Of a stretch of 64,000 nucleotides of DNA, positions 1 to 64,000 are shown piece after piece. The stretch's first letter is position 1, and each line of letters starts with the position of its first letter. The translations under genes were made by a program, and so were the position numbers. This DNA comes from an uncultured Flavobacteriaceae bacterium (GTDB lineage: Bacteria; Bacteroidota; Bacteroidia; Flavobacteriales; Flavobacteriaceae), in NCBI GenBank assembly GCA_947501845.1, contig CANMXP010000002.1:1-64000 (forward strand). The letters run 5' to 3'. The notes beneath the pieces were generated by a model. The model did not search any database. It saw only the letters and a program-made list of their open reading frames with translations, and was not told the origin of the DNA.

Positions 1-201
1 CAAACTGGATTCAAAGCATTTAATACTATAGCAAATACTATATCCATAAACTATAGATCCATATTGAATTACTTTATTAACAGAAGTACAAATGCTTCAG
101 CAGAATCTTTCAATGATAAAATAAAAGCTTTTAGAGCTCAGTTTAGAGGTGTCAAAAACGTAGAATTCTTTCTCTTTAGATTAACTAGAATATTTGCTTA
201 A
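1..201 (+). mobile_element. 3' end of an ISAon1-like transposase gene (partial)
   Basis: An open frame runs from the window edge to a TAA at 199-201 and encodes 66 residues. The segment around residues 24-60 (RSTNASAESFN, then FRGVKNVEFFLFRL) matches the C-terminus of the ISAon1/ISL3-type DDE transposases common in Bacteroidota, recognised from memory. The start and the DDE residues lie outside the window, so it cannot be said whether the element is intact. After the stop, TGTGATACC occurs twice (230-238 and 241-249), probably within the end of the element, but no terminal inverted repeat can be confirmed without the other end. Confidence 0.8.
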
Positions 202-263
202 ACACAACAATTGGTCTTGATCCTAAATCTGTGATACCTATGTGATACCCAATCCATAAAAAA

Positions 264-289
264 AGGGGTTTCAATTTCTTGAAACCCCT
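264..289 (-). terminator. Intrinsic terminator of the initiator tRNA gene
   Basis: A perfect 11-bp stem (AGGGGTTTCAA at 264-274, TTGAAACCCCT at 279-289) with a 4-base loop is followed on the minus strand by a run of seven T. It lies 12 bases past the tRNA 3' end. Confidence 0.9.
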
Positions 290-300
290 GTCTTTACTAG

Positions 301-373
<73 letters not shown>

Positions 374-444
374 ATATAATCTTGAAACAATTTACTTAGC
401 TTTTAACTTTCGGTTCATAATGCCGACCAAATCATTTCGGACTG

Positions 445-474
445 CAAATATACAATCCTTTTTAAGTATAACAA
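445..474 (-). promoter_or_regulatory. Bacteroidota-type promoter of the initiator tRNA
   Basis: On the minus strand TTG (474-472) is followed after exactly 19 bases by TATATTTG (452-445). This matches the Bacteroidota -33 TTG / -7 TAnnTTTG consensus. The predicted start is about 65 bases before the mature tRNA, giving a 5' leader. Confidence 0.8.
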
Positions 475-492
475 GCATAAAAATAAAAAAAA

Positions 493-676
493 TTATTGTT
501 CTATGCTACTTGCCTGAAAATCTATTAATTCAGAATTTAAAAATTGAAGAGACACCTGTATGGGATTACAGCATACCTCACAATCTTCAATAGTAAGATT
601 GCTTTGAGATAGAATTGTCAATCAGTACAGAGATGCTTTCCCAGCAATATGGACATGTAAAATAATGTTCTATCAT
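493..676 (-). pseudogene. CPXCG-motif cysteine-rich protein, frameshifted
   Basis: On the minus strand ATG at 676 opens a frame encoding MIEHYFTCPYCWESISVLID and onward, which is the N-terminus of the small CPXCG zinc-ribbon family (about 60 residues). This frame hits a stop at about 45% of the length. The C-terminal half (SNLTIEDCEVCCNPIQ to a TAA at 493) continues in another frame. The breakpoint is near 603-610, at ATCTCAAAG, where a 2-base loss from a TCTC run would explain the shift. Both CxxC pairs survive across the two halves. It is either a recent pseudogene or a sequencing error; total length 184 = 3n+1 agrees with a 2-base deletion. Confidence 0.75.
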
Positions 677-694
677 CTGTATAAAACTAAAAAA

Positions 695-717
695 AAGTCG
701 ACAGATTATGTCGACTT
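695..717 (-). terminator. Terminator after the leucine-rich-repeat gene
   Basis: A 9-bp perfect stem (AAGTCGACA at 695-703, TGTCGACTT at 709-717) with a 5-base loop is followed by a T tract on the minus strand. It lies 27 bases past the stop of the gene at 744-1568. Confidence 0.88.
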
Positions 718-743
718 CTTAAACAAAAATTGATAAAATTTAA

Positions 744-1568
744 TTATTCTTTTTCAATATCCATAGTAGCCGTAGCACTTTGCATTTCTAAATGCACTAA
801 GCTAGGTGGGTTTTTACCAGAAGTACTAATATATTCTTCGTTTAAATTATTGTCACTAACCATCATAGTATTCAACTTGGTCAAGTTCATAAGTTCCATT
901 GGTAAATCTCCTGTAAACTGGTTAGTAGATAACAATAATTCTTCTAAATTAGTTAACTGTCCTATTTCAACTGGAATTTCTCCATCCATTTTATTATCCA
1001 TAAGACTTAACTTTTCTAATTTTGATAATGCAAATATCTCTCTGGGGATATTTCCTGTTAAATAGTTACTTCCTAATAAAAGTTCTTTTAAATTAGTTAA
1101 GCCCATTAACGAATCAGGAATATTACCTGCGAATTTATTACTATAAAGTTTTAGGGCTTCTAGCTTTTTTAATTCACCTAATTCTTCAGGAATATCACCC
1201 TCAAAATTATTCATGAATAATTCTAAAGATGTTAATTCTTTTAAGTTCTTTAGAGTTAACGGGAGCTTTCCTGTTAATTTATTAAAGCCTAGATTGATTT
1301 TTTTTACATGTATTAAGTTACCTATTTCTTGCGGTAGTTCTCCTTGAAGATTATTGAATTGCAAGTTAATTTCAACGACTTTATTCGCTTCTACTTCTAT
1401 ACCATACCATGTATCTATAGAGGTATTTAAATTCCAAGTGGCAGTCCACTCAGTTCCATTGGTAGCTTTATATAAAGCAATTAGCGCCTCTTTTTCAGTT
1501 GAGGAAACATTAGCAAACGAATAAGCTGTTACAAAAAAGCATATTGCCAAAAGTTTTAAAGTCTTCAT
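744..1568 (-). CDS. Secreted leucine-rich-repeat protein
   Basis: A 274-residue protein with a Sec signal peptide (about residues 1-19, ending AYSFA). An N-terminal cap-like segment carries two Trp-rich motifs (GTEWTATWNL), followed by seven or eight plant-type leucine-rich repeats of about 23 residues from about 60 to 250. The repeat form LxxLxxLxLxxNxLxGxIP is seen repeatedly, for example LTNLKELLLGSNYLTGNIP. No type IX secretion C-terminal domain is visible; the protein ends in an acidic tail (ATMDIEKE). It probably binds a protein or glycan ligand in the periplasm or outside the cell; the ligand is unknown. It is transcribed alone, ending at the hairpin at 695-717, and is preceded by a motif also found before gldK. 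Confidence 0.85.
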   Translation of the reverse strand: MKTLKLLAICFFVTAYSFANVSSTEKEALIALYKATNGTEWTATWNLNTSIDTWYGIEVEANKVVEINLQFNNLQGELPQEIGNLIHVKKINLGFNKLTGKLPLTLKNLKELTSLELFMNNFEGDIPEELGELKKLEALKLYSNKFAGNIPDSLMGLTNLKELLLGSNYLTGNIPREIFALSKLEKLSLMDNKMDGEIPVEIGQLTNLEELLLSTNQFTGDLPMELMNLTKLNTMMVSDNNLNEEYISTSGKNPPSLVHLEMQSATATMDIEKE

Positions 1569-1614
1569 GTTTCTCGTAAATTTGGGATTAATTCACTTAC
1601 GAAAATAGGCAATA

Positions 1615-1646
1615 CATCGACGAAAAACTATTTTATTCGATGAAAT
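1615..1646. promoter_or_regulatory. Possible regulatory inverted repeat before the LRR gene
   Basis: CATCG (1615-1619) and CGATGAAAT (1638-1646) face each other with 18 bases between them, 47 bases before the LRR start. The CGATGAAAT arm is identical to one arm of the perfect inverted repeat before gldK (10512-10548), where the spacing is 19. A TATTTTCG (-10-like) lies between this site and the start, at 1600-1607 on the minus strand. Confidence 0.4.
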
Positions 1647-1666
1647 ACATTAAATTTTAACAGATA

Positions 1667-3580
1667 TTATCCGGAAAACTGCTCGATTTCTAACTGAATC
1701 CCTTCCCATTTCTCCATGCAATCTTGCAAATCTGTTTTCATTTTTTGATAATTATCGAAAAAATTCGGTTTAGAAGTCACTGTTTCGTAATTAATTTCGA
1801 GCTCTAAATCGATAGCTTTGATGTCGCGCTCTAATTGACCTATTTTAGATTCAACATTACTCAATCTGTTATTTAAAGACTTTAACTTTTTTTGGTCTTC
1901 ATACGATTGGTGTTTCTTTTCTTTAGGAACATCCTTTTTTACAACCGTTCGCTTTTCTACATCTCGAAGGCTTTCAACTTTTCGTTGTTCTAAATAATAA
2001 TCTATATCCCCTAAATACTCTTTTATTTTATGATCCTTAAATTCATACACTATATTCGTCAAACCTTGAAGAAAATCCCTATCGTGAGATACTAAAATCA
2101 AAGTGCCTTCAAACCTTTTTAAAGCTTCCTTTAGTACATTTTTAGATTTTATATCCAAATGGTTTGTAGGCTCATCCATTATTAAAACATTGAATGGCTG
2201 TAACATTAATTTTGCTAATGCTAAACGGTTTCGCTCCCCCCCAGAAAGTACACGAACGTATTTATCAACCTCATCACCCCGAAATAAAAAGGACCCTAAA
2301 ATATCGCGTACTTTGCTCCTATTGGTTTCATTGGCGGCATCTATCATGGTATCTAAAACGGTTTTATTACCGTTTAAATACTCTGCTTGATTTTGAGCAA
2401 AATAGCCTATTTGTACATTATGCCCCAGTTTTAAATGTCCGTCATGTTTTATATCTCCAACTATAATTTTAGCCAAGGTCGATTTTCCTTGTCCGTTTTG
2501 TCCAACAAAGGCCGTTTTACTATCTCGCTCTATGAGTAAATCAATATTTTTTAAAACTTGTTTATCTCCATAGTTTTTTGAAACATTTTCGGTTTCTACC
2601 ACCACTTTCCCTGGTGTTATAGATACAGGAAAATTAAGAGTCATCACACTGTTATCATCCTCATCAACTTCAATTCTATCAATTTTATCAAGCTTCTTAA
2701 TAAGCGATTGTGCCATGGTTGCCTTTGATGCCTTGGCACGAAACTTTTCAATGAGCTTTTCTGTTTGCTCTATTTGCTTTTGCTGATTCTTTTGAGATGC
2801 CAATTGTTGTTCTCTCAGCTCTTTTCGTAGTACTAAATATTTTGTATAAGGTTTAGGATAATCATAAATTCTGCCTAAAGAAATCTCTATAGTCCTATTG
2901 GTAACATTATCTAAAAACATTTTATCGTGAGATACAATAACCACTGCTCCCGTATAATTTTTCAAGAAGCCTTCTAACCAAATTATAGATTCAATATCCA
3001 AGTGGTTTGTAGGCTCATCTAATAAAAGAATATCGTTGTTTTGAAGAAGCAATTTAGCCAGCTCTATTCGCATACGCCATCCACCAGAAAAAGTATCGGT
3101 TAGCTTATTAAAATCTGGGCGTTTAAATCCTAACCCCTGAAGAATTTTTTCTGTATCTCCTTGATAGTTATACCCCCCTAAAATTTCGTACTGATGCTGA
3201 AGTTCATTAATATCGATCATTAATTGATTATAACCTTCACTTTCATAATCGGTACGCTCGGCCAGTTGGGTATTAATACCCTCCATTTTTGTTTCAAGCT
3301 CTTTAATCTCTGTAAAAGCCTGGTAAGCTTCTTCAAGCACCGTTCTTCCCAAAACAAAATCAATATCTTGTTTTAAAAATCCAATTTTTAGTTCTTTGTC
3401 GGCAGCTATTTGGCCTGTATCAGGTTCCATCTCCTTTGATAAAATTTTGAGCATTGTAGATTTACCTGCTCCATTTTTCCCAATAAGGCCAATTCTATCC
3501 CCGTTACCTAGTTTAAATGTGATATCCTCAAACAGGTATTCTCCTTGAAATGAAATAGATAAATTATGAATGTTCATCAT
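1667..3580 (-). CDS. ABC-F family ATPase (ribosome-associated)
   Basis: A 637-residue soluble protein with two ABC ATPase domains in one chain and no membrane segments, as in the ABC-F translation factors. Domain 1 (about 1-240) has Walker A GKNGAGKS near residue 35, a divergent signature SGGWRMR and Walker B ILLLDEPTNHLD. Domain 2 (about 325-535) has GQNGQGKS, LSGGERNR and VLIMDEPTNHLD. The basic P-site-tRNA-interacting linker lies between them and a charged coiled coil follows (about 545-635), as in Uup/YdiF-type members. ABC-F proteins bind the ribosomal E site and rescue or regulate stalled ribosomes; some confer antibiotic resistance. The subfamily cannot be fixed here. The start is a double ATG. 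Confidence 0.9.
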   Translation of the reverse strand: MMNIHNLSISFQGEYLFEDITFKLGNGDRIGLIGKNGAGKSTMLKILSKEMEPDTGQIAADKELKIGFLKQDIDFVLGRTVLEEAYQAFTEIKELETKMEGINTQLAERTDYESEGYNQLMIDINELQHQYEILGGYNYQGDTEKILQGLGFKRPDFNKLTDTFSGGWRMRIELAKLLLQNNDILLLDEPTNHLDIESIIWLEGFLKNYTGAVVIVSHDKMFLDNVTNRTIEISLGRIYDYPKPYTKYLVLRKELREQQLASQKNQQKQIEQTEKLIEKFRAKASKATMAQSLIKKLDKIDRIEVDEDDNSVMTLNFPVSITPGKVVVETENVSKNYGDKQVLKNIDLLIERDSKTAFVGQNGQGKSTLAKIIVGDIKHDGHLKLGHNVQIGYFAQNQAEYLNGNKTVLDTMIDAANETNRSKVRDILGSFLFRGDEVDKYVRVLSGGERNRLALAKLMLQPFNVLIMDEPTNHLDIKSKNVLKEALKRFEGTLILVSHDRDFLQGLTNIVYEFKDHKIKEYLGDIDYYLEQRKVESLRDVEKRTVVKKDVPKEKKHQSYEDQKKLKSLNNRLSNVESKIGQLERDIKAIDLELEINYETVTSKPNFFDNYQKMKTDLQDCMEKWEGIQLEIEQFSG

Positions 3581-3640
3581 AGAAATGTAACTTATATTAC
3601 AGCCCTTAAATTATTAAAAGCTTATTTTTGTGTTAAGGTT

Positions 3641-3678
3641 CTCGCTTTCCCTTCGACAAACTCAAAGCGATGCGCGAG
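3641..3678. repeat. REP-like dispersed repeat (CTTCGAC...CTCA type)
   Basis: CTTCGACAAACTCA at 3651-3664 sits between CTCGC (3641) and GCGCGAG (3672-3678). It belongs to the same loose family (CTTCGACnnnGCTCAG) as copies at 6605, 40583 and, reversed, 44655. Confidence 0.5.
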
Positions 3679-3757
3679 ATACCCCATTTTAATAGAAACC
3701 TCTCGTTATAATCGAGAATTGATTTTCTATTGCGCTTGCAAAAATACATTAAATTAT

Positions 3758-4141
3758 ATGTTTAAAAAAGGAACTAAATTATATAGTATTTTAACTGGTA
3801 CTTGTCCAAAGTGCCATGAAGAATCTATGTTTAAAAATAAGAATCCTTATATTCTATCAGAGGCTTTAAGTATGCATGAACATTGTAGTCATTGCAAAAC
3901 CAAATATAAAATAGAGCCTTCTTTTTTTTACGGTTCTATGTACGTAAGCTACCCCGTTGGAATTGCATTTGCTACGGCTGCTTTTGTTATTTCATTTTTT
4001 ATTTTTAAAGCAAGCATTCACATCGTATTCATATCAATTGTCGCTACTTTAATTGTTTTTATGCCAATTATTTTAAGGCTTTCAAGGAATATTTGGATAA
4101 ACTTTTTTATGAGTTACGACAAGTCGTTTGCTAAAAAATAA
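3758..4141 (+). CDS. DUF983 family membrane protein
   Basis: A 127-residue protein. A zinc-ribbon-like pair CPKC (about residues 14-17) and CSHC (about 37-40) precedes two hydrophobic membrane segments (about 55-75 and 80-105) and a short basic C-terminus. This is the DUF983 layout (Cys-rich N-terminus, two helices). The start at ATG 3758 gives MFKKGTKLYS, the usual beginning of the family; the open frame extends further upstream through a REP-like repeat, so an earlier start is unlikely. Molecular function is unknown. It is transcribed alone, divergent from the ABC-F gene. Confidence 0.85.
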   Translation: MFKKGTKLYSILTGTCPKCHEESMFKNKNPYILSEALSMHEHCSHCKTKYKIEPSFFYGSMYVSYPVGIAFATAAFVISFFIFKASIHIVFISIVATLIVFMPIILRLSRNIWINFFMSYDKSFAKK

Positions 4142-4149
4142 TTTTTTTG

Positions 4150-4226
4150 AGCGCTACCACAGGGGTCGGGCTTTCACTACTCGCTCTCTGTGAGGAGCTT
4201 AAACAGACCGTTCAATCCCTAGCGCC
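4150..4226. repeat. Dispersed GC-richer repeat with short inverted ends
   Basis: The segment is clearly more GC-rich than its surroundings and is bounded by GCGCTA (4151-4156) and TAGCGC (4220-4225). The phrase with GGGGTCGGGC near the left end and TTCAATCCCTAGCGC at the right end resembles a repeat seen in other flavobacterial genomes, from memory. Only one copy is in the window. Confidence 0.45.
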
Positions 4227-4308
4227 ATGCCGTACTAAAATTGTATGTACAAGGTTCTATTTGAGTTTTTATAGTTAAATCAAGATAAAATATGATAGAG
4301 TGCGCAGA

Positions 4309-4335
4309 CCTGACAGGTTTTAAAAACCTGTCAGG
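4309..4335. repeat. Palindromic repeat CCTGACAGGTTTT / AAAACCTGTCAGG
   Basis: Two 13-base arms separated by a single A form a near-perfect palindrome. It is the familiar GACCTGACAGG-type intergenic repeat of flavobacteria. It could fold into a long hairpin and may also end transcripts, but has no T run on either side. Confidence 0.65.
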
Positions 4336-4531
4336 CCTCTTAAACAAAAATGCAGATTATGTTAAATTATTATGATTTAGCTATAGTATTAAACCACCTC
4401 GTCTTTAATTTCAAAGTGTTGAAATTAAGTTCACTCCTCCTCATCTAATAGAAAATCCTGCCCCAAGAATCTGAGAATTTTTTGAATAAAAAGTTTCTTG
4501 AAACGAACTATCCTGGAGGAATTCCTCTCGG

Positions 4532-5581
4532 TTAAACATTTTGTATAAATCTATTAATATCGATTTCTTTCTCTAAAGGCGCGTTATTTTCTATAAAATT
4601 ATAAAGTTGTTTTGCTACATAAGGACCAATCATAACCCCACGTGTTCCTAAACCGTTAAGCACAAAAAGGTTTTTGTGTTTTTGATGCCTTCCAACTAAT
4701 GGGCGTCTATCTTTAACTGTAGGACGAATTCCTGCCACTTGATCTACGACTTCAAAGGAACAGTTAATAAGCTTTTTAAGCTTATCTAAGAGCATTTCTT
4801 TTGCTTTATCTGTAATATCATTACTTAAGTCTTTCCATTCATAAGTGGCTCCAACAATGTACAAATCGTTGCCCAACGGAATTAAAAAAACGCCTGCCTT
4901 TAAAACATAGCCTATTTTTAAATCTGGTGTGCGAATAATTACCAGCTCTCCTTTAGCTGGAACCAGTGGTAAATAATTAAAATATGGATTTTGCTTCATA
5001 CCATATCCTTCAGAAAACACGATGTTTGCTGCTGTTATTTTTCGATATTGAATGGTATTAGCTTCTATGTTAATGGCATCATGACTAAAAGCTTCTTCAA
5101 ACAATAATTTATTTTTCAATAAATCTGCCTTGTAAGCTTTAATCATTGTTTTTACATCTATTCTTCCTGTATTTAAAACTTCACCAAACCCAAAAGGGGC
5201 TTCTATGGTATTATTTTCGTTTTTAATAATTGTATTGGAAAGGTATTCTGAAAGTATGGGTTGATCTGAAGCCGCAAACCAATCGTTTTGTTCTTCAAGT
5301 GACGCAAATTTACGGTATACAGGGATTTTATAATCTAATTTCACGCACAGCTCTTTTTCTAAATGTGCATAGAGCGGTAATGCTATTTCTAATTGTTCTT
5401 TACTTTTCCAAACTGGGGTAAAGCGTTTTAATACCACGGGGTTATATAAGCCTCCTGCCACAGTTGAAGATAGCTGAGAAGCATTATCAAATACCACAAA
5501 TGTTTTGTTATGCGATTTTAACTGCTCGCAAAAACTAATGCCGGCCAAACCTATTCCAACAACGATATAGTCTACTTTCAT
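4532..5581 (-). CDS. FAD-dependent oxidoreductase (DAO family)
   Basis: A 349-residue protein beginning MKVDYIVVGIGLAG, a Rossmann FAD-binding motif (GxGxxG) immediately at the N-terminus. A second conserved segment near the C-terminus (VAGIRPTVKDRRPLVGRH) is typical of the glycine/D-amino-acid oxidase (DAO) fold. The substrate is not evident; the sequence resembles the family related to the C-terminal oxidase domain of MnmC. The start is placed at ATG 5581, since the FAD motif would otherwise be preceded by 19 unrelated residues. It is transcribed on its own, downstream of the gldN terminator. Confidence 0.82.
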   Translation of the reverse strand: MKVDYIVVGIGLAGISFCEQLKSHNKTFVVFDNASQLSSTVAGGLYNPVVLKRFTPVWKSKEQLEIALPLYAHLEKELCVKLDYKIPVYRKFASLEEQNDWFAASDQPILSEYLSNTIIKNENNTIEAPFGFGEVLNTGRIDVKTMIKAYKADLLKNKLLFEEAFSHDAINIEANTIQYRKITAANIVFSEGYGMKQNPYFNYLPLVPAKGELVIIRTPDLKIGYVLKAGVFLIPLGNDLYIVGATYEWKDLSNDITDKAKEMLLDKLKKLINCSFEVVDQVAGIRPTVKDRRPLVGRHQKHKNLFVLNGLGTRGVMIGPYVAKQLYNFIENNAPLEKEIDINRFIQNV

Positions 5582-5628
5582 AATGTTGCGAAGATAATTA
5601 GAAAAAAGGATTCCAAACGGGCAAGAAA

Positions 5629-5656
5629 AAACGCCCACTTTTTTAAGTGGGCGTTT
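5629..5656 (-). terminator. Terminator of the gldKLMN operon
   Basis: A perfect 12-bp stem (AAACGCCCACTT at 5629-5640, AAGTGGGCGTTT at 5645-5656) with loop TTTT is followed on the minus strand by a T run, 26 bases past the gldN stop. Confidence 0.92.
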
Positions 5657-5681
5657 TATATATTTTAATTGAAACTAGGGA

Positions 5682-6572
5682 TTAATAAGTCCACATATCC
5701 AATTCGAAATCTCTAATTCTATCTTTAATCCTTTCAGATTCTAATAATTGCATTAAAGCATTTTGTGATACATATTCAGAGATTTTTCTATCTTCTTGAA
5801 CATTTTCTTCTTTATAAATATAGCCGTGAAAACGTCTAGCGTTTAAAATATGATCGAAAGAAAAAGGAATCGAACTATTCTGGTTATTGAATGATTTTGC
5901 TTCATGTAAAACCTCTCTGGCATCTGGGAAGAATACCCAAAATAAAGGTACTAAATCTGGCTCTGGATCATCAATAAAATTCACATCTGGAGCTACGGGA
6001 GCTATACCCAGTAACCTATACTTCATTTCAGATTGACGCTTATCAAAATACCAAAGACCTTTAATATGGTACTCTTTAATATCTGCTGCCGAGATATCTC
6101 TTCTATTAATATACTCTGGAGATAATTCTTCTCCAGCATTTAATTGCTCAATACCCAATTCGGTTGTATCAATTTTAACTAAAGCTGCTTCAATATCTTT
6201 TAAAGTTCGCTTGGCTGTAAAATAAGAATCATCATATATGTTTTTTATTTTTCCATTTTCGATATTCTTCATAAGTACATGGTATAACGACCGTCTATCA
6301 TTACCAATATTATTCGTATCGGTAGGATAATATAACGGGAAATTTGCACGTTCATCAAGAATGATTTTCTCCCATGTCATTTTAGAAAACAGAATATCTC
6401 TATCATCTACATAACCATATTCTAGAGGCTTGTCGTTGTCAACCTCCCTTTGCTCTTCTGTTCTTACACCAATTTCCTCAGGGGTTTTGGCGTTTAATAT
6501 ATTTGCTTGAGCAAATATACCCGACACTGTAAAAACAGTCGTAACGGTTAATAAAAAACTTTTTAATTTCAT
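5682..6572 (-). CDS. gldN: Gliding motility / type IX secretion protein GldN
   Basis: A 296-residue exported protein with a signal peptide (MKLKSFLLTVTTVFTVSGIF, cleavage near AQA). The mature part contains the family's characteristic region (YGYVDDRDILFSKMTWEKII) and a segment ending in FDHILNARRFHGYIY. In characterised flavobacteria GldN is periplasmic and works with the GldK lipoprotein in the ring under the type IX translocon, required for secretion and gliding. It is the last gene of gldK-L-M-N. The ATG at 6572 is chosen; an upstream in-frame TTG is less likely. Confidence 0.95.
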   Translation of the reverse strand: MKLKSFLLTVTTVFTVSGIFAQANILNAKTPEEIGVRTEEQREVDNDKPLEYGYVDDRDILFSKMTWEKIILDERANFPLYYPTDTNNIGNDRRSLYHVLMKNIENGKIKNIYDDSYFTAKRTLKDIEAALVKIDTTELGIEQLNAGEELSPEYINRRDISAADIKEYHIKGLWYFDKRQSEMKYRLLGIAPVAPDVNFIDDPEPDLVPLFWVFFPDAREVLHEAKSFNNQNSSIPFSFDHILNARRFHGYIYKEENVQEDRKISEYVSQNALMQLLESERIKDRIRDFELDMWTY

Positions 6573-6604
6573 CTGCTTATATTTATTGTTTCTCAATGAT
6601 CATA

Positions 6605-6629
6605 CTTCGACTACGCTCAGTACAGGGAC
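6605..6629. repeat. REP-like dispersed repeat between gldM and gldN
   Basis: CTTCGACTACGCTCAGTACA and the following GGGAC match the CTTCGACnnnGCTCAG repeat family also present at 40583 and 44655. It lies in the 153-bp gap between gldM and gldN, and no terminator is evident with it. Confidence 0.6.
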
Positions 6630-6725
6630 TCAATATCCATATAATGATTTAATGGATATTTCATCTTATCTATACATTTTATTTATAAGGATTAGCCATG
6701 CGACTAACCCTTATAATATTATTTT

Positions 6726-8285
6726 CTAATTTGTTATCTCAACAAAAACAGGAGATACTTTTTTAAGTATCACACTAACGCCTTTGGCTTTAGCTTCTAT
6801 ATCAAATATTTGAACTCCAGATCCTCGCTTTGCTTTACGCAACGCTCCTTTTGCTCTAGCATCTAACTTGTTACCTCTAACTGTTATTGTTGGTTGCCCT
6901 GGAACTTTAAACTTAAATCCAGTAACTCGTAATGGTAATTCAAAATCGAAATCATCAAACTTCGCACCTATAGTAGATATTTCAAGAGAATTTCTTTGTA
7001 TTTTTAAAGTACCATCTTCTCCTCTTACCGTTCCTGTTGGTTTTGGTAAGTCTTTAATTCTGAAACTAGCTCTGTCACTTACTTTTTGTCCTCCTGGTAA
7101 CGTACCACTTACATTAATAGTTATTTCTCTACCTTTAATTCTAGTAGCATCCATAATGTATTTACTACCTCCAGCTCTTGATAAACCTTGAGCACTAGCA
7201 GATACTTTATTATCTGGAATACCAGCAAATGAAATAGTCATTGGGTTTTTAACACCACGGTATACTACATTCATTTTATCTGCTGAGATTGTTGCTGAAT
7301 TTGGTTTTGAAACCGTAGCGAATGATTGATCCACAGGAACTTTAGTCTCTACACCATCTTCTAAGAAGATTAAATCTCCTTTAATTCTATGCTCACCTAC
7401 ACCACCAGTGCCGATTTTAAGCTTTACTTTCCCATCTTCAATGGAATATTGCTTTTCAGTAAGTGGTCTACCGTCTAAAGTTAATTCTACTTTATTTGGC
7501 TTTGTAGAGGCATCTTTACGCCCCAGTACAAGCTGCCCATCAAATTGCTCACCGTTGAAATAAGCAGATTTAGATGTTTCTAATAAAGTGGTATAATTTG
7601 TCATAGATAATTGAACCGCTTGAGTACCCTGCATCATATTAGACAATACTTCAGATTCTGTAGTTTTAATATCAGCCTGAAGTTGAGTCATTTTTGTTAA
7701 TGATGCTACTAAAGGAAAACCTTTATAGTTATGATCCAACCAATCTACAGTTCCTGCACCTCTTTTAACAGCATCTGTATTAAACTTCTCCTTAACATCT
7801 TTAAGGATTTCTTCCATTCCTTTTTCGTCTTTAAGTAAATTAACAACGCCTTCTCTAAAGGTATTAATTTGTTTTAAAAACTCTTCTCCAGCTGGTTTAA
7901 GTTTATCTCCTTTAAAGAAATTTTGGTCAAGGTAATCGCCTTTATCCATAATTTCATAATCGGTAGGGTCATCAACTGTTGCTGTCATTTTACCTTTTAA
8001 TTCTTCAAGGTAAGAATCAAAATCGGTAGCCAGTTTATCTAAAGCTTCACCTTTAGCTTTTAAAGGTTCATACTTTTCTGGTTGTTCTTCAGCTTTAAGC
8101 TTTAAGTTGTCTACAAAACTATGATTACGCTCTTTTGCTGATTTATTAGACTCTACGAGTCTCTCGTTCATTAATCCGAATGCTGAAAGTACTTCTTTCG
8201 ACATATTTAAAGCGAGCATCGCAATAAATATCAAATACATCAGATTAATCATTTTCTGTCTTGGTGATAATTTTCCTGAAGCCAT
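6726..8285 (-). CDS. gldM: Gliding motility / type IX secretion motor protein GldM
   Basis: A 519-residue protein with a single N-terminal membrane helix (about 12-35, INLMYLIFIAMLALNM) followed by a large periplasmic part. Family structures show four periplasmic domains, the last ones immunoglobulin-like; here a helical D1 (about 45-220) and beta-rich segments (about 225-519) can be distinguished by composition. GldM dimers span the periplasm and, with GldL, form the proton-driven rotary motor of the type IX system. It is 44 bp downstream of gldL in the same operon. Confidence 0.97.
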   Translation of the reverse strand: MASGKLSPRQKMINLMYLIFIAMLALNMSKEVLSAFGLMNERLVESNKSAKERNHSFVDNLKLKAEEQPEKYEPLKAKGEALDKLATDFDSYLEELKGKMTATVDDPTDYEIMDKGDYLDQNFFKGDKLKPAGEEFLKQINTFREGVVNLLKDEKGMEEILKDVKEKFNTDAVKRGAGTVDWLDHNYKGFPLVASLTKMTQLQADIKTTESEVLSNMMQGTQAVQLSMTNYTTLLETSKSAYFNGEQFDGQLVLGRKDASTKPNKVELTLDGRPLTEKQYSIEDGKVKLKIGTGGVGEHRIKGDLIFLEDGVETKVPVDQSFATVSKPNSATISADKMNVVYRGVKNPMTISFAGIPDNKVSASAQGLSRAGGSKYIMDATRIKGREITINVSGTLPGGQKVSDRASFRIKDLPKPTGTVRGEDGTLKIQRNSLEISTIGAKFDDFDFELPLRVTGFKFKVPGQPTITVRGNKLDARAKGALRKAKRGSGVQIFDIEAKAKGVSVILKKVSPVFVEITN

Positions 8286-8329
8286 GTTCTAATTAGGTTT
8301 TTGGTTAATAAAATGGGATTAACCCCTAA

Positions 8330-8965
8330 TTAGTCTTTATGCATAGCAGACAGCATACCGCCGTAAACACCATTTAATGAAGATAAGTTTGATGCTAATG
8401 ATTGCATTTGTTCTTTTAATTTAGCTGCATTTTCTACAGATTCTTCATTAATAGAAGCTTGTTTATTAATACTTTCTAACTGTACTTTATACAAACTATT
8501 TAATGATTCCATTTGAGCTGCTGCTAATGATAATTCTTCACCATATTTCTTAGTTGCTTCAACAGAATCTACAGTAGATCCCATATTTCTTGCTGCACCT
8601 TCGAAATTTCTTATGCTTTCTCCTAAACTAGCCATTAATTCGCCATCTATTTTAGCGTCTTTTAATAATTCATCTAATTTAGTTGCCAACATGCCTTGTG
8701 GGCTTTCTTTTTCTTTACTTCCAGTTTGTCCCCCTGCTAATTCTGGATATACTAACGACCAATCTAATTCTTCATCAACTGGTTCGAATGCAGATAGTGC
8801 AAAAATAATTGCTTCTGTTACTAGACCAATAGTTAACATAACGTTACCCGTTAAAGGTCCTATTTCAAAATGAATAATCTTGAATAGAGCTCCAACGATT
8901 ACAATTGCTGCTCCTAATCCATAAGCCATATTCATGAATTTTTTACTTGCTTTTGACTTTGCCAT
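8330..8965 (-). CDS. gldL: Gliding motility / type IX secretion motor protein GldL
   Basis: A 211-residue inner-membrane protein with two membrane helices (about 14-32 and 40-60) and a cytoplasmic helical tail. Charged residues lie inside the helices: Lys29 and His32 in the first, Glu51 in the second. They correspond by spacing to the Lys27, His30 and Glu49 implicated in proton flow in Flavobacterium johnsoniae GldL. Together with GldM it makes the 5:2 rotary motor that powers gliding and secretion. The operon position between gldK and gldM is the conserved one. Confidence 0.96.
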   Translation of the reverse strand: MAKSKASKKFMNMAYGLGAAIVIVGALFKIIHFEIGPLTGNVMLTIGLVTEAIIFALSAFEPVDEELDWSLVYPELAGGQTGSKEKESPQGMLATKLDELLKDAKIDGELMASLGESIRNFEGAARNMGSTVDSVEATKKYGEELSLAAAQMESLNSLYKVQLESINKQASINEESVENAAKLKEQMQSLASNLSSLNGVYGGMLSAMHKD

Positions 8966-9041
8966 AATTTTCGGTTTTTAATTTTAAGTAAGATACTTAA
9001 GTAGGTTAATTAATAGTTGTTATTGTGTTTTGACTTGATTA

Positions 9042-10409
9042 TTATTTCTTATTAGAATTCTTTGTTACTTTTGTCCCCATGTAATCTTGTACTGTTCTGA
9101 ATCCTATATAACTTCTTGCAGAATCTGCATATTCGTAATCTCTAGAGCTTACTTGTAAAAAGTATGCGACATCTTTCCATGAACCGCCTCTTACAATTTT
9201 ACGCTTATTATCACTATCATTTACACTAGGGTTTATTGTTGATGTATATGCATAAGATGAAGGATCATAAGATGCATTTACCCATTCTGACACATTACCT
9301 GCCATATTGTATAAATTATAATCGTTAGGCTCGTAAGACTTTGCTTCTACTGTATATAATGCCTGATCTGCAGCATAATCTCCTCTTACTGGTTTAAAGT
9401 TTGCCATAAAGCAACCTCTATCACTCTTCGTATAAGGCCCTCCCCATGGGTAAGTTGCTGCTTGAAGACCACCTCTAGCCGCATATTCCCATTCAGCTTC
9501 AGATGGTAATCTGAATCTATTCACCATAGAAGCTCCTTTTTTACCTTTTTGGTAAGAATTCTTATTAATAGTTCGCCACTCACAAAAAGCTTTTGCTTGC
9601 ATCCAAGTTACTCCTACTACAGGATAATCACTATAAGCATCATGTGAAAAATAGTCATTATGCATTGGCTCGTTATAAGAATAAGAAAAATCTCTAATCC
9701 ATACCGTTGTATCTGGATATACTTCTATTTCTTCTTTTAAAAGGACATCTTTACGTTTAACACCTCTATTTCTTGCTGCTTCTTGAATATCCATATAATT
9801 GTATTGGAACTTGAATTTCTTCACATCCCAGGTACGTTGTCCGTTATAAGACTCTTCTATAGGAAGATACATGGTATCCATAACTTCAGTATAGTACTCA
9901 TCTGGATATTCTGCTGTATCGAAGACTAAATCCACATCGTGATTAATTCTTCTTCCTTCATGTCCTGTTGGACCTAAGCCTGTATAGTTTTCGAACATAT
10001 ACTTCTCGTAAACAGACATATTAGCGGTGTCTGCATCTTTAAAAGCATATTCGCCAATACCTCCATCTTCAGGCACTTTACCAACCTCATCGGCTAATAT
10101 AGCAAGTTTCATTCTCACGATTGAGTCTCTTACCCATTGAACAAATTGGCGATATTCGCTATTTGTTATTTCGGTTTCGTCCATATAAAAGGCTCTTACT
10201 GTAACGGTTTTTGCAGGTGCATCATGTACACCAGCAAGATCGTCATCTGCTTTACCCATAATAAACGCTCCTCCTGGAATTAGTTGCATTCCGTAAGGCT
10301 TTTCAGGGTGCCATTTCTTTCCTTGTACACCCACTAGTTCGCCTCTATCCTTAGAGCCACAACTAGCTAGCATTGTTATTACTGCGATTAATAATATAAA
10401 TTTCTTCAT
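9042..10409 (-). CDS. gldK: Gliding motility lipoprotein GldK
   Basis: A 455-residue lipoprotein. The start MKKFILLIAVITMLASC places a lipobox with Cys17; an ATG two codons upstream (10415) is equally possible and longer starts would bury the signal. The mature part has the formylglycine-generating-enzyme/sulfatase-modifying fold seen in GldK (MQLIPGGAFIMG near the start; FRLPSEAEWEYAARGG; NMAGNVSEWV; IVRGGSWKD near the end), though it is not known to act as an enzyme. GldK and GldN form the periplasmic ring beneath the outer-membrane translocon. First gene of gldK-L-M-N, with a perfect inverted repeat upstream. Confidence 0.95.
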   Translation of the reverse strand: MKKFILLIAVITMLASCGSKDRGELVGVQGKKWHPEKPYGMQLIPGGAFIMGKADDDLAGVHDAPAKTVTVRAFYMDETEITNSEYRQFVQWVRDSIVRMKLAILADEVGKVPEDGGIGEYAFKDADTANMSVYEKYMFENYTGLGPTGHEGRRINHDVDLVFDTAEYPDEYYTEVMDTMYLPIEESYNGQRTWDVKKFKFQYNYMDIQEAARNRGVKRKDVLLKEEIEVYPDTTVWIRDFSYSYNEPMHNDYFSHDAYSDYPVVGVTWMQAKAFCEWRTINKNSYQKGKKGASMVNRFRLPSEAEWEYAARGGLQAATYPWGGPYTKSDRGCFMANFKPVRGDYAADQALYTVEAKSYEPNDYNLYNMAGNVSEWVNASYDPSSYAYTSTINPSVNDSDNKRKIVRGGSWKDVAYFLQVSSRDYEYADSARSYIGFRTVQDYMGTKVTKNSNKK

Positions 10410-10511
10410 ATCCATAGAAAACTCGAGGTTAATTAGTTTAAGCTTCATTTTTGTGAGCGTAAACATATTTATATATTTTTTAAAAAACAACTTTTTCAAC
10501 AAAAAAAATAC

Positions 10512-10548
10512 ATTTCATCGTGAAAAAATGGCATTTTACCGATGAAAT
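10512..10548. promoter_or_regulatory. Perfect inverted repeat upstream of gldK
   Basis: ATTTCATCG (10512-10520) and CGATGAAAT (10540-10548) are exact inverted 9-mers separated by 19 bases, about 103 bases upstream of the gldK start and 25 bases past the stop of the preceding gene. No T run follows, so it looks more like an operator than a terminator. The same CGATGAAAT arm appears before the LRR gene. Confidence 0.5.
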
Positions 10549-10572
10549 AAACTTTTTGACCTTTATTTAGTG

Positions 10573-11739
10573 TTAAACACAATTCTTTTGAAATGCTTTA
10601 TACCAACGGTCAGGCAACTTATTATTACAGGCGTCTAAGTAATCCTGATGCATGCAAGGTAATAACGTATGTCTTTTCAATTTATTATTAACCTCGGCTA
10701 AAAAAGGAATTTCTATCCACCATCTACCCGTTTTACTACTCTTATAAAAGACCAACTCTTGAGAGTCTACTAATGTTATAAATTTTTGATAACTTCTATC
10801 TTCTGAAAAGTCATCATCGTTTACCCTATAATTAACACCTTCTATAAAATACCAAATCATCTGAGAAACTAACATGGATGTAATTTCATCATCTTTAGAT
10901 GGCTTATATTCATAAATACCAAAAGAAGACACCTTATTACTAATACCTGCATAACGTGCAATAGCACAAATTTCCTTTCCATCCAATCCATTAGGAGAGT
11001 ACTTTTGGTTTAAACTAACCTCGGCTCCTTTTACCGAAGTTAAATCTACACTAACTATATTGGCATCTCTTAACACAGGCTCAACTATAGAAATATCATT
11101 AGATACTTGTCCGAGTCTGTAGGATTCAAAATAAAGACTATCCATTAAATCGATTTCTTCTTGCGAATTGAAATAAGTTTGATACCCTATAGTTGCATAA
11201 TTAAAAAGGTTGTAAGGTTGGTCTAGAATCACCTTCCCTACAAAACTATTATTCTTTATTGGTTTTGTGGAATCACCCAAATCGAACTTACTATCAACAT
11301 TTACAATATTAACCATTGGCGTTAAATTATCGTAGGCTCTATAATTTGCATAAGTAAGGTCTTGCGTTCCTCCTAATATAATAGGGATAATATTCTTTTT
11401 TACCAAAATGCTTATAGCCGTTTTTAGTGCAAAATAGGTATCTTCTACACTTTCTCCTTTATTTATATCACCTAAATCCGCTATTGTAGTATTCCAACTT
11501 CCTGGAAAAAGACCGTACAAAGATTTTCTAATTTCATCTAAATGAAATTCTTCTCCTATATAATTAACATCATTTCTATTTTCTAAAACACCCAAAATAG
11601 CAATATCTACATGATCTAAATCTGGTATGCCATTTTGTTCAGAATGAATTTTAAGTTTTCTCCCTAAAGCTTGCGTAGAAAGCAACTCGTTATGAGCCAA
11701 AACTAAATCTGAAACGGGAGATAAAAAATTAAAATTCAT
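10573..11739 (-). CDS. Arginase/formimidoylglutamase-fold protein, metal ligands lost
   Basis: A 388-residue protein with the overall pattern of ureohydrolases (arginase, agmatinase, formimidoylglutamase). The motif positions can be followed but the manganese ligands are missing: GGDHS is GGTQD (123-127), DAHxD is DSKFD (149-153) and SxDxDxxDP is SVDLTSV (230-236). It is therefore unlikely to be an active hydrolase, whatever the database name. It sits between topA and gldK on the same strand, a placement I recall from other flavobacteria, which suggests a link to the secretion/motility machinery. That link is inference. Gap to topA is 21 bp, so they are probably co-transcribed. Confidence 0.8.
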   Translation of the reverse strand: MNFNFLSPVSDLVLAHNELLSTQALGRKLKIHSEQNGIPDLDHVDIAILGVLENRNDVNYIGEEFHLDEIRKSLYGLFPGSWNTTIADLGDINKGESVEDTYFALKTAISILVKKNIIPIILGGTQDLTYANYRAYDNLTPMVNIVNVDSKFDLGDSTKPIKNNSFVGKVILDQPYNLFNYATIGYQTYFNSQEEIDLMDSLYFESYRLGQVSNDISIVEPVLRDANIVSVDLTSVKGAEVSLNQKYSPNGLDGKEICAIARYAGISNKVSSFGIYEYKPSKDDEITSMLVSQMIWYFIEGVNYRVNDDDFSEDRSYQKFITLVDSQELVFYKSSKTGRWWIEIPFLAEVNNKLKRHTLLPCMHQDYLDACNNKLPDRWYKAFQKNCV

Positions 11740-11760
11740 TTGATGATACTTCTCTATTTT

Positions 11761-14253
11761 TTATGACTTCTTTTTTGCTGGTGCTTTTTTTCTAGTTGCT
11801 TTTTTCTTAGGTGCATTGGCTTCTATAATTGCTTTAGCCTCATCTAAAGTCATTTCTGAAACATCAACTGTTTTAGCAAGTTCAACTTTTATTTTTCCTT
11901 TTAAAACATTATGTCTTCCCCAACGCGCTTTTTCAACTCGTATGCCTTCTTCTTCCCAATTATGAACAACCTTATCTATTTCCTTTTGAATTTTTGTTTC
12001 AATTAATTCAACAATATCTTCATCTGATAAATTATCCCAATCGTATTTTTTGTTTACGTTAATAAACATATTGTTCCATTTAATAAACGGTCCAAAACGT
12101 CCTTTACCTTTTTGTACGGGCAAATCTTTATATGTATATATAGGAGCATCTGCCTTTTGCTTTTCTTTAATTAAAACAATGGCATCATCAAGCTCTACAC
12201 TTAAAGGGTCAACACCTTTTGGCAACGAAACAAACGCACTACCAAATTTAACGTAAGGACCAAATCGGCCATTATTTACCACAATATCTTCACCTTCGTA
12301 GGTTCCTAAACTTTTTGGAAGCTGAAATAAATCCATTGCTTCTTCATAAGTAATGGTGGTTAATTGTTGATCTGGACTTAAACTGGCAAATTGCGGCTTT
12401 TCTTCATCATCAACAGTACCTATTTGTACCATAGGGCCAAACCTACCTAAACGTACACTTACTTGTTTTCCAGATTTTGGATCGGTTCCTAAAATACGCT
12501 CACCAGATTCTCTTTCTGCATTTTCTTTTACATCTTCAACTTTAGGATGGAAGTTTTTATAAAATGACTTCATCATTTTAGTCCAATCTTCATTACCTTC
12601 AGCAATCTCATCAAAATCCGCTTCTACTTTAGCTGTAAAATTATAATCTAAAATGGTTTCAAAATGATTTACCAAAAAGTCGGTGACAATCATACCTATA
12701 TCTGTTGGCACAAGCTTTCCTTTATCCGACCCTACCTTTTCAGTTAATTCCACACCATTTACAGAACCATTTTGAAGTTTTAATTGGGTATAACTTCTTT
12801 CAACACCTTCTACAGTTCCTTTCTCTACATAATTTCTATTCTGTATGGTTGAAATAGTTGGTGCATATGTTGACGGACGTCCAATACCCAATTCTTCCAG
12901 CTTCTTAACGAGCGATGCCTCTGTATATCTTGCAGGCGGACGCGTGTAACGTTCTGTTGCTGTTATATAATTATTAAGAAGCGCCTCGTTTACTTTCATA
13001 GCTGGAAGCATCCCTTCTTGTTCTACATCTTCATCATCTGTACCTTCTAAATATACTTTTAAAAAGCCATCAAACGTAATAACTTCTCCGTTAGCCGTAA
13101 AGGTTTCTTTATGTGTAGACGCTCCAACTTTCACATTAGTACGTTCTAATTCTGCTTCGCTCATCTGTGATGCAATGGCACGTTTCCAAATTAAATCGTA
13201 CAAGCGGGCTTGGTCCCTATCGATATCAACTGAATGTGTTGAAAAATTCGTCGGACGGATAGCCTCATGCGCTTCTTGAGCCCCTTTGGCTTTTCCTTTA
13301 TAGTTTCTTGGTTTACTATATTTTGCACCATAGGCTTTTTCAATTTCTGCCTGTGCCCCTTGTCTTGCTTCATCCGATAAGTTAACACTATCTGTTCTCA
13401 TGTAAGTAATCAGACCTGCTTCATAAAGACGTTGCGCCATGGTCATGGTTTTACTTACCGAAAAATATAATTTACGTGATGCTTCTTGCTGTAACGTAGA
13501 TGTTGTAAATGGTGCTGCTGGCGATTTTTTTGCTGGTTTCTTTTCTAAATCAGAGACCTTAAAACTAGCCGCACTATTCTTCTCTAAGAACTGTTGTGCT
13601 TCTTCTTTAGTTGAAAAATTCTTTGGTAGTTTTGCTTTAAAAGTTTGTCCATCTTCGTTTGAGAATTCTGCATCGACCCTATACGAAGCCACTGGAGAAA
13701 ACCCTTTAATCTCTCTTTCTTTTTCAACAATGAGTCTTACCGAAACAGATTGAACTCTACCTGCAGACAGCCCTCCTTTTACCTTTCTCCAAAGCACAGG
13801 AGAAAGCTCATAACCCACAATTCTATCTAATACACGACGAGCCTGTTGCGCATCTACTAAGTCGTAGTCAATGCCCCTAGGATTTTCAATCGCTTTTTGA
13901 ATAGCAGCTTTTGTGATTTCGTGAAAAACAATACGTTTCGTTTTTTCTTTATCTAACTTTAAAGTTTCAGCCAAGTGCCATGCAATGGCCTCTCCTTCAC
14001 GATCTTCATCACTTGCCAACCAAACCCATTCTGCTTTTTTAGCTAAATCTTTTAATTTTTTAACGACCGCTTTTTTATCTTTTGAAACTTCGTATTTTGG
14101 TTTAAAATCACCATCAACATCAACTCCTAATTCTTTGGAAGGCAGATCGGATATGTGTCCGAAACTAGACTCAACTTTAAAATCCTTTCCTAAAAATTTT
14201 TCAATGGTTTTTGCCTTTGCTGGTGACTCAACAATCACTAAATTCTTCGTCAT
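11761..14253 (-). CDS. topA: DNA topoisomerase I
   Basis: An 830-residue type IA topoisomerase that relaxes negative supercoils. The Toprim domain starts at residue 1 (LVIVESPAKAKTIEKFLG) with the acidic triad DED at 82-84, and the active-site Tyr is Y284 (GLITYMRTDS). The C-terminal part lacks the zinc-finger cysteines of E. coli TopA. Instead it has four repeats of the form GRFGPxV (about residues 590-800) and a Lys-rich tail (KKKATRKKAPAKKKS), the usual arrangement in Bacteroidota. It begins a minus-strand group running into the arginase-like gene and probably gldK. Confidence 0.97.
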   Translation of the reverse strand: MTKNLVIVESPAKAKTIEKFLGKDFKVESSFGHISDLPSKELGVDVDGDFKPKYEVSKDKKAVVKKLKDLAKKAEWVWLASDEDREGEAIAWHLAETLKLDKEKTKRIVFHEITKAAIQKAIENPRGIDYDLVDAQQARRVLDRIVGYELSPVLWRKVKGGLSAGRVQSVSVRLIVEKEREIKGFSPVASYRVDAEFSNEDGQTFKAKLPKNFSTKEEAQQFLEKNSAASFKVSDLEKKPAKKSPAAPFTTSTLQQEASRKLYFSVSKTMTMAQRLYEAGLITYMRTDSVNLSDEARQGAQAEIEKAYGAKYSKPRNYKGKAKGAQEAHEAIRPTNFSTHSVDIDRDQARLYDLIWKRAIASQMSEAELERTNVKVGASTHKETFTANGEVITFDGFLKVYLEGTDDEDVEQEGMLPAMKVNEALLNNYITATERYTRPPARYTEASLVKKLEELGIGRPSTYAPTISTIQNRNYVEKGTVEGVERSYTQLKLQNGSVNGVELTEKVGSDKGKLVPTDIGMIVTDFLVNHFETILDYNFTAKVEADFDEIAEGNEDWTKMMKSFYKNFHPKVEDVKENAERESGERILGTDPKSGKQVSVRLGRFGPMVQIGTVDDEEKPQFASLSPDQQLTTITYEEAMDLFQLPKSLGTYEGEDIVVNNGRFGPYVKFGSAFVSLPKGVDPLSVELDDAIVLIKEKQKADAPIYTYKDLPVQKGKGRFGPFIKWNNMFINVNKKYDWDNLSDEDIVELIETKIQKEIDKVVHNWEEEGIRVEKARWGRHNVLKGKIKVELAKTVDVSEMTLDEAKAIIEANAPKKKATRKKAPAKKKS

Positions 14254-14272
14254 ACTTCAATTTTTGAAGCTA

Positions 14273-14280
14273 CAAATGTA
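14273..14280 (-). promoter_or_regulatory. Probable -7 element of the topA promoter
   Basis: TACATTTG on the minus strand fits TAnnTTTG and lies 19 bases before the topA start codon. No TTG occurs at the expected -33 distance. Confidence 0.5.
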
Positions 14281-14338
14281 TATCAAAAAAAGTTTATCTG
14301 CTGCATTTTATGGATTATCTGTTAATTATTTAAACAAA

Positions 14339-14374
14339 AAAAGCAGGTTTTTAACATTTTAAAAGCAGGTTTTT
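14339..14374. repeat. Two direct copies of AAAAGCAGGTTTTT
   Basis: Identical 14-mers at 14339-14352 and 14361-14374, just past the stop of the membrane protein gene at 14390. Each copy resembles one arm of the terminator at 16041-16071, so this may be a decayed or duplicated terminator. They are in the same orientation and cannot pair with each other. Confidence 0.5.
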
Positions 14375-14389
14375 GATGTAAAAAAATAT

Positions 14390-15172
14390 TTATTCAGGTA
14401 GCATTCCTATTTTGTCTATCGCATCAGTTTCATCAAAACCTATAACATGTTTGTATATTAAATAGGTTGGATGATATACAAAAGCTGCTGTAAATAGTAA
14501 TCCTATTCCGCATAATAAAAATCCAATAATTTGTGATAAAAATGAGGCTACTATTACCAGACCAAAAGTGATCAGCCATTTTTTATTCCCTAGTTTAAAA
14601 CTAACTTTTACAATGTCTATAACACTAAGCTCAGGGTTAAATGCATATATTAATGAAAAATAAGACAGGGGTATCATAACATAAAATATAGGCAAATAGC
14701 ATAACAAGGCTGCTACAATAGCAATTCCAAAAGAAGCCAACATCAGTATAAATATTTTACTTAAATATTTCCCTTTTACAAAATAAAAGAAATCGGATGT
14801 TGACACGCTTTCATTATAATCCAACTTTTGTATAATTCTAAAAAAAGCAGCGTTTAAGGCCACCGTAATCGCTCCTAAAACAAATACCCCAACAATTATG
14901 AATAACACATACAGTATTGACATCCCTGCAAAAACGCCATTAAATGCTTCAGGATCTATAGACCCGTCTTCTTGCTGTGCAATTGCTATTCCTATTAAAG
15001 GAAGGTATATAATAATAATTAAGGGCATCATTATTATTAATGTAAATAGCTGTAATAAGAACCCTTGAAGCCATGTTTTTTTAAACAATTCAATTGACTC
15101 GCTAAAAATGGTTCCAAAATCTAAAGCCTTGGCATTTTCTATCTTTTGTAACAAACTGCTAATTTTAGTCAT
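14390..15172 (-). CDS. Multi-pass membrane protein, tandem paralogue 2
   Basis: A 260-residue integral membrane protein with about six hydrophobic segments (starting about residues 33, 84, 133, 165, 200 and 220). The N-terminal 30 residues form an amphipathic stretch ALDFGTIFSESIELFKKTW closely matching the upstream neighbour (SLDFGTIFDNTIELFKKIW). Both also share KWLITFG and the C-terminal YKxVxGFD...IDxIG. They are clearly duplicates. I do not recognise a specific function; the layout resembles uncharacterised membrane families often named after the glycerophosphodiester phosphodiesterase membrane domain. The gap to the paralogue is 14 bp, so both are in one transcript. Confidence 0.8.
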   Translation of the reverse strand: MTKISSLLQKIENAKALDFGTIFSESIELFKKTWLQGFLLQLFTLIIMMPLIIIIYLPLIGIAIAQQEDGSIDPEAFNGVFAGMSILYVLFIIVGVFVLGAITVALNAAFFRIIQKLDYNESVSTSDFFYFVKGKYLSKIFILMLASFGIAIVAALLCYLPIFYVMIPLSYFSLIYAFNPELSVIDIVKVSFKLGNKKWLITFGLVIVASFLSQIIGFLLCGIGLLFTAAFVYHPTYLIYKHVIGFDETDAIDKIGMLPE

Positions 15173-15186
15173 ATCTAATAATATTA

Positions 15187-15963
15187 TTAATAATCTGAAT
15201 CATTTCCAGCTCCTATTTGATCTATCTCACTGGTGTTATCAAAACCAACAACTTCTTTATAAATAAAAAATATTGGTAAATAAACTATAGACATGGTAAA
15301 CAAAACGCCTATAAAACAAGCAATCATGCCTAGCATCCCTAAAATCCCTGCAACAAACATAGTTCCGAATGTGATGAGCCATTTTTTGTTCCCAATTGCA
15401 AAACTTGCCTTAACAACTTCCATCTCACTTAAATTTGGGTTATTAGCAAAAACTATAGAAAAATATGACAATGGCACAAACGCATATATGTATGGAATAA
15501 AAAGTAAAAGCTGGGCTAATGTAGCAATTCCTGTATAAATAATACCCAGCATCAATAGTTTAGAAGCGTATTCTTTTTTAAAGAAATAAAAATAATCATC
15601 AACAACATTCCCACCTAAATTGACTTGTTTACAAATCTTATAAAATGCCCCTACAAAAGCCATAGTTACCGCACTTAAAAGAATTGTTTGAGGAATACTG
15701 TAAAGTACATTTACTCCATAAAGACTAAAAACAGTATCCATATCAAAACTGTCAACATTTGCAAAGAAATTATTCTCCGGTGCCAATCCTATTAACGAAA
15801 ACAGTAAGTTTATTACAACTGCAAAAACCACCATAAGCAAAACCATCAAAAAACCTTTTAACCAGATTTTTTTAAATAGTTCTATGGTATTGTCGAATAT
15901 GGTTCCAAAGTCTAAAGATTTGGCATTATCTATTTTTTTCAATAAAGAGTCTAGTGTATTCAT
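15187..15963 (-). CDS. Multi-pass membrane protein, tandem paralogue 1
   Basis: A 258-residue membrane protein with about six hydrophobic segments, paralogous to the next gene downstream (shared LDFGTIF, ELFKKxW, PLSYFS, GNKKWLITFG, YKxVxGFD). No catalytic motif is visible. It is the first gene of the pair and begins 84 bases upstream of nothing but the terminator of the next operon, so it probably has its own promoter. Function unknown. Confidence 0.8.
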   Translation of the reverse strand: MNTLDSLLKKIDNAKSLDFGTIFDNTIELFKKIWLKGFLMVLLMVVFAVVINLLFSLIGLAPENNFFANVDSFDMDTVFSLYGVNVLYSIPQTILLSAVTMAFVGAFYKICKQVNLGGNVVDDYFYFFKKEYASKLLMLGIIYTGIATLAQLLLFIPYIYAFVPLSYFSIVFANNPNLSEMEVVKASFAIGNKKWLITFGTMFVAGILGMLGMIACFIGVLFTMSIVYLPIFFIYKEVVGFDNTSEIDQIGAGNDSDY

Positions 15964-16040
15964 ATTGGGTTGGTTAAATCGATTACAATGCTAAAAAAGC
16001 AAATAATTTTTTAAAAATACATTTGTAATACAACACAAAC

Positions 16041-16071
16041 AAAAAAACCTGCTTAAAAGCAGGCTTTTTTT
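16041..16071 (-). terminator. Terminator of the lipoprotein operon
   Basis: CCTGCTT (16048-16054) pairs with AAGCAGG (16057-16063), flanked by A and T runs that extend the stem and supply T tracts in both directions. It lies 25-55 bases after the stop of the LVIVD gene (16096). Confidence 0.85.
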
Positions 16072-16095
16072 AAGATCAGTCAAAATATTGAAGTA

Positions 16096-17337
16096 TTATT
16101 TCAATGAATAAGAACTTATTAAGTTTACACCATTGTGAATATACTCATATTGATATAACGTGTCCCCTCCTATCATTAGCAAGCTATTTTTTAATGGAAT
16201 AACATCTTTAGACTGAATGTCATCATAGGCTTTTGTTAGTTTAATATCCAACGGATTCGCTTTATCGAATAATTTTAGTCCAGAGGTACCATCACAAACA
16301 AACAATGTGTTTTCTTTAATCCCTAATCCATAAGGGTTTTCCAGCTCATAACGACCTGCCAATGTTGGCGTTTTTTTATCACTAACATCTATAACCTCTA
16401 AAACGCTTTCTAGCTGACCACAGGCATTTCCGCCTCGCAACGTTAAATACGCGTAATCGCCATCAACAACTACAGGGTCGCAGCCTTCCCAATGTGTAAA
16501 CTCTGAAACATATTCTGGTGACGACGGATTAGCGACACTGTAAATATACATCCCATTAGTGCTCCCTAAATACAAATAGCTATCTGCATAAAACATTGTT
16601 TCTATATTCCATCCTGCATATTGCTTACCTTCAAGCACTGGTGATGATAGACTTTGGATATTAAAAATAGCCATTTCATGATTTCCAACCGTGTATAAAT
16701 AATTATTCACTATTTGGAAACGCGCTAAAGAACCACCTTTACCTATAACAGATTCGGCCGAATTAAAAGCAACATCGTTTGAGATCACGTCTATAGCAAT
16801 GAAACGGCTGTCAACTTTTTTACGTTTTTCCGTTGTCACTGTCCATCCAACAATAATATTATTCTCCAAATCTACTTTACCATAATCAACGGCTTCAGCT
16901 TCAATTGGGATGTTATAATTATAGATATTAAATACATCTTTTAATCTTTCAGCTATAGTAATTGAATTAATATTAGAGATATCAAAAACCACTAAATCTG
17001 TAGCACTATCTGCATACAAAAAATCGTCTTTTACCGAGATATCTTCATTTCCAGGAATCTTGATGTATTTAATTGCTTTTGGTAAAGTGGGGTTTGAATT
17101 ATCTATAATATGCACCCCTTTATTAACATCACTAACAAAAATATAGTTTTTATACGCATATATTTTACCAACTTTATCAATACTTACAGGGGTCGTAATT
17201 TCTACCGATTTCCTAAAATCGGCTTTAGTCATTAACTCAGGTGTTGCTACTTGAACAAGCTCAAAGTCAAGATCTTTTTTATCACAAGACCATAAACTAA
17301 AAAAAACTAAGGACAAAAAAAGATAATTTAATTTCAT
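16096..17337 (-). CDS. LVIVD-repeat lipoprotein
   Basis: A 413-residue lipoprotein (signal with lipobox, LWSC, Cys about 18). From about residue 60 to 400 it shows repeats of the LVIVD type, recognised by segments such as FVSDVNKGVHIIDNSNPTLP, YLGSTNGMYIYSVANPSSPE and FVCDGTSGLKLFDKANP. These make a beta-propeller on the cell surface or in the outer-membrane periplasmic face. No enzyme residues are apparent. It is the last of three lipoprotein genes in the operon (12 bp after the 145-residue one). Confidence 0.88.
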   Translation of the reverse strand: MKLNYLFLSLVFFSLWSCDKKDLDFELVQVATPELMTKADFRKSVEITTPVSIDKVGKIYAYKNYIFVSDVNKGVHIIDNSNPTLPKAIKYIKIPGNEDISVKDDFLYADSATDLVVFDISNINSITIAERLKDVFNIYNYNIPIEAEAVDYGKVDLENNIIVGWTVTTEKRKKVDSRFIAIDVISNDVAFNSAESVIGKGGSLARFQIVNNYLYTVGNHEMAIFNIQSLSSPVLEGKQYAGWNIETMFYADSYLYLGSTNGMYIYSVANPSSPEYVSEFTHWEGCDPVVVDGDYAYLTLRGGNACGQLESVLEVIDVSDKKTPTLAGRYELENPYGLGIKENTLFVCDGTSGLKLFDKANPLDIKLTKAYDDIQSKDVIPLKNSLLMIGGDTLYQYEYIHNGVNLISSYSLK

Positions 17338-17349
17338 AGCAAATAATTT

Positions 17350-17787
17350 TTAATATTTATAATTTAATGACGACTCTAAACCTTCAAGGTGCAAAATAAT
17401 TTCATTGCTGCCATCCACTTGAAGCGGTGTTAAATCGAATGATACTATTCTTTTAAATACTGCTAAACAAGCTTCATTATTAATTAACTGAAACTTTAAG
17501 TAACGTTGTTCCGGTGAAGATTCAGCAACTGCACCAGAATCCATTAAATTAAACTCCCAGGAATTACCATCGCAACCAGAAGCACTTATTTCGATAGTCA
17601 AACAATTATCACTTATTTCAGCATTAACAAAAGTAAAATGAGCCGAATCTAGGTTATCATATGCTTCTTTATCTACAATAGTTGCCTGATCGCAAACAAA
17701 GATGGAAGGCCTCTCATCATCATCATCGTCACATTGCATATTCATAAAACATAATACTATAGAAGCAAGGAAAACAATCTTTTTCAT
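17350..17787 (-). CDS. Small lipoprotein, function unknown
   Basis: A 145-residue lipoprotein. The signal MKKIVFLASIVLCFMNMQC ends in Cys19, followed by a run of five Asp. Its signal is nearly a copy of that of the next gene upstream (MKKIFFIASVVLCFINMKC), suggesting duplication of at least the 5' end. The mature part is short and beta-rich, with three further Cys (CDQ, CLTIE, CDG) that could form disulfides. No family recognised. It lies between two other lipoprotein genes in one operon. Confidence 0.8.
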   Translation of the reverse strand: MKKIVFLASIVLCFMNMQCDDDDDERPSIFVCDQATIVDKEAYDNLDSAHFTFVNAEISDNCLTIEISASGCDGNSWEFNLMDSGAVAESSPEQRYLKFQLINNEACLAVFKRIVSFDLTPLQVDGSNEIILHLEGLESSLNYKY

Positions 17788-17798
17788 CTATTTATTTT

Positions 17799-18497
17799 TT
17801 AATATTTTAATACAGGTAATCCGTTTTCACATCCTACTTCTTTGGGTTGGTGTGGCAAATCACAGGTTGAAACAATATTCCATTTTATATTATATGCCTT
17901 TTCTAAATTGGTGTATGCTTCAACTTTTTGTAAAAAAGTTGTGGTATCTATTTTTTCGGAATATGCTATGTAGCCTTGAGGGCCTCCACAAGCTTTAGAA
18001 CCGTAAGCCGTAAAAGTCCAATCGGCAGTATTTGTACAAGAAACACTTATTGACAGCTTATAAATTTCATCATATAAATCCATTAGCTTTCTATGATCTT
18101 GCTCTCGCTCTGTTAATTCTCTTTTTACAACCAATTCGTTTGCAGTCAGCGAAACAATACGCCAAGCGTAATTACTAGGGTACTGATCTTGAGATATTGT
18201 TATAAGTGTATCATCTAATTGCCATGCTCCATCAGAATCGAAAAAAACCAGGGGAGGCGTACCACACCAGCCAGAAGACCGCTCAACAAAATCTCCATTT
18301 TTTTTGAACAAAATCCCATAATCCTCTTCTGGAAGATTAGCTACTTTTTTAAATGTTGTTTTTTCGTCTTCGTAGGTTGGGTCTGCCCAATAGCCAATTA
18401 ATAAATTATCTGAATCTACATTGATTGTATCATCATCTGAACACTTCATATTTATAAAACATAATACGACAGAAGCAATAAAGAAAATCTTTTTCAT
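17799..18497 (-). CDS. Lipoprotein, function unknown
   Basis: A 232-residue lipoprotein starting at ATG 18497 (MKKIFFIASVVLCFINMKC, Cys19, then SDDD). Residues about 30-120 (LLIGYWADPTYED, GILFKKNGDFVERSSGWCG, WQLDDTLITIS) resemble the lipocalin-like domains common in Bacteroidota lipoproteins: a short stretch on how the state differs from a reference, then beta strands. The C-terminal half (about 135-232) has four Cys and a conserved-looking WTFTAYGSKACGGPQGYIAYS motif that recalls small proteins of unknown function. First gene of the three-lipoprotein operon. Confidence 0.75.
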   Translation of the reverse strand: MKKIFFIASVVLCFINMKCSDDDTINVDSDNLLIGYWADPTYEDEKTTFKKVANLPEEDYGILFKKNGDFVERSSGWCGTPPLVFFDSDGAWQLDDTLITISQDQYPSNYAWRIVSLTANELVVKRELTEREQDHRKLMDLYDEIYKLSISVSCTNTADWTFTAYGSKACGGPQGYIAYSEKIDTTTFLQKVEAYTNLEKAYNIKWNIVSTCDLPHQPKEVGCENGLPVLKY

Positions 18498-18608
18498 AAA
18501 CTTGTATTTTTTAGAAGTTTGGTTTTTAAATAGATACTCAAAGCACATTTTGGTTGCGTAAAAGGCATTGATAATTTTTAAAATTTGAAAGAAATTAAAA
18601 CTGCCACT

Positions 18609-18640
18609 TTGTCACAAAACGTAAATAAATTGTATCTTTG
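18609..18640 (+). promoter_or_regulatory. Promoter of miaB
   Basis: TTG (18609-18611) and TATCTTTG (18633-18640) are separated by 21 bases, close to the Bacteroidota consensus. The predicted start lies about 30 bases before the miaB ATG. Confidence 0.65.
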
Positions 18641-18674
18641 CATACTTATTGACTGCTATCAGTTTCGATATATT

Positions 18675-20123
18675 ATGGAGAAAATTATAGACGAAAACAA
18701 ACAGGGGGAATCGCTTATCCTGACACCAAAAGAGGACAATAAACGCAAGCTTTTTATTGAAAGTTATGGGTGCGCTATGAATTTTAGCGACAGTGAAATT
18801 GTGGCCTCAATTATGGCAGACCAAGGGTTTAATACAACGCAGAATTTGGAGGATGCCGATTTGGTTTTAGTAAACACCTGTTCCATTCGAGACAAAGCAG
18901 AACAAACTGTACGCAAACGCTTAGAAAAATATAATGCTGTAAAACGATCGCATAATCCGAAAATGAAAGTAGGTGTTTTGGGCTGTATGGCAGAACGCTT
19001 AAAAACAAAGTTTCTTGAAGAAGAAAAAATTGTTGATTTGGTTGTTGGACCTGATGCTTATAAAGATCTACCCAACCTACTTGCTGAAGTTGATGAGGGA
19101 CGTGATGCTATTAATGTTATCCTTTCCAAAGAAGAAACTTATGGAGATATTTCTCCAGTGCGTTTAAACACCAATGGTGTTACAGCCTTTGTTTCCATAA
19201 CACGTGGTTGTGACAACATGTGTACTTTTTGTGTGGTTCCTTTTACACGTGGTCGTGAGCGTAGTAGAGATCCACAAAGCATTTTAGAAGAAGTTAACGA
19301 TTTATGGATCAGGGGTTTTAAAGAAATCACGTTACTTGGTCAGAATGTAGACAGTTACCTTTGGTATGGCGGCGGATTGAAGAAAGACTTTGATAAAGCA
19401 AGTGATATCCAAAAAGCCACATCGGTAAACTTTGCAAAACTATTGGACATGTGCGCTAAAGCACAGCCAAAAATGCGTATTCGTTTTTCAACATCAAACC
19501 CACAAGATTTAACATTGGATGTTGTTGAAACCATGGCAAAATATCACAACATATGCAACCATATTCATTTACCTGTACAAAGCGGCAGCAATCGTGTTTT
19601 AAAAGCAATGAATCGCTTACATACTCGTGAAGAGTATATGACTTTGATTGATAACATTCGCAAAATCATTCCAGATTGTGCCATAAGCCAAGATATGATT
19701 GTTGGTTTCCCTACCGAAGCAGAAGAAGATTTTCAGGATACTGTTTCCTTAATGAACCATGTGAAATATCATTTCGGGTATATGTTTACCTATTCTGAAC
19801 GCCCAGGTACGATGGCCGAACGTAAAATGAAAGACGATGTGCCAGAGCCTGTAAAGAAAAGAAGACTGGCAGAAATGGTTGCTCTACAACAAGAACATAG
19901 TAGAATAAGAACCGAAGCGCAGTTAAATACAGTTGTAGAAGTATTAATTGAAAAAGAATCTAAGAAATCAAATCAACAATGGTCTGGAAGAAACCCACAG
20001 AATACGGTAGTTGTATTTCCTAAAGCCCATTATAAAATTGGAGACTTGGTTATGGTAAAAACTACAAGCTGCACGAGTGCAACACTTATAGGTGAAGCTA
20101 TTGGATATTCTGAAAACAATTAA
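18675..20123 (+). CDS. miaB: tRNA-2-methylthio-N6-dimethylallyladenosine synthase MiaB
   Basis: A 482-residue radical SAM methylthiotransferase that adds the methylthio group at position 2 of i6A37 in tRNAs reading UNN codons. The N-terminal domain (about 25-150) has the three Cys of the auxiliary [4Fe-4S] cluster (YGCAMN, NTCSIRD, GCMAE). The radical SAM motif is RGCDNMCTFC with CxxxCxxC. A C-terminal TRAM domain follows (about 410-475). The start at ATG 18675 fits the promoter at 18609-18640; the frame upstream of it overlaps the promoter. Confidence 0.97.
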   Translation: MEKIIDENKQGESLILTPKEDNKRKLFIESYGCAMNFSDSEIVASIMADQGFNTTQNLEDADLVLVNTCSIRDKAEQTVRKRLEKYNAVKRSHNPKMKVGVLGCMAERLKTKFLEEEKIVDLVVGPDAYKDLPNLLAEVDEGRDAINVILSKEETYGDISPVRLNTNGVTAFVSITRGCDNMCTFCVVPFTRGRERSRDPQSILEEVNDLWIRGFKEITLLGQNVDSYLWYGGGLKKDFDKASDIQKATSVNFAKLLDMCAKAQPKMRIRFSTSNPQDLTLDVVETMAKYHNICNHIHLPVQSGSNRVLKAMNRLHTREEYMTLIDNIRKIIPDCAISQDMIVGFPTEAEEDFQDTVSLMNHVKYHFGYMFTYSERPGTMAERKMKDDVPEPVKKRRLAEMVALQQEHSRIRTEAQLNTVVEVLIEKESKKSNQQWSGRNPQNTVVVFPKAHYKIGDLVMVKTTSCTSATLIGEAIGYSENN

Positions 20124-20128
20124 AAAAG

Positions 20129-20470
20129 ATGACAGAATTCAACTTTAACAATAAAACATTTTCACTAATAGAAAATTCTGAAAATGGAAAAGTGAATTCT
20201 GAAACCCTATTCAAGTACAAGCAAGAAGGCAATTTAGTAACTGCTGAATATTGTGGAGGCCCCATAAAATATGGTAAAATAATTGCCCATTTAAAAAATG
20301 ACAAACTTGATATGTTATACCAATGTATAACAACAGAAAGCGAGTTAAAAGCAGGAAAAGCAATTGCCAATATAAGTTTAACTAGTAACAACAAAATAAA
20401 ACTTAAACTTAATTGGGAATGGCTGGGAAAGAAAAATGAGCGTGGAATTTCTGAATATATTGAGCATTAA
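20129..20470 (+). CDS. Conserved small protein, function unknown
   Basis: A 113-residue soluble protein beginning five bases after the miaB stop, so in the same transcript. It is beta-rich (FNFNNKTFSLIENSENG, LVTAEYCGGPIKYGKIIAHL, KLKLNWEWLG). Proteins of this type are sometimes labelled N-acetylglutamate synthase in databases, but nothing of the acetyltransferase fold is visible here and the length is far too short, so I do not use that name. A structure prediction of a small beta-barrel would fit the alternating pattern. Confidence 0.75.
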   Translation: MTEFNFNNKTFSLIENSENGKVNSETLFKYKQEGNLVTAEYCGGPIKYGKIIAHLKNDKLDMLYQCITTESELKAGKAIANISLTSNNKIKLKLNWEWLGKKNERGISEYIEH

Positions 20471-20513
20471 AAAATAATTAATAAAAAAAATAGAACAAAG
20501 AACTAAACATAAA

Positions 20514-20552
20514 AAACCAAGTGCTTAGATAAAACCTTTCATGTCTTGGTTT
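20514..20552 (+). terminator. Weak stem-loop after the miaB unit
   Basis: AAACCAAG (20514-20521) pairs with CTTGGTTT (20545-20552) across a 23-base loop, followed by CTTATTTT. The long loop makes it a weak terminator at best. A TATTTTCG (-10-like) at 20555-20562 follows, 20 bases before the next start. Confidence 0.4.
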
Positions 20553-20581
20553 CTTATTTTCGATTCTTTAATCCAAAAAAT

Positions 20582-21850
20582 ATGGAATCTGTTCAAGCAA
20601 TAAAACAACGTTTTGGTATTATTGGTAATGCACCATTACTAAATCGAGCCATTGAAAAAGCCATCCAGGTTGCTCCTACCGATATTTCGGTTTTGGTAAC
20701 TGGAGAAAGCGGTGTTGGGAAAGAAAGTATTCCCAAAATAATACATCAATTATCACATAGAAAACATAATAAATACATTGCTGTGAACTGTGGGGCCATA
20801 CCTGAGGGCACTATTGACAGTGAACTTTTTGGTCATGAAAAAGGTGCCTTTACAGGAGCAACACAAACCAGACAAGGTTATTTTGAAGTGGCCGATGGCG
20901 GTACTATTTTCCTTGATGAAGTGGGAGAATTACCATTAACAACACAAGTGAGACTGCTTCGTGTTCTGGAAAACGGCGAATTTTTAAAAGTAGGTTCCAG
21001 CAAAGTTCAAAAAACCAATGTTCGTATCGTAGCTGCTACCAATGTAAATATGTTTGAGGCTATAGATAAGGAAAAGTTTCGTGAAGATTTATATTATAGA
21101 TTAAGCACCGTAGATATACATTTACCTCCATTACGTGAGCGACGTGAAGACATCCATTTACTATTTAGAAAATTTGCCAGCGACTTTGCGCTTAAATATA
21201 AAATGCCCACCATTAAATTAACAGATGCTGCCATTCAAGTACTTGCAAAGCATCGTTGGGGCGGTAATGTTCGTCAACTTCGAAATATTGCAGAACAGCT
21301 ATCTGTATTAGAGCAAAATCGCACCATAAGCGCTTCAACGCTTCAAGGTTATTTACCTAATTCTGGAACCAACTTACCTGCTGTTATTAAAACATCAAAA
21401 TCTGAAAGCGATTTTAGTAGTGAACGTGAGATTTTATACAAAGTTTTATTTGACATGAAAGCTGATTTAAATGATTTAAAAAAGCTTACCATGGAACTTA
21501 TGAAAAGTGGAAACACTAAAGATGTTGAAAAAGATAATGAAGGTTTAATTCAGAAAATATACGGGACCAACAAAGAAGAAGAAACTATTTATGAAAATCC
21601 TGTTCAAGAAACAGAAGTATTATCTATACCAGAACATTCTGTAGATCAGGAAGAGATTATTGATGTTCAAGACAAATACCATTTTGCTGAAGAAATTGAA
21701 GAAGAAGAGACCTTATCGCTACATGACAAAGAATTAGAATTAATAAAAAAATCTCTTGAACGTCACAGCGGAAAGCGTAAATTAGCAGCAGCCGAACTTG
21801 GAATTAGCGAAAGAACTCTATATAGGAAGATAAAACAGTATGATCTTTAA
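20582..21850 (+). CDS. Sigma-54-dependent transcriptional activator (Fis family)
   Basis: A 422-residue AAA+ bacterial enhancer-binding protein. The central domain has Walker A GESGVGKE (about 48-55), the sigma-54-contacting loop ELFGHEKGAFTGA, Walker B GGTIFLDEVGELPL and a sensor R-finger region. The C-terminus ends in a Fis-type helix-turn-helix (RKLAAAELGISERTLYRKIKQ). There is no receiver or GAF domain in front: the AAA+ domain starts almost at once. Between the AAA+ domain and the HTH is an acidic linker of about 110 residues (about 270-380). Such short activators are usually controlled by a partner or are constitutive. A sigma-54-type promoter lies 3 kb downstream before groES. Confidence 0.94.
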   Translation: MESVQAIKQRFGIIGNAPLLNRAIEKAIQVAPTDISVLVTGESGVGKESIPKIIHQLSHRKHNKYIAVNCGAIPEGTIDSELFGHEKGAFTGATQTRQGYFEVADGGTIFLDEVGELPLTTQVRLLRVLENGEFLKVGSSKVQKTNVRIVAATNVNMFEAIDKEKFREDLYYRLSTVDIHLPPLRERREDIHLLFRKFASDFALKYKMPTIKLTDAAIQVLAKHRWGGNVRQLRNIAEQLSVLEQNRTISASTLQGYLPNSGTNLPAVIKTSKSESDFSSEREILYKVLFDMKADLNDLKKLTMELMKSGNTKDVEKDNEGLIQKIYGTNKEEETIYENPVQETEVLSIPEHSVDQEEIIDVQDKYHFAEEIEEEETLSLHDKELELIKKSLERHSGKRKLAAAELGISERTLYRKIKQYDL

Positions 21851-21989
21851 ATCTGTTATCATTGTTACATTTCTAGTAAGTAATTAAAATACAACATTAT
21901 AAAAAAGTAATCGTTTTAAAATAAATCAATTGTTCCTCTAGAGTTAACACTGCTAGACACAAAGCAAAGATAAGAACCCTAAAAAGCAA

Positions 21990-22496
21990 ATGAAATACAC
22001 AAAATATCTCTTTATACTCTTAATAAGTTCAATCCTTTCTGGTTGTGGCATCTACTCCTTTACAGGAGCATCTATTCCTCCAGATGTAAAAACATTCCAA
22101 GTGAATCGTTTTGAAAACACGTCATTATTAATAGAACCAGGTTTAGAAAGAGATTTTAAGCTAGCTCTTGAAGATTTAATTCAAAACCAAACTAATTTAG
22201 GTTTGGTTCCTTCTAATGGTGACTTAGTTTATGAAGGGGAAATAACTAATTACAGAATTTCGCCAACTACTGCAACGTCTCAAAATACTGCAGCTCAAAA
22301 CAGATTGACTATAGGTGTTAAAGTACGCTTTTTTAACAAGAAGAAAGAGGAAGATGACCTCGAACAGAGCTTTTCCTTTTTCTATGATTACCCAGGAAGC
22401 TCACAGCTTGTTGGTAGCCAAAAAGCAACAGCTCATGAAGAGATTTTTGAACGTTTGACGCAAGATATTTTTAATGCAACTTTGGCCAAATGGTAG
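21990..22496 (+). CDS. lptE: LptE family lipoprotein (LPS assembly)
   Basis: A 168-residue outer-membrane lipoprotein with signal MKYTKYLFILLISSILSGC (Cys19). The mature sequence follows the LptE pattern: a YSFTGASIPPDVKTFQVNRFEN start, helix, then LVPSNGDLVYEGEITNYRISP and a final AHEEIFERLTQDIFNATLAKW. LptE plugs the LptD barrel and helps insert lipopolysaccharide in the outer leaflet. The position between the sigma-54 activator and secG is the arrangement I recall for flavobacteria. Confidence 0.88.
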   Translation: MKYTKYLFILLISSILSGCGIYSFTGASIPPDVKTFQVNRFENTSLLIEPGLERDFKLALEDLIQNQTNLGLVPSNGDLVYEGEITNYRISPTTATSQNTAAQNRLTIGVKVRFFNKKKEEDDLEQSFSFFYDYPGSSQLVGSQKATAHEEIFERLTQDIFNATLAKW

Positions 22497-22638
22497 CTTA
22501 CCCTACCCTTTGGATACCCCAATCTAAGTGAGAAAACTTATTTATAAATTAAAAAAGATCGCGTAAATCTTTATTTTTGATATTATTAACGACTAACAAA
22601 ACTTCCGCTTTCGGGAAATGTCCAAAGGACAAAAAGAA

Positions 22639-23604
22639 ATGAATTCAACAGATTTCGTAAACATATTGCAGCATCCGCAAACTATAACACATCAACAAAC
22701 TGAGGCTGTGAAATCTATTATTGATGAATTTCCTTATTTTCAACCAGCTCGTGCTGTATACCTTAAAGGTCTAAAAAACCAAAGCAGCTTTAAATACAAT
22801 CAAGAACTTAAAACAACGGCGGCCTATACAATAGATAGAAGTATTTTATTTGATTTCATTACATCGGAAGCATTTATACAAAATGAAATTTCAAAATTTA
22901 TAAAACAAAATATCGCCCACCTAAAAGACATAGAAGTTACTGTTGAAGATATCTCGGTAAACAAACGTGTTAAAATAGATAACACATTAAAACAGCAACT
23001 CAAAGACACTATAGGTGTACTGGATCCATCACTATTTCAACCCAAAGAAGAACGACCAAAAAAAGCAACAAATTTTGTTTTAGATGAATCTGAAAACATT
23101 GAAAAAGCAACTGAAGGAACAAAAACACAAGAGACCTCTGTTAGTGATATATTAAGTCTTGGCAAACCACTTCAATTTGATAAAAAAGAAACGCATTCTT
23201 TTAACGAATGGTTAAAATTAGCACGTTTTAAACCCATAGAAAGAAGTGAAGACCAAGTAAAAGTAGAGGAAAACAAAAATCAGGAAAATACGGAAGTTGA
23301 TGATAAGGCCACTTTAGATAAAGCCAAAAAATTTGAGCTTATTGATCAATTTATTACAAAAAACCCGAAAATAAATCCTTTTAAATCTTCGATTACAAAA
23401 GGCAATCTGGCAAAAGCCCAAATGATACGGCCTGAATCCCTAATGACCGAGACTTTAGCTCGTATTTATGTTGAACAAAAAAACTACAAAAAAGCAATTC
23501 AATCTTATAAAGTTTTAAGTTTGAAATATCCAGAAAAAAGTGGTTTCTTTGCAGACCAAATTAAGGCGATAGAACAATTACAAGAACAAAATAATATAGA
23601 ATAA
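22639..23604 (+). CDS. TPR-containing protein, function unknown
   Basis: A 321-residue soluble protein beginning MNSTDFVNILQHPQTI; an ATG seven codons upstream is possible but less typical. The N-terminal third (about 1-120) is helical with the phrase DEFPYFQPARAVYLKGLKN, found in related flavobacterial proteins. The middle is charged and probably disordered. The C-terminus (about 265-315) has one clear tetratricopeptide motif (TLARIYVEQKNYKKAIQSYKVL). The stop overlaps the secG start by one base (TAATG), which suggests translational coupling and a link to envelope protein export; no function is known. Confidence 0.82.
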   Translation: MNSTDFVNILQHPQTITHQQTEAVKSIIDEFPYFQPARAVYLKGLKNQSSFKYNQELKTTAAYTIDRSILFDFITSEAFIQNEISKFIKQNIAHLKDIEVTVEDISVNKRVKIDNTLKQQLKDTIGVLDPSLFQPKEERPKKATNFVLDESENIEKATEGTKTQETSVSDILSLGKPLQFDKKETHSFNEWLKLARFKPIERSEDQVKVEENKNQENTEVDDKATLDKAKKFELIDQFITKNPKINPFKSSITKGNLAKAQMIRPESLMTETLARIYVEQKNYKKAIQSYKVLSLKYPEKSGFFADQIKAIEQLQEQNNIE

Positions 23605-23966
23605 TGAGTACGTTTACAATATTTTTAGTATTAATTGTGGTAGTAGCATTTTTACTAATAGTGGTAATTATGGTTCAAAACCCTAAAGGAGGTGGATTAT
23701 CATCATCTTTTGGCGGCGGTGGCACACAACAATTGGGAGGTGTAAAAAAGACAACTGACTTTTTAGATAAAAGCACATGGACTTTAGCGACCTTACTGTT
23801 GGTTTTAATATTAGCTTCTAATGTAGCAATTAACAGAGGTGCAGAAAATGTAGATTCTAAAGCTTTAGACGAGGATGCAGCTACCTCTGCACCAGCATTA
23901 CCAGCTCCATTACCAGCAACCAACGATGCGGCAACAGCAACACCAGCAGATTCTACTGCGAAATAA
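23604..23966 (+). CDS. secG: Preprotein translocase subunit SecG
   Basis: A 120-residue inner-membrane protein with two membrane helices (about 3-24 and 52-70) joined by the SecG signature MVQNPKGGGLSSSFGGGG. The C-terminal tail is Ala/Pro/Thr-rich and low in complexity, longer than in E. coli. SecG assists SecYE protein export. It shares one base with the preceding gene's stop codon and is followed by a terminator. Confidence 0.95.
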   Translation: MSTFTIFLVLIVVVAFLLIVVIMVQNPKGGGLSSSFGGGGTQQLGGVKKTTDFLDKSTWTLATLLLVLILASNVAINRGAENVDSKALDEDAATSAPALPAPLPATNDAATATPADSTAK

Positions 23967-23987
23967 TTTTATATAAAAAAAGAAACA

Positions 23988-24019
23988 AAAAATGCCAGCT
24001 TTACAAGTTGGCATTTTTT
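23988..24019 (+). terminator. Terminator after secG
   Basis: AAAAATGCCA (23988-23997) pairs with TTGGCATTTTTT (24008-24019) through a short loop, with a T run. It separates the secG operon from groESL. Confidence 0.9.
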
Positions 24020-24070
24020 GTTTCTACCTGCCTGGTTAAGCATGTCTGCAAGTTTGTCAGTTATTAAGTA

Positions 24071-24087
24071 TTGGCACATTTTTAGCA
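24071..24087 (+). promoter_or_regulatory. Candidate sigma-54 promoter of groESL
   Basis: TTGGCACATTTTTAGCA has the -24 GG and -12 GC dinucleotides separated by exactly 10 bases and matches TGGCAC-N5-TTGCA at all but one position (TAGCA). It is 49 bases before the groES ATG. No CIRCE element (TTAGCACTC-N9-GAGTGCTAA) is present in the gap. Confidence 0.6.
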
Positions 24088-24135
24088 TAACGCTTAATCG
24101 TTAAAAAAACATAAATAATTTAAAACATATAAAAA

Positions 24136-24411
24136 ATGGCATTAAATATCAAACCATTAGCAGACCGTGTTCTTATTGAACCTGCTGCAGCCGAAACTAC
24201 TACGGCTTCAGGAATTATTATTCCAGATAACGCTAAAGAAAAACCACAAAAAGGAAATGTAGTTGCTGCTGGAAAAGGCACCAAAGATGAACCTATTACT
24301 GTAAAGGTTGGTGACACTGTTTTATACGGAAAATTTGCTGGAACCGAACTTAAATTGGAAGGTAAAGATTATTTAATTATGCGTGAAAGCGACATTTTAG
24401 CAATTATATAA
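24136..24411 (+). CDS. groES: Co-chaperonin GroES
   Basis: A 91-residue protein, the normal GroES length, with the mobile loop ([19 protein letters not shown]) that contacts GroEL and the conserved start [13 protein letters not shown]. It forms the heptameric lid of the chaperonin. 17 bases separate it from groEL in one transcript. A sigma-54-type promoter is the only good promoter match upstream. Confidence 0.98.
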
Positions 24412-24422
24412 TAAAAAAATAA

Positions 24423-26063
<1,641 letters not shown>

Positions 26064-26090
26064 ATCGAAAAACTTCGATAAATACAATAC

Positions 26091-26123
26091 AAAAAACGCC
26101 TCAATTAAATTGAGGCGTTTTTT
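26091..26123 (+). terminator. Terminator between groEL and the converging lipoprotein gene
   Basis: AAAAAACGCCTCAAT and ATTGAGGCGTTTTTT form a long stem with A and T runs on both sides, so it can end transcription in both directions (groEL on +, the gene at 26134 on -). Confidence 0.92.
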
Positions 26124-26133
26124 ATAGATTTAA

Positions 26134-26802
26134 TTAGTTAGTTAATGAAACTTTTAAATACCCTGAACTATTTGGATCAAGAACTGTCCACACCCCTTCG
26201 ATTGAAGGGGTTATGGTAGATGAAAAGTTTAATTCCGCATCAACTGTGGCTGAATTAGATGCTCCAGACGTATAGGTATATGAGATTTCCAGATTGTTTC
26301 CAGTTGTAAAATCCCATGTCCCATTACCTGATGCAGTACCATCACGAACGGTTAGTGTCTTGTTTTCAAAAAAAGTTAGATTATAATTATTGGATGTTAG
26401 AATAGTAGAGTTCGAATCCAAGTTATACCCGCCATCATAAGAGCCTGAAAAACTATGATTTATCGTGACAATAGTTGAGGTACTCCCCGAAGTGTTCTTA
26501 GCAAGAATTTTTATTTCAATTTTACCAAGCGGTATTCCTTTTCGCCAACTTATTACTCCATTGTTTGAATTTATCGAAATACCTGACACACTTGTTTCTA
26601 GCTCAAATATACCTTCTTCTCCCCCCCAATTAATAGATGGGACTTCCGATGTGCCTTCCGTGTAGAATGAAATATCAATTTCATCATTTAAATACTGGAA
26701 ATGGCTTGGTTCTACAATATTAGACTTTTCATCAGAACAAGAATTTGTCAATAATATTGATAATAGAAATAAAATGAGATTAGTTTTTAGAGTTTTAGTC
26801 AT
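26134..26802 (-). CDS. Lipoprotein with beta-sandwich-like domains, function unknown
   Basis: A 222-residue lipoprotein. The start MTKTLKTNLILFLLSILLTNSC (Cys22) gives a clean lipobox; the longer open frame upstream is not needed. Residues about 40-115 resemble a putative Ig/cadherin-like domain (SGISINSNNGVISWRKGIP and KIEIKILAKNTSG), the rest a beta-rich region resembling the lipocalin-like C-terminal domains of Bacteroidota lipoproteins (NLTFFENKTLTVRDGTASGN, GTWDFTTGNNLEISYTY). No catalytic residues evident. It lies downstream of the CsgG-TPR gene with a 100-bp gap and might share its transcript. Confidence 0.75.
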   Translation of the reverse strand: MTKTLKTNLILFLLSILLTNSCSDEKSNIVEPSHFQYLNDEIDISFYTEGTSEVPSINWGGEEGIFELETSVSGISINSNNGVISWRKGIPLGKIEIKILAKNTSGSTSTIVTINHSFSGSYDGGYNLDSNSTILTSNNYNLTFFENKTLTVRDGTASGNGTWDFTTGNNLEISYTYTSGASNSATVDAELNFSSTITPSIEGVWTVLDPNSSGYLKVSLTN

Positions 26803-26902
26803 AATTAATTGAAATGTTTTTCCTGTTATAATTGTTTTTCGGTTGTTGAATTTATTTTTAATTATATTGATCATACAAATAAACTTTTATATAAAGATTC
26901 TA

Positions 26903-28213
26903 TTACTTACCAGTCAACACATCTTTACCTTTAAAATAACCTTTTTCACCATTTGGCAACTTGGCGACAATCCACTTTTCATTGTCTATTCTTTCCAATA
27001 AATCGAGTTCCATGCCTCCAGGGAATTGTCCTAAAACCTTAGATTTTTCATCAGGACTCATGTAGGCTATTTTTCTTTTACTCCTAGGACCTTTAACCTT
27101 AATTCGTTCGATTAAAACATTTCCTTTAGACTCTTTTTTAAATTCGTATGGATAAATCTCAATTCCCATATTATAAAGGTTTTCTGCTAATGCAATATTA
27201 TCTTCAGCTCTTCTCAACCCTTTAACATAAGATTCCTTATCTGGGCTCATATTTACCGCAACACTGTAAAATTCTTTGGCTTTTTCATAGTTTCCAACCA
27301 CTTCATTTAAAATTCCCATGTTGAATACTAATTCTGCGTTATATGGATCAACTTGATATATCGCATCGTACATTTCATAGGCTTTATCGACCTCTCTAAG
27401 TCTTAAAAATTCATTGGCATCTTTTACTCGCTCTTTTAGTTTTTTATGTTTTACTTTCTCAAAAGTGAAAGTATATGAATAATAATAAGGAGCTATATAA
27501 TCTGCGAATTGACGCGCTATTCGTTCACAAGCATATTCAGCAAGTTTATTAGGCGCCATTACAGCATTATTACCTGGTCTGCTTCCTCCTTTTGTAGTAT
27601 CCCCACTTGATGACCTGCCACTGGTTTGACCTATAATTTCTCCTGTAGAAACTAACAAAACTTTCATTCTTGCTTCGGCAGATGTTGTTCTTTTTAAAGT
27701 ATATGTATTAACTAGTTTGCCCTGATCATTTCTATACGAACTATGATCTCTTTCGTCTGTATTAGAATAAGAAACATTACCTAAAATAATGGCATCTACT
27801 CCTAATACCTGACCAATAGAAATAATTTGTGTATCGCTTAAGTTACCTAACTCAAATTCTTTTTCTTCAATAACTCTCTGTAATTCTTCTCTTTCTACTA
27901 TGGAGTAAATATCTGTACGGGCTCCTTGTATAAAACAATTTTTGCTTTTACCTCTAAATTCTTTTAACAACGAAATGGATATATAATCTGCTAATTTACT
28001 ACCTATATCTATCCCTACACTTTTATATTCTTCGCTACTTATATTTTCAAAATCTAGAACAGCAATCCTTTTTACGTCTCCTATATCTTTTTTTGGCGGA
28101 CTTAAAAGCGATGCATTTAATGTTGTTTTGAATAATTGTGCTGAACAAATATTATAGTTAAAAATTACTATTAATAAAAAGGTGATGTTTTTAATTTGTT
28201 TTTTTAACCCCAT
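26903..28213 (-). CDS. CsgG-like domain / TPR / SH3-like secreted protein
   Basis: A 436-residue exported protein (signal peptide to about residue 25, NICSAQ). Residues about 40-240 match the CsgG/HfaB fold (IAVLDFENISSEEYKSVGID, then SIVEREELQRVIEEKEFE and VLGVDAIILGNVSY), known from curli secretion channels and related envelope proteins. There is no lipobox, so it is not a classical CsgG lipoprotein. Residues about 265-335 hold at least two TPR-like units (AYEMYDAIYQVDPYNAELVF, NYEKAKEFYSVAVNMSP). The C-terminal 75 residues resemble a bacterial SH3 domain (WIVAKLPNGEKGYFKGKDV). The three-domain combination suggests a periplasmic assembly factor or sensor. The exact role is unknown. Confidence 0.75.
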   Translation of the reverse strand: MGLKKQIKNITFLLIVIFNYNICSAQLFKTTLNASLLSPPKKDIGDVKRIAVLDFENISSEEYKSVGIDIGSKLADYISISLLKEFRGKSKNCFIQGARTDIYSIVEREELQRVIEEKEFELGNLSDTQIISIGQVLGVDAIILGNVSYSNTDERDHSSYRNDQGKLVNTYTLKRTTSAEARMKVLLVSTGEIIGQTSGRSSSGDTTKGGSRPGNNAVMAPNKLAEYACERIARQFADYIAPYYYSYTFTFEKVKHKKLKERVKDANEFLRLREVDKAYEMYDAIYQVDPYNAELVFNMGILNEVVGNYEKAKEFYSVAVNMSPDKESYVKGLRRAEDNIALAENLYNMGIEIYPYEFKKESKGNVLIERIKVKGPRSKRKIAYMSPDEKSKVLGQFPGGMELDLLERIDNEKWIVAKLPNGEKGYFKGKDVLTGK

Positions 28214-28419
28214 GATTTTATAATTTAATTATATTGTATAACTATCAAATTGCTTATGTATACCTAAGATTAACCCTTGCTTAAAAAACGAGTTAATTCT
28301 ATTTACAATATTAGATTGCTTATTATACCCTTGCAATACGGGAATTCCCTTAACTTATTCAAAACAAATAAATTAATAACTATAATTTCTTACTTTAGAC
28401 GCCTACAATTTCATACCGA

Positions 28420-30420
28420 ATGAATCGTATAATATTTTGTGTATTTCTTTTTAGTATTTCTACTTTATTTAGTCAGAATAAAAATTCAAATAGTATTGAA
28501 CTTCTTATCAAAGATGGGGACAGCCTTACTAGTATAAATAAAAAACATGAGGCTTTAATGGCTTTTAGAAGGGCGCTAGTAATATCATTAGATTCAAAAA
28601 ACAAAGAAATGACTGCCTTTATTTATAAAAAAATAGGCGTTATTCATTATAAAAAAAAAGAATACTTAAAAGCCGAGAATCATTATAAAAAAGGATTGCT
28701 TATAGATAGTTTAACAAAAACCGCTGCCAATAATTATTACAACATAAGCCTTGTAAAGAAGAAACTAAATCAACAAGATAGCGTACTGCATTATTTAGAA
28801 AAAAGCTTAAATATTTACAAGACTTTAAGCTATGATGAAGCTACTTATAATGCATTTTTAAGTGCTGGTATCACTTATAAAAATAGACAGTTATATGAGA
28901 AAGCCTTAGAATTATTAATTATAGCTCATAACGGTTTAAAAACTGGTAATAAAATAAAACTGGCACGTACTTGTACGGTAATTGGCAATATTCATAATCA
29001 AATTAAAAATTATAATCAATCCTTAGCATATTATAAAGAAGCATTGCATGCTTCAAAAACTAGTAATAAAAAAGAAAAGTCTCTAATATATAATAATATT
29101 GCCATAGCATATAAACACCTTAAAGTGCACGATTCTGTTATTATTAACTATAAAAAAGCATTATTGTTAACTACCCCAGAAGACCCAAATTATGGTATAA
29201 TTCTTCAGAATTTGGCATTAACACATAGTGCATCAGGCAACATGAAAATTGCCAAAAAAAACTTTAAACAAGCCATCGAACTACATAAGATCTCAAAAGA
29301 CACCTCTTCCCTCCTCTATTGCTATAATGGTATGGCAAGTTTACTAATAAAACAAAATAGAAAAAAGGACGTTAAACCTTATTTAGATAGTGTTTCTTTT
29401 TTACTCCCCAGATCTATTGACAAAACACCTCTTCTTGATTACTATACTAATCAGGTAGACTACCAAACTAGCATTAAGAAATATAAAACAGCATTAAACT
29501 ACTATAAGAAATACAATGAGTTATTTGAAAAAACATATAATATAAAACAAGTCGAGATCATTCAAAATATACAATCTAGGTTTGATTATGAAAAAAAAGA
29601 ACATACCATATTAAAACTATCTACACAAAATAAAGACAATTTGTTAAAGATAGCTTCTAAAAATAGGAGATTAGAAGGAAAGAACTTAATTATTATTTCG
29701 CTTAGCTGTATCATAGTCCTAGGTTTTATAGGGTATTATATTTATGTGCAAAGACAAAAAGCAACAAAACAACGACTTAAAATCGAAAAACTGGAAGCCA
29801 TTTATCAAGGGCAAGAAACAATACAAAAAAGAATTGCTCAAGACCTTCATGATGTTATCACCAACAACTTTGATGGATTAAGACTTCAAATACTCGCTTT
29901 ATTACGCATGCCTAATCCTAAGGACCATATAATGGTCATTGCGAATGAATTACAGGATATAAATCAACAAATCAGATTAGTATCTCACCGTTTATCTCCA
30001 ATAAACATGCATATAAAGCATCATAAATTTATAGAAATAATCAAGGCCAGACTAAGCGAATTTCAAGTGTATCATAAAATATATGTTAATATAAAGAATG
30101 AATTACCTGAGTTATTAAACGATTTACACATTGAAACTCAAAATAATTTTTATGGCATCCTTTTAGAAGTTTTAAATAACAGCTCGAAACATGCGCAAGC
30201 TACAGAGCTTAGTATTACAAACCATATAAATAAAAATCAAAGTATTCATTTCATTTTAACCGATAACGGTATAGGTATAAGTAATAATTATAAAATGGGT
30301 ATTGGTTTGCTTAATATAAAACAAAGGTCAGAAATTATCGGAGGTTCTGCTATTATTAAAAGGGTTGATTCTGGCACAGAGGTTCATATTAAATTTCCAT
30401 TACAAATCAATTTAAAATGA
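28420..30420 (+). CDS. TPR-domain sensor histidine kinase (NarL-type)
   Basis: A 666-residue membrane kinase. The signal peptide (about 1-18) is followed by six to eight TPRs facing the periplasm (about 20-370), a membrane helix at about 423-445, and the cytoplasmic kinase. The dimerisation/phosphoacceptor region is of the HisKA_3 type (KRIAQDLHDVITNNFDGLRL, His about 476). The ATPase domain has the N box (LLEVLNNSSKHA), DNGIGIS and GIGLLNIKQRSEIIGGS. Its stop codon overlaps the start of the response-regulator gene by four bases (ATGA), so both are coupled. The signal sensed by the TPRs is unknown. Such kinases are abundant in Bacteroidota. Confidence 0.93.
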   Translation: MNRIIFCVFLFSISTLFSQNKNSNSIELLIKDGDSLTSINKKHEALMAFRRALVISLDSKNKEMTAFIYKKIGVIHYKKKEYLKAENHYKKGLLIDSLTKTAANNYYNISLVKKKLNQQDSVLHYLEKSLNIYKTLSYDEATYNAFLSAGITYKNRQLYEKALELLIIAHNGLKTGNKIKLARTCTVIGNIHNQIKNYNQSLAYYKEALHASKTSNKKEKSLIYNNIAIAYKHLKVHDSVIINYKKALLLTTPEDPNYGIILQNLALTHSASGNMKIAKKNFKQAIELHKISKDTSSLLYCYNGMASLLIKQNRKKDVKPYLDSVSFLLPRSIDKTPLLDYYTNQVDYQTSIKKYKTALNYYKKYNELFEKTYNIKQVEIIQNIQSRFDYEKKEHTILKLSTQNKDNLLKIASKNRRLEGKNLIIISLSCIIVLGFIGYYIYVQRQKATKQRLKIEKLEAIYQGQETIQKRIAQDLHDVITNNFDGLRLQILALLRMPNPKDHIMVIANELQDINQQIRLVSHRLSPINMHIKHHKFIEIIKARLSEFQVYHKIYVNIKNELPELLNDLHIETQNNFYGILLEVLNNSSKHAQATELSITNHINKNQSIHFILTDNGIGISNNYKMGIGLLNIKQRSEIIGGSAIIKRVDSGTEVHIKFPLQINLK

Positions 30421-31064
30421 CAAAAAAATCAACTATTCTCATTGCTGATGACTCTGTAATATTCTCGCAGGGACTTTCCACACTATTACAACAATACCCG
30501 ATTATCGTTAAAAATGTGTTGAAAGCAAAGAATTTTAAAGAAACTCTAGAAATTACTAAAACTGAAAAAATTGATATATTAATTCTAGATATCAATTTTG
30601 AATCTGAAGAATACAATGGTTTCACCATAGCAGAAAAAATAAAAACACTTTATCCCTACATAAAAATTATCATACTCACCCAGCAAGCAAAAATTGATAA
30701 TTACGAAATTTTGTTTAATGACATAGGTGTTGATGGTTATTTGGATAAGCAACTTTCTGTAGATATTGCTATTGAAGCAATTTCTCAAATACAAGAGGGT
30801 AAAAAATATATTGACAATACCATAAAGGAAATGCTAGAGGTTGGGAGATGGATGAATATTTCATCTAGAGAAAAAGAAGTTATAGAGTGGCTTAGTAAAG
30901 GTTATTTACAAAAGGAAGTTGCAGACAAACTTTGCTTAAGTATTCGCACTATTGAAGTACATTGTCGAAACATGGCTAAAAGAATTGGTGCTAAAAATAC
31001 AGCGCATTTAATTTCAATTTATACTAAATATAAAGGAAGCAATAGGGAAAGAGCTCCTGATTAA
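30417..31064 (+). CDS. LuxR-type response regulator
   Basis: A 215-residue response regulator. The receiver (about 1-125) has an intact acidic pocket (ADDS near 10-13), phosphoacceptor Asp in LILDIN (about 57) and Lys in DGYLDKQLS. The C-terminal GerE/LuxR helix-turn-helix is SSREKEVIEWLSKGYLQKEV and IRTIEVHCRNMAKRIG. Overlap with the upstream kinase shows they form a two-component system. Its targets are unknown; the adjacent operon at 31412 with repeated elements upstream is one candidate (inference). Confidence 0.93.
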   Translation: MTKKSTILIADDSVIFSQGLSTLLQQYPIIVKNVLKAKNFKETLEITKTEKIDILILDINFESEEYNGFTIAEKIKTLYPYIKIIILTQQAKIDNYEILFNDIGVDGYLDKQLSVDIAIEAISQIQEGKKYIDNTIKEMLEVGRWMNISSREKEVIEWLSKGYLQKEVADKLCLSIRTIEVHCRNMAKRIGAKNTAHLISIYTKYKGSNRERAPD

Positions 31065-31071
31065 TAGTTAA

Positions 31072-31102
31072 AACCCTAATACTATATGTTAGTATTAGGG
31101 TT
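31072..31102. terminator. Bidirectional terminator between converging genes
   Basis: AACCCTAATACTA (31072-31084) and TAGTATTAGGGTT (31090-31102) form a perfect 13-bp stem with a 5-base loop, between the response regulator (ends 31064, +) and the small lipoprotein gene (ends 31114, -). Confidence 0.88.
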
Positions 31103-31113
31103 AAAAACCGCTA

Positions 31114-31272
31114 TTAATTAGTGACTTCTTCAGGATCAATAATTTTCTCAGTGGCTTCCGAACTGATTTGATCATCATAGATACTTAAATCATCATCAAT
31201 ACTGCAAGAGCACATGAAACAAAAGGTCATCATAAAAATGATCAATACTAAAATTTTAAATAAATTTTTCAT
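31114..31272 (-). CDS. Very small lipoprotein, function unknown
   Basis: A 52-residue lipoprotein. The signal is unusually long and hydrophobic (MKNLFKILVLIIFMMTFCFM, then CSC), with the lipidated Cys probably among residues 21-23, and a mature part of only about 30 acidic residues (SIDDDLSIYDDQ, EKIIDPEEVTN). The ATG at 31272 is preferred; the frame extends upstream without a reason. It is divergent from the gene at 31412 across 139 bases of regulatory-looking DNA. No function recognised; size suggests a peptide-like accessory lipoprotein. Confidence 0.6.
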   Translation of the reverse strand: MKNLFKILVLIIFMMTFCFMCSCSIDDDLSIYDDQISSEATEKIIDPEEVTN

Positions 31273-31334
31273 GACATTATATTTTAAATTAATAATGCCA
31301 AAGCAACAGGTTTTAAGCAACCTAAATCACCATA

Positions 31335-31379
31335 AATTACTGATAATCATGAATTTACATGATTTACGTGTTTTTACGG
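31335..31379 (+). promoter_or_regulatory. Run of 9-bp repeats upstream of the CHAT operon
   Basis: ATTTACATG (31353-31361), ATTTACGTG (31362-31370) and TTTTTACGG (31371-31379) follow each other in strict 9-base phase. Two more degenerate units, AATTACTGA (31335) and TAATCATGA (31344), precede them in the same phase. They lie 33-77 bases before the start of the operon and could be binding sites for a regulator. No T run or stem suggests a terminator. Confidence 0.45.
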
Positions 31380-31411
31380 AAAAATTCATAGAATATAATA
31401 TACTTTAAAAA

Positions 31412-32896
31412 ATGTGTAAAGAAGCTGAGAACAAATACATAGACTCTGTCCATAATTACTACAAAGAAAATTCTAACAATACTGAGTTGAACCATAAACT
31501 TAGAAGTGCTACTCGTATATCATTACATGATTACTGCAAGGAAAAGATGAGGAAAGATGATTATACACAAAAAGATATATCTATTATTTGCGACTTTTTT
31601 AAAATTGATGATATTGACAATCTCAAATTAAAAGTGTTTAACATCTTAAACAATGCTGAAAGAGGATCAAAGTTTTCAGCTGCCTCACATTTTTTAAAAA
31701 ATTATGATAACTCAAACGAAAAAAGAGAATACACCTTAAAAGTAGTAAATTTTGTCAGCTGGTTAATAGGCTACGACCAAAGGCCTTATGGGGTATCTAT
31801 ACAAAACGATACAAATTATGAGAAAAAGAATATTGACATAATAAAAAATAATACTTTTAAAACAGACTACAATAGTATATCCCATACAGGCATAAACTTC
31901 AACTCATTAAAAATTGCATTAGTCGATATTAAAGAATACCAGATGGAAGGCTCTATCTCAAAAGACGAACTGGTTACTGATATTCTAAAAACAAATATTG
32001 AAGAGGTTTACGTTGAAAAAAATCGAAACATAATAATCGATCATTATTCGTATAGTGATTATAAGAAAATAAAAGATGACAATATAAATTATGATTTAAT
32101 CATAAAAGGAAGATCTTCTTATGTCGACAATGAAAGAATATCTAGAATTCAATTTCAAGCTACAAGAAAGAATAGTGATTTAGAAACAGATTATAACAAA
32201 AATATTGACAGCATATATAAAATAGATAAATTCTGTTTTTTAGGAGAAGGAAGACTTCCTGCAAATATAAACTTCATAACCAAATGGTTACTAGCCTTAG
32301 ATTACTATTTTAAAGAAGAACTCACTAAGTGTCTACCATTAGTCTTAGAGCTTGAAAATATGCTTTCAGCAGATAAACAAGATACTTTTAAAGATATAGA
32401 TATTGGACATGTAGAAGTGCAATTTCTTAAAGCAGTCATATTTATGCTTCAGGACCAACAATATGACGCACTAGAAATCTTTAACGACATAGAAGCCAAC
32501 CATATGAATTATTTAAAAAACAATTCACATATTCTATCTAAACTTCATCATAATATCGGAATCTTAGAGAAAGTGAAAGGTAATTTAAAGGTAGCAGTTA
32601 AACATTTTGAAAATGCCATAAGCTCTAAAGAAAATCAATGGCAAAGCTATTGGGAGCTGGCCAGAATAACAGCTTATAAGAAAAAAAAGGAGAACACTTA
32701 TAATATCATTATCAAAAAAGATTATCAACATTATTACACCAAAGCATTTGAGTATAGTGGGCTAAATCATATAAAAGAAGAGCTTGAACTTATAAACAAA
32801 GATGATTTTAAGATAATAAATACCATTAAAGATTATATAAATGAAACAAGCATCAATAGAAATAATAAAGATATTATAATAAAAGGTAAAGAATAA
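31412..32896 (+). CDS. TPR protein with FlgO/TolB_N-like domain, partner of the CHAT protein
   Basis: A 494-residue soluble protein without signal or membrane segment. Residues 1-120 are helical and unrecognised. Residues about 166-262 follow the pattern of the FlgO/TolB_N-like domain found near TPRs in adenylate-cyclase-type proteins: LKIALVDI, an ELVTDILKTNIEEVY helix, IIIDHYSYSDYKK, then INYDLIIKGRSSYVDNERI and SRIQFQATRKNSD. Residues about 290-440 contain TPR-like helices (GHVEVQFLKAVIFMLQDQQY, HHNIGILEKVKGNLKVAVKH). It is separated from the CHAT gene by 4 bases, so both are translated from one transcript. Function is not known; it may be a sensor or adaptor for the protease. Confidence 0.7.
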   Translation: MCKEAENKYIDSVHNYYKENSNNTELNHKLRSATRISLHDYCKEKMRKDDYTQKDISIICDFFKIDDIDNLKLKVFNILNNAERGSKFSAASHFLKNYDNSNEKREYTLKVVNFVSWLIGYDQRPYGVSIQNDTNYEKKNIDIIKNNTFKTDYNSISHTGINFNSLKIALVDIKEYQMEGSISKDELVTDILKTNIEEVYVEKNRNIIIDHYSYSDYKKIKDDNINYDLIIKGRSSYVDNERISRIQFQATRKNSDLETDYNKNIDSIYKIDKFCFLGEGRLPANINFITKWLLALDYYFKEELTKCLPLVLELENMLSADKQDTFKDIDIGHVEVQFLKAVIFMLQDQQYDALEIFNDIEANHMNYLKNNSHILSKLHHNIGILEKVKGNLKVAVKHFENAISSKENQWQSYWELARITAYKKKKENTYNIIIKKDYQHYYTKAFEYSGLNHIKEELELINKDDFKIINTIKDYINETSINRNNKDIIIKGKE

Positions 32897-32900
32897 TATC

Positions 32901-35900
32901 GTGAAAAGAACCCTTTTTAATTATCATATCAAAAAAGATATACAGGTAGAAAGCTTTCATCATATAATAGATAATTTTAAAATGGGAGAAACACCTGAAG
33001 ACGTTTTTTCCTATAAACTTATTCAGCAAATGGAAGTCTTTTTTTCAGAAGATTTACAGTTACAGCGTATTTTAAAAATTGCTCAAGAAACTCATGTACT
33101 GTTGCATCTTATTTCAGATAACAATGCTGTTTTAGCATTACCATGGCAATTTTATTTTGATCAATATCCATTAATAGGAATATCAAAAGGAAATAAGCCA
33201 ATTAATAAATATGTTCCTCCTAAAAAGAGTTCTAAACTCAATGTTTTAATGATTTTTTCTAGCCCTTTTGGACAAAGCTCATTAGACATTAAACATGAAT
33301 CTCACACACTATTGTCTAGGTTTTTAAATAATGGAGTTAATTTAAAAATAGCAGACGACGGATCATTAGTATCATTAGAAAATATTTTGCAAAAAGAGCA
33401 TTTTGACATTATTTACTATAGTGGTCACGGAAGCTACAAAAATGGCGAAACTACACTTTTCTTCGAAACCCCTTTAGTTGGTCATGAAGACGAAATCTCT
33501 GGTCAAAATTTTGTTGACAGTATAGTTAAACATGCTATAACATTACCGCAATTGGTTATATTATCATCCTGTAATACAGCGCTAGGCAAAGTTGGATTTG
33601 AAGGTGTTACCAATCTTTTATTAGATAATGATATCTCTGCAGTGATTAGTTTTTCTAATACCATTGAACAAGAAAATGCTACATTTTTTTGCAGCATGCT
33701 AGCCTATCATTTATCAAGAAAGTATGACCTTCTTGATGCATATAAATTCAGTGTGAATTTATTAAAAAAACTGCAGCAAAGACCAAAAAACGGAAGAGTC
33801 TCATGGCTGGAGTCTCAATTATTCCTTCAAAAACATATTGAAAAATTGGTAGGGTATGAAGATAAAACTACCTTAAAAAATAATTACCCTAAATGTTTTT
33901 TTAAATCAAAAATATACCTTCCATTTTTACATAGAAATGAAATAAGAGAATTATCCAACTTAATTCTAAAGGGCAATGCAAAAATTAATATTTCTGGACA
34001 TAGGGGGCTAGGAAAATCTGCATGTATTAACTATATAATGCAAAATCATGAGGCATTTGTTCCAGACTTAAAAATATTACACTTCATAGGAAATAAATGT
34101 ACTCTTAGCGCTCTTAAAGAAAAGGCATCTATACTTATTGGGAAACCTATTATTGAAATAAAAAACGATCTTACTACATATGCCCAAGAGCATCGTTTAC
34201 TTATTGTTATTGACCAGATAGACGATTTAGTTGTTGTAAATAATAACTCCTTTGTATTATCTAATGAAGTTTTAGATTTAGTTAAACAGATTGAAAACAT
34301 TAATATCTTTTTAATAACTCGCTTTCCAATTATTAATGATGTTTTTCAAATTATTAAATTCCCGGATATTTCAATACCCCAACTCTTTTTCATTTTCAAA
34401 AAAAGCTTTTTGGGAGAATATATAAATAAAGCACTACCATCCAGAACTTTAAGCTCTGTTTTCAGCAATCACCCTCTTTATTTGATTATTAAAGCGTTAT
34501 TCTCAACAGGCTCTTTTGGAGGCATTCTAGAATTGTACATGATTTTTGAAGATTTATTATCTAAAAACATAAAAGAAATCGACGTTTATGATAGTGAACA
34601 AAGTTTTCTTGAAGACCATACTGATACTATAAGAATGGCGCTTTATTTATATGAGGTACATGATAAAAAAGAAGGATACTACATTCTATCTTATTTAAAA
34701 CGCTTTGACAAAACCTTACAAAAAATCATAAAAACCGCTTCTATTCATAAAACGTCAGTAGGAAAAAAAATATTAATACCTAAAAATTTAAAAGACAAAG
34801 AAACGGATATTCATTTAAAAAAATTAGTTGCATTGAACCTTATAGAAACAGATGATATAGGTCGAGGAGAAAAGCTTTACAGAACCCACCCTCTACTATC
34901 TAATTCACAATTTCTTGAAGTAGAAGATTTCTTTGATAAAAAAGCCGTAGCAGACTATTTATTATCATTCTTTGACGAAAGGCATGATAGCTTTAAAAGA
35001 ACCCATAACAACACATATATTAATTATTTAAATGAAGCATTTTATTTGTATGCAAACGTAAATGACAAATCTGGAATTGTATCTGCTGGAAAAAAACTAT
35101 GTCACGAATATAATATTAATAGTAGCCCTGATGACGTTATTAGAATTGGAAAAACAGTTTTTCAGATAATTCAAGACCAAACTCCAATAGAAGTTTTAGA
35201 GCTATTATTTCAAGCTTATCAAAGAAAAGGCCTTCAAAATGATGCTGATTATATCAGCACAAAATATAAACAAAAAGCAATAGATGAAAAAGGTGTATTA
35301 GACATAATTAACTCATATCATTTAGAAGGCAATGCTTATACTGATAAAGGTTTATTTAAAAAAGCATCTGACAAATATGATAGAGCATTAACAGAACTTA
35401 AAAAAAGTGTTTTAAAAGCTGAAGAAGCTTCAATGTTGGAGTTAGCTATATTGTCAGATTCTGCAAATGCTTTAAGACATATAAATAAATCTGAAGAAGC
35501 GGAAAAGAGGCTATTAAAGGCTTACAAAATAATGATCGATCTTAAGGTTGATTCCCCAGAAATATTAGATAACCTTTTAGCGTTTTATATAGAAAACAAT
35601 AAACACAATAAGTCTTTATATTATGCAGAAAAAACATTGACAGAAAGCACCTTGAAGCATAACCAAACCATAGAGATTAATGCATTAAAGAAGCAAGGGG
35701 TAATATACATGCAGAAGCATAAATTTGTATACGCCAAGACTATTTTTAATCAAGTCATGCATCTTGCCATTTTGGCTTCAGATTCTTTTTCTCAAGCCGA
35801 AGCTAATACATATCTAGGCCATGTTTACTTATTAGAAGGAGAATATATGGAAAGTAAAAATATGTTTAATGCTACTTTTTATAAAAAAGCTTTAAAGTTT

Positions 35901-36467
35901 TTTTTTAAAGCACGTGAATTTTACACGGAAGAACAGCTTATTGATCTATATCAACTTTACAATATGATGGCTACTTGTTCTTCTAAAATTCAACAACCTA
36001 AACAAGCCATTAGTTACAGAGAACAGCAACTATTATTAGCATCTCAAATGGAAGATTTAAAAATTGAACTTCCCTTATACACTGCTCTAGGAATAGATTA
36101 TGGAAAACAGGGAAATGTTAAGAAGTCCATGGAATATTACGAACTACACAATGATAAAATTAATAAAAGGCTAAATCAAGGTAATATAGATTTAAACCTC
36201 AAAAATACACTTTTGTCTAGAAAAATGCTTTGCTCATTATTAATTGCTAATACATTATATAGAAATTTAAAGTCAGAAGAAGCCTATTATAATTATTCTA
36301 CTGAAGCTTTTTCTTTATTCTTTATAGAAAAATTGCAATTACCATACAGTATAGAAAGGCAATTCATTATAAATGCAAATGCTTTTATTAATGCAGGATT
36401 TCAATGCGAATTTCAAAATGAACTAGAAACTATAGTAAAGAGGTTGGCTAATAAATACTTAAGATAA
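32901..36467 (+). CDS. CHAT protease - STAND ATPase - TPR protein
   Basis: A 1188-residue protein with GTG start. Residues about 110-310 are a CHAT (caspase HetF associated with TPR) peptidase: beta strand LNVLMIFSSPFG, His176 in IIYYSGHG and Cys224 in VILSSCNTALGKVGFEGVTN form the predicted dyad. Residues about 345-620 are a STAND-type NTPase: Walker A GHRGLGKS (366-373), Walker B LLIVIDQIDD (433-442), and a following helical/winged region ending near 680. From about 770 to 1180 are TPR repeats (EGNAYTDKGLFKKASDKYDR, ALKKQGVIYMQKHKFVYAKT, TYLGHVYLLEGEYMESKN). No membrane segment. This effector-ATPase-repeat order is that of bacterial NLR-like immune proteins; the substrate cannot be predicted. 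Confidence 0.85.
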   Translation: MKRTLFNYHIKKDIQVESFHHIIDNFKMGETPEDVFSYKLIQQMEVFFSEDLQLQRILKIAQETHVLLHLISDNNAVLALPWQFYFDQYPLIGISKGNKPINKYVPPKKSSKLNVLMIFSSPFGQSSLDIKHESHTLLSRFLNNGVNLKIADDGSLVSLENILQKEHFDIIYYSGHGSYKNGETTLFFETPLVGHEDEISGQNFVDSIVKHAITLPQLVILSSCNTALGKVGFEGVTNLLLDNDISAVISFSNTIEQENATFFCSMLAYHLSRKYDLLDAYKFSVNLLKKLQQRPKNGRVSWLESQLFLQKHIEKLVGYEDKTTLKNNYPKCFFKSKIYLPFLHRNEIRELSNLILKGNAKINISGHRGLGKSACINYIMQNHEAFVPDLKILHFIGNKCTLSALKEKASILIGKPIIEIKNDLTTYAQEHRLLIVIDQIDDLVVVNNNSFVLSNEVLDLVKQIENINIFLITRFPIINDVFQIIKFPDISIPQLFFIFKKSFLGEYINKALPSRTLSSVFSNHPLYLIIKALFSTGSFGGILELYMIFEDLLSKNIKEIDVYDSEQSFLEDHTDTIRMALYLYEVHDKKEGYYILSYLKRFDKTLQKIIKTASIHKTSVGKKILIPKNLKDKETDIHLKKLVALNLIETDDIGRGEKLYRTHPLLSNSQFLEVEDFFDKKAVADYLLSFFDERHDSFKRTHNNTYINYLNEAFYLYANVNDKSGIVSAGKKLCHEYNINSSPDDVIRIGKTVFQIIQDQTPIEVLELLFQAYQRKGLQNDADYISTKYKQKAIDEKGVLDIINSYHLEGNAYTDKGLFKKASDKYDRALTELKKSVLKAEEASMLELAILSDSANALRHINKSEEAEKRLLKAYKIMIDLKVDSPEILDNLLAFYIENNKHNKSLYYAEKTLTESTLKHNQTIEINALKKQGVIYMQKHKFVYAKTIFNQVMHLAILASDSFSQAEANTYLGHVYLLEGEYMESKNMFNATFYKKALKFFFKAREFYTEEQLIDLYQLYNMMATCSSKIQQPKQAISYREQQLLLASQMEDLKIELPLYTALGIDYGKQGNVKKSMEYYELHNDKINKRLNQGNIDLNLKNTLLSRKMLCSLLIANTLYRNLKSEEAYYNYSTEAFSLFFIEKLQLPYSIERQFIINANAFINAGFQCEFQNELETIVKRLANKYLR

Positions 36468-36490
36468 TATATTAAAAAACAACAAAACTT

Positions 36491-36880
36491 ATGTCATTAT
36501 TAAGATTAGATGGTATCTATTTTATGGAATATGGAGACGACTCCTTTAACACAATAACTCGATTGTTTCGTTTTTATACTAAAGAATTTGATTTAAAATC
36601 TATTTTTTTAGCAGGTGGAGATATTAACAAACAAATTACATTGGGTTTAGGAGAATCCCTAAAATTAATGGACAATGAAGTAACTGACCCTGGAATCATT
36701 ACAAGTACATATCAATTGGATGAAAATTACCAGATAAAATTTACTTTAGGGAATGAGGGTTTTATAGGAAGTCTTTCGTTAGATCACTCATACATTGATA
36801 TTACAATCGATAATACAACCAATGTAACTCTTAAAAAAATTAACCTAATTGAGTATATAAAACTAAAAGAATTATTCTAG
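36491..36880 (+). CDS. Small protein in the CHAT operon, function unknown
   Basis: A 129-residue soluble protein beginning 23 bases after the CHAT gene, presumably in its transcript. It is beta-rich with an alternating pattern (LRLDGIYFMEYGDDSFNTIT, IIKFTLGNEGFIGSLSLDH-like strands) and no recognisable motif or signal. Position suggests it could be a regulator or target of the CHAT protease, or simply an unrelated passenger. I do not recognise a family. Followed by a terminator-less gap of 97 bases before the converging beta-lactamase. Confidence 0.65.
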   Translation: MSLLRLDGIYFMEYGDDSFNTITRLFRFYTKEFDLKSIFLAGGDINKQITLGLGESLKLMDNEVTDPGIITSTYQLDENYQIKFTLGNEGFIGSLSLDHSYIDITIDNTTNVTLKKINLIEYIKLKELF

Positions 36881-36977
36881 TTTATTGGATACTACCGTTT
36901 TTCAGTATTGAAATAGCTAAAAATTTGATAACTATTACATGTTTCTATTAAACTAATATTCCCTTTTTAAAACGTTT

Positions 36978-37877
36978 TTATTTGCTCTTAAAATAATCCC
37001 AACTAAGTTTAGCTATATCTGCTATTATTTTTTTGTTTACATCGCTTTTTTCTTTTGAATCGCTCACCAATACACTCAAATAAAAATAGTCGCCGTTTGG
37101 CAAGAAAACAATCCCTATATCATTTAGGGCACCTGTAACCCCATTTTTGTTTTTTCCAGAATGCCCAGTTTTATGGGCAACTATAGTGTTTTTAGGCAAA
37201 CGACCTCTAATGCAATGCTTTCCTGTCCAAGACCCCTTCATGGTATCCCATAAAAATTTATGACTTTCGGGAGATAGTTGTTGCTCAGCATTTTCAAAAA
37301 AAACTTTTAAAGCCATGTTTGCAGCTTTTGCTGTCGTCCAATTTTCATATTGAAGATCCCATTTAGCTTGTTGCGTTACTTCATCATATACAACAGCAAT
37401 ACCTGATATGCCAACCTGGTGCAAATAACTTTCCACTTCTTTAGGACCACCTACAAGTTTGAACAACAAATCACAACCTACATTATCACTAGATGCAACT
37501 GTTTCCTTCAATATTTCGGCCAAGGTCAAATCTGCTCCTTGTGGATACTTTTCACGTATTGGACTCCATAAATTATTGTTTAAGTCTGCTTGGGTAATGG
37601 TTATCTTCTTATTCAGAGAAAATTTTCCTTTATCTACTTGATTCAATACAGCTAAAGCTAAATGATATTTATAAACACTTTGCATTGGGAGATGAACATC
37701 TCCATTAATTGATAAAGTGTCTTTTGGATTTTGTCCCATAATTCCAACACCAACAGTAGCCTCTTTGTCGGCTAAGATTCCATTAATTTTTTGTCTTAAC
37801 GTATTAATCGATTGTCCTTTTGACTGATTAAAAGCCATTACAAACACTAAAATTAAAGGTATTAGTCTATGACTCAT
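36978..37877 (-). CDS. bla: Class A beta-lactamase, subclass A2
   Basis: A 299-residue serine beta-lactamase with signal peptide (about 1-21, FNQSKGQ). Motifs are intact: SVYK (Ser67-Lys70), SDN (130-132), a Glu at 166 in YDEVTQQAKWD, and KTG (236-238, in AHKTGHSG). The phrasing MQSVYKYHLALAVL and QYENWTTAKAAN is that of the Bacteroidota A2 subclass (CfxA/CepA/PER-related), which often acts as a cephalosporinase; substrate range cannot be read from sequence. It begins two bases after the stop of the lipoprotein gene at 37880, so it is translationally coupled to it. No mobile-element boundary is seen, so it is probably chromosomal and old. Confidence 0.92.
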   Translation of the reverse strand: MSHRLIPLILVFVMAFNQSKGQSINTLRQKINGILADKEATVGVGIMGQNPKDTLSINGDVHLPMQSVYKYHLALAVLNQVDKGKFSLNKKITITQADLNNNLWSPIREKYPQGADLTLAEILKETVASSDNVGCDLLFKLVGGPKEVESYLHQVGISGIAVVYDEVTQQAKWDLQYENWTTAKAANMALKVFFENAEQQLSPESHKFLWDTMKGSWTGKHCIRGRLPKNTIVAHKTGHSGKNKNGVTGALNDIGIVFLPNGDYFYLSVLVSDSKEKSDVNKKIIADIAKLSWDYFKSK

Positions 37878-37879
37878 AT

Positions 37880-38749
37880 TTATTTCACATTTAAGTCTAT
37901 TGATGCTTTAATTTTATTATCACTTTTTTTATCCCAGATTATAATTTCACAGGCTATGGGATTCTTTATATTAGAACCCGAAAATATAAAATTAGGGGCT
38001 AATTGCCTTTTTAATTCTGAGGCTTCAATAACCGAATCACCAATTAAATCTTCTTCGTTCAAAATCATTTCTCCCTCAGAATCTTTACCTTTTATACTTA
38101 ATCCCAAATAAGCTTTACCATCTTCTAAAATAAACCCTTCAAGACCTTCAAACATCATAAATATATTTTCATTGAATTTTACTTTATTATTGGTAATGCA
38201 AACATTTCCTTCCCGTGAAAATAAATACACCTCATCATGAGAAATATTATTACTTTCAATTTTAATTTGATTGTTTGGAACAACATCAAAATCCATCTCA
38301 GCAGAAAAAGTCCCTTCCCCCTTTTTATCCCAAATGTTTACATATGCCCTGTATTTATTATTTGAATGAATAGGGTTAGCAACCGTTATTTTTGTTTGTA
38401 ACAATAATGGAGAAATATCAATCCCATTATTGCTGGCATACAAATCGTTATTAAACATTATTGTATCTCCTTTTACCCCAAGGACTATAAGTTTTAAGCC
38501 AGAAAAAACATTATTGTCTATCTTTTTAAAACCTTTAATATCGTTAAAATTCAAATAAAATGTCTGTCCGTAAGTAAATGATGTTCTACTTATTTCGTTC
38601 TTCCCATCAGACAACGAAACATGATCGCAAGAAAGCCCATCTCCTTTAGTAGTTATACCTGTTACGAAATCTTTATTTATTGATTTATTGAATTCGCAAG
38701 AAACTGCAGCAAACAACAAAAAGCCAATAGCTAATATTTTAATTTTCAT
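37880..38749 (-). CDS. Lipoprotein with duplicated beta domain, upstream of bla
   Basis: A 289-residue lipoprotein. ATG 38749 gives MKIKILAIGFLLFAAVSC (Cys18). The mature part consists of two related halves: each contains a hydrophobic strand before a LxLxVKG/LSIKG turn (LKLIVLGVKGDT and AYLGLSIKGKDSE), then an acidic segment, an I-L-rich helix and a strand ending in IWDKKxxxxxxAxxDxxV. So the domain is an internal duplication of about 120 residues. It resembles uncharacterised Bacteroidota domains. It shares a transcript with the beta-lactamase, two bases downstream, which is unusual and points to an envelope-stress or cell-wall role (inference). Confidence 0.72.
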   Translation of the reverse strand: MKIKILAIGFLLFAAVSCEFNKSINKDFVTGITTKGDGLSCDHVSLSDGKNEISRTSFTYGQTFYLNFNDIKGFKKIDNNVFSGLKLIVLGVKGDTIMFNNDLYASNNGIDISPLLLQTKITVANPIHSNNKYRAYVNIWDKKGEGTFSAEMDFDVVPNNQIKIESNNISHDEVYLFSREGNVCITNNKVKFNENIFMMFEGLEGFILEDGKAYLGLSIKGKDSEGEMILNEEDLIGDSVIEASELKRQLAPNFIFSGSNIKNPIACEIIIWDKKSDNKIKASIDLNVK

Positions 38750-38803
38750 AATTGTTTTTCGAGTGACTAAACGAAAGTAACTTTTTTTTACAGAAAACCA
38801 AAA

Positions 38804-38827
38804 AAGCCCAAACATTAGTTTGGGCTT
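38804..38827 (-). terminator. Terminator after the HMA-domain gene
   Basis: AAGCCCAAAC (38804-38813) and GTTTGGGCTT (38818-38827) form a 10-bp stem with loop ATTA, followed on the minus strand by a run of T. It ends the metal operon and precedes the start of the lipoprotein at 38749. Confidence 0.9.
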
Positions 38828-38848
38828 CAAAAATTTCAATGTATTCTT

Positions 38849-39238
38849 TTAATGATTATGACCATCATCCTTTTTATCCTCTTCATCTCCCTTATGGTTA
38901 TCAATAATATCTCTGTCTCGATATCTACAGCAAGGATGTACCGTAGCATACGCCTCATCAGTCGCTTTTATTTCTTTTGTATCATGACCCACAGCAAGGA
39001 TATTTTCTTGTATCGTTTTTAAGTTGGTTTTACGTTCATCAAAAATCAACTTTAACTCATGTGTTTTCACATTCCACACGGCAGACTTCACTCCTTTGGT
39101 GTTTAAGCTTGCTTTTTCTATGCGAGTCTTACACATTAAACAAACGCCATCTACTTCCATAGAGGCTCTAGCATTTTTATTTTGTGCAAATACTGTTGTT
39201 GTTATTAATACGGTTAATACAATTATTAGTTTTTTCAT
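38849..39238 (-). CDS. Secreted heavy-metal-associated domain protein
   Basis: A 129-residue exported protein (signal about 1-18, TTVFAQ) with an HMA domain of the ferredoxin-like type (about 25-95). The metal site is CLMC, where family members have MxCxxC. A second Cys-rich motif HPCC (about 102-105) and a His/Asp-rich tail (GDEEDKKDDGHNH) add ligands. It probably binds copper or a related metal in the periplasm. Downstream of the TonB receptor with a 118-bp gap containing a repeat. Confidence 0.85.
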   Translation of the reverse strand: MKKLIIVLTVLITTTVFAQNKNARASMEVDGVCLMCKTRIEKASLNTKGVKSAVWNVKTHELKLIFDERKTNLKTIQENILAVGHDTKEIKATDEAYATVHPCCRYRDRDIIDNHKGDEEDKKDDGHNH

Positions 39239-39257
39239 ATTTCTATTATTTTATTTG

Positions 39258-39354
39258 TCATTCCTGCAAAGGCAGGAATCCACTTTACTGTAATTAATTT
39301 TCAATTTATGAGATTCCTGCTTTACTGAAAAACGAGTTCAGCATAAATCGTAGG
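39258..39354. repeat. ATTCCTGC-type dispersed repeat
   Basis: ATTCCTGC (39260-39267) pairs with GCAGGAAT (39272-39279), and GATTCCTGC recurs at 39312-39320. It is the ATTCCTGC...GCAGGAAT intergenic repeat familiar from flavobacterial genomes. It fills the gap between the TonB receptor and the HMA gene. Confidence 0.6.
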
Positions 39355-39356
39355 AA

Positions 39357-41615
39357 TTATATTCTAAATCGCAACCCTGTATAGTACATACTTCCAAAAA
39401 TGGGGCCATATACAAATGTGGTATCAAAATTCGATCCAAAAGGATCATTAATCCCCAAAACAGGGTTAGACTGTCTCACATTAGTTATATTTTCGCCTCC
39501 TAAATATACTTCAAATTTGGGAGAAAACACTTTAGTTACTTGAGCATTTAATGTAGCAACTGTTGGTGTTTTGTCTGGTAGTTGATATGCCACAGGATTC
39601 ATTACTGTTGAAGAAAAGCGTTGTTCTCCCAACCAATTAAAGGTCGCATCAAATTTCCACTGCCCTTTACCAGTGCTAGACATACGAGTTTCATAAGACG
39701 CATTGGCAAACAAACGATTTGTTGGTACTAATGGCTTTGATAATTTACCTGAGTTATAATTGGTTTTAACATCATAATATTTATAAGCCATCCTTAAATC
39801 AAAATGTTCAAACATATTATAATTAAGCTCTAGCTGAAAACTATTCGCATAACTATCACCTTCTAAATTATAGAAACTCACTTCTTGTGGATTCTCATAA
39901 TCTACCACGATCTGGTTTTTAAAATCGGTTCTATAATAATCTAAAGTAACGTCTGCTTTTTTTCCAAAAAGATTAAACCCTTGTAAATAAGACACGCCAT
40001 AATTCCATGCGATTTCTGGGTCTAAGCCATAAATATTCCCATTAGCGTTTATAATATTAATACTTCTTGAGGTAGAGAATAACTGCTGATTTTCCGCAAA
40101 AATATTAGCACTCCGTTTTCCACGTCCAAAAGACGCTCGTAAAGCAGATTTCTCCCAAGGTGTATAGCGTAAATGAAAACGAGGTGTTACAAACGTGCCC
40201 AATAAATTATGATCGTCAATACGTAACCCTGCCGTTAAATTCAACTTCTCTAAATTATCGTAATTGTATTCAAAAAAGGCCCCAAAAGATCTTTCTGTTC
40301 GTTCATAATCTGTTGTATTTACAAACTCATCATAATGATCGTAGGTATAACTCACCCCAGTTTTTACTTTATGCCTGGAATCACTAATAATAGAATTATA
40401 AATAGCATTAGCATACAAACTATTATGAATAATATCGTATCGATTTAACCCAAAATAAGAATCCTGCTTGTGACTACTAAATGCTGTTTGTACCCCTAAG
40501 CTTTGGTATGGAATTTCAGGGTTTACATAGCCCAATTTAGCCGATACTTCATAGCGTCGAGTATCGATTTCACTCCCCCACGCTTCGACTTCGCTCAGCG
40601 ATCCAATATTACTTGGATTGAATGTATCTGGATTAAAATCAAGTTCCCCTGTTTGTTTTTCATCATTTAAAAATTTCAGATTAATAAAACTTACAAATCC
40701 TTTTTCAGCATTGGTATATTGCCAACGGTTCATGATATTAATTTGATTGTACTTAGGCATATCCATAAAACCATCATTATTAACATCATGTTTTTTATTA
40801 TGAGTATTGCCGTGTAAATACAACCCAGCATGCCATTTATCGTTCACCTTAGTATTAACATGTGTATTTAACTCTAATCGTTCGCTACTGGCTCCGTATA
40901 AATTCACAAATAACTTATCATCGGTTGATGGCTTTACCAATTCTGCATTAATCTGTCCCGCTATGCTTTCGTAACCATTAACCACACTCCCAGCACCCTT
41001 AGTAATTTGAATACTCTCAACCCATGTTCCTGGAATAAAACTCAATCCAAAAGCCTGTGAAGCGCCGCGAATAGATGGAATATTCTCGGTAGCAATTAAA
41101 ATATACGGACTATTAAGCCCTAGCATTTTTATTTGCCGCGTTCCCGTAACCGCATCTGCAAAGTTTACATCAATAGATGGGTTGGTTTCAAAACTCTCGG
41201 AAAGATTACAACATGCTGCTTTTAGCAACTCATCGCTACTTACAGTAAATACATTTGTTGCCTGCAAATATGATTTAGCAGTTGCTTGTTTTCTAGATTT
41301 TATGGTAATTTCATCCAAACCGCTAGTAGGTTGTAACCAATGATGTATCATTTTGGGCTTAGATATAGTCAAAGTATCCGTTTTAAACCCTACATAACTA
41401 ATTACTAATCGTGTGTAGTTCTTTTTGTAAGGGATACTAAACTTTCCGTCAATATCCGTTACAGTTCCAACAGATGTATTTAGCCAAAAAACGTTAGCTC
41501 CTGGTAAACCCATAGCTTGTTTTTTTTCATTGGCTTCCATGATTATCCCATTAATTTTATCTTGAGACACCATTAGTATTGGAAACATTATTAGTATATA
41601 AAATATGTTTTTCAT
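39357..41615 (-). CDS. TonB-dependent outer-membrane receptor (metal locus)
   Basis: A 752-residue outer-membrane barrel with signal peptide (about 1-17). An N-terminal carboxypeptidase-like regulatory domain (about 19-95) precedes the plug (about 120-225; RQIKMLGLNSPYILIATENI, GAGSVVNGYESIAGQINAEL) and a 22-strand barrel ending in aromatic residues (YYTGLRFRI). The cysteine pair AACCN at about 134-138 and the neighbouring HMA proteins suggest a metal or metallophore substrate, perhaps copper. A REP-like repeat lies in frame within the gene (40583-40604) and encodes part of an exposed loop. It is a single-copy receptor without a SusD partner. Confidence 0.9.
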   Translation of the reverse strand: MKNIFYILIMFPILMVSQDKINGIIMEANEKKQAMGLPGANVFWLNTSVGTVTDIDGKFSIPYKKNYTRLVISYVGFKTDTLTISKPKMIHHWLQPTSGLDEITIKSRKQATAKSYLQATNVFTVSSDELLKAACCNLSESFETNPSIDVNFADAVTGTRQIKMLGLNSPYILIATENIPSIRGASQAFGLSFIPGTWVESIQITKGAGSVVNGYESIAGQINAELVKPSTDDKLFVNLYGASSERLELNTHVNTKVNDKWHAGLYLHGNTHNKKHDVNNDGFMDMPKYNQINIMNRWQYTNAEKGFVSFINLKFLNDEKQTGELDFNPDTFNPSNIGSLSEVEAWGSEIDTRRYEVSAKLGYVNPEIPYQSLGVQTAFSSHKQDSYFGLNRYDIIHNSLYANAIYNSIISDSRHKVKTGVSYTYDHYDEFVNTTDYERTERSFGAFFEYNYDNLEKLNLTAGLRIDDHNLLGTFVTPRFHLRYTPWEKSALRASFGRGKRSANIFAENQQLFSTSRSINIINANGNIYGLDPEIAWNYGVSYLQGFNLFGKKADVTLDYYRTDFKNQIVVDYENPQEVSFYNLEGDSYANSFQLELNYNMFEHFDLRMAYKYYDVKTNYNSGKLSKPLVPTNRLFANASYETRMSSTGKGQWKFDATFNWLGEQRFSSTVMNPVAYQLPDKTPTVATLNAQVTKVFSPKFEVYLGGENITNVRQSNPVLGINDPFGSNFDTTFVYGPIFGSMYYTGLRFRI
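40583..40604. repeat. REP-like repeat inside the TonB receptor gene
   Basis: CTTCGACTTCGCTCAGCGAT and the following CC match the repeat family found between genes at 6605 and 44655. On the coding strand it is translated as GSLSEVEAW, in frame, between barrel strands of the receptor. The gene remains open through it. Confidence 0.65.
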
Positions 41616-41617
41616 TT

Positions 41618-42358
41618 TTAAGCGTAGGTCTTAGCCAGCATAATAATTGCCATAACAATCATAATACTATTTTCAATAAACGTTGCTTTGGTCATAGGAA
41701 GTTTTAAGGCAGTTCCCAAACAAGCACATTGAATCGTTTTCTTATTTAAAAGTGTTTTGGTGACTCCTACTGTGGTTATTCCTAGAATTACCAATGTAAT
41801 TATTAAAGCTATTGGAATTTGGATACGCATCAAAAACAGAATTCCCAACCCTAATTCAATAAATGGGTATACCCAACTGTAAATTGGCATCACTTTAGCC
41901 AAAGGATCGTACATTTTAAAAGATTCTGGAAAACCTTTTAAATCCAGCAGCTTGAAAAAGCTAAAAACAATGTAAAAAAGCCCCATAAAATCGAGCATAA
42001 AATCTACCCCGCTCCATGGTCTATAATTTATTAAGACAGCTGCAATTGTAATATATCCGAAAATTAAGAAAAGAGGATACAGCTGTTTTAGCTCTGATTT
42101 CTTTTCTATCATGGTAGAAGCCTGCTGTCCTTCAACCGTACTTATATTTAATACTTTTTTTTCTGAAATTGAATATTTATCTGATAATGCTTTTTGCAAC
42201 TCACCTATAGGGATATGGTTTAATACCTCTATGAGAGCCTCTGCTTTTTCTAAATCTGCTGTAGCATTTAAAACATTATCAATAGCATTAAGCTTGTTTT
42301 CCACTGAAGCTTTGCAACCATTACAGGTCATTCCTGTAACTGTATATATTTGTTTCAT
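41618..42358 (-). CDS. HMA domain fused to MauE/DoxX-like membrane protein
   Basis: A 246-residue protein. The N-terminal HMA domain (about 1-68) has the full metal motif MTCNGCKAS. Four membrane helices follow (about 88-245), containing the CACLG motif and the MauE-like layout. Combining a metal carrier domain with this membrane family suggests a metal transfer or redox role, possibly delivering copper to or from the periplasm. It begins two bases before the TonB receptor gene (41615/41618), so the two are tightly linked, and its start follows a palindrome at 42391. Confidence 0.85.
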   Translation of the reverse strand: MKQIYTVTGMTCNGCKASVENKLNAIDNVLNATADLEKAEALIEVLNHIPIGELQKALSDKYSISEKKVLNISTVEGQQASTMIEKKSELKQLYPLFLIFGYITIAAVLINYRPWSGVDFMLDFMGLFYIVFSFFKLLDLKGFPESFKMYDPLAKVMPIYSWVYPFIELGLGILFLMRIQIPIALIITLVILGITTVGVTKTLLNKKTIQCACLGTALKLPMTKATFIENSIMIVMAIIMLAKTYA

Positions 42359-42390
42359 GATTTTTAATTTGATTAATAAACATTTAAAGA

Positions 42391-42408
42391 TTTCCGTTTA
42401 CACGGAAA
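42391..42408. promoter_or_regulatory. 18-bp inverted repeat between two metal-locus genes
   Basis: TTTCCGT (42391-42397) and ACGGAAA (42402-42408) flank a 4-base centre. It lies 33 bases before the HMA-MauE start and 17 bases past the HYC_CC_PP stop. It could be an operator for a metal-responsive regulator or a weak terminator. Confidence 0.4.
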
Positions 42409-42424
42409 TAAAAAAATCTATTTA

Positions 42425-42838
42425 TCAAATTATAAAGACTTGGTCTAACACCTGTATATCGGTGACCAAATTGGGTGGAGAATAATTTTTGTGCGGAACC
42501 GTTAATTTAGGTCGCCCCTCAAAAAGACTAATATAAGCATATGTGTAAGATGCAATAAATTGTTGCTGCTCAAAATCTAAATCTTCAAATGAAGAAAACT
42601 TTAATTCATTTTGACCTTCAATAACATCAATAACATCTTTACAGCATGGTTTTTTTGTGATTTTTTCCAAAGCTACCTCATAAGCTTCCATGGCACACTT
42701 ATCCACTTCAGTAAAAATGGAAATATCTACTAGAACATCGCCACAAAAATGTTTCTCAATAGTAAAAGATACTGTTGAAAACAAAACTAGCAATGCTAGA
42801 AGCATTGAAAAACCTTTATGCAATAACTTTTTTATCAC
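42425..42838 (-). CDS. HYC_CC_PP family protein
   Basis: A 137-residue protein named for its motifs, all present: HFC (KHFCG), a CC pair (KKPCCKD) and PP near the C-terminus (NYSPPNL). The N-terminus is hydrophobic (MLLALLVLFSTVSF) and acts as a signal or anchor. The start is taken as GTG 42838 (VIKKLLHKGFS), which gives a basic N-region; a first ATG occurs 11 codons later. A TATTTTTG -7 element ends 4 bases before this GTG, so the mRNA may be leaderless. Members are found next to TonB receptors and HMA proteins in flavobacteria, as here, so a metal role is likely. Confidence 0.8.
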   Translation of the reverse strand: MIKKLLHKGFSMLLALLVLFSTVSFTIEKHFCGDVLVDISIFTEVDKCAMEAYEVALEKITKKPCCKDVIDVIEGQNELKFSSFEDLDFEQQQFIASYTYAYISLFEGRPKLTVPHKNYSPPNLVTDIQVLDQVFII

Positions 42839-42842
42839 AAAA

Positions 42843-42850
42843 CAAAAATA
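42843..42850 (-). promoter_or_regulatory. -7 element directly before the HYC_CC_PP start
   Basis: TATTTTTG on the minus strand, 4 bases before the GTG at 42838. The same spacing is seen before the ArsR and AraC genes. Confidence 0.4.
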
Positions 42851-42905
42851 CAAAAAATTGAAATTACAACCTTTTTTTTATCAAATGATTAACACTCATG
42901 ACTCC

Positions 42906-43334
42906 TTAACTTTTAAGGCGATGGTAATAAAAAGCAGGTAACAATAAGATTAAAATAATAGGCTGAATTAAAAAACGACGCACATTAAAAAACAAGTAAT
43001 AGTCTTCCTGTCTTGGGTTTATAACAAAGTATAAATAAATTAACAACAATATAATGTAGGCCAACACATAAATGATTATCGAAAATTTAATGATGCTTTT
43101 ATCTTTAAAAAATACATATAAAATACCCAATGAAATAACCGTATTTAGTAAGTATCTCAATGTAGTGAAACCAATCAGTTTTAAAACTTCACGCCTCGGA
43201 CTGTCAACATACAGGTAGTCATTTTGAAAAAACACTAAATAAGGATCGTAAAAGAGTTCGCGCTCAAATACCCGAATTAAAATCAGCAATCCGAATAGTA
43301 CAAATAGCAATATGTATTTAATTGGATTAGACAT
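42906..43334 (-). CDS. Exosortase F system-associated protein
   Basis: A 142-residue membrane protein with about four helices (about 6-24, 55-75, 83-101, 115-135) and the family phrases RELFYDPYLVFFQ and NVRRFLIQPIILILLLP. It is always found beside the XrtF exosortase in Flavobacteriia. The genes overlap by eight bases (43327-43334), consistent with coupled translation. Its function is unknown; it probably helps or anchors the exosortase. Confidence 0.85.
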   Translation of the reverse strand: MSNPIKYILLFVLFGLLILIRVFERELFYDPYLVFFQNDYLYVDSPRREVLKLIGFTTLRYLLNTVISLGILYVFFKDKSIIKFSIIIYVLAYIILLLIYLYFVINPRQEDYYLFFNVRRFLIQPIILILLLPAFYYHRLKS

Positions 43335-43878
43335 TTTTCTTTTTAAGTTTAGAAAAACGATTTACCCAAAAAATCCAAAGCAAAAACATCATGCCATAAA
43401 TGATTGCGGGAAAAACTACAGTATGCATGATTTCTGTTTGCTCGGGGTAATGGTATATCCCCATTGATAGCATTACTATACGAATTAAATTAACTATATA
43501 AATTAAAACACTCCCTGAGAGGATATATAAAAAGGTTACTTTTAATTTTCCCGAAAAGGCAATAATAAACGATATAAATAAAATAAGAACACTTACAGAA
43601 TTACAACCTTCAATAATACGTGCTAAATACTTATCATTTACAATAAGTTTCATTGATCGCTCTTCTGGATGTGGCAATATTTGAGCATCATACCCAAATG
43701 TATTTAATAATGATTCGCTTTGTAGAGCCACTAAATGTGTCATATAATCGGGGTAAAACCGTGATCCTTCTGAAGCGTCTAAATACAGTTTATAAATCAC
43801 AGAAAAAATAATATAAACGAATAAAAAAGTAAGGATAAATTTTATAACCGACTTGTATTTTATAAAAAGTGTTTTCAA
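43327..43878 (-). CDS. xrtF: Exosortase family protein XrtF
   Basis: A 183-residue (from TTG 43878) membrane cysteine protease/transpeptidase homologue with several membrane helices. The catalytic Cys is in EGCNSVSVL, the Arg in IVNLIRIVML, and a His in EIMHTVVFP. Exosortases process proteins bearing C-terminal sorting signals; XrtF is a flavobacterial branch whose substrates are not known. There is no in-frame ATG near the 5' end; the start is TTG 43878 (LKTLFIKYK) or a TTG 13 codons upstream at 43917. No PEP-CTERM-like protein is seen in this window. Confidence 0.85.
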   Translation of the reverse strand: MKTLFIKYKSVIKFILTFLFVYIIFSVIYKLYLDASEGSRFYPDYMTHLVALQSESLLNTFGYDAQILPHPEERSMKLIVNDKYLARIIEGCNSVSVLILFISFIIAFSGKLKVTFLYILSGSVLIYIVNLIRIVMLSMGIYHYPEQTEIMHTVVFPAIIYGMMFLLWIFWVNRFSKLKKKNV

Positions 43879-43972
43879 AAAGCGCTTATCTAAATTTGTT
43901 AAGTTAAAATTATACAAAACTAGATATCGAAATTACACCTTTTTAAATATTTTTACCAAAACTTTTGAACTT

Positions 43973-44431
43973 ATGATTTTTGAAGATCTAAAACTACAAG
44001 TAGAAACTATTATTACTAATACAGAAAAATCAGCAGGTGAACGCCTTTTAAATATTTGCGAACTACTAGAAAACCAGATAGAATATTACAACTGGGTTGG
44101 TTTTTATTTTAGAAATGGTGATAAAGAAGAATTACATTTAGGGCCTTATGTAGGTGAACCCACAGACCATACGGTAATTCCTTTTGGAAAAGGTATTTGT
44201 GGCCAAGTAGCTGTTAGTAATGAAAATTTTGTAGTTCCAGATGTAGCAGCACAAGACAATTATATAGCTTGTAGTATTACTGTAAAAGCTGAAATTGTTA
44301 TTCCTATTTTTGTAAACGGTGAAAATATTGGTCAGATTGATATTGATTCTAACACTCCAGACCCATTTACTGAGGCAGACGAGCGTTTTTTAGAGTTTGT
44401 TTGCGCACAAGTGGCCTCAATTCTTTCATAA
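43973..44431 (+). CDS. GAF-domain protein, probable free methionine-(R)-sulfoxide reductase
   Basis: A 152-residue single GAF domain from ATG 43973. The segments HLGPYVGEPTDHTVIPFGKG and ICGQVAV, then PDVAAQDNYIACS, match free-methionine-R-sulfoxide reductases, where the cysteines of GxxCG and of HIAC (here YIAC) form the catalytic disulfide; both are present. It would reduce free methionine sulfoxide in the cytoplasm. Divergent from xrtF across about 95 bases. No regulatory partner is nearby. Confidence 0.8.
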   Translation: MIFEDLKLQVETIITNTEKSAGERLLNICELLENQIEYYNWVGFYFRNGDKEELHLGPYVGEPTDHTVIPFGKGICGQVAVSNENFVVPDVAAQDNYIACSITVKAEIVIPIFVNGENIGQIDIDSNTPDPFTEADERFLEFVCAQVASILS

Positions 44432-44565
44432 ATTCTAAATTCCAATCATTAATTTGATCTTTAAAATTTTCTTTTTTAGGGCTCGTTTTTTCAGAATTCC
44501 ACACTTGTGTTAACAACTCCCCTTTTTTGGTTAAAAAATCCTTCTCATTTTTATTAATTCGAAGC

Positions 44566-44594
44566 TTGTATATTCAAGGAAATAAGTACTTTTG
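44566..44594 (+). promoter_or_regulatory. Promoter of purH
   Basis: TTG (44566-44568) followed after 18 bases by TACTTTTG (44587-44594), close to the Bacteroidota consensus. The repeat at 44645-44688 would lie in the 5' leader of about 110 bases. Confidence 0.6.
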
Positions 44595-44644
44595 CAATTA
44601 TTTGAAAAATTCAGCTTAAAACCCTGATAAACAACAACAATCTC

Positions 44645-44688
44645 ATTCCTGTTTGGTCGCTGAGCGAAGCCGAAGTAAAAACAGGAAT
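44645..44688. repeat. Composite repeat in the purH leader
   Basis: Inverted arms ATTCCTGTTT (44645-44654) and AAACAGGAAT (44679-44688) enclose GGTCGCTGAGCGAAGCCGAA (44655-44674), the reverse of the CTTCGAC-type repeat. The whole could fold into a hairpin in the 5' leader of purH. Confidence 0.6.
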
Positions 44689-44709
44689 TAAAAAATAACG
44701 CAACAACTA

Positions 44710-46242
44710 ATGAGCAACGAAAAAACTATTAAATCTGCATTAATCTCAGTATTTAGCAAAGATGGATTAGAACCTATTGTAAAAAAATTAAATGAACAAG
44801 GTGTTACTATTTACTCTACTGGCGGAACACAAAAATTCATAAACGATTTAGGTGTAGATGTGGTTCCTGTTGAAGATGTCACTTCTTACCCTTCTATTCT
44901 TGGTGGTCGTGTAAAAACATTGCACCCTAAAGTTTTTGGAGGTATTTTAAACAGGCAGGATCATGATGGTGATGTAGCAGAATTAGCCGAATATCAAATT
45001 CCTCAAATTGATGTAGTTATTGTTGATTTATACCCGTTTGAAAAAACAGTTGCCTCTGGTGCCAGCGCACAAGATATTATTGAAAAAATAGATATAGGTG
45101 GTATTTCACTAATTCGTGCTGCTGCTAAAAACTATGCAGATGTTATTTGTGTATCATCGGTAGATGATTATGCTGAATTTTTAGAACTGATTTCTGAAAA
45201 TGACGGCACTATTTCAGAAGAAAACCGAAAGCGTTTTGCAGGCAAAGCCTTTAATGTATCCTCTCACTATGATACCGCTATTTTTAACTACTTTAACAAA
45301 GATCATGAAGAAGCGGCTTTAAAAATTAGTGAAACAAAAGGAAAAGTATTGCGTTATGGAGAAAACCCACATCAAAAAGGCTTTTTCTTTGGAAACTTTG
45401 ATGAGTTGTTTACGAAGCTTCATGGTAAAGAATTAAGTTATAACAACCTTTTAGATGTCGATGCTGCCGTAAATTTAATGGCTGAATTTAAAAATGACGC
45501 CCCCACCTTTGCCATTTTAAAACACAATAATGCTTGCGGTTTAGCACAACGAGATACACTACACCAAGCTTATACCGATGCTTTAGCAGGCGACCCTGTT
45601 TCTGCTTTTGGAGGAGTTTTAATTAGTAATACCGAAATTGATGTAGCAACTGCAGAAGACATCCATAAACTGTTTTGTGAAGTTGTTATCGCACCTTCTT
45701 TATCTACAGAAGCTTTAACCATTCTTCAAGGTAAGAAGAACAGAATTATATTAAAGCTTCATGATATAGAATTGCCAAAAATGAATGTTAGAAGTTGTTT
45801 AAACGGGGTATTACTTCAAGACAGAAACAATGTTACCGATACTATTGAGGGTTTAAAAAATGTTACAAATTCAAACCCTAGCGATAGTGAACTGGAAGAT
45901 TTAATATTTGCTTCAAAAATATGTAAGCACACAAAATCCAACACCATAGTATTGGCAAAAAACAAACAATTATGCGCTAGTGGCACAGGACAGACAAGTC
46001 GTGTTGATGCTCTAGAACAAGCTATTCACAAAGCAAATTCGTTTAATTTTGATTTGAATGGTGCAGCTATGGCCAGTGATGCCTTTTTTCCTTTTCCAGA
46101 CTGTGTCGAAATTGCAAAAAATGCAGGAATCTCTGCTGTTATTCAACCAGGAGGCTCTATAAAAGACCAATTGAGTATTGATTATTGTAATGAAAATAAT
46201 CTGGCTATGGTGTTTACAGGGACCCGCCATTTTAAACATTAA
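44710..46242 (+). CDS. purH: Bifunctional purine biosynthesis protein PurH
   Basis: A 510-residue enzyme for the last two steps of IMP synthesis: AICAR formyltransferase and IMP cyclohydrolase. The N-terminal MGS-like cyclohydrolase domain (about 1-140) has STGGTQKFI and GGRVKTLHPKVFGGIL. The C-terminal formyltransferase has LRYGENPHQ and LKHNNACGLAQ with the Lys-His pair. The normal length and an intact C-terminus (FTGTRHFKH) show it is complete. It stands alone with its own promoter. Confidence 0.97.
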   Translation: MSNEKTIKSALISVFSKDGLEPIVKKLNEQGVTIYSTGGTQKFINDLGVDVVPVEDVTSYPSILGGRVKTLHPKVFGGILNRQDHDGDVAELAEYQIPQIDVVIVDLYPFEKTVASGASAQDIIEKIDIGGISLIRAAAKNYADVICVSSVDDYAEFLELISENDGTISEENRKRFAGKAFNVSSHYDTAIFNYFNKDHEEAALKISETKGKVLRYGENPHQKGFFFGNFDELFTKLHGKELSYNNLLDVDAAVNLMAEFKNDAPTFAILKHNNACGLAQRDTLHQAYTDALAGDPVSAFGGVLISNTEIDVATAEDIHKLFCEVVIAPSLSTEALTILQGKKNRIILKLHDIELPKMNVRSCLNGVLLQDRNNVTDTIEGLKNVTNSNPSDSELEDLIFASKICKHTKSNTIVLAKNKQLCASGTGQTSRVDALEQAIHKANSFNFDLNGAAMASDAFFPFPDCVEIAKNAGISAVIQPGGSIKDQLSIDYCNENNLAMVFTGTRHFKH

Positions 46243-46403
46243 AAATATATTGTTTTTAGTCATCCAAAAACCAACAAAAAGCGTATAACTAATTTCATGG
46301 TATTTTTTAATAAAATTTGAATAGACTTAAAACCCATATATTTATTAACTTTTATTACATTTACGGGATTCGTTTTTTAAACCACTAAAACTTTTAATAG
46401 CAC

Positions 46404-47432
46404 ATGGGCTTTTTTGACTTCTTAACCGAAGAAATTGCAATAGATTTAGGAACTGCAAATACACTTATTATTCATAACGACAAGGTAGTTGTTGACGCGC
46501 CTTCCATTGTTGCACGAGATAGAGTTACTGGGAAAATAACCCACGTAGGTCAAGAGGCCAGTTTAATGCAAGGGAAAACGCATGAGAACATTAAAACCAT
46601 TCGTCCTTTAAAAGATGGTGTTATTGCGGATTTTGACGCTTCAGAGCAAATGATAAGTATGTTTATAAAAAACATACCTGCTTTAAAAAAGAAGTTCTTC
46701 ACACCTGCACTCCGTATGGTTATATGTATTCCATCAGGTATCACAGAAGTAGAAATGCGTGCCGTAAAAGAAAGTGCAGAACGCGTAAATGGAAAAGAAG
46801 TATACTTAATACATGAACCCATGGCAGCCGCTATTGGTATCGGTGTAGATATTATGCAACCAAAAGGAAATATGGTTGTAGATATAGGTGGTGGTACTAC
46901 AGAAATTGCTGTGATTGCTCTTGGTGGTATTGTATGTGATAAGTCTGTTAAAATTGCGGGTGATGTTTTTACAAATGATATTGTTTATTATATGCGTACA
47001 CAACACAACTTATATGTTGGAGAACGTACCGCAGAGAAAATAAAAATACAAATTGGTGCTGCTACCGAAGATCTTGAGTTACCTCCAGAAGATATGAGTG
47101 TTCAAGGACGTGATTTATTAACAGGTAAGCCTAAACAAGTATCTATTTCGCATAGAGAAATTGCTAAAGCACTAGATAAATCTATCTTAAGAATTGAGGA
47201 TGCCGTTATGGAAACCTTATCTCAAACACCGCCAGAATTAGCGGCAGATATATATAACACTGGTATTTATTTAGCTGGTGGAGGCTCTATGTTACGCGGT
47301 TTGGATAAGCGTTTATCGCAAAAAACAGACCTTCCAGTTTACATAGCCGAAGACCCATTGCGTGCTGTTGTAAGAGGTACTGGTATTACACTTAAAAATT
47401 TACCTAAATACAAAAGTGTATTGATAAAATAG
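46404..47432 (+). CDS. mreB: Rod shape-determining protein MreB
   Basis: A 342-residue actin homologue that forms filaments under the inner membrane and directs cell-wall elongation. The ATPase motifs DLGTANTLI, PSIVA and VDIGGGTTEIAVIALGGIV are present. It begins an operon with mreC, mreD, mrdA and rodA. The sequence TACATTTACGGG at 46356, 40 bases upstream of the start, resembles a -7 element but has no matching TTG. Confidence 0.98.
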   Translation: MGFFDFLTEEIAIDLGTANTLIIHNDKVVVDAPSIVARDRVTGKITHVGQEASLMQGKTHENIKTIRPLKDGVIADFDASEQMISMFIKNIPALKKKFFTPALRMVICIPSGITEVEMRAVKESAERVNGKEVYLIHEPMAAAIGIGVDIMQPKGNMVVDIGGGTTEIAVIALGGIVCDKSVKIAGDVFTNDIVYYMRTQHNLYVGERTAEKIKIQIGAATEDLELPPEDMSVQGRDLLTGKPKQVSISHREIAKALDKSILRIEDAVMETLSQTPPELAADIYNTGIYLAGGGSMLRGLDKRLSQKTDLPVYIAEDPLRAVVRGTGITLKNLPKYKSVLIK

Positions 47433-47449
47433 AGACACGCCAATAAATC

Positions 47450-48256
47450 ATGCAACAGATTATTAATTTCATAATAAGAAACAAAAACTTTCTGTTGTTC
47501 TTGCTGCTATTTTCTGTTTCGATTTTATTTACAATTCAATCACATTCTTATCATAAAAGTAAGTTTATCAATTCGGCTAACTTTGTAACTGGTGGCATTT
47601 ACAATTCTATAAATAATATCAGCGTATATTTTAACTTAAAATCACAAAATGAACTTTTATTTGAAGAAAACAAACGCCTGAAATCACTTTTATATAATTC
47701 AACAAATATTGCCGAAACCAATAGTCTAGACAGCCTTAAGACCTCATACTACTTTTCCAATGCTCAAATTATTAAAAACAATTACTCTGCAACAGACAAT
47801 GTCCTTTTAATCAATAAAGGTACAAATGACAGTATAAAACAAGATTTTGGTGTTATAACAACCGAAGGTATTGTAGGTATCATTGACAAAACTAGTGGTA
47901 ATTATGCCACTGTAATCTCTATTTTAAACACCACGAGTTCAATAAGTGCTCAACTAAAAAAAACAAATCACTATGGGTCTTTAACATGGGATGCTAAAAA
48001 CCCTGCATTGTTACAACTTGCAGATATTCCTAAAATAGCTAAAGTTTTAGTTGGAGATACGATTGTTACCTCTGGACAATCTTCTATTTTCCCCAAAGAC
48101 ATTCCTATAGGAGTTGTTGAAAATTACAAATTGGATGCCGCCGAAAATTACTATGAAATCAATGTAAAACTCTTTAACGACATGACCAATCTAGAACATG
48201 TTTACATTATAGAAAATATTAATAAACCTGAGATTACTAATTTACTAAATGAATAA
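47450..48256 (+). CDS. mreC: Rod shape-determining protein MreC
   Basis: A 268-residue protein with one N-terminal membrane helix (about 13-31), a coiled coil (about 60-90, SQNELLFEENKRLKSLLYNS) and a beta-barrel periplasmic part (about 105-250; VGIIDKTSGNYATVISILN, VTSGQSSIFPKDIPIGVV). MreC links the cytoskeleton with the elongation synthases. The stop overlaps the mreD start by eight bases. Confidence 0.94.
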   Translation: MQQIINFIIRNKNFLLFLLLFSVSILFTIQSHSYHKSKFINSANFVTGGIYNSINNISVYFNLKSQNELLFEENKRLKSLLYNSTNIAETNSLDSLKTSYYFSNAQIIKNNYSATDNVLLINKGTNDSIKQDFGVITTEGIVGIIDKTSGNYATVISILNTTSSISAQLKKTNHYGSLTWDAKNPALLQLADIPKIAKVLVGDTIVTSGQSSIFPKDIPIGVVENYKLDAAENYYEINVKLFNDMTNLEHVYIIENINKPEITNLLNE

Positions 48257-48755
48257 TTTACTTTCTGTAAATAGTATCCGATTTATTGTATTAGTATTAA
48301 TACAGGTTTTAATATTTAATAACATTAACTTTTTGGGTTATATAAACCCATATCCATACATTTTATTTATTGCCTTTTTTTCAGTAAAAAGTAACCGAGC
48401 TATCATAATTTTGTCAAGTTTCTTATTAGGATTAATTATTGATATGTTTTTAGATTCTGGAGGCATTAATGCTGCTGCCTGCGTATTTATTGCCTATGCA
48501 AGACCAGTTCTATTGAAATTTTCTTTTGGAACTATGTACGAACACCATAATATAAGATTTGGAGCTATAGACCTCGGTTCTAAAATCACTTATATAACAC
48601 TGCTTGTTATAGTGCATCATATTATTTTGTTTTCATTAGAAATATTTAGCCTATCAAAAATAATTTTAGTGATTCAAAAAACGTTATTCTCAAGTATATT
48701 TACTATTTTATTAAGTATTATAATAACTATTATTTTTAGTAGAAAATCTAAATGA
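48249..48755 (+). CDS. mreD: Rod shape-determining protein MreD
   Basis: A 168-residue inner-membrane protein with five hydrophobic segments and the family phrase FLGYINPYPYILFIAFFSVK, then LLGLIIDMFLDSGGINAAACVFIAY. It overlaps mreC by eight bases and the penicillin-binding protein gene by four (ATGA), indicating coupled translation of the elongasome genes. Confidence 0.9.
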   Translation: MNNLLSVNSIRFIVLVLIQVLIFNNINFLGYINPYPYILFIAFFSVKSNRAIIILSSFLLGLIIDMFLDSGGINAAACVFIAYARPVLLKFSFGTMYEHHNIRFGAIDLGSKITYITLLVIVHHIILFSLEIFSLSKIILVIQKTLFSSIFTILLSIIITIIFSRKSK

Positions 48756-50689
48756 GACAGTTTTTTCTTTTCGTTTCAATAATATTTGTTGGTCTTTTAT
48801 TTTTATCCAGACTCTTTTACCTTCAAATATATACTTCAAATGAGCATGACTTATTTGACGATAATGCTATTAGAAAAGTATACGATTACCCCAAACGAGG
48901 GTTTATTTACGATAGAAATAGCAAACTTCTAGTAGCCAATCAGCCCTCCTATGATGTCATGGTTATTCCACGTGAAGTAGAGCCTTTAGACACTCTTGAA
49001 TTTTGTTCATTGCTAAAAATTAATAAGGAGCAATTTATAAAGATATATAATCGGGCAAGACGCTATTCCCCAAGGTTACCTTCTGTTTTTCTTTCGCACT
49101 TATCAAAAGGAGATTATGCTGCTTTACAGGAAAAAATGCGAAAATTTAAAGGATTTTATATACAGAAAAGATCGCTCAGACATTACCAAACTACTATTGG
49201 TGCTAATGTTTTAGGAGACATTGGTGAAGTAAGTACCTCCGACCTAAGAAGAGACCTCTATTATAGAATGGGCGATTTAAAAGGCAAACAAGGTGTTGAA
49301 GCATCATATGAAAAAATACTTAGAGGTGTAAAAGGTATTAAATTTATCCAAAAAGACCGGTTTAATAGAAATATTGGTCCCTATAAAGAGGGGAAGTTTG
49401 ATACTATTCCAGAACAAGGAAAAGACATTACTATTACCATCGATGCAAAACTGCAAGAATACGGTGAACTACTCATGCAAAATAAGCGTGGTGGTGTTAT
49501 TGCTATTGAACCATCTTCGGGAGAAATACTGGCCATGGTAGCAGCTCCTACTTACGACCCCAATATTTTAGTAGGAAGAGAACGCTCTAAAAATTTCACA
49601 AAACTTTTCAATGATTCTATAGCAAAGCCATTGTTTAACAGAAGCCTACAAGGTGTTTATGAACCTGGTTCGCCTTTTAAATTAATGAATGCCTTAGTTG
49701 GTTTACAGGAAGGCGTTATAACACCTAATGAAACCGTAACCTGTTATGCAGGATATAAGTATGGTAATCGTTTTATGAAATGCCACTGCTATATTGGTAG
49801 GCGTAATAATTTAATTTCTGGAATACAAGAATCTTGTAATGCTTATTTTGCCACAACATACCGAAAAATTCTAGACAAAGAAGGTAGCGCTTCAACAGGT
49901 ATCGACACTTGGAGCAAGCATGTTAAAAGTTTTGGGTTAGGCAACTTCTTAAACAACGATTTATATGTTGGGCAAAAAGGCCGTATCCCAGATAGAGCTT
50001 ATTACAAACATATATATCCGAAAACTTTTTATTCAACATATACTATATCTAATGCTATTGGTCAAGGCGAGGTTGCCACAACCCCAATTCAATTAGCTAA
50101 TATGATTGCTGCCATAGCAAACAGGGGCTATTATTACACTCCTCATATTATTAAATCTATTGAAGATAAAACACTTCCCGAACAGTTTACAAAAGCTAAA
50201 TATACAACCATTGACAAAACTCATTTTGAGCCTGTAATCGAGGGTATGTTTCAAGTGTATAAAAAAGGTACCGCAGCATCCTTGCAGGTAAAAGATATAG
50301 ATATCTGCGGCAAAACAGGTACGGTAGAAAATTTTGCCATTGTAGATAGTTTAAAAACGCAGCTTACAGATCATTCTATTTTTGTTGCTTTCGCACCTAA
50401 AAACAACCCTAAAATAGCAATTGCTGTTTTTGTTGAAAACGGGTATTGGGGAAGCCGTTTTGCAGGTAAAATAGCTAGTTTGATGATTGAAAAGCACATT
50501 AAAGGTAAAATAACCAGAAAAGATTTAGAGGAATGGATTTTAAGGCATAGTTTAGAAGATGAATATGCTAAACCATATTCTGGCGAACCTTTTAGAATAA
50601 ATGGGCAAACTAGGTCACAGCTTGTTGATGATTCTGAATACAGACGGCTTAAACGACTAATAAAAACATCACAAAACCCAATAAATTAA
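48752..50689 (+). CDS. mrdA: Penicillin-binding protein 2 (elongation transpeptidase)
   Basis: A 645-residue class B penicillin-binding protein. One N-terminal membrane helix (about 4-22) leads to the dimerisation/pedestal region (RGFIYDRNSKLLVANQPSYD). The transpeptidase domain has SxxK as SPFK (GSPFKLMNAL, Ser about 310), the second motif SCN (ESCNAYF) and KTG (CGKTGTVENFA). It cross-links peptidoglycan during lateral growth with RodA. Its stop codon overlaps the rodA start by one base. Confidence 0.97.
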   Translation: MRQFFLFVSIIFVGLLFLSRLFYLQIYTSNEHDLFDDNAIRKVYDYPKRGFIYDRNSKLLVANQPSYDVMVIPREVEPLDTLEFCSLLKINKEQFIKIYNRARRYSPRLPSVFLSHLSKGDYAALQEKMRKFKGFYIQKRSLRHYQTTIGANVLGDIGEVSTSDLRRDLYYRMGDLKGKQGVEASYEKILRGVKGIKFIQKDRFNRNIGPYKEGKFDTIPEQGKDITITIDAKLQEYGELLMQNKRGGVIAIEPSSGEILAMVAAPTYDPNILVGRERSKNFTKLFNDSIAKPLFNRSLQGVYEPGSPFKLMNALVGLQEGVITPNETVTCYAGYKYGNRFMKCHCYIGRRNNLISGIQESCNAYFATTYRKILDKEGSASTGIDTWSKHVKSFGLGNFLNNDLYVGQKGRIPDRAYYKHIYPKTFYSTYTISNAIGQGEVATTPIQLANMIAAIANRGYYYTPHIIKSIEDKTLPEQFTKAKYTTIDKTHFEPVIEGMFQVYKKGTAASLQVKDIDICGKTGTVENFAIVDSLKTQLTDHSIFVAFAPKNNPKIAIAVFVENGYWGSRFAGKIASLMIEKHIKGKITRKDLEEWILRHSLEDEYAKPYSGEPFRINGQTRSQLVDDSEYRRLKRLIKTSQNPIN

Positions 50690-51972
50690 TGGTTAGGGAT
50701 ACTAACAGACATTTTAAATTTGATTGGATTACCATTATCCTTTTTTTACTATTGGTTGGCTTTGGTTGGTTAAATATATTATCGGCTTCTCATACTGGAG
50801 CAGACATAGACTATTTTACCTTTTCGCAACCCTATGGCAAGCAATCCATATTTATACTATTAACTTTTTGTATTATTATAGTCATACTAGGCATTGAGGC
50901 TAAATTCTATGAGCGCTTTTCAAGTATTATATATATCTTATCCATGTTATCCCTTATTGGGCTTTTTATTTTTGGTAAAAATGTAAACGGTGCTACATCA
51001 TGGTATGCCATAGGCTCCATGACCCTTCAACCAAGTGAATTTGCAAAAGCAGCTACCGCGCTCGCTGTAGCAAAACAGATTAGTGATTTAAATACGAATA
51101 TTAATAGTATTAAAGATCAGATCCAAACTTTTATAATTATCATAGTACCTGCTCTTTTAGTTTTATTACAAAATGACACTGGAAGTACGATTGTTTATGG
51201 TGCTTTCTTTTTTGTATTATACAGAGAAGGGCTGCCAAAGTATTATCTTACCATAGGAATATCTGTCATCATACTATCTGTTTTAGCTTTAAAATTTGGT
51301 ACTTTAATAACCTCTATAATAGCTTCAGTCCTTATTTTAGGCTACTATTTTCTAAACAGAAACAAAAAGAAAGTTACATTACTTCAATCTTTATTTGTTT
51401 TACTACTTTCAATAGGAGTCTCTTTTGGGGTAAAATTCTTTTACCAAAATGTTATCCCACCGCATCAACAAGATAGGATAAGTTTATGGTTACGCTTAGA
51501 AAAAGACCCTATGAAATTACAACAGATGAAAAAAACCTTTGCCTATAACCTAAACGAATCAGAAAAAGCTATCAGATCTGGAGGGTTCACTGGAAGAGGG
51601 TTTATGGAAGGTACTAGAACAACTGGAAAGTTTGTACCAGAGCAACATACCGATTATATTTTTAGTACGGTAGGTGAAGAATGGGGATTTTTGGGATGTT
51701 CTTTCGTTGTGATCTTATTTGTTCTACTTTTATTACGTATTCTTCATTTAGCCGAGTTACAAAAATCTCAATTCAGTAGAGTGTATGGCTATGGAGTTGC
51801 CTCTATTATATTCATTCATTTCTTAATCAATATAGGTATGGTAATGGGCCTAATTCCAACTATTGGTATTCCTTTACCCCTGTTTAGTTATGGTGGTTCT
51901 GGGCTTTGGGCATTTACAATTCTAATTTTTATCTTTATCAAATTAGATTCCAATAGAATTAATGAATGGTAG
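50689..51972 (+). CDS. rodA: Peptidoglycan glycosyltransferase RodA
   Basis: A 427-residue SEDS-family polymerase with ten hydrophobic segments. It has the signatures NDTGSTIVYGAFFF and GFMEGTRTTGKFVPEQHTDY then ISTVGEEWG-like IFSTVGEEWGFLG, and PLFSYGGSGLW at the end of the protein. It polymerises glycan strands together with PBP2. A large cytoplasmic/periplasmic insertion at about 225-300 is usual for Bacteroidota. Last core gene of the elongation operon. Confidence 0.97.
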   Translation: MVRDTNRHFKFDWITIILFLLLVGFGWLNILSASHTGADIDYFTFSQPYGKQSIFILLTFCIIIVILGIEAKFYERFSSIIYILSMLSLIGLFIFGKNVNGATSWYAIGSMTLQPSEFAKAATALAVAKQISDLNTNINSIKDQIQTFIIIIVPALLVLLQNDTGSTIVYGAFFFVLYREGLPKYYLTIGISVIILSVLALKFGTLITSIIASVLILGYYFLNRNKKKVTLLQSLFVLLLSIGVSFGVKFFYQNVIPPHQQDRISLWLRLEKDPMKLQQMKKTFAYNLNESEKAIRSGGFTGRGFMEGTRTTGKFVPEQHTDYIFSTVGEEWGFLGCSFVVILFVLLLLRILHLAELQKSQFSRVYGYGVASIIFIHFLINIGMVMGLIPTIGIPLPLFSYGGSGLWAFTILIFIFIKLDSNRINEW

Positions 51973-51996
51973 TCTATTTTTGATTATTTAACACTT

Positions 51997-52635
51997 ATGA
52001 AAAACCAAGTTATTTTGGCTCTCGGAGTTCTTTTAATTACTGGGTGCTCTAGCATGAAGATAGCTATAGAGGATCGTTTTTCTACAGAAGAATTTCGTTT
52101 AATAACGAATGCCGACAGTGTAACACCTATGCGAGTTTATAAAATAACGAATAAAAAAGACTCACTTTTACTTAGAACCAAAAGTGCGTACATTAAACCC
52201 AATCTTCAAAATAAGGCATTACAACTTTTTGTAAAAAGGCTTTATGCTACAGTTACCGATAGTGCATCCATGGGCGTTGGTATTGCTGCACCACAAGTAG
52301 GAATTCTAAAAAATATTATCTGGGTGCAGCGTTTTGACAAGGAACATTTTCCTTTTGAAGTTTACCTAAACCCAAAGATTATTGAATACTCTGAAGACAA
52401 ACAAACTGTTAAAGAAGGTTGCTTATCTATTCCAAACAGAACAGATACATTAAATAGCAGATCGCAATCTATAACTATTGAATACGATAACTTGGATGGG
52501 GATCATAAAACCGAAAATGTTAAGAGTTTTACTGCTGTTATTTTTCAGCATGAAATAGATCACTTGAACGGAATTTTATATTTAGATCATCTGGAAAAAG
52601 AAGTTCGCAGTGCAAAAACCCGTGAAATAAATTAA
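51997..52635 (+). CDS. Lipoprotein-type peptide deformylase
   Basis: A 212-residue protein beginning MKNQVILALGVLLITGCSS, a lipobox with Cys17, followed by a complete deformylase domain. The three motifs are intact: GVGIAAPQVG, EGCLSIP (metal Cys) and FQHEIDHLNG (two metal His and catalytic Glu). So it looks active but exported and lipidated, unlike the cytoplasmic Def that deformylates nascent proteins. What a formyl-peptide hydrolase would do in the envelope is unclear; it may act on exported or scavenged formylated peptides. It lies 25 bases after rodA and may share its transcript. Confidence 0.88.
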   Translation: MKNQVILALGVLLITGCSSMKIAIEDRFSTEEFRLITNADSVTPMRVYKITNKKDSLLLRTKSAYIKPNLQNKALQLFVKRLYATVTDSASMGVGIAAPQVGILKNIIWVQRFDKEHFPFEVYLNPKIIEYSEDKQTVKEGCLSIPNRTDTLNSRSQSITIEYDNLDGDHKTENVKSFTAVIFQHEIDHLNGILYLDHLEKEVRSAKTREIN

Positions 52636-52737
52636 ATATTGATCCTTTTTGGTCTATACTATAATTGGCTATTTAATACGTATTGAACTAAAACAACCAT
52701 TGCTTCGTATATTAAATTAACCAAAACATACCTACTT

Positions 52738-53571
52738 ATGAGATTATTACTAAAAACCATAGCTATATTGTCAATTTTGTTTTTAAGCTGTAATAGCGAC
52801 GACAGTACTTCTCAAGAAAATCTAAACGATTTAGAGGCTCTACCAAAAGACCTGGGAGGCATACAGAAAGCAAACACTCTTGGGGCAACTAATGCTAATT
52901 TTGGACATTACATTTACACACCAAGTGAATATGATGATCATTCTTCAGAATATCCATTACTTGTTTTTTTACACGGATCTGGAGAACGTGGTAATAGTGA
53001 AACAGACCCTGATATCTTAAAGAAAGTATTAGTTAACGGACCACCTAAACTCATCGAAAAAAAGGAATGGTCTCCCAAATACCCTATGATTGTTGCCTCT
53101 CCTCAATTGCCTTCTGGAAATTGGAATGCTGAGGATATTCATAATTTTATAACGTATTTAATAGCTAACTACAATATAAATACAAAACGAATCTACCTTA
53201 CAGGTTTAAGCCTTGGTGCCTTTGGAAGCTTCAATTATATTTCGAGCTACGGATCGGATGCTTATCCAGCTGCTATTATTCCCATTGCTGGAGGCGGAAA
53301 TAAAAATTCTGGCGATAAATTTATTACGATTCCGGTTTGGGCATTTCATGGCGATAATGACAATGTTGTTTCGCACGATAACTCTATTAATATGATAGAT
53401 GCCATTAATAAAGAAAAACCTAATATGCCAGCCAAACTAACTATATATCCTAATGTAGGGCACAACTCTTGGTCCAGAACATATAATAACAGTGGCATGG
53501 GTGATGAAAGCAACGATTATGATGCTTTTGATATAAATATCTACGATTGGTTGTTTTTATTTGAAAAATAA
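52738..53571 (+). CDS. Lipoprotein esterase, alpha/beta hydrolase
   Basis: A 277-residue lipoprotein (signal MRLLLKTIAILSILFLSC, Cys18, then NSDDS) of the PHB-depolymerase/LpqC-like esterase type. The nucleophile Ser is in LTGLSLGAFGSF, the Asp in FHGDNDNVV and the His in PNVGHNSWSR; HGSGERGN gives the oxyanion region. It hydrolyses ester-linked polymers or phenolic esters outside the cell (family knowledge). Transcribed alone in the gap between the deformylase and gldC. Confidence 0.85.
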   Translation: MRLLLKTIAILSILFLSCNSDDSTSQENLNDLEALPKDLGGIQKANTLGATNANFGHYIYTPSEYDDHSSEYPLLVFLHGSGERGNSETDPDILKKVLVNGPPKLIEKKEWSPKYPMIVASPQLPSGNWNAEDIHNFITYLIANYNINTKRIYLTGLSLGAFGSFNYISSYGSDAYPAAIIPIAGGGNKNSGDKFITIPVWAFHGDNDNVVSHDNSINMIDAINKEKPNMPAKLTIYPNVGHNSWSRTYNNSGMGDESNDYDAFDINIYDWLFLFEK

Positions 53572-53593
53572 TTAGACCATTATGTCTAATAAA

Positions 53594-53932
53594 TTAGGAC
53601 TTTTTCAACTCCAGTTTTTCAGCAAAATAATCACAAAAATCCTTCATGGTAGCACTCATTTTATCATCTTGGGTCGCTCTGCGAAACGTATCACTCATAG
53701 CGACTAAGGTTTGATGGAAAAAGACTTTCATTTCGTCTACAGGCATATCCTTAGTCCATAAATCGATACGGAGTGCCTCTTGAGCTTTAGAGTCCCAAAC
53801 TGCAAGCATCATAGCCTTGGCTTCTTCGTTTGTTATTCCACCATCTTCTGCGGTCCAGTACAATTTTTCGGGTACTCTATTAGCATCTAGTTCTACGTTC
53901 AACTCTATTTTAGAAGTTATTTTATCAGACAT
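53594..53932 (-). CDS. gldC: Gliding motility protein GldC
   Basis: A 112-residue soluble protein matching GldC (SKIELNVELDANRVPEKLYW, DGGITNEEAKAMMLAVWDSK). In Flavobacterium johnsoniae loss of GldC weakens but does not abolish gliding. Its ATG overlaps the gldB stop by one base (TAATG), so the two are translationally coupled. Confidence 0.93.
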   Translation of the reverse strand: MSDKITSKIELNVELDANRVPEKLYWTAEDGGITNEEAKAMMLAVWDSKAQEALRIDLWTKDMPVDEMKVFFHQTLVAMSDTFRRATQDDKMSATMKDFCDYFAEKLELKKS

Positions 53933-54894
53933 TATTTTCGTGGTTTAAACTTTGAATTATTAAATATTTCCTCGGCACTGGTAATTAACATATCCTTTAA
54001 GCTTACATCATTTTGTGCCATATAAGCTCTTACAATTTGCCAACCTATATACTGACCCAAACGCCCTGGAGAATTAGCATCGATGCCTTCTAAATAAAAC
54101 TTAGAAAACGGTGCGGGATTTATAAATCTGCCCAACAATTTAGAATCTGTGCTAAACAACAATTCTCGTTCTACAAAATAACGCCATATATAGCTTTCGT
54201 TAGCAACGGTCCAATCCAATTGTTCCTGTGAATATCCAATACGTTCGGCATCCATTTTAAAGGGCACAACAACATCTTTAAAATAAAGCTGTTTTCCAAA
54301 ATATATCATTTCGTCCAATAAGGTTTTATTTTGACTTTGATAAATGTATTTTTTAGCATATTCCTCTGCTAAATCGACCACAATTAGCTCTTTCTTTAAA
54401 TGTTCGCTTATATATTTTGGAATATTGCCATAAAACTCATGTTCACTTCCTAAATACGCATCTAAAGCCAATATGGCTACGGTATCAGTAACAATAACCC
54501 TATTTCTATAATCTACATTGCTTGTGGTAGTTATAACTCTTGGTGGATTAAATTCAGGAAAATAGTATTTTAAATGATTAAATAAAGATTCTATCTCAAG
54601 CTCCGTTTCATCAAAGCTCTTAAATTCATTTTCAACAGACTTAAATAGTTGTGCCTGTAATGTATCTGTAATTTTAGCAATCCAAAATGAGTCTTTGAAT
54701 TTTTCCGAAAGCATAAAAGGATAAGCTTTCTTTAATTCTGGTAATTTTTTTGGAGTGGTATTAGCAAATAACAAATCAAAACGTTCTACCTTAATATCGG
54801 TATCAATATTAGCAATTTCAACTTCTAACCGATTCTCATCTTTACAAGAAATCGTAATCAACAATATAATTACACACAATAAAAAATTCTTCAT
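53932..54894 (-). CDS. gldB: Gliding motility lipoprotein GldB
   Basis: A 320-residue lipoprotein (MKNFLLCVIILLITISC, Cys17, start at ATG 54894; an ATG six codons upstream is possible). The mature part carries the GldB pattern DIKVERFDLLFANTTPKKLP, FPEFNPPRVIT and DAYLGSEHEFYGNIPKYIS, then GRLGQYIGWQIVRAYM. It is required for gliding and secretion in characterised species. Divergent from nadE. Confidence 0.93.
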   Translation of the reverse strand: MKNFLLCVIILLITISCKDENRLEVEIANIDTDIKVERFDLLFANTTPKKLPELKKAYPFMLSEKFKDSFWIAKITDTLQAQLFKSVENEFKSFDETELEIESLFNHLKYYFPEFNPPRVITTTSNVDYRNRVIVTDTVAILALDAYLGSEHEFYGNIPKYISEHLKKELIVVDLAEEYAKKYIYQSQNKTLLDEMIYFGKQLYFKDVVVPFKMDAERIGYSQEQLDWTVANESYIWRYFVERELLFSTDSKLLGRFINPAPFSKFYLEGIDANSPGRLGQYIGWQIVRAYMAQNDVSLKDMLITSAEEIFNNSKFKPRK

Positions 54895-54940
54895 ATAAAA
54901 CTTAAACGACATAAATTTTTATTAATTGAGGTGATTCGTT

Positions 54941-54948
54941 TATTTTTG
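54941..54948 (+). promoter_or_regulatory. Probable -7 element of nadE
   Basis: TATTTTTG followed by TTTGCAAAGG, 40 bases before the nadE start. No TTG at the expected distance. Confidence 0.45.
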
Positions 54949-54987
54949 TTTGCAAAGGTACTATTCTTAGATTTAAATTCATTTAAT

Positions 54988-55776
54988 ATGCAAACAGAAA
55001 AAGTTGTAGATTATATCGTTAACTGGTTAAAAGATTATGCTACAAATGCCGGTGTTAATGGCTTTGTAGTAGGTATTTCTGGAGGAATAGACTCTGCAGT
55101 AACCTCAACTTTATGTGCAAAAACGGGTTTAAATGTACTCTGTATAGAAATGCCCATTCACCAAGCTGAAAGTCATGTAACTAGAGCACAAGAACATATC
55201 TCTCATCTACGAAATCGATTTGACAATGTAAGTGATACGCGTACCGATTTAACCCCTGTTTTTGAGACCTTTAAAAACGAAGTGTTTTTTGATGGCGATC
55301 AAGCCACGATAGATATGGCTTTAGCAAATACACGAGCACGATTGCGTATGACTACACTCTATTATTACGCAGGACTTTATAAACTTCTAGTCGCAGGAAC
55401 GGGTAATAAAGTAGAAGATTTTGGTGTTGGTTTTTATACTAAATATGGTGATGGTGGTGTCGATTTGAGTCCAATTGCCGATTTGGTAAAATCGCAAGTC
55501 TACAAATTAGGTGCTTCTCTACAAGTCCCAGAGTCTATTATGCAAGCCGAGCCAAGTGATGGTCTATTTGGTGATACCAGAAGTGACGAAGACCAGATAG
55601 GAGCTTCGTACCCTGAGCTTGAATGGGCTATGAAAATGGACGATGAGGGCAAAAATCCCAGCGATTTTTCTGGTAGACAATTAGAAATTTTTAAAATCTA
55701 TAAACGCTTCAATTCTGCTAACAAGCATAAGATGATTCCTATACCTATCTGCAACATTCCCAACAATTTAATGTAG
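54988..55776 (+). CDS. nadE: NH3-dependent NAD+ synthetase
   Basis: A 262-residue enzyme that amidates nicotinic acid adenine dinucleotide to NAD+. The P-loop ISGGIDSAV, LRMTTLYYYAG and GTGNKVEDFGVGFYTKYGDG are the family motifs. There is no glutaminase domain, so it uses ammonia. The start at ATG 54988 gives MQTEKVVDYI; the frame upstream is not coding. Divergent from gldB. Confidence 0.95.
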   Translation: MQTEKVVDYIVNWLKDYATNAGVNGFVVGISGGIDSAVTSTLCAKTGLNVLCIEMPIHQAESHVTRAQEHISHLRNRFDNVSDTRTDLTPVFETFKNEVFFDGDQATIDMALANTRARLRMTTLYYYAGLYKLLVAGTGNKVEDFGVGFYTKYGDGGVDLSPIADLVKSQVYKLGASLQVPESIMQAEPSDGLFGDTRSDEDQIGASYPELEWAMKMDDEGKNPSDFSGRQLEIFKIYKRFNSANKHKMIPIPICNIPNNLM

Positions 55777-55780
55777 GATT

Positions 55781-55811
55781 TTGTAGGTTATTCAAAAAAT
55801 CACTACATTTA
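55781..55811 (+). promoter_or_regulatory. Probable promoter of the orphan response regulator
   Basis: TTG (55781-55783), 20 bases, then TACATTTA (55804-55811), a one-mismatch TAnnTTTG. It predicts a leader of about 58 bases. Confidence 0.5.
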
Positions 55812-55875
55812 CCGCAAGCTTACTCTCTCAATTATAATACTAATCTCTAACTAAATATTATAAAAAGCTTAAATT

Positions 55876-56508
55876 ATGATTAAATTATTGATAGCAGACA
55901 ACCACCCGATTACGAGGAAAGGTCTAGAAGTTCTTTTCTCTGCTTCACCCAACATTAAAATTGTAGGAAGTGTAGATGATGGCGAGGCCATCTTAGAATT
56001 TATTAAAAAAAATCCAGTAGACATTATTTTAACTGAAGCTGATTTCCCTAAACTAAATGGGTTGACAGTTTTACGTTATTTAAAAAATGATTACCCGGAT
56101 ATTAAAACCATTATTTTTAGTGGACAACCCGAAGAAGTTTATGCCATAAACGCCATAAAAGCTGGTGCAGCAGGGTATTTAAACAAATCTGTAAATGTTA
56201 TTACAATTAACGAGGCTATATTAAAGGTACATGATGGAGGGATTCATTTAAGTAACGAATTAACTCAACAATTAGCATTTGGAAATAGAGTTAATAAAAG
56301 TGGTACTTTTTACAAAAAGCTCTCAACTAGAGAAGCAGAAGTTTTAAAACTGTTAACAGTTGGCAGAAAAAACAAAGAAATCTCTAAAGAACTCGACATT
56401 AACGAGAAAACCGTTAGCACTTACAAGGCAAGATTAATGAGAAAACTAAAGGTAACCAACTTAGTTGACTTAGTTAATCAAGCCAAACTTAGTGAGCAAT
56501 TATTATAG
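55876..56508 (+). CDS. Orphan LuxR-type response regulator with Glu at the phosphorylation site
   Basis: A 210-residue protein with a receiver domain and C-terminal GerE HTH (STREAEVLKLLTVGRKNKEI, KTVSTYKARLMRKLKVTN). The receiver has ADNH where most have DDH, and the residue aligned with the phosphoacceptor Asp is Glu54 (ILTEADFP); the Lys of AGYLNKS is present. A Glu here can mimic the phosphorylated state, so the protein may be constitutively active or controlled otherwise. No kinase is adjacent. The gene overlaps the 3' end of dnaG by six bases, tail to tail. Confidence 0.92.
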   Translation: MIKLLIADNHPITRKGLEVLFSASPNIKIVGSVDDGEAILEFIKKNPVDIILTEADFPKLNGLTVLRYLKNDYPDIKTIIFSGQPEEVYAINAIKAGAAGYLNKSVNVITINEAILKVHDGGIHLSNELTQQLAFGNRVNKSGTFYKKLSTREAEVLKLLTVGRKNKEISKELDINEKTVSTYKARLMRKLKVTNLVDLVNQAKLSEQLL

Positions 56509-58461
56509 CACACGACTTAATTTTCTAGAGAGTAGCATTTTTAAGCCAGAATAGTCTTTGACTTCTTCAAGAACATTTTTATTTACATCATTTTTATTTT
56601 GTAATGTTTCTTGTTGAAATTCTTTAACTTTTTGGTCTATTAAAAAACATCGTAAACTTAAAATCGTTTCACTAACCAACTGTGCGACGCTGTGTATTTT
56701 TTCTTTTGGAAAAATATTCATACGTTTCCAGTCATCTAGTGCGTAGCGCTCGTCCTCCATTAAAATAGAGGTGATTTCGCTAGACATCTGATTATCAATT
56801 GTGTTTATGAATGATTTTAGTTCAAAATCAGGATTCTGATTTAGTGCGTCTATAATACTATAATACAAAGTTTTAAACTGCGTATTTGAAAATTCCATTT
56901 CATCATCTTGAAGGTCTAGAAATATTTTTTCGAAGACCTTCGCTTGATGGATGACTGGTTCTAACACCAACTCACCTTTATCATTTTCTTTTAAAACCAA
57001 ATCTTCAAAGTCTTCTACTTTATTACCATAAAGTAATAGAACCTCAATAATTTTACGTTCTAAAACGTACTGTACATCAACTTTTTTTACAGGTTGCTGG
57101 TGCTTGATAACCTCAAAGGCTTTTTGATCTTTTTTAAACTGCTTATTTTCTTCTTGAAATTCTTTTTTATTTATTTGAGCTAATGTGCTAAACAGAACTT
57201 CTTCACTTATATCCATAATTCTGGCACATTCCTGAATATAAATTTCCTTTTTAATACGATCTGGAATTTTAGAAATACTATTCACAATATCTCTAACCGT
57301 ATCTGCTTTTTTTATAGGATCGTTCTTTGATTCCTCAAATAGAACAGCTGCTTTAAATTGGATAAAATCCTTAGCGTTTTCATTCAAATACAAAGTAAGT
57401 TCTTCAAGCGTATTTTGTTTAGCAAAACTATCTGGATCTTCTCCCTCTGGAAAAGTACAAACTTTAACGTTCATACCTTGCTCCAATATAAGGTCAATGC
57501 CTCGTAAAGAAGCACGCATACCAGCAGCATCACCATCAAAAAGCACCGTGATGTTTTTAGTCAACCTATTTATAAGTCGAATTTGTTCTGATGTTAAAGC
57601 GGTACCAGATGAAGATACAACATTCTTAACCCCTGTTTGATGAAATTGAATAACATCTGTATAGCCTTCAACTAAATAACAATTGTCTTCTTTAGCAATA
57701 CCTTGTTTTGCATGATAAATACCATATAGTACATTACTTTTATGGTAAATATCACTTTCTGGTGAATTTACATACTTAGCAGCCTTTTTATCATTGGTTA
57801 AAATACGGCCTCCAAATCCCAAAACGCGACCGCTCATACTTTTAATTGGAAACATAACACGACCTTTAAACCTATCAAAACGTTTATCTTCCTTTACAAT
57901 AGTAAGTCCCGTTTTTTGTAAATAATCAATGTTGTAACCTTGCTTTAAAGCTTCGTCCGTAAAGGCTTGCCAGTCATCAAGTGAATACCCTAAATCAAAC
58001 TTGTCAATGGTTTCCTGGGTAAACCCACGTTCCTTAAAATAACTCAAGCCAATCGATTTTCCCTGATCGGTTTTATGGAGTATTTTTTGAAAATAGTTAT
58101 TTGCAAACTCACTAACCAAGTATAAACTTTCCCGTTCGTTTGCACGTTCTTTCTGTTCATTAGACTGTTCGGTCTCCTCGATTTCTATATTATATTTCTT
58201 AGCAAGGTATTTTATGGCTTCAGGATATGTAAAATGCTCGTGTTCCATTAAAAACGATACTGCTGTACCTCCTTTTCCTGTTGAAAAATCTTTCCAGATC
58301 TGTTTTACGGGGGATACCATAAAACTTGGTGAACGCTCATCGCTAAAAGGACTTAAACCTTTAAAATTGGTCCCTGCTTTTTTAAGATTTACAAAATCGC
58401 CAATGACTTCCTCTACACGAGTAGCTTCAAATACTTGGTCTATAGTTGTTGGTGATATCAA
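56503..58461 (-). CDS. dnaG: DNA primase DnaG, zinc-ligand-free N-terminus
   Basis: A 652-residue primase with TTG start (58461; no ATG upstream before a stop). The N-terminal domain corresponds to the CHC2 zinc finger but its ligands are gone: CPFH is SPFS (37-40) and CFGC is DFST (58-61). The Toprim core is intact (LVEGYTDVIQFHQTG, VSSSGTALT, LFDGDAAGMRASLRGID). The C-terminal helicase-binding part is degenerate, as usual. I recall the same loss in other Flavobacteriaceae. It makes RNA primers for replication. The 3' end overlaps the orphan response regulator by six bases. Confidence 0.95.
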   Translation of the reverse strand: MISPTTIDQVFEATRVEEVIGDFVNLKKAGTNFKGLSPFSDERSPSFMVSPVKQIWKDFSTGKGGTAVSFLMEHEHFTYPEAIKYLAKKYNIEIEETEQSNEQKERANERESLYLVSEFANNYFQKILHKTDQGKSIGLSYFKERGFTQETIDKFDLGYSLDDWQAFTDEALKQGYNIDYLQKTGLTIVKEDKRFDRFKGRVMFPIKSMSGRVLGFGGRILTNDKKAAKYVNSPESDIYHKSNVLYGIYHAKQGIAKEDNCYLVEGYTDVIQFHQTGVKNVVSSSGTALTSEQIRLINRLTKNITVLFDGDAAGMRASLRGIDLILEQGMNVKVCTFPEGEDPDSFAKQNTLEELTLYLNENAKDFIQFKAAVLFEESKNDPIKKADTVRDIVNSISKIPDRIKKEIYIQECARIMDISEEVLFSTLAQINKKEFQEENKQFKKDQKAFEVIKHQQPVKKVDVQYVLERKIIEVLLLYGNKVEDFEDLVLKENDKGELVLEPVIHQAKVFEKIFLDLQDDEMEFSNTQFKTLYYSIIDALNQNPDFELKSFINTIDNQMSSEITSILMEDERYALDDWKRMNIFPKEKIHSVAQLVSETILSLRCFLIDQKVKEFQQETLQNKNDVNKNVLEEVKDYSGLKMLLSRKLSRVL

Positions 58462-58867
58462 AGTGTCTAATTATACCTGCATTTCATCTTCTTTCAAGAT
58501 AAAAATAGGTGTCTTTTAAATTTAAATGAATTCCTGCTATAATACAGAAACAATAATGTAAAAATAATACAAACTTATTGATATTAGAAACCTAAGGTTC
58601 TTTGATATTAATTTTATATCAATAAGGCTAATATCTTCGCTTGGAATCTAACATAGTTTATTAAAAACAAATAGCGCACCATATACATCCACGATCTCAC
58701 TATCCTTATTTCTACTGTTATAAGGGGTGTGTCTTTCACTGAAAATGGGGATATACAAAAATAAGATTGTATCTACATTTGAAAAATAAAAACAACTTAT
58801 AGCACAAAACAAAAAGTGATTTTAATATTTTTTATTTGTGCTGTTGGTAATAAATCAAACAACCCCA
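58462..58867. other. Intergenic gap upstream of dnaG
   Basis: No coding frame can be supported. The notable feature is the inverted repeat at 58574-58626. The dnaG promoter should be at the left end (a TATTTTTA on the minus strand near 58500) and that of the gene at 58868 at the right, but neither matches the consensus well. Confidence 0.6.
58574..58626. repeat. Long imperfect hairpin with perfect 11-bp arms
   Basis: CTTATTGATAT (58574-58584) and ATATCAATAAG (58616-58626) are exact inverted arms around 31 bases that contain the palindrome ACCTAAGGT. There is no flanking T run, so this is not a simple terminator. Confidence 0.6.
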
Positions 58868-59650
58868 ATGCAAAGATTCACACTTATAATTTTATGTTTA
58901 ATCTCTTTAAACATTTATGGACAGAAAGCTGAAATCGAGAATTTGATTAATCAAATAGCAGCAAATGAAGTCCCTGAAAATTTTGAAAATTATTTTTTAG
59001 TTCCTAAAAGTCTAGAAAAGCCTAAAGTTTATGACTCTCTTAGAAATTATCAAATAAGAACATTGAAAATGTCTTATAATGATTTACCTCTCAGTCTAAT
59101 CTTGAGACAAAACAAAAAGAATATTGATTGGAAAAAATACAATCTAAAAAATGTAATATACGTTCACAATGAACACATTAACAACGAGTATATTTATCTA
59201 ACAGCGCCACCAACGGGTAAGAATGTTCAATTTGTAAAGCACAATATTGACCAAAAAAAATATGATAGTTTGATTAAAAATAAAAAACCATATACATTAA
59301 TTGTAAAGAAAAAATGGCTTTGGAATAAAAAGAAGATTTGGGATAACGAGAAATTTTACAATGAACTTATTAAGGCTTGGAAGGTTGATGAAGAACAAAA
59401 TATGGAAGAAAAAGTTTATTTTCAATTTTCACAGCCTCTTTTTTCAACAGACAAAAAATATGCGAAAGTTTCAATTTTTAAGAACAGTCGTTGTAAAGGA
59501 ACTGGATTTACAGCTCTATATAAAAATGAAAACGGAACTTGGAATAAATTAATTGAATACAATAAAGTTATCTCAGAGGTTTCTATGTCTCATACAAAAT
59601 GTGGTGATATTGCAATTTCTTATAACAACGAGAACAATATTGAGCTATAA
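58868..59650 (+). CDS. Secreted protein, function unknown
   Basis: A 260-residue exported protein (signal about 1-20, MQRFTLIILCLISLNIYGQ). The start at ATG 58868 gives this signal; the frame is open further upstream. Mature part: helical start, a low-complexity Lys/Trp-rich section (KKWLWNKKKIWDNEKFYNEL) and a beta-rich end (YFQFSQPLFS, YAKVSIFKNSRCKGTGFTAL), which recalls small secreted proteins of flavobacteria. No family assigned. Confidence 0.7.
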   Translation: MQRFTLIILCLISLNIYGQKAEIENLINQIAANEVPENFENYFLVPKSLEKPKVYDSLRNYQIRTLKMSYNDLPLSLILRQNKKNIDWKKYNLKNVIYVHNEHINNEYIYLTAPPTGKNVQFVKHNIDQKKYDSLIKNKKPYTLIVKKKWLWNKKKIWDNEKFYNELIKAWKVDEEQNMEEKVYFQFSQPLFSTDKKYAKVSIFKNSRCKGTGFTALYKNENGTWNKLIEYNKVISEVSMSHTKCGDIAISYNNENNIEL

Positions 59651-59827
59651 ACCCTCTACTCATAACAATTTGTAACCGATACAGAGTGAGCGAAAGTGTT
59701 TTTATCTGGATATTAAACTTTTTACACCAGATACCCCACTCCATAATCTAAGTCATCTCAATTATAAAAATTCATACCGCGTTTTTCTATTAATATTATC
59801 ATTGTTAAAATATAAAAACTAGTTATC

Positions 59828-59862
59828 ATATCGATATATATCGATATATAGCTATATATTTG
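59828..59862 (+). promoter_or_regulatory. Operator and -7 element of the ArsR gene
   Basis: Two back-to-back ATATCGATAT palindromes (59828-59837 and 59838-59847) precede TATATTTG (59855-59862), which ends 4 bases before the ATG. The palindromes are typical ArsR-type sites, so the regulator probably represses itself. The mRNA would be leaderless. Confidence 0.55.
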
Positions 59863-59866
59863 CATT

Positions 59867-60169
59867 ATGAATATCATTGAAATAAATAAAGTCTTATCAA
59901 ATAAAGTTAGAATAGATATCCTTGATTGGCTGAAAGACATGGAATCTAACTTTCCTCCACAAATTAATGTTCCTAATTTTAATAATGGAGTCTGTGTATG
60001 CCATATTCAAGATAAAACTGGACTTTCTCAATCTACCATTTCTCATTATTTAACCATGATGCATAAAGTAGATATAGTTATAGCAACAAGAATTGGTAAA
60101 TGGACATACTATAAAAGGAATGAAAAAGTAATAAAAGAATACATTAAACTACTGCAATCTACCTTATAA
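59867..60169 (+). CDS. ArsR-family transcriptional regulator
   Basis: A 100-residue winged-helix protein. The recognition helix region is DKTGLSQSTISHYLTMMH, and the segment before it contains CVCH (GVCVCHIQDK), which resembles the alpha-3N metal site (CxC) of ArsR/SmtB sensors such as ArsR. So it may sense a metal or metalloid, though some members use thiol redox. Upstream are two tandem palindromes. The following two genes (60211, 60461) are on the same strand and close, and are likely targets. Confidence 0.85.
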   Translation: MNIIEINKVLSNKVRIDILDWLKDMESNFPPQINVPNFNNGVCVCHIQDKTGLSQSTISHYLTMMHKVDIVIATRIGKWTYYKRNEKVIKEYIKLLQSTL

Positions 60170-60210
60170 TTTTTGCAAGCAAATTAACATAATACAGGAT
60201 TTTAAATATA

Positions 60211-60450
60211 ATGGATTTAACAATTAATATAATAGGATGGATAGGTTCTGCATTATTAGTTATTGCTTATTGGCTTAATAGTAGGAATAAAATCAATGCA
60301 CAAATGTTTTCTTATCAATTTTTAAATATTATTGGTAGTACAACATTAATGGTCAATACCCTTTACTATGGAGCTTACCCTTCTAGTTCTGTAAATATAA
60401 TATGGTTAGTAATAGGGTTTTATAATATGAGTAAAATTTTAAAAGTATAA
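60211..60450 (+). CDS. CBU_0592-like small membrane protein
   Basis: A 79-residue protein with three hydrophobic helices (about 4-22, 32-49, 59-74) and the phrase IGWIGSALLVIAYWLNSRNK, characteristic of the CBU_0592 family. The function is unknown. It lies 41 bases after the ArsR gene and ten before the proline dehydrogenase gene, so it is probably part of one transcript with both. Confidence 0.75.
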   Translation: MDLTINIIGWIGSALLVIAYWLNSRNKINAQMFSYQFLNIIGSTTLMVNTLYYGAYPSSSVNIIWLVIGFYNMSKILKV

Positions 60451-60460
60451 ATATATAATT

Positions 60461-61396
60461 ATGAAAGAAAATTTGCTACTAATGGGTTCTGAAGCTTTAC
60501 GAAAAGCTGCAATGAACGAAGAAGCTAAAGATTATATTTTAGCTAACCCCATTCTATTTAAAGCACTTAAAAAAGCAGCACATAGATATATAGGTGGCGA
60601 AAATCTTAATGAAACAATCACTAAAGTAATTAAAGAAAATAAAAATGAGTTTAAATGTTCTATAGAATTCATGGGGGAAAACACTTCTACTATTGAAGAA
60701 GCAAACCAAGCGACTGGTGAATTTGTAAAAATTGCTAAAGAAATAAAAAAACAAAACTTAAATTCCACAATTTCTTTAGATCTCTCCCATATTGGTTTAG
60801 CAATCTCTAAAAGTCTCTGCCTTGAAAATCTGAGTAAAATCTGCAAAGAAGCCCAAAACACTGAAGTTATTTTAAGCGCAGAAGGTGTAAATAGAACTGA
60901 TGATGTTATTGAAACTTATAAAAAAGGTTCAAAACTATTCAATAATCTATCAATAACCATCCAAGCTTATTTATATAGAAGCAAGGATGATTTTAAAGAA
61001 ATCCTAAAAGAAAAAGGAAGGATTAGAGTTGTAAAAGGCGCTTTTGAAACACCCAAAAATGTATCTATTCCAAGAGGTAATGAGCTTAATGAAATATACT
61101 TGGGGTATGTAGATGAATTACTGACAAAAAAACACCCATGCTCAATTGCCACCCACCATGATATTATTCAAAAAGAAGCCAAAGAACTAATCAAAAAGTA
61201 TAGGCCTAATGCTGAAATGTATGAATTTGAAAGTCTTTACGGAATTCAAACTGAGCAATTAATTGCCTTAAAAAATGAAGGGTATAAAACCAAGCTGTAT
61301 TTTGTCTATGGTAAAGAATGGTACTTATATTTATGCAATCGTCTTGCCGAATACCCATTGAATTTATTCCGATCTCTAAATGACATTATTAATTAA
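60461..61396 (+). CDS. Proline dehydrogenase family protein
   Basis: A 311-residue flavoenzyme-type (beta/alpha)8 barrel with the PRODH motifs: ISLDLSHIGLA, LSAEGVNRTDDVIETYKKG, ITIQAYLYRS, RVVKGAFE, HPCSIATHHD and YEFESLYGIQ. The C-terminal signature has NRLAE (YLYLCNRLAEYP), where most proline dehydrogenases have RRLAE, so one of the two substrate-carboxylate Arg is replaced by Asn. It is shorter than typical Bacteroidota proline dehydrogenases (about 390) and the substrate may be a related amino acid. Co-transcribed with an ArsR-type regulator, an unexpected partner. Confidence 0.82.
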   Translation: MKENLLLMGSEALRKAAMNEEAKDYILANPILFKALKKAAHRYIGGENLNETITKVIKENKNEFKCSIEFMGENTSTIEEANQATGEFVKIAKEIKKQNLNSTISLDLSHIGLAISKSLCLENLSKICKEAQNTEVILSAEGVNRTDDVIETYKKGSKLFNNLSITIQAYLYRSKDDFKEILKEKGRIRVVKGAFETPKNVSIPRGNELNEIYLGYVDELLTKKHPCSIATHHDIIQKEAKELIKKYRPNAEMYEFESLYGIQTEQLIALKNEGYKTKLYFVYGKEWYLYLCNRLAEYPLNLFRSLNDIIN

Positions 61397-61491
61397 TAAC
61401 TTCATTTGATTTATATTTTACTAAAAAATTATATAAATAAAACCATATAACTTTTGGACTTTTTCAGAAAATCATAAATTACTTAGATTTT

Positions 61492-61499
61492 TATTTTTG
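61492..61499 (+). promoter_or_regulatory. -7 element directly before the AraC start
   Basis: TATTTTTG ends 4 bases before the ATG at 61504, as in the ArsR and HYC_CC_PP genes. No clear TTG upstream. Confidence 0.45.
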
Positions 61500-61503
61500 C
61501 TCT

Positions 61504-62337
61504 ATGATATTAGAAGAAAGTACCGTTAATTTTCAAGGAAAGCCTTTATTTCAAAAGATCAAGTTTAAAACGCCACTTCAGGTAACTGGTAAAATGGATG
61601 ATAAGGCATGTTTTTTTTATACCATAAAAGGAACCTATGAAACCTTTGACTCTCATGGCGCAGTTAATATTGGACCAAATGAAGGTTTAATCAAAAAATG
61701 CGGAAATTATGTTTCTCATCTTCAAGAAGGTGATTGGGATGGTATAGTAATCTACCTTTATCCTGATGTACTTCATGAAATTTATAAGTATCAAACCCCT
61801 AACTTTCTTGACGAGAAAACGCCAGCTATACAAACAAACAAATTAATTGGCAATGAACTTCTCGACAAATTCATTGATAATTTAGCTATCTATTTTGACA
61901 ACCCCGATTTAATGGATGAGGCATTAGCTTTATTAAAAATAAAAGAGTTTATTTTAATTCTATTAAAATCAGAAAATCAGAAAAATACGCAACAATTTAT
62001 AGCCGACCTGTTTACTCCAGATAAGCTTCATTTTACTTCAGTTATTGAGAGCAATATATTTAGTAACATAAACATGCAGGAATTGGCTTTTATTTGTAAC
62101 AAAAGCTTATCTTCTTTTAAACGCGAGTTTAAAAGAATTTACAACGACACACCTTCTCATTATATTAAAAACAAGCGATTAGAGCATGCAGCTGTACTTT
62201 TGTGTTCAACACAAAAAATGATATCTAATATTGCTTTTGAAGTAGGTTTTCAAGATATCACCACATTTTCTGCTTCTTTTAGACAAAAATTCAATGACTC
62301 TCCTACCAATTATCGTTTGAGCCAAAACAGAAAATAG
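61504..62337 (+). CDS. AraC-family transcriptional regulator
   Basis: A 277-residue regulator. The N-terminal part (about 1-160) is a cupin-type sensing domain without an obvious ligand motif. The C-terminal 110 residues hold the two AraC helix-turn-helix units (MQELAFICNKSLSSFKREFK and ISNIAFEVGFQDITTFSASF). The last codons are followed immediately by a near-copy of themselves. Downstream, 70 bases away, is a SRPBCC protein on the same strand. Ligand and targets unknown. Confidence 0.92.
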   Translation: MILEESTVNFQGKPLFQKIKFKTPLQVTGKMDDKACFFYTIKGTYETFDSHGAVNIGPNEGLIKKCGNYVSHLQEGDWDGIVIYLYPDVLHEIYKYQTPNFLDEKTPAIQTNKLIGNELLDKFIDNLAIYFDNPDLMDEALALLKIKEFILILLKSENQKNTQQFIADLFTPDKLHFTSVIESNIFSNINMQELAFICNKSLSSFKREFKRIYNDTPSHYIKNKRLEHAAVLLCSTQKMISNIAFEVGFQDITTFSASFRQKFNDSPTNYRLSQNRK

Positions 62338-62406
62338 TTGAGCCAAAACAGAAAGTCGTTCTTTGTCTCTTTTCCAACCTTTGTACTATCATATAAACAT
62401 TTAATC

Positions 62407-63000
62407 ATGAATAAAACAATAGGGTTGATACTAATTTCAATCATGTTTAATTTAACAGTTATGGCACAGAAAAAAAAGTACAAAGAAATTAAAATAACAA
62501 ATACAAGTGAGATCATTAATGTATCTGCAGATTCGCTTTGGAGTATTGTCAGAGAATTTCAAGATGTTGGTGTTTGGCTTACAGGTATAGATAAGGCCAT
62601 GGGTTTTGGAGAGCCAGAATTTGAAGGTGCTTCATGTAGCAAAAGAACTTGCCATGTTAATGTTAAAGGATACAACGAGCTACAAGAAAAATTAACACTA
62701 TTTAATGATGACAAAAGAGAACTTGCTTACGAATTAACAGATGGAGGTCCTAGTTTTCTTTTATTTGCTAGCAACCACTGGACCGTTACCAAAATTGGCC
62801 CTAATCAATCCGTATTAAGAATGGATGCCACCATGCACCTTAAAGGATTTATGGGGTTTTTGTTTGGAGGTAAAATAAGAAGAACCGTTGCAAACGGTCT
62901 TCCAGAAGCTTTAAACGAAATAAAAATATATGCTGAAACAGGTCATGTTTCCGAAGAAAAAAAAGCACGTATGGAAAAACTAAAGAAAAAACGGAAATAA
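62407..63000 (+). CDS. Exported SRPBCC-domain protein
   Basis: A 197-residue protein with signal peptide (MNKTIGLILISIMFNLTVMAQ) and a START/Bet-v1-like domain, from ISVSADSLWSIV-type start (NVSADSLWSIVREFQDVGVW) to the long C-terminal helix (RRTVANGLPEALNEIKIYAE), ending in a Lys-rich tail. Such proteins bind hydrophobic ligands. The ATG at 62407 is chosen; the upstream frame holds only the duplicated AraC tail. Probably in the AraC transcript. Confidence 0.85.
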   Translation: MNKTIGLILISIMFNLTVMAQKKKYKEIKITNTSEIINVSADSLWSIVREFQDVGVWLTGIDKAMGFGEPEFEGASCSKRTCHVNVKGYNELQEKLTLFNDDKRELAYELTDGGPSFLLFASNHWTVTKIGPNQSVLRMDATMHLKGFMGFLFGGKIRRTVANGLPEALNEIKIYAETGHVSEEKKARMEKLKKKRK

Positions 63001-63017
63001 CAAGACTAACTCTAAAT

Positions 63018-63051
63018 AATAGCGATTTGGAAGAAAACCTGAATCGCTATT
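63018..63051 (+). terminator. Terminator after the SRPBCC gene
   Basis: AATAGCGATT (63018-63027) and AATCGCTATT (63042-63051) form a 10-bp stem followed by a T run. Confidence 0.88.
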
Positions 63052-63120
63052 TTTATTGATTACCGTTACTATTAATCAATAAAAAAGAATAAACATTTGC
63101 ATATAACCATATTAATTTTT

Positions 63121-64000
63121 TTAAAAATAAAACCCGAAAGTACCTGTAATACCAAATTTTCTTGCATCTGGATTTTGAACTTCATCCAAATAATTCCCTC
63201 TAAAATTAAAATCTATTCTAAAGACTTTAAAAATATTGCCAATCCCTAAACTGTATTCATAATACATTTTATCAGACGGTGCCACCAAAGGAATCTCATT
63301 AGGGTTACCTGTTGTGTTCAATAAAATATTTTCATCAGAGATCTCTCCCCATACACCACGTATACTTACAATCTCGCGAAGATTAAATTTCCTTAAAAAT
63401 GGAATTCTTGAAAATAAGCGTCCGTTAAAATTATGTTCTAAATGTAATGAGGTATAGGTATCGGACACAAACTCGTAAAAATCCAATTGAGAAAAAGTAT
63501 TATAAATAGAAAAATAAGATTGATTTCCTGGGATCACACTTAACAATCCAAGAGGCACTTCCCCAAAAGTTTTCCCTGCCTCTATAGTGGTGGTTAACCT
63601 ACCAAAACCACCTACTTGCCATGGTTGCACATAAGACAACTGTAATTTTGTATAATCGAAATCACTATCTAATATGCTTTTATCTCCCCTACTGACCTGA
63701 GCAAATATACGTGCAAAGCCATCATTAGCTTCACGACGCTCAACGCCAAAACCTGTCATTTTCCGCTTTGGAAAGACAGACACAGATAAGGAAGTTTCAA
63801 ACTGTTTAATTGAAGATTCTACGCCTGTAGGTGTATTATAATCTAAACTAAAAGTAGATGATGCCGACTCTAAAGTCCTATAATTTCCGCCCAATCTAAA
63901 AATAACATTACGCCAGGGTTCTGCTTCAATCGCTAAACTGGTTAAATTTATAGACGTTAATTTGTCATTAGCACTGGTTCCAACAACAGATGAAGATGCT
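63121..64000 (-). CDS. DUF5686 family outer-membrane protein (partial, C-terminal part)
   Basis: The frame is open from the window edge (first whole codon at 63999) to the TAA at 63121, giving the last 292 residues. It has alternating amphipathic strands, GKTFGEVPLGLLSVIPGN, HNFNGRLFSRIPFLRKFNLR and a final GTFGFYF ending in an aromatic residue, as in outer-membrane barrels. The pattern is that of the C-terminal half of DUF5686 proteins, which carry a carboxypeptidase-like regulatory domain in front. The start lies outside. Function is unknown; the family is widespread in Bacteroidota. Confidence 0.88.
   Translation of the reverse strand, partial: ASSSVVGTSANDKLTSINLTSLAIEAEPWRNVIFRLGGNYRTLESASSTFSLDYNTPTGVESSIKQFETSLSVSVFPKRKMTGFGVERREANDGFARIFAQVSRGDKSILDSDFDYTKLQLSYVQPWQVGGFGRLTTTIEAGKTFGEVPLGLLSVIPGNQSYFSIYNTFSQLDFYEFVSDTYTSLHLEHNFNGRLFSRIPFLRKFNLREIVSIRGVWGEISDENILLNTTGNPNEIPLVAPSDKMYYEYSLGIGNIFKVFRIDFNFRGNYLDEVQNPDARKFGITGTFGFYF

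Follow-up and report, generated by a model that had tools for sequence, protein, structure and literature searches.

A STAND-type ATPase that switches between sensing and effector is described in the available portions of the reports on the bacterial NLR-related proteins bNACHT25 (PMC12169576) and CARD-NLR (PMC13236601). Caspase-fold CHAT proteases equipped with TPRs are represented by Csx29/TPR-CHAT of Craspase (type III-E CRISPR). In Marinomonas mediterranea, according to the accessible part of the report (PMC8523701), a histidine kinase and a response regulator give phage resistance via regulation of CRISPR-Cas. Here we describe a locus of a marine Flavivirga bacterium, located in a 64,000-nucleotide stretch of DNA referred to as the window, which probably encodes a cytosolic CHAT protease that is linked to a kinase, switched by ATP and provided with an exchangeable input domain, and that acts as an abortive-defence or regulated-proteolysis module.

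Results

The sequence-only reading had described a three-gene locus. Its three ORFs were confirmed, with 4 bases between the 494-aa and the 1188-aa gene and 23 bases between the latter and the 129-aa gene (Table 1), while the natural unit turned out to be larger: the histidine kinase-regulator pair directly upstream (28420-31064) appears to be co-inherited, which makes it a unit of five genes. The regulator gene overlaps the kinase gene by 4 bases and is separated from the 494-aa gene by 347 bp containing a small antisense lipoprotein-like ORF. The unit is bordered by groEL on one side and, on the other, by genes for a beta-lactamase, an HMA-like and a TonB-receptor-like protein; some of these genes were identified by eye, and the flanks are no classical defence island. 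The nearby CsgG-TPR-SH3 protein matches CsgG above the Pfam cut-off and TPR and SH3 below it.

Table 1. Features of the locus and their positions in the window
Feature	Position	Strand	Remarks
CsgG-TPR-SH3 protein, 436 aa, signal-like N-terminus	26903..28213	-	outside the putative moved unit
TPR histidine kinase, 666 aa	28420..30420	+	Pfam, hydropathy; apparently co-inherited with the operon (dS 0.31)
LuxR/NarL-type response regulator, 215 aa	30417..31064	+	Pfam Response_reg and GerE
Swapped segment: region upstream of the 494-aa gene and its first 164 codons	31260..31903	+	no homology to F. amylovorans
494-aa two-part protein, candidate adaptor/input component	31412..32896	+	
1188-aa CHAT protease - STAND-type NTPase - TPR array	32901..36467	+	GTG start
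129-aa protein, candidate substrate, inhibitor or regulator of the protease	36491..36880	+	

Outside the swapped segment, the five genes share 90-99% DNA identity with those of Flavivirga amylovorans (dS 0.15-0.40), as compared with 77-88% identity in the flanks (dS 0.57-1.24; groEL 0.57, the others 1.08-1.24, including 1.08 for the CsgG-TPR-SH3 gene). Fifty-one of 58 bins of 150 bp (28,251-36,950) are 90-99% identical to the F. amylovorans locus (L003), the remaining seven being the final bin and those of the swap zone. The five genes, far more similar between the two species than most of their neighbours, look like one horizontally moved unit. Within it, dS amounts to 0.31-0.40 for the kinase and regulator genes and to 0.15-0.21 for the three-gene operon, and dN/dS is 0.03-0.23 in each gene, all ORFs being intact in both species.

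The exact cassette is known in these two species only, and the CHAT-STAND gene was found in one of 299 sampled family genomes, in searches limited to the best-scoring candidates of each genome and a contig scan that detects close relatives only. Conserved synteny, proposed by the sequence-only reading as a check, holds in part: all genes are syntenic in F. amylovorans and were not found in the other sampled genomes. More loosely built cassettes of this type occur repeatedly. No match was obtained by tblastn in plasmids with the 1188-, 494- and 129-aa proteins, by tblastn in phages with the 1188- and 129-aa proteins, or in scans of viral contigs with the 1188-aa protein, the 129-aa pair and the regulator alignment; likewise, the island showed neither convincing terminal direct repeats nor a convincing mobile-element signature. 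In two other Flavivirga species the same chromosomal site harbours different protease cassettes, one with a CHAT (L034) and one with a caspase gene (L033), and in further ones it is nearly empty. The CsgG-TPR-SH3 gene is present at the site in all four cassette-bearing genomes and in none of eight other Flavivirga genomes. It is associated with cassette-bearing alleles, yet, with its dS of 1.08, appears to be no part of the moved unit.

The 1188-aa protein is divided approximately into a CHAT domain (residues ~1-330), a STAND-type NTPase (~340-700) and a TPR array (~700-1188). Pfam CHAT (PF12770) matches residues 131-237 with E=1.2e-8 and 35.2 bits (cut-off 24; 37.8 bits in the genome scan), and the previously noted dyad of His176 (YYSGHGSY) and Cys224 (LSSCNTA) is invariant in an alignment of the CHAT domains of the window protein, its orthologue and three divergent proteins. 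The Walker A (GHRGLGKS, 366-373) and Walker B (LLIVIDQIDD, 433-442) motifs were also read as claimed; G366, G369, G371, K372, D438 and D441 are invariant in a five-sequence NACHT/NB-ARC alignment (window, orthologue, L044, L047 and L053). The C-terminal TPRs are borne out by TPR_12 at residues 811-878 (E=9.3e-8; 32.6 bits, cut-off 30.1), and TPR-type PDB structures match residues 953-1113 weakly (E 0.02 and above). Of the NLR-like CHAT-STAND-TPR layout, CHAT and TPR are thus upheld by profile and STAND is assigned by motif only, as the NACHT profile remained sub-threshold (E=0.049; 13.9 bits, cut-off 26.7; 15.4 bits for the NTPase slice).

The orthologue in F. amylovorans has an ATG start at the position of the window's GTG. 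Against this one orthologue the dN/dS of the 1188-aa protein is 0.15 (0.10 for the CHAT part); the protein is under purifying selection. An AF2 model computed from the two-sequence alignment had a mean pLDDT of 32 and was discarded. Five distant matches (L014-L018; E 1e-7 to 8e-6) were not counted as relatives; four of them match the TPR part, and L017 spans residues 58-344.

The 494-aa protein consists of a variable N-terminal domain (aa 1-164) and a conserved body (aa 165-494, weak TPR). The label 'FlgO-like' given to it earlier did not hold: for the whole protein neither Pfam nor NCBIfam gave a match at E<=0.1, and hhalign with shallow alignments gave a probability of 0.3% for the body against FlgO/CsgG proteins. 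Pieces of the protein match weakly, namely the N-terminus to DUF2200 (E=0.054) and the body to DUF6953 (E=0.045) and TPR_2 (E=0.084).

In comparison with L003, unrelated sequence has taken the place of the first 164 codons of the 494-aa gene and of its upstream region. The junction lies at aa 165 of the window protein and aa 144 of its 473-aa counterpart in L003, and the two N-termini differ in length and share background identity only. At the right junction identity rises sharply from a background of ~43% to ~97% within a few codons, and it is ~95-97% further right; the left edge is approximate, with ~71% identity in the antisense ORF, ~71% likewise at 31,101-31,250, and ~95% in the regulator gene. 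The N-terminus of L003 belongs to a group termed adaptor domain A (leave-one-out E=3.6e-6), the members of which were first picked by eye and then tested by leave-one-out, L046 being weak (E=0.23, though rank 1). The window N-terminus does not match the profile of this domain. A search for its donor in 50 relatives yielded only fragments with E 0.02-0.07, two out of three with stops. The swap also replaced the upstream region, the expected binding place of the conserved regulator, an observation that counts against a signal-gated module.

Judged from these alignments, the N-terminal domain has been exchanged between the two species. Since body and protease at the same time stayed ~94-95% identical, this suggests that the exchangeable domain determines input specificity without docking on the protease.

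For the 129-aa protein, searches of Pfam, NCBIfam and PADLOC gave no family at E<=0.1. Its dS relative to F. amylovorans is 0.21 and its dN/dS 0.22; its AF2 model, with a mean pLDDT of 36, was discarded. A match to phrog_12225 (E=8.7e-4) was attributed to chance, the 88%-identical orthologue having none.

The 666-aa kinase, a presumed envelope sensor, has a signal-like N-terminus (by eye), TPRs, a transmembrane segment at about 418-444 (hydropathy) and, in Pfam, HATPase_c and a HisKA_3-like match just below the cut-off. The regulator (dS 0.40, dN/dS 0.03 against F. amylovorans) belongs to a rare family present in six of 299 Flavobacteriaceae genomes and in six of 12 Flavivirga genomes. In PADLOC, no family was matched at E<=0.1 by the kinase or by the CHAT, 494-aa and 129-aa proteins, and the regulator gave weak CARF/PDC matches only, the CARF ones over its DNA-binding end; the operon proteins and several related effectors had no or only weak matches.

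Relatives of the regulator were found at 11 loci, which are not fully independent, L044 and L045 representing the same chromosomal site in two species. Seven loci have a CHAT (four), NACHT (two) or NB-ARC (one) gene above the Pfam cut-off nearby. The number rises to eight with the 716-aa 'STAND' protein of L045, which is a motif reading with a sub-threshold Pfam match only (AAA_22, E=0.039). At L044 and L045, the STAND gene and the regulator are 4-6 kb apart, and a further kinase/regulator pair lies in between; two of the 11 loci lack an effector-like partner. Among ten control regions (18-19 kb stretches chosen by offset in the same contigs) none had a CHAT or STAND HMM match, and, the HMMs having been trained on test-locus and a few other proteins, this control result is the only informative one of these HMMs. 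The controls hold two P-loop ORFs of at least 450 aa which the STAND HMM did not match. Excluding the window and L003, the comparison is five of nine loci by Pfam versus none of ten (Fisher p ~0.011), or six of nine when L045 is included (~0.003).

The domain occupying the N-terminal slot in F. amylovorans also occurs beside other kinase/regulator pairs. Five newly found adaptor loci (L065-L069) had no CHAT or STAND HMM match, and the partners scanned at adaptor loci were pentapeptide-repeat, GDPD, FlgO or unassigned proteins. In its gene content, the wider kinase/regulator and adaptor module is not protease-specific. A further match (L070, E=7.8e-4) was dropped as a false positive, being partial and located in a polysaccharide-type locus that has no kinase. 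A second group ('adaptor B'), in which the window N-terminus had been placed, was given up: leave-one-out missed the window and L044 members, the three others scoring 7e-6 to 3e-8. Pooling of both groups worsened the scores (2e-4 for L003; L046, L044, L045_716 and the window not recovered).

Discussion

We propose, with somewhat less than even confidence, that the unit is a horizontally mobile, five-gene, signal-gated protease module. Based on the predicted domains, the TPR histidine kinase would sense an envelope signal and the LuxR-type regulator would set expression. The cytosolic 1188-aa protein may be kept inactive by its own TPR arm as an ADP-bound STAND monomer until a trigger, which the 494-aa adaptor would present or set a threshold for, leads to ATP-dependent oligomerisation and activation of the CHAT Cys-His protease. 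Cleavage of a target that belongs to the cell or is encoded by the module itself (perhaps the 129-aa protein) would then cause growth arrest or death of the infected or damaged cell. An anti-phage or anti-MGE role is the purpose that we would favour.

A rather unlikely alternative, which nevertheless deserves attention, is regulated proteolysis outside immunity, where an envelope- or surface-stress kinase would govern a protease that processes a host regulator or a surface-assembly factor in stress adaptation or surface remodelling. It is compatible with the fact that both module families also adjoin secreted-looking, pentapeptide-repeat, CsgG/FlgO-type and outer-membrane-like proteins (some labels by eye), that the CsgG-TPR-SH3 gene accompanies every cassette at the site, and that the operon proteins match no PADLOC family. 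However, the sporadic distribution of the CHAT-STAND gene, its horizontal movement, the exchange of effectors at one site and the N-terminal replacement would be more usual in a conflict system than in housekeeping proteolysis.

Alternatively, the kinase and regulator genes may be mere neighbours of a three-gene CHAT operon, or of the 1188-aa protein alone, acting as stand-alone NLR-like defence. Their higher dS indicates that pair and operon may have arrived in separate tracts, the two are set apart by the 347 bp with the antisense ORF, and two strong accessory CHAT loci of the genus (L071 and L072) have no such pair within the region read. We nonetheless regard this as unlikely, given that all five genes are common to F. 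amylovorans with dS below the measured flanks, and that members of the regulator family directly adjoin NACHT, or an adaptor plus CHAT, in independent genera (L052, L053 and L054).

That the N-terminal swap merely reflects ordinary fast divergence or a gene-call artefact, and not recombination, is improbable: N-terminal signalling domains can evolve fast and the left edge is gradual, but the right junction is sharp, the two N-termini are unequal in length with identity at background level, and only that of L003 matches adaptor domain A. Decaying or neutral cargo, as might be suspected from the rarity and AT-richness of the unit (~28-29% GC versus ~33-36% in bins just upstream), is very improbable and largely refuted by purifying selection on every gene and by ORFs that are intact in two species.

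If the signal-gated module that we favour is real, it links two-component signalling to NLR-like proteolytic effectors, and envelope sensing as the threshold-setter of death-like bacterial immunity becomes testable. The N-terminal swap between otherwise ~95% identical alleles is a natural experiment which isolates a candidate specificity domain, and the recurring regulator and adaptor families offer a sequence handle for further modules. More tentatively still, it is tempting to speculate that Flavobacteriaceae possess an undescribed class of two-component-gated conflict modules in which a constant kinase-regulator pair and an adaptor with exchangeable input are combined, at recurrent chromosomal sites, with interchangeable executioners; these could be CHAT-STAND-TPR, secreted CHAT, secreted caspase, NACHT, NB-ARC-TPR or metallopeptidase proteins. 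In such a cartridge-like class, an envelope-sensing histidine kinase would be directly coupled to immunity or programmed death.

Among structures in the PDB, a CHAT profile search ranked those of Csx29/TPR-CHAT first (8d9f, 7x8a and 7y9x; E 0.005-0.008). Csx29 resembles the 1188-aa protein in joining a caspase-fold CHAT protease to TPRs, whereas the latter has the order CHAT-NTPase-TPR. The five unit proteins include no match to Cas7-11 (Pfam, PADLOC and NCBIfam), and a repeat search of positions 26000-38900 found only two-copy families and no CRISPR array. With bNACHT and CARD-NLR proteins the window protein shares a STAND-type ATPase as the predicted switch between sensing and effector, but it carries a CHAT effector fused to the ATPase and is encoded together with a two-component pair and a domain-swapped partner. 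Among the five proteins Pfam recognised no trypsin, gasdermin or nuclease family, in agreement with the earlier statement that a nuclease or gasdermin neighbour is lacking. In comparison with the EAD/TRADD-N/EACC conflict systems, as far as the available text presents them (eLife 2020, 2021; PMC7159879, PMC8195603), the unit has no MoxR or vWA match in Pfam, and its linked signalling element is a histidine kinase with a DNA-binding regulator. A precedent for kinase-gated immunity is provided by the two-component control described in the accessible part of the M. mediterranea report (PMC8523701); there, the target is CRISPR-Cas, whereas the pair studied here is encoded beside an NLR-like protease.

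Operon proteins and their domains

The three ORFs put forward in the sequence-only reading were recovered with exactly the coordinates proposed (see table). The same holds for the CHAT protease identity of the 1188-aa protein (Pfam CHAT, 35.2 bits versus a cut-off of 24), for its TPRs (TPR_12 above the Pfam cut-off) and for the predicted His176/Cys224 dyad, both residues of which are invariant in an alignment with the Flavivirga amylovorans orthologue and three divergent CHAT domains. The CHAT domain precedes a P-loop NTPase with STAND-like Walker A and B motifs, which is followed by the TPRs. Because the NACHT profile scores below its curated Pfam cut-off on this protein, the label STAND is based on its motifs and on how it aligns to NACHT and NB-ARC proteins. 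Csx29/TPR-CHAT structures were the first matches of a profile built from the five aligned CHAT domains (E 0.005-0.008). The FlgO-like character attributed to the 494-aa protein found no support in Pfam, NCBIfam or profile comparison with FlgO and CsgG proteins, and neither Pfam nor NCBIfam assigned it to a family. The 129-aa protein likewise gave no family match in Pfam, NCBIfam or PADLOC; membership in phrog_12225 (unknown function; E=8.7e-4) was rejected, its orthologue giving no such match. No transmembrane segments are predicted in the three proteins, which therefore look cytosolic.

Features of the window and of related loci
Feature	Locus	Position	Strand	Remark
TPR histidine kinase gene	window	28420-30420		just upstream of operon
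LuxR-type regulator gene	window	30417-31064		overlaps kinase gene; just upstream of operon
Small lipoprotein-like ORF	window	31114-31320	-	antisense between regulator and 494-aa genes
Small lipoprotein-like ORF	L003 (F. amylovorans)	6254-6409	-	same placement; 51 aa
Replaced stretch	window	~31,260-31,903
494-aa gene	window	31412-32896	+
1188-aa gene	window	32901-36467	+	CHAT-STAND-TPR
129-aa gene	window	36491-36880	+
Class A beta-lactamase gene	window	36978-37877	-	directly downstream of cassette
Short dispersed repeat	window	~39252-39323		intergenic
Core CHAT gene	G000:C2	355618-356379		and equivalents
Accessory CHAT array	L071 (another Flavivirga)	1403-12604
Small array, weak CHAT match	L073	7315-9633
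Small array, weak CHAT match	L074	7837-13046

Co-inheritance of a five-gene unit

The operon genes are real, but identity and dS indicate that the natural unit comprises five genes, the kinase/regulator pair being added to the three originally delimited. When the stretch from 28,251 to 36,950 is divided into 58 bins of 150 bp, 51 show 90-99% identity to F. amylovorans; the swap zone (31,101-32,000) and the last bin account for the remaining seven. The adjoining CsgG gene reaches 75-88% per bin and the remaining flanking blocks 77-88%. Values of dS between the two species are 0.15 for the body of the 494-aa gene, 0.20 and 0.21 for the 1188- and 129-aa genes, 0.31 for the kinase and 0.40 for the regulator, and 1.08 for both CsgG and the TonB-type receptor, 1.24 for the HMA-type protein and 0.57 for groEL in the flanks. 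Because dS is lower in the unit than in the measured flanks, sharing of all five genes probably postdates flank divergence; the difference in dS between pair and operon makes transfer in two tracts possible. With dN/dS at 0.03-0.23 in each gene, the unit is evidently constrained.

A pattern-based scan of species genomes, which finds close relatives, returned a single locus, that of F. amylovorans KACC 14157 (94%), from which the window is taken to belong to a Flavivirga genome. Among 299 sampled Flavobacteriaceae genomes the 1188- and 129-aa genes occur in the window genome only. Bacteroidota-wide samples (395 and 296 genomes) yielded nothing beyond partial matches to the 1188- and 494-aa proteins. 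Plasmids held no match to any operon protein, and phages none to the 1188- and 129-aa proteins.

Replacement of the N-terminus of the 494-aa protein

One stretch of the otherwise nearly identical unit is unrelated to F. amylovorans. It takes in the region upstream of the 494-aa gene together with codons 1-164 of that gene (1-143 in the F. amylovorans gene), and its right junction is sharp, its left one gradual. A helical-looking domain family, here named adaptor A, includes the N-terminus of the F. amylovorans protein. Its members, initially chosen by eye, were then subjected to leave-one-out HMM searches among 1345 ORFs and always ranked first (E=7.5e-23, 2.2e-15, 1.7e-16, 1.1e-4 and 3.6e-6, and a weak sixth at 0.23). 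The window N-terminus does not match this HMM, and a search of 50 relatives gave no donor for it. The replaced N-terminus is probably directed at the trigger or at some other host factor rather than at the protease, since the latter, 94% identical, shows no corresponding change. The antisense lipoprotein-like ORF is kept in both species and diverges faster than its surroundings.

The groEL-HMA site

The interval holding the unit was readable in all 12 Flavivirga genomes. Four (window, F. amylovorans, L034, L033) carry a kinase/regulator cassette with a CsgG-TPR-SH3 gene there, the CHAT-STAND-TPR operon being found in the window and F. amylovorans. The L034 and L033 cassettes each encode an adaptor-A membrane protein. 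In L034 its companions are a signal-bearing CHAT protein of 1278 aa (E=5e-43; propeller and ankyrin matches barely above cut-off) and a 211-aa protein; in L033 they are a signal-bearing caspase protein of 1184 aa (C14 E=5e-7; propeller matches under cut-off) and a 239-aa protein. Their kinase/regulator pairs are merely 23-27% identical to the window's. In the other eight genomes the interval lacks both CsgG gene and pair and is short (in L037, ~370 bp separate groEL from the HMA gene) or occupied by other genes. The beta-lactamase gene (NCBIfam subclass A2, 339.5 bits versus 320) is missing from the corresponding place in F. amylovorans; the dispersed repeat has dozens of Flavivirga genome matches on both strands.

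Partners of the regulator and of adaptor A

Regulators of the window type are uncommon: they occur in 6 of the 12 Flavivirga genomes and in 6 of 299 from the family, at 11 loci in total, each read over 14-20 kb. Above Pfam cut-offs, CHAT occurs nearby in four (window, L003, L052, L054), NACHT in two (L047, L053) and NB-ARC-TPR in one (L044); L045 has a motif-only STAND gene, L046 one M48-type peptidase plus adaptor A, and the 14-20-kb regions of L050 and L051 no effector-like partner. In L044 and L045 the STAND gene lies 4-6 kb off, with another kinase/regulator pair between. The CHAT and STAND HMMs matched nothing in ten control regions drawn from these genomes. Accessory CHAT genes are uncommon across the genus: 7 of 19 CHAT matches, two of these seven weak, fall outside the core gene. 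One of four NACHT occurrences above cut-off in the 12 Flavivirga genomes adjoins a window-type regulator. The core CHAT protein (~870-890 aa), encoded once in each of the 12 genomes, is probably housekeeping. A second recurrent site, seen in two genera (L044, L045, L050, L066), holds both types of kinase/regulator cassette and adjoins what we take to be genes for FBPase-like 334-349-aa and GNAT-like 159-aa proteins.

Searching the 299 genomes for adaptor A gave nine matches, eight of them strong, including three training loci; the ninth (L070) was dropped. The association of adaptor with kinase is supported by the five new loci (L065-L069), in each of which a TPR kinase and a regulator directly adjoin adaptor A. 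The CHAT and STAND HMMs matched nothing in these five loci, nor did BLAST with the L033 caspase protein. Among ORFs scanned against Pfam, the partners include pentapeptide-repeat proteins in L065 and L068, a P-loop-containing GDPD membrane protein in L067 and FlgO in L069, the remainder having no family assigned. Two other strong accessory CHAT genes of the genus (L071, L072) lack the pair in the region read. Because of these adaptor A loci devoid of CHAT/STAND HMM matches, the pairless CHAT genes, and a secreted-looking protein family common to the neighbourhoods of L044, L045, L046, L050 and L051, we regard the module not as purely a conflict system but as a general flavobacterial signalling cassette, often but not always combined with NLR- or caspase-like executioners.

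The L071 CHAT protein (1038 aa) is accompanied by two further proteins (1461 and 1224 aa) that BLAST shows to be relatives of the caspase protein of L033. The L073 and L074 arrays, with caspase-like and TIR-like ORFs recognized by eye, are possibly separate conflict islands.

Proposed mechanism and known systems

The computations establish the domains and catalytic residues, the co-inheritance of the genes and their constraint, the replacement of a domain and the recurrent linkage. Beyond these, we propose that the kinase may control operon expression and that the TPRs would sense a signal, with ADP/ATP switching and oligomerisation following. The 494-aa protein could act as input adaptor, the 129-aa protein might be cut by the protease as its substrate or else restrain it, and the outcome may be abortive.

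Among the papers listed by searches on the subject and on Flavivirga, in a library covering few subscription journals, none describes a CHAT-STAND protease whose genes lie with those for a histidine kinase and regulator. Precedents exist for the separate elements: CHAT proteases of the defence systems Borvo and type III-E (PMC10952713), NLR-like STAND proteins in defence (PMC12169576; PMC13236601), adaptor-domain conflict systems whose N-termini differ between close relatives (PMC8195603), and CRISPR immunity under kinase/regulator control (PMC8523701). A larger novelty than that of a variant of these known systems is plausible.
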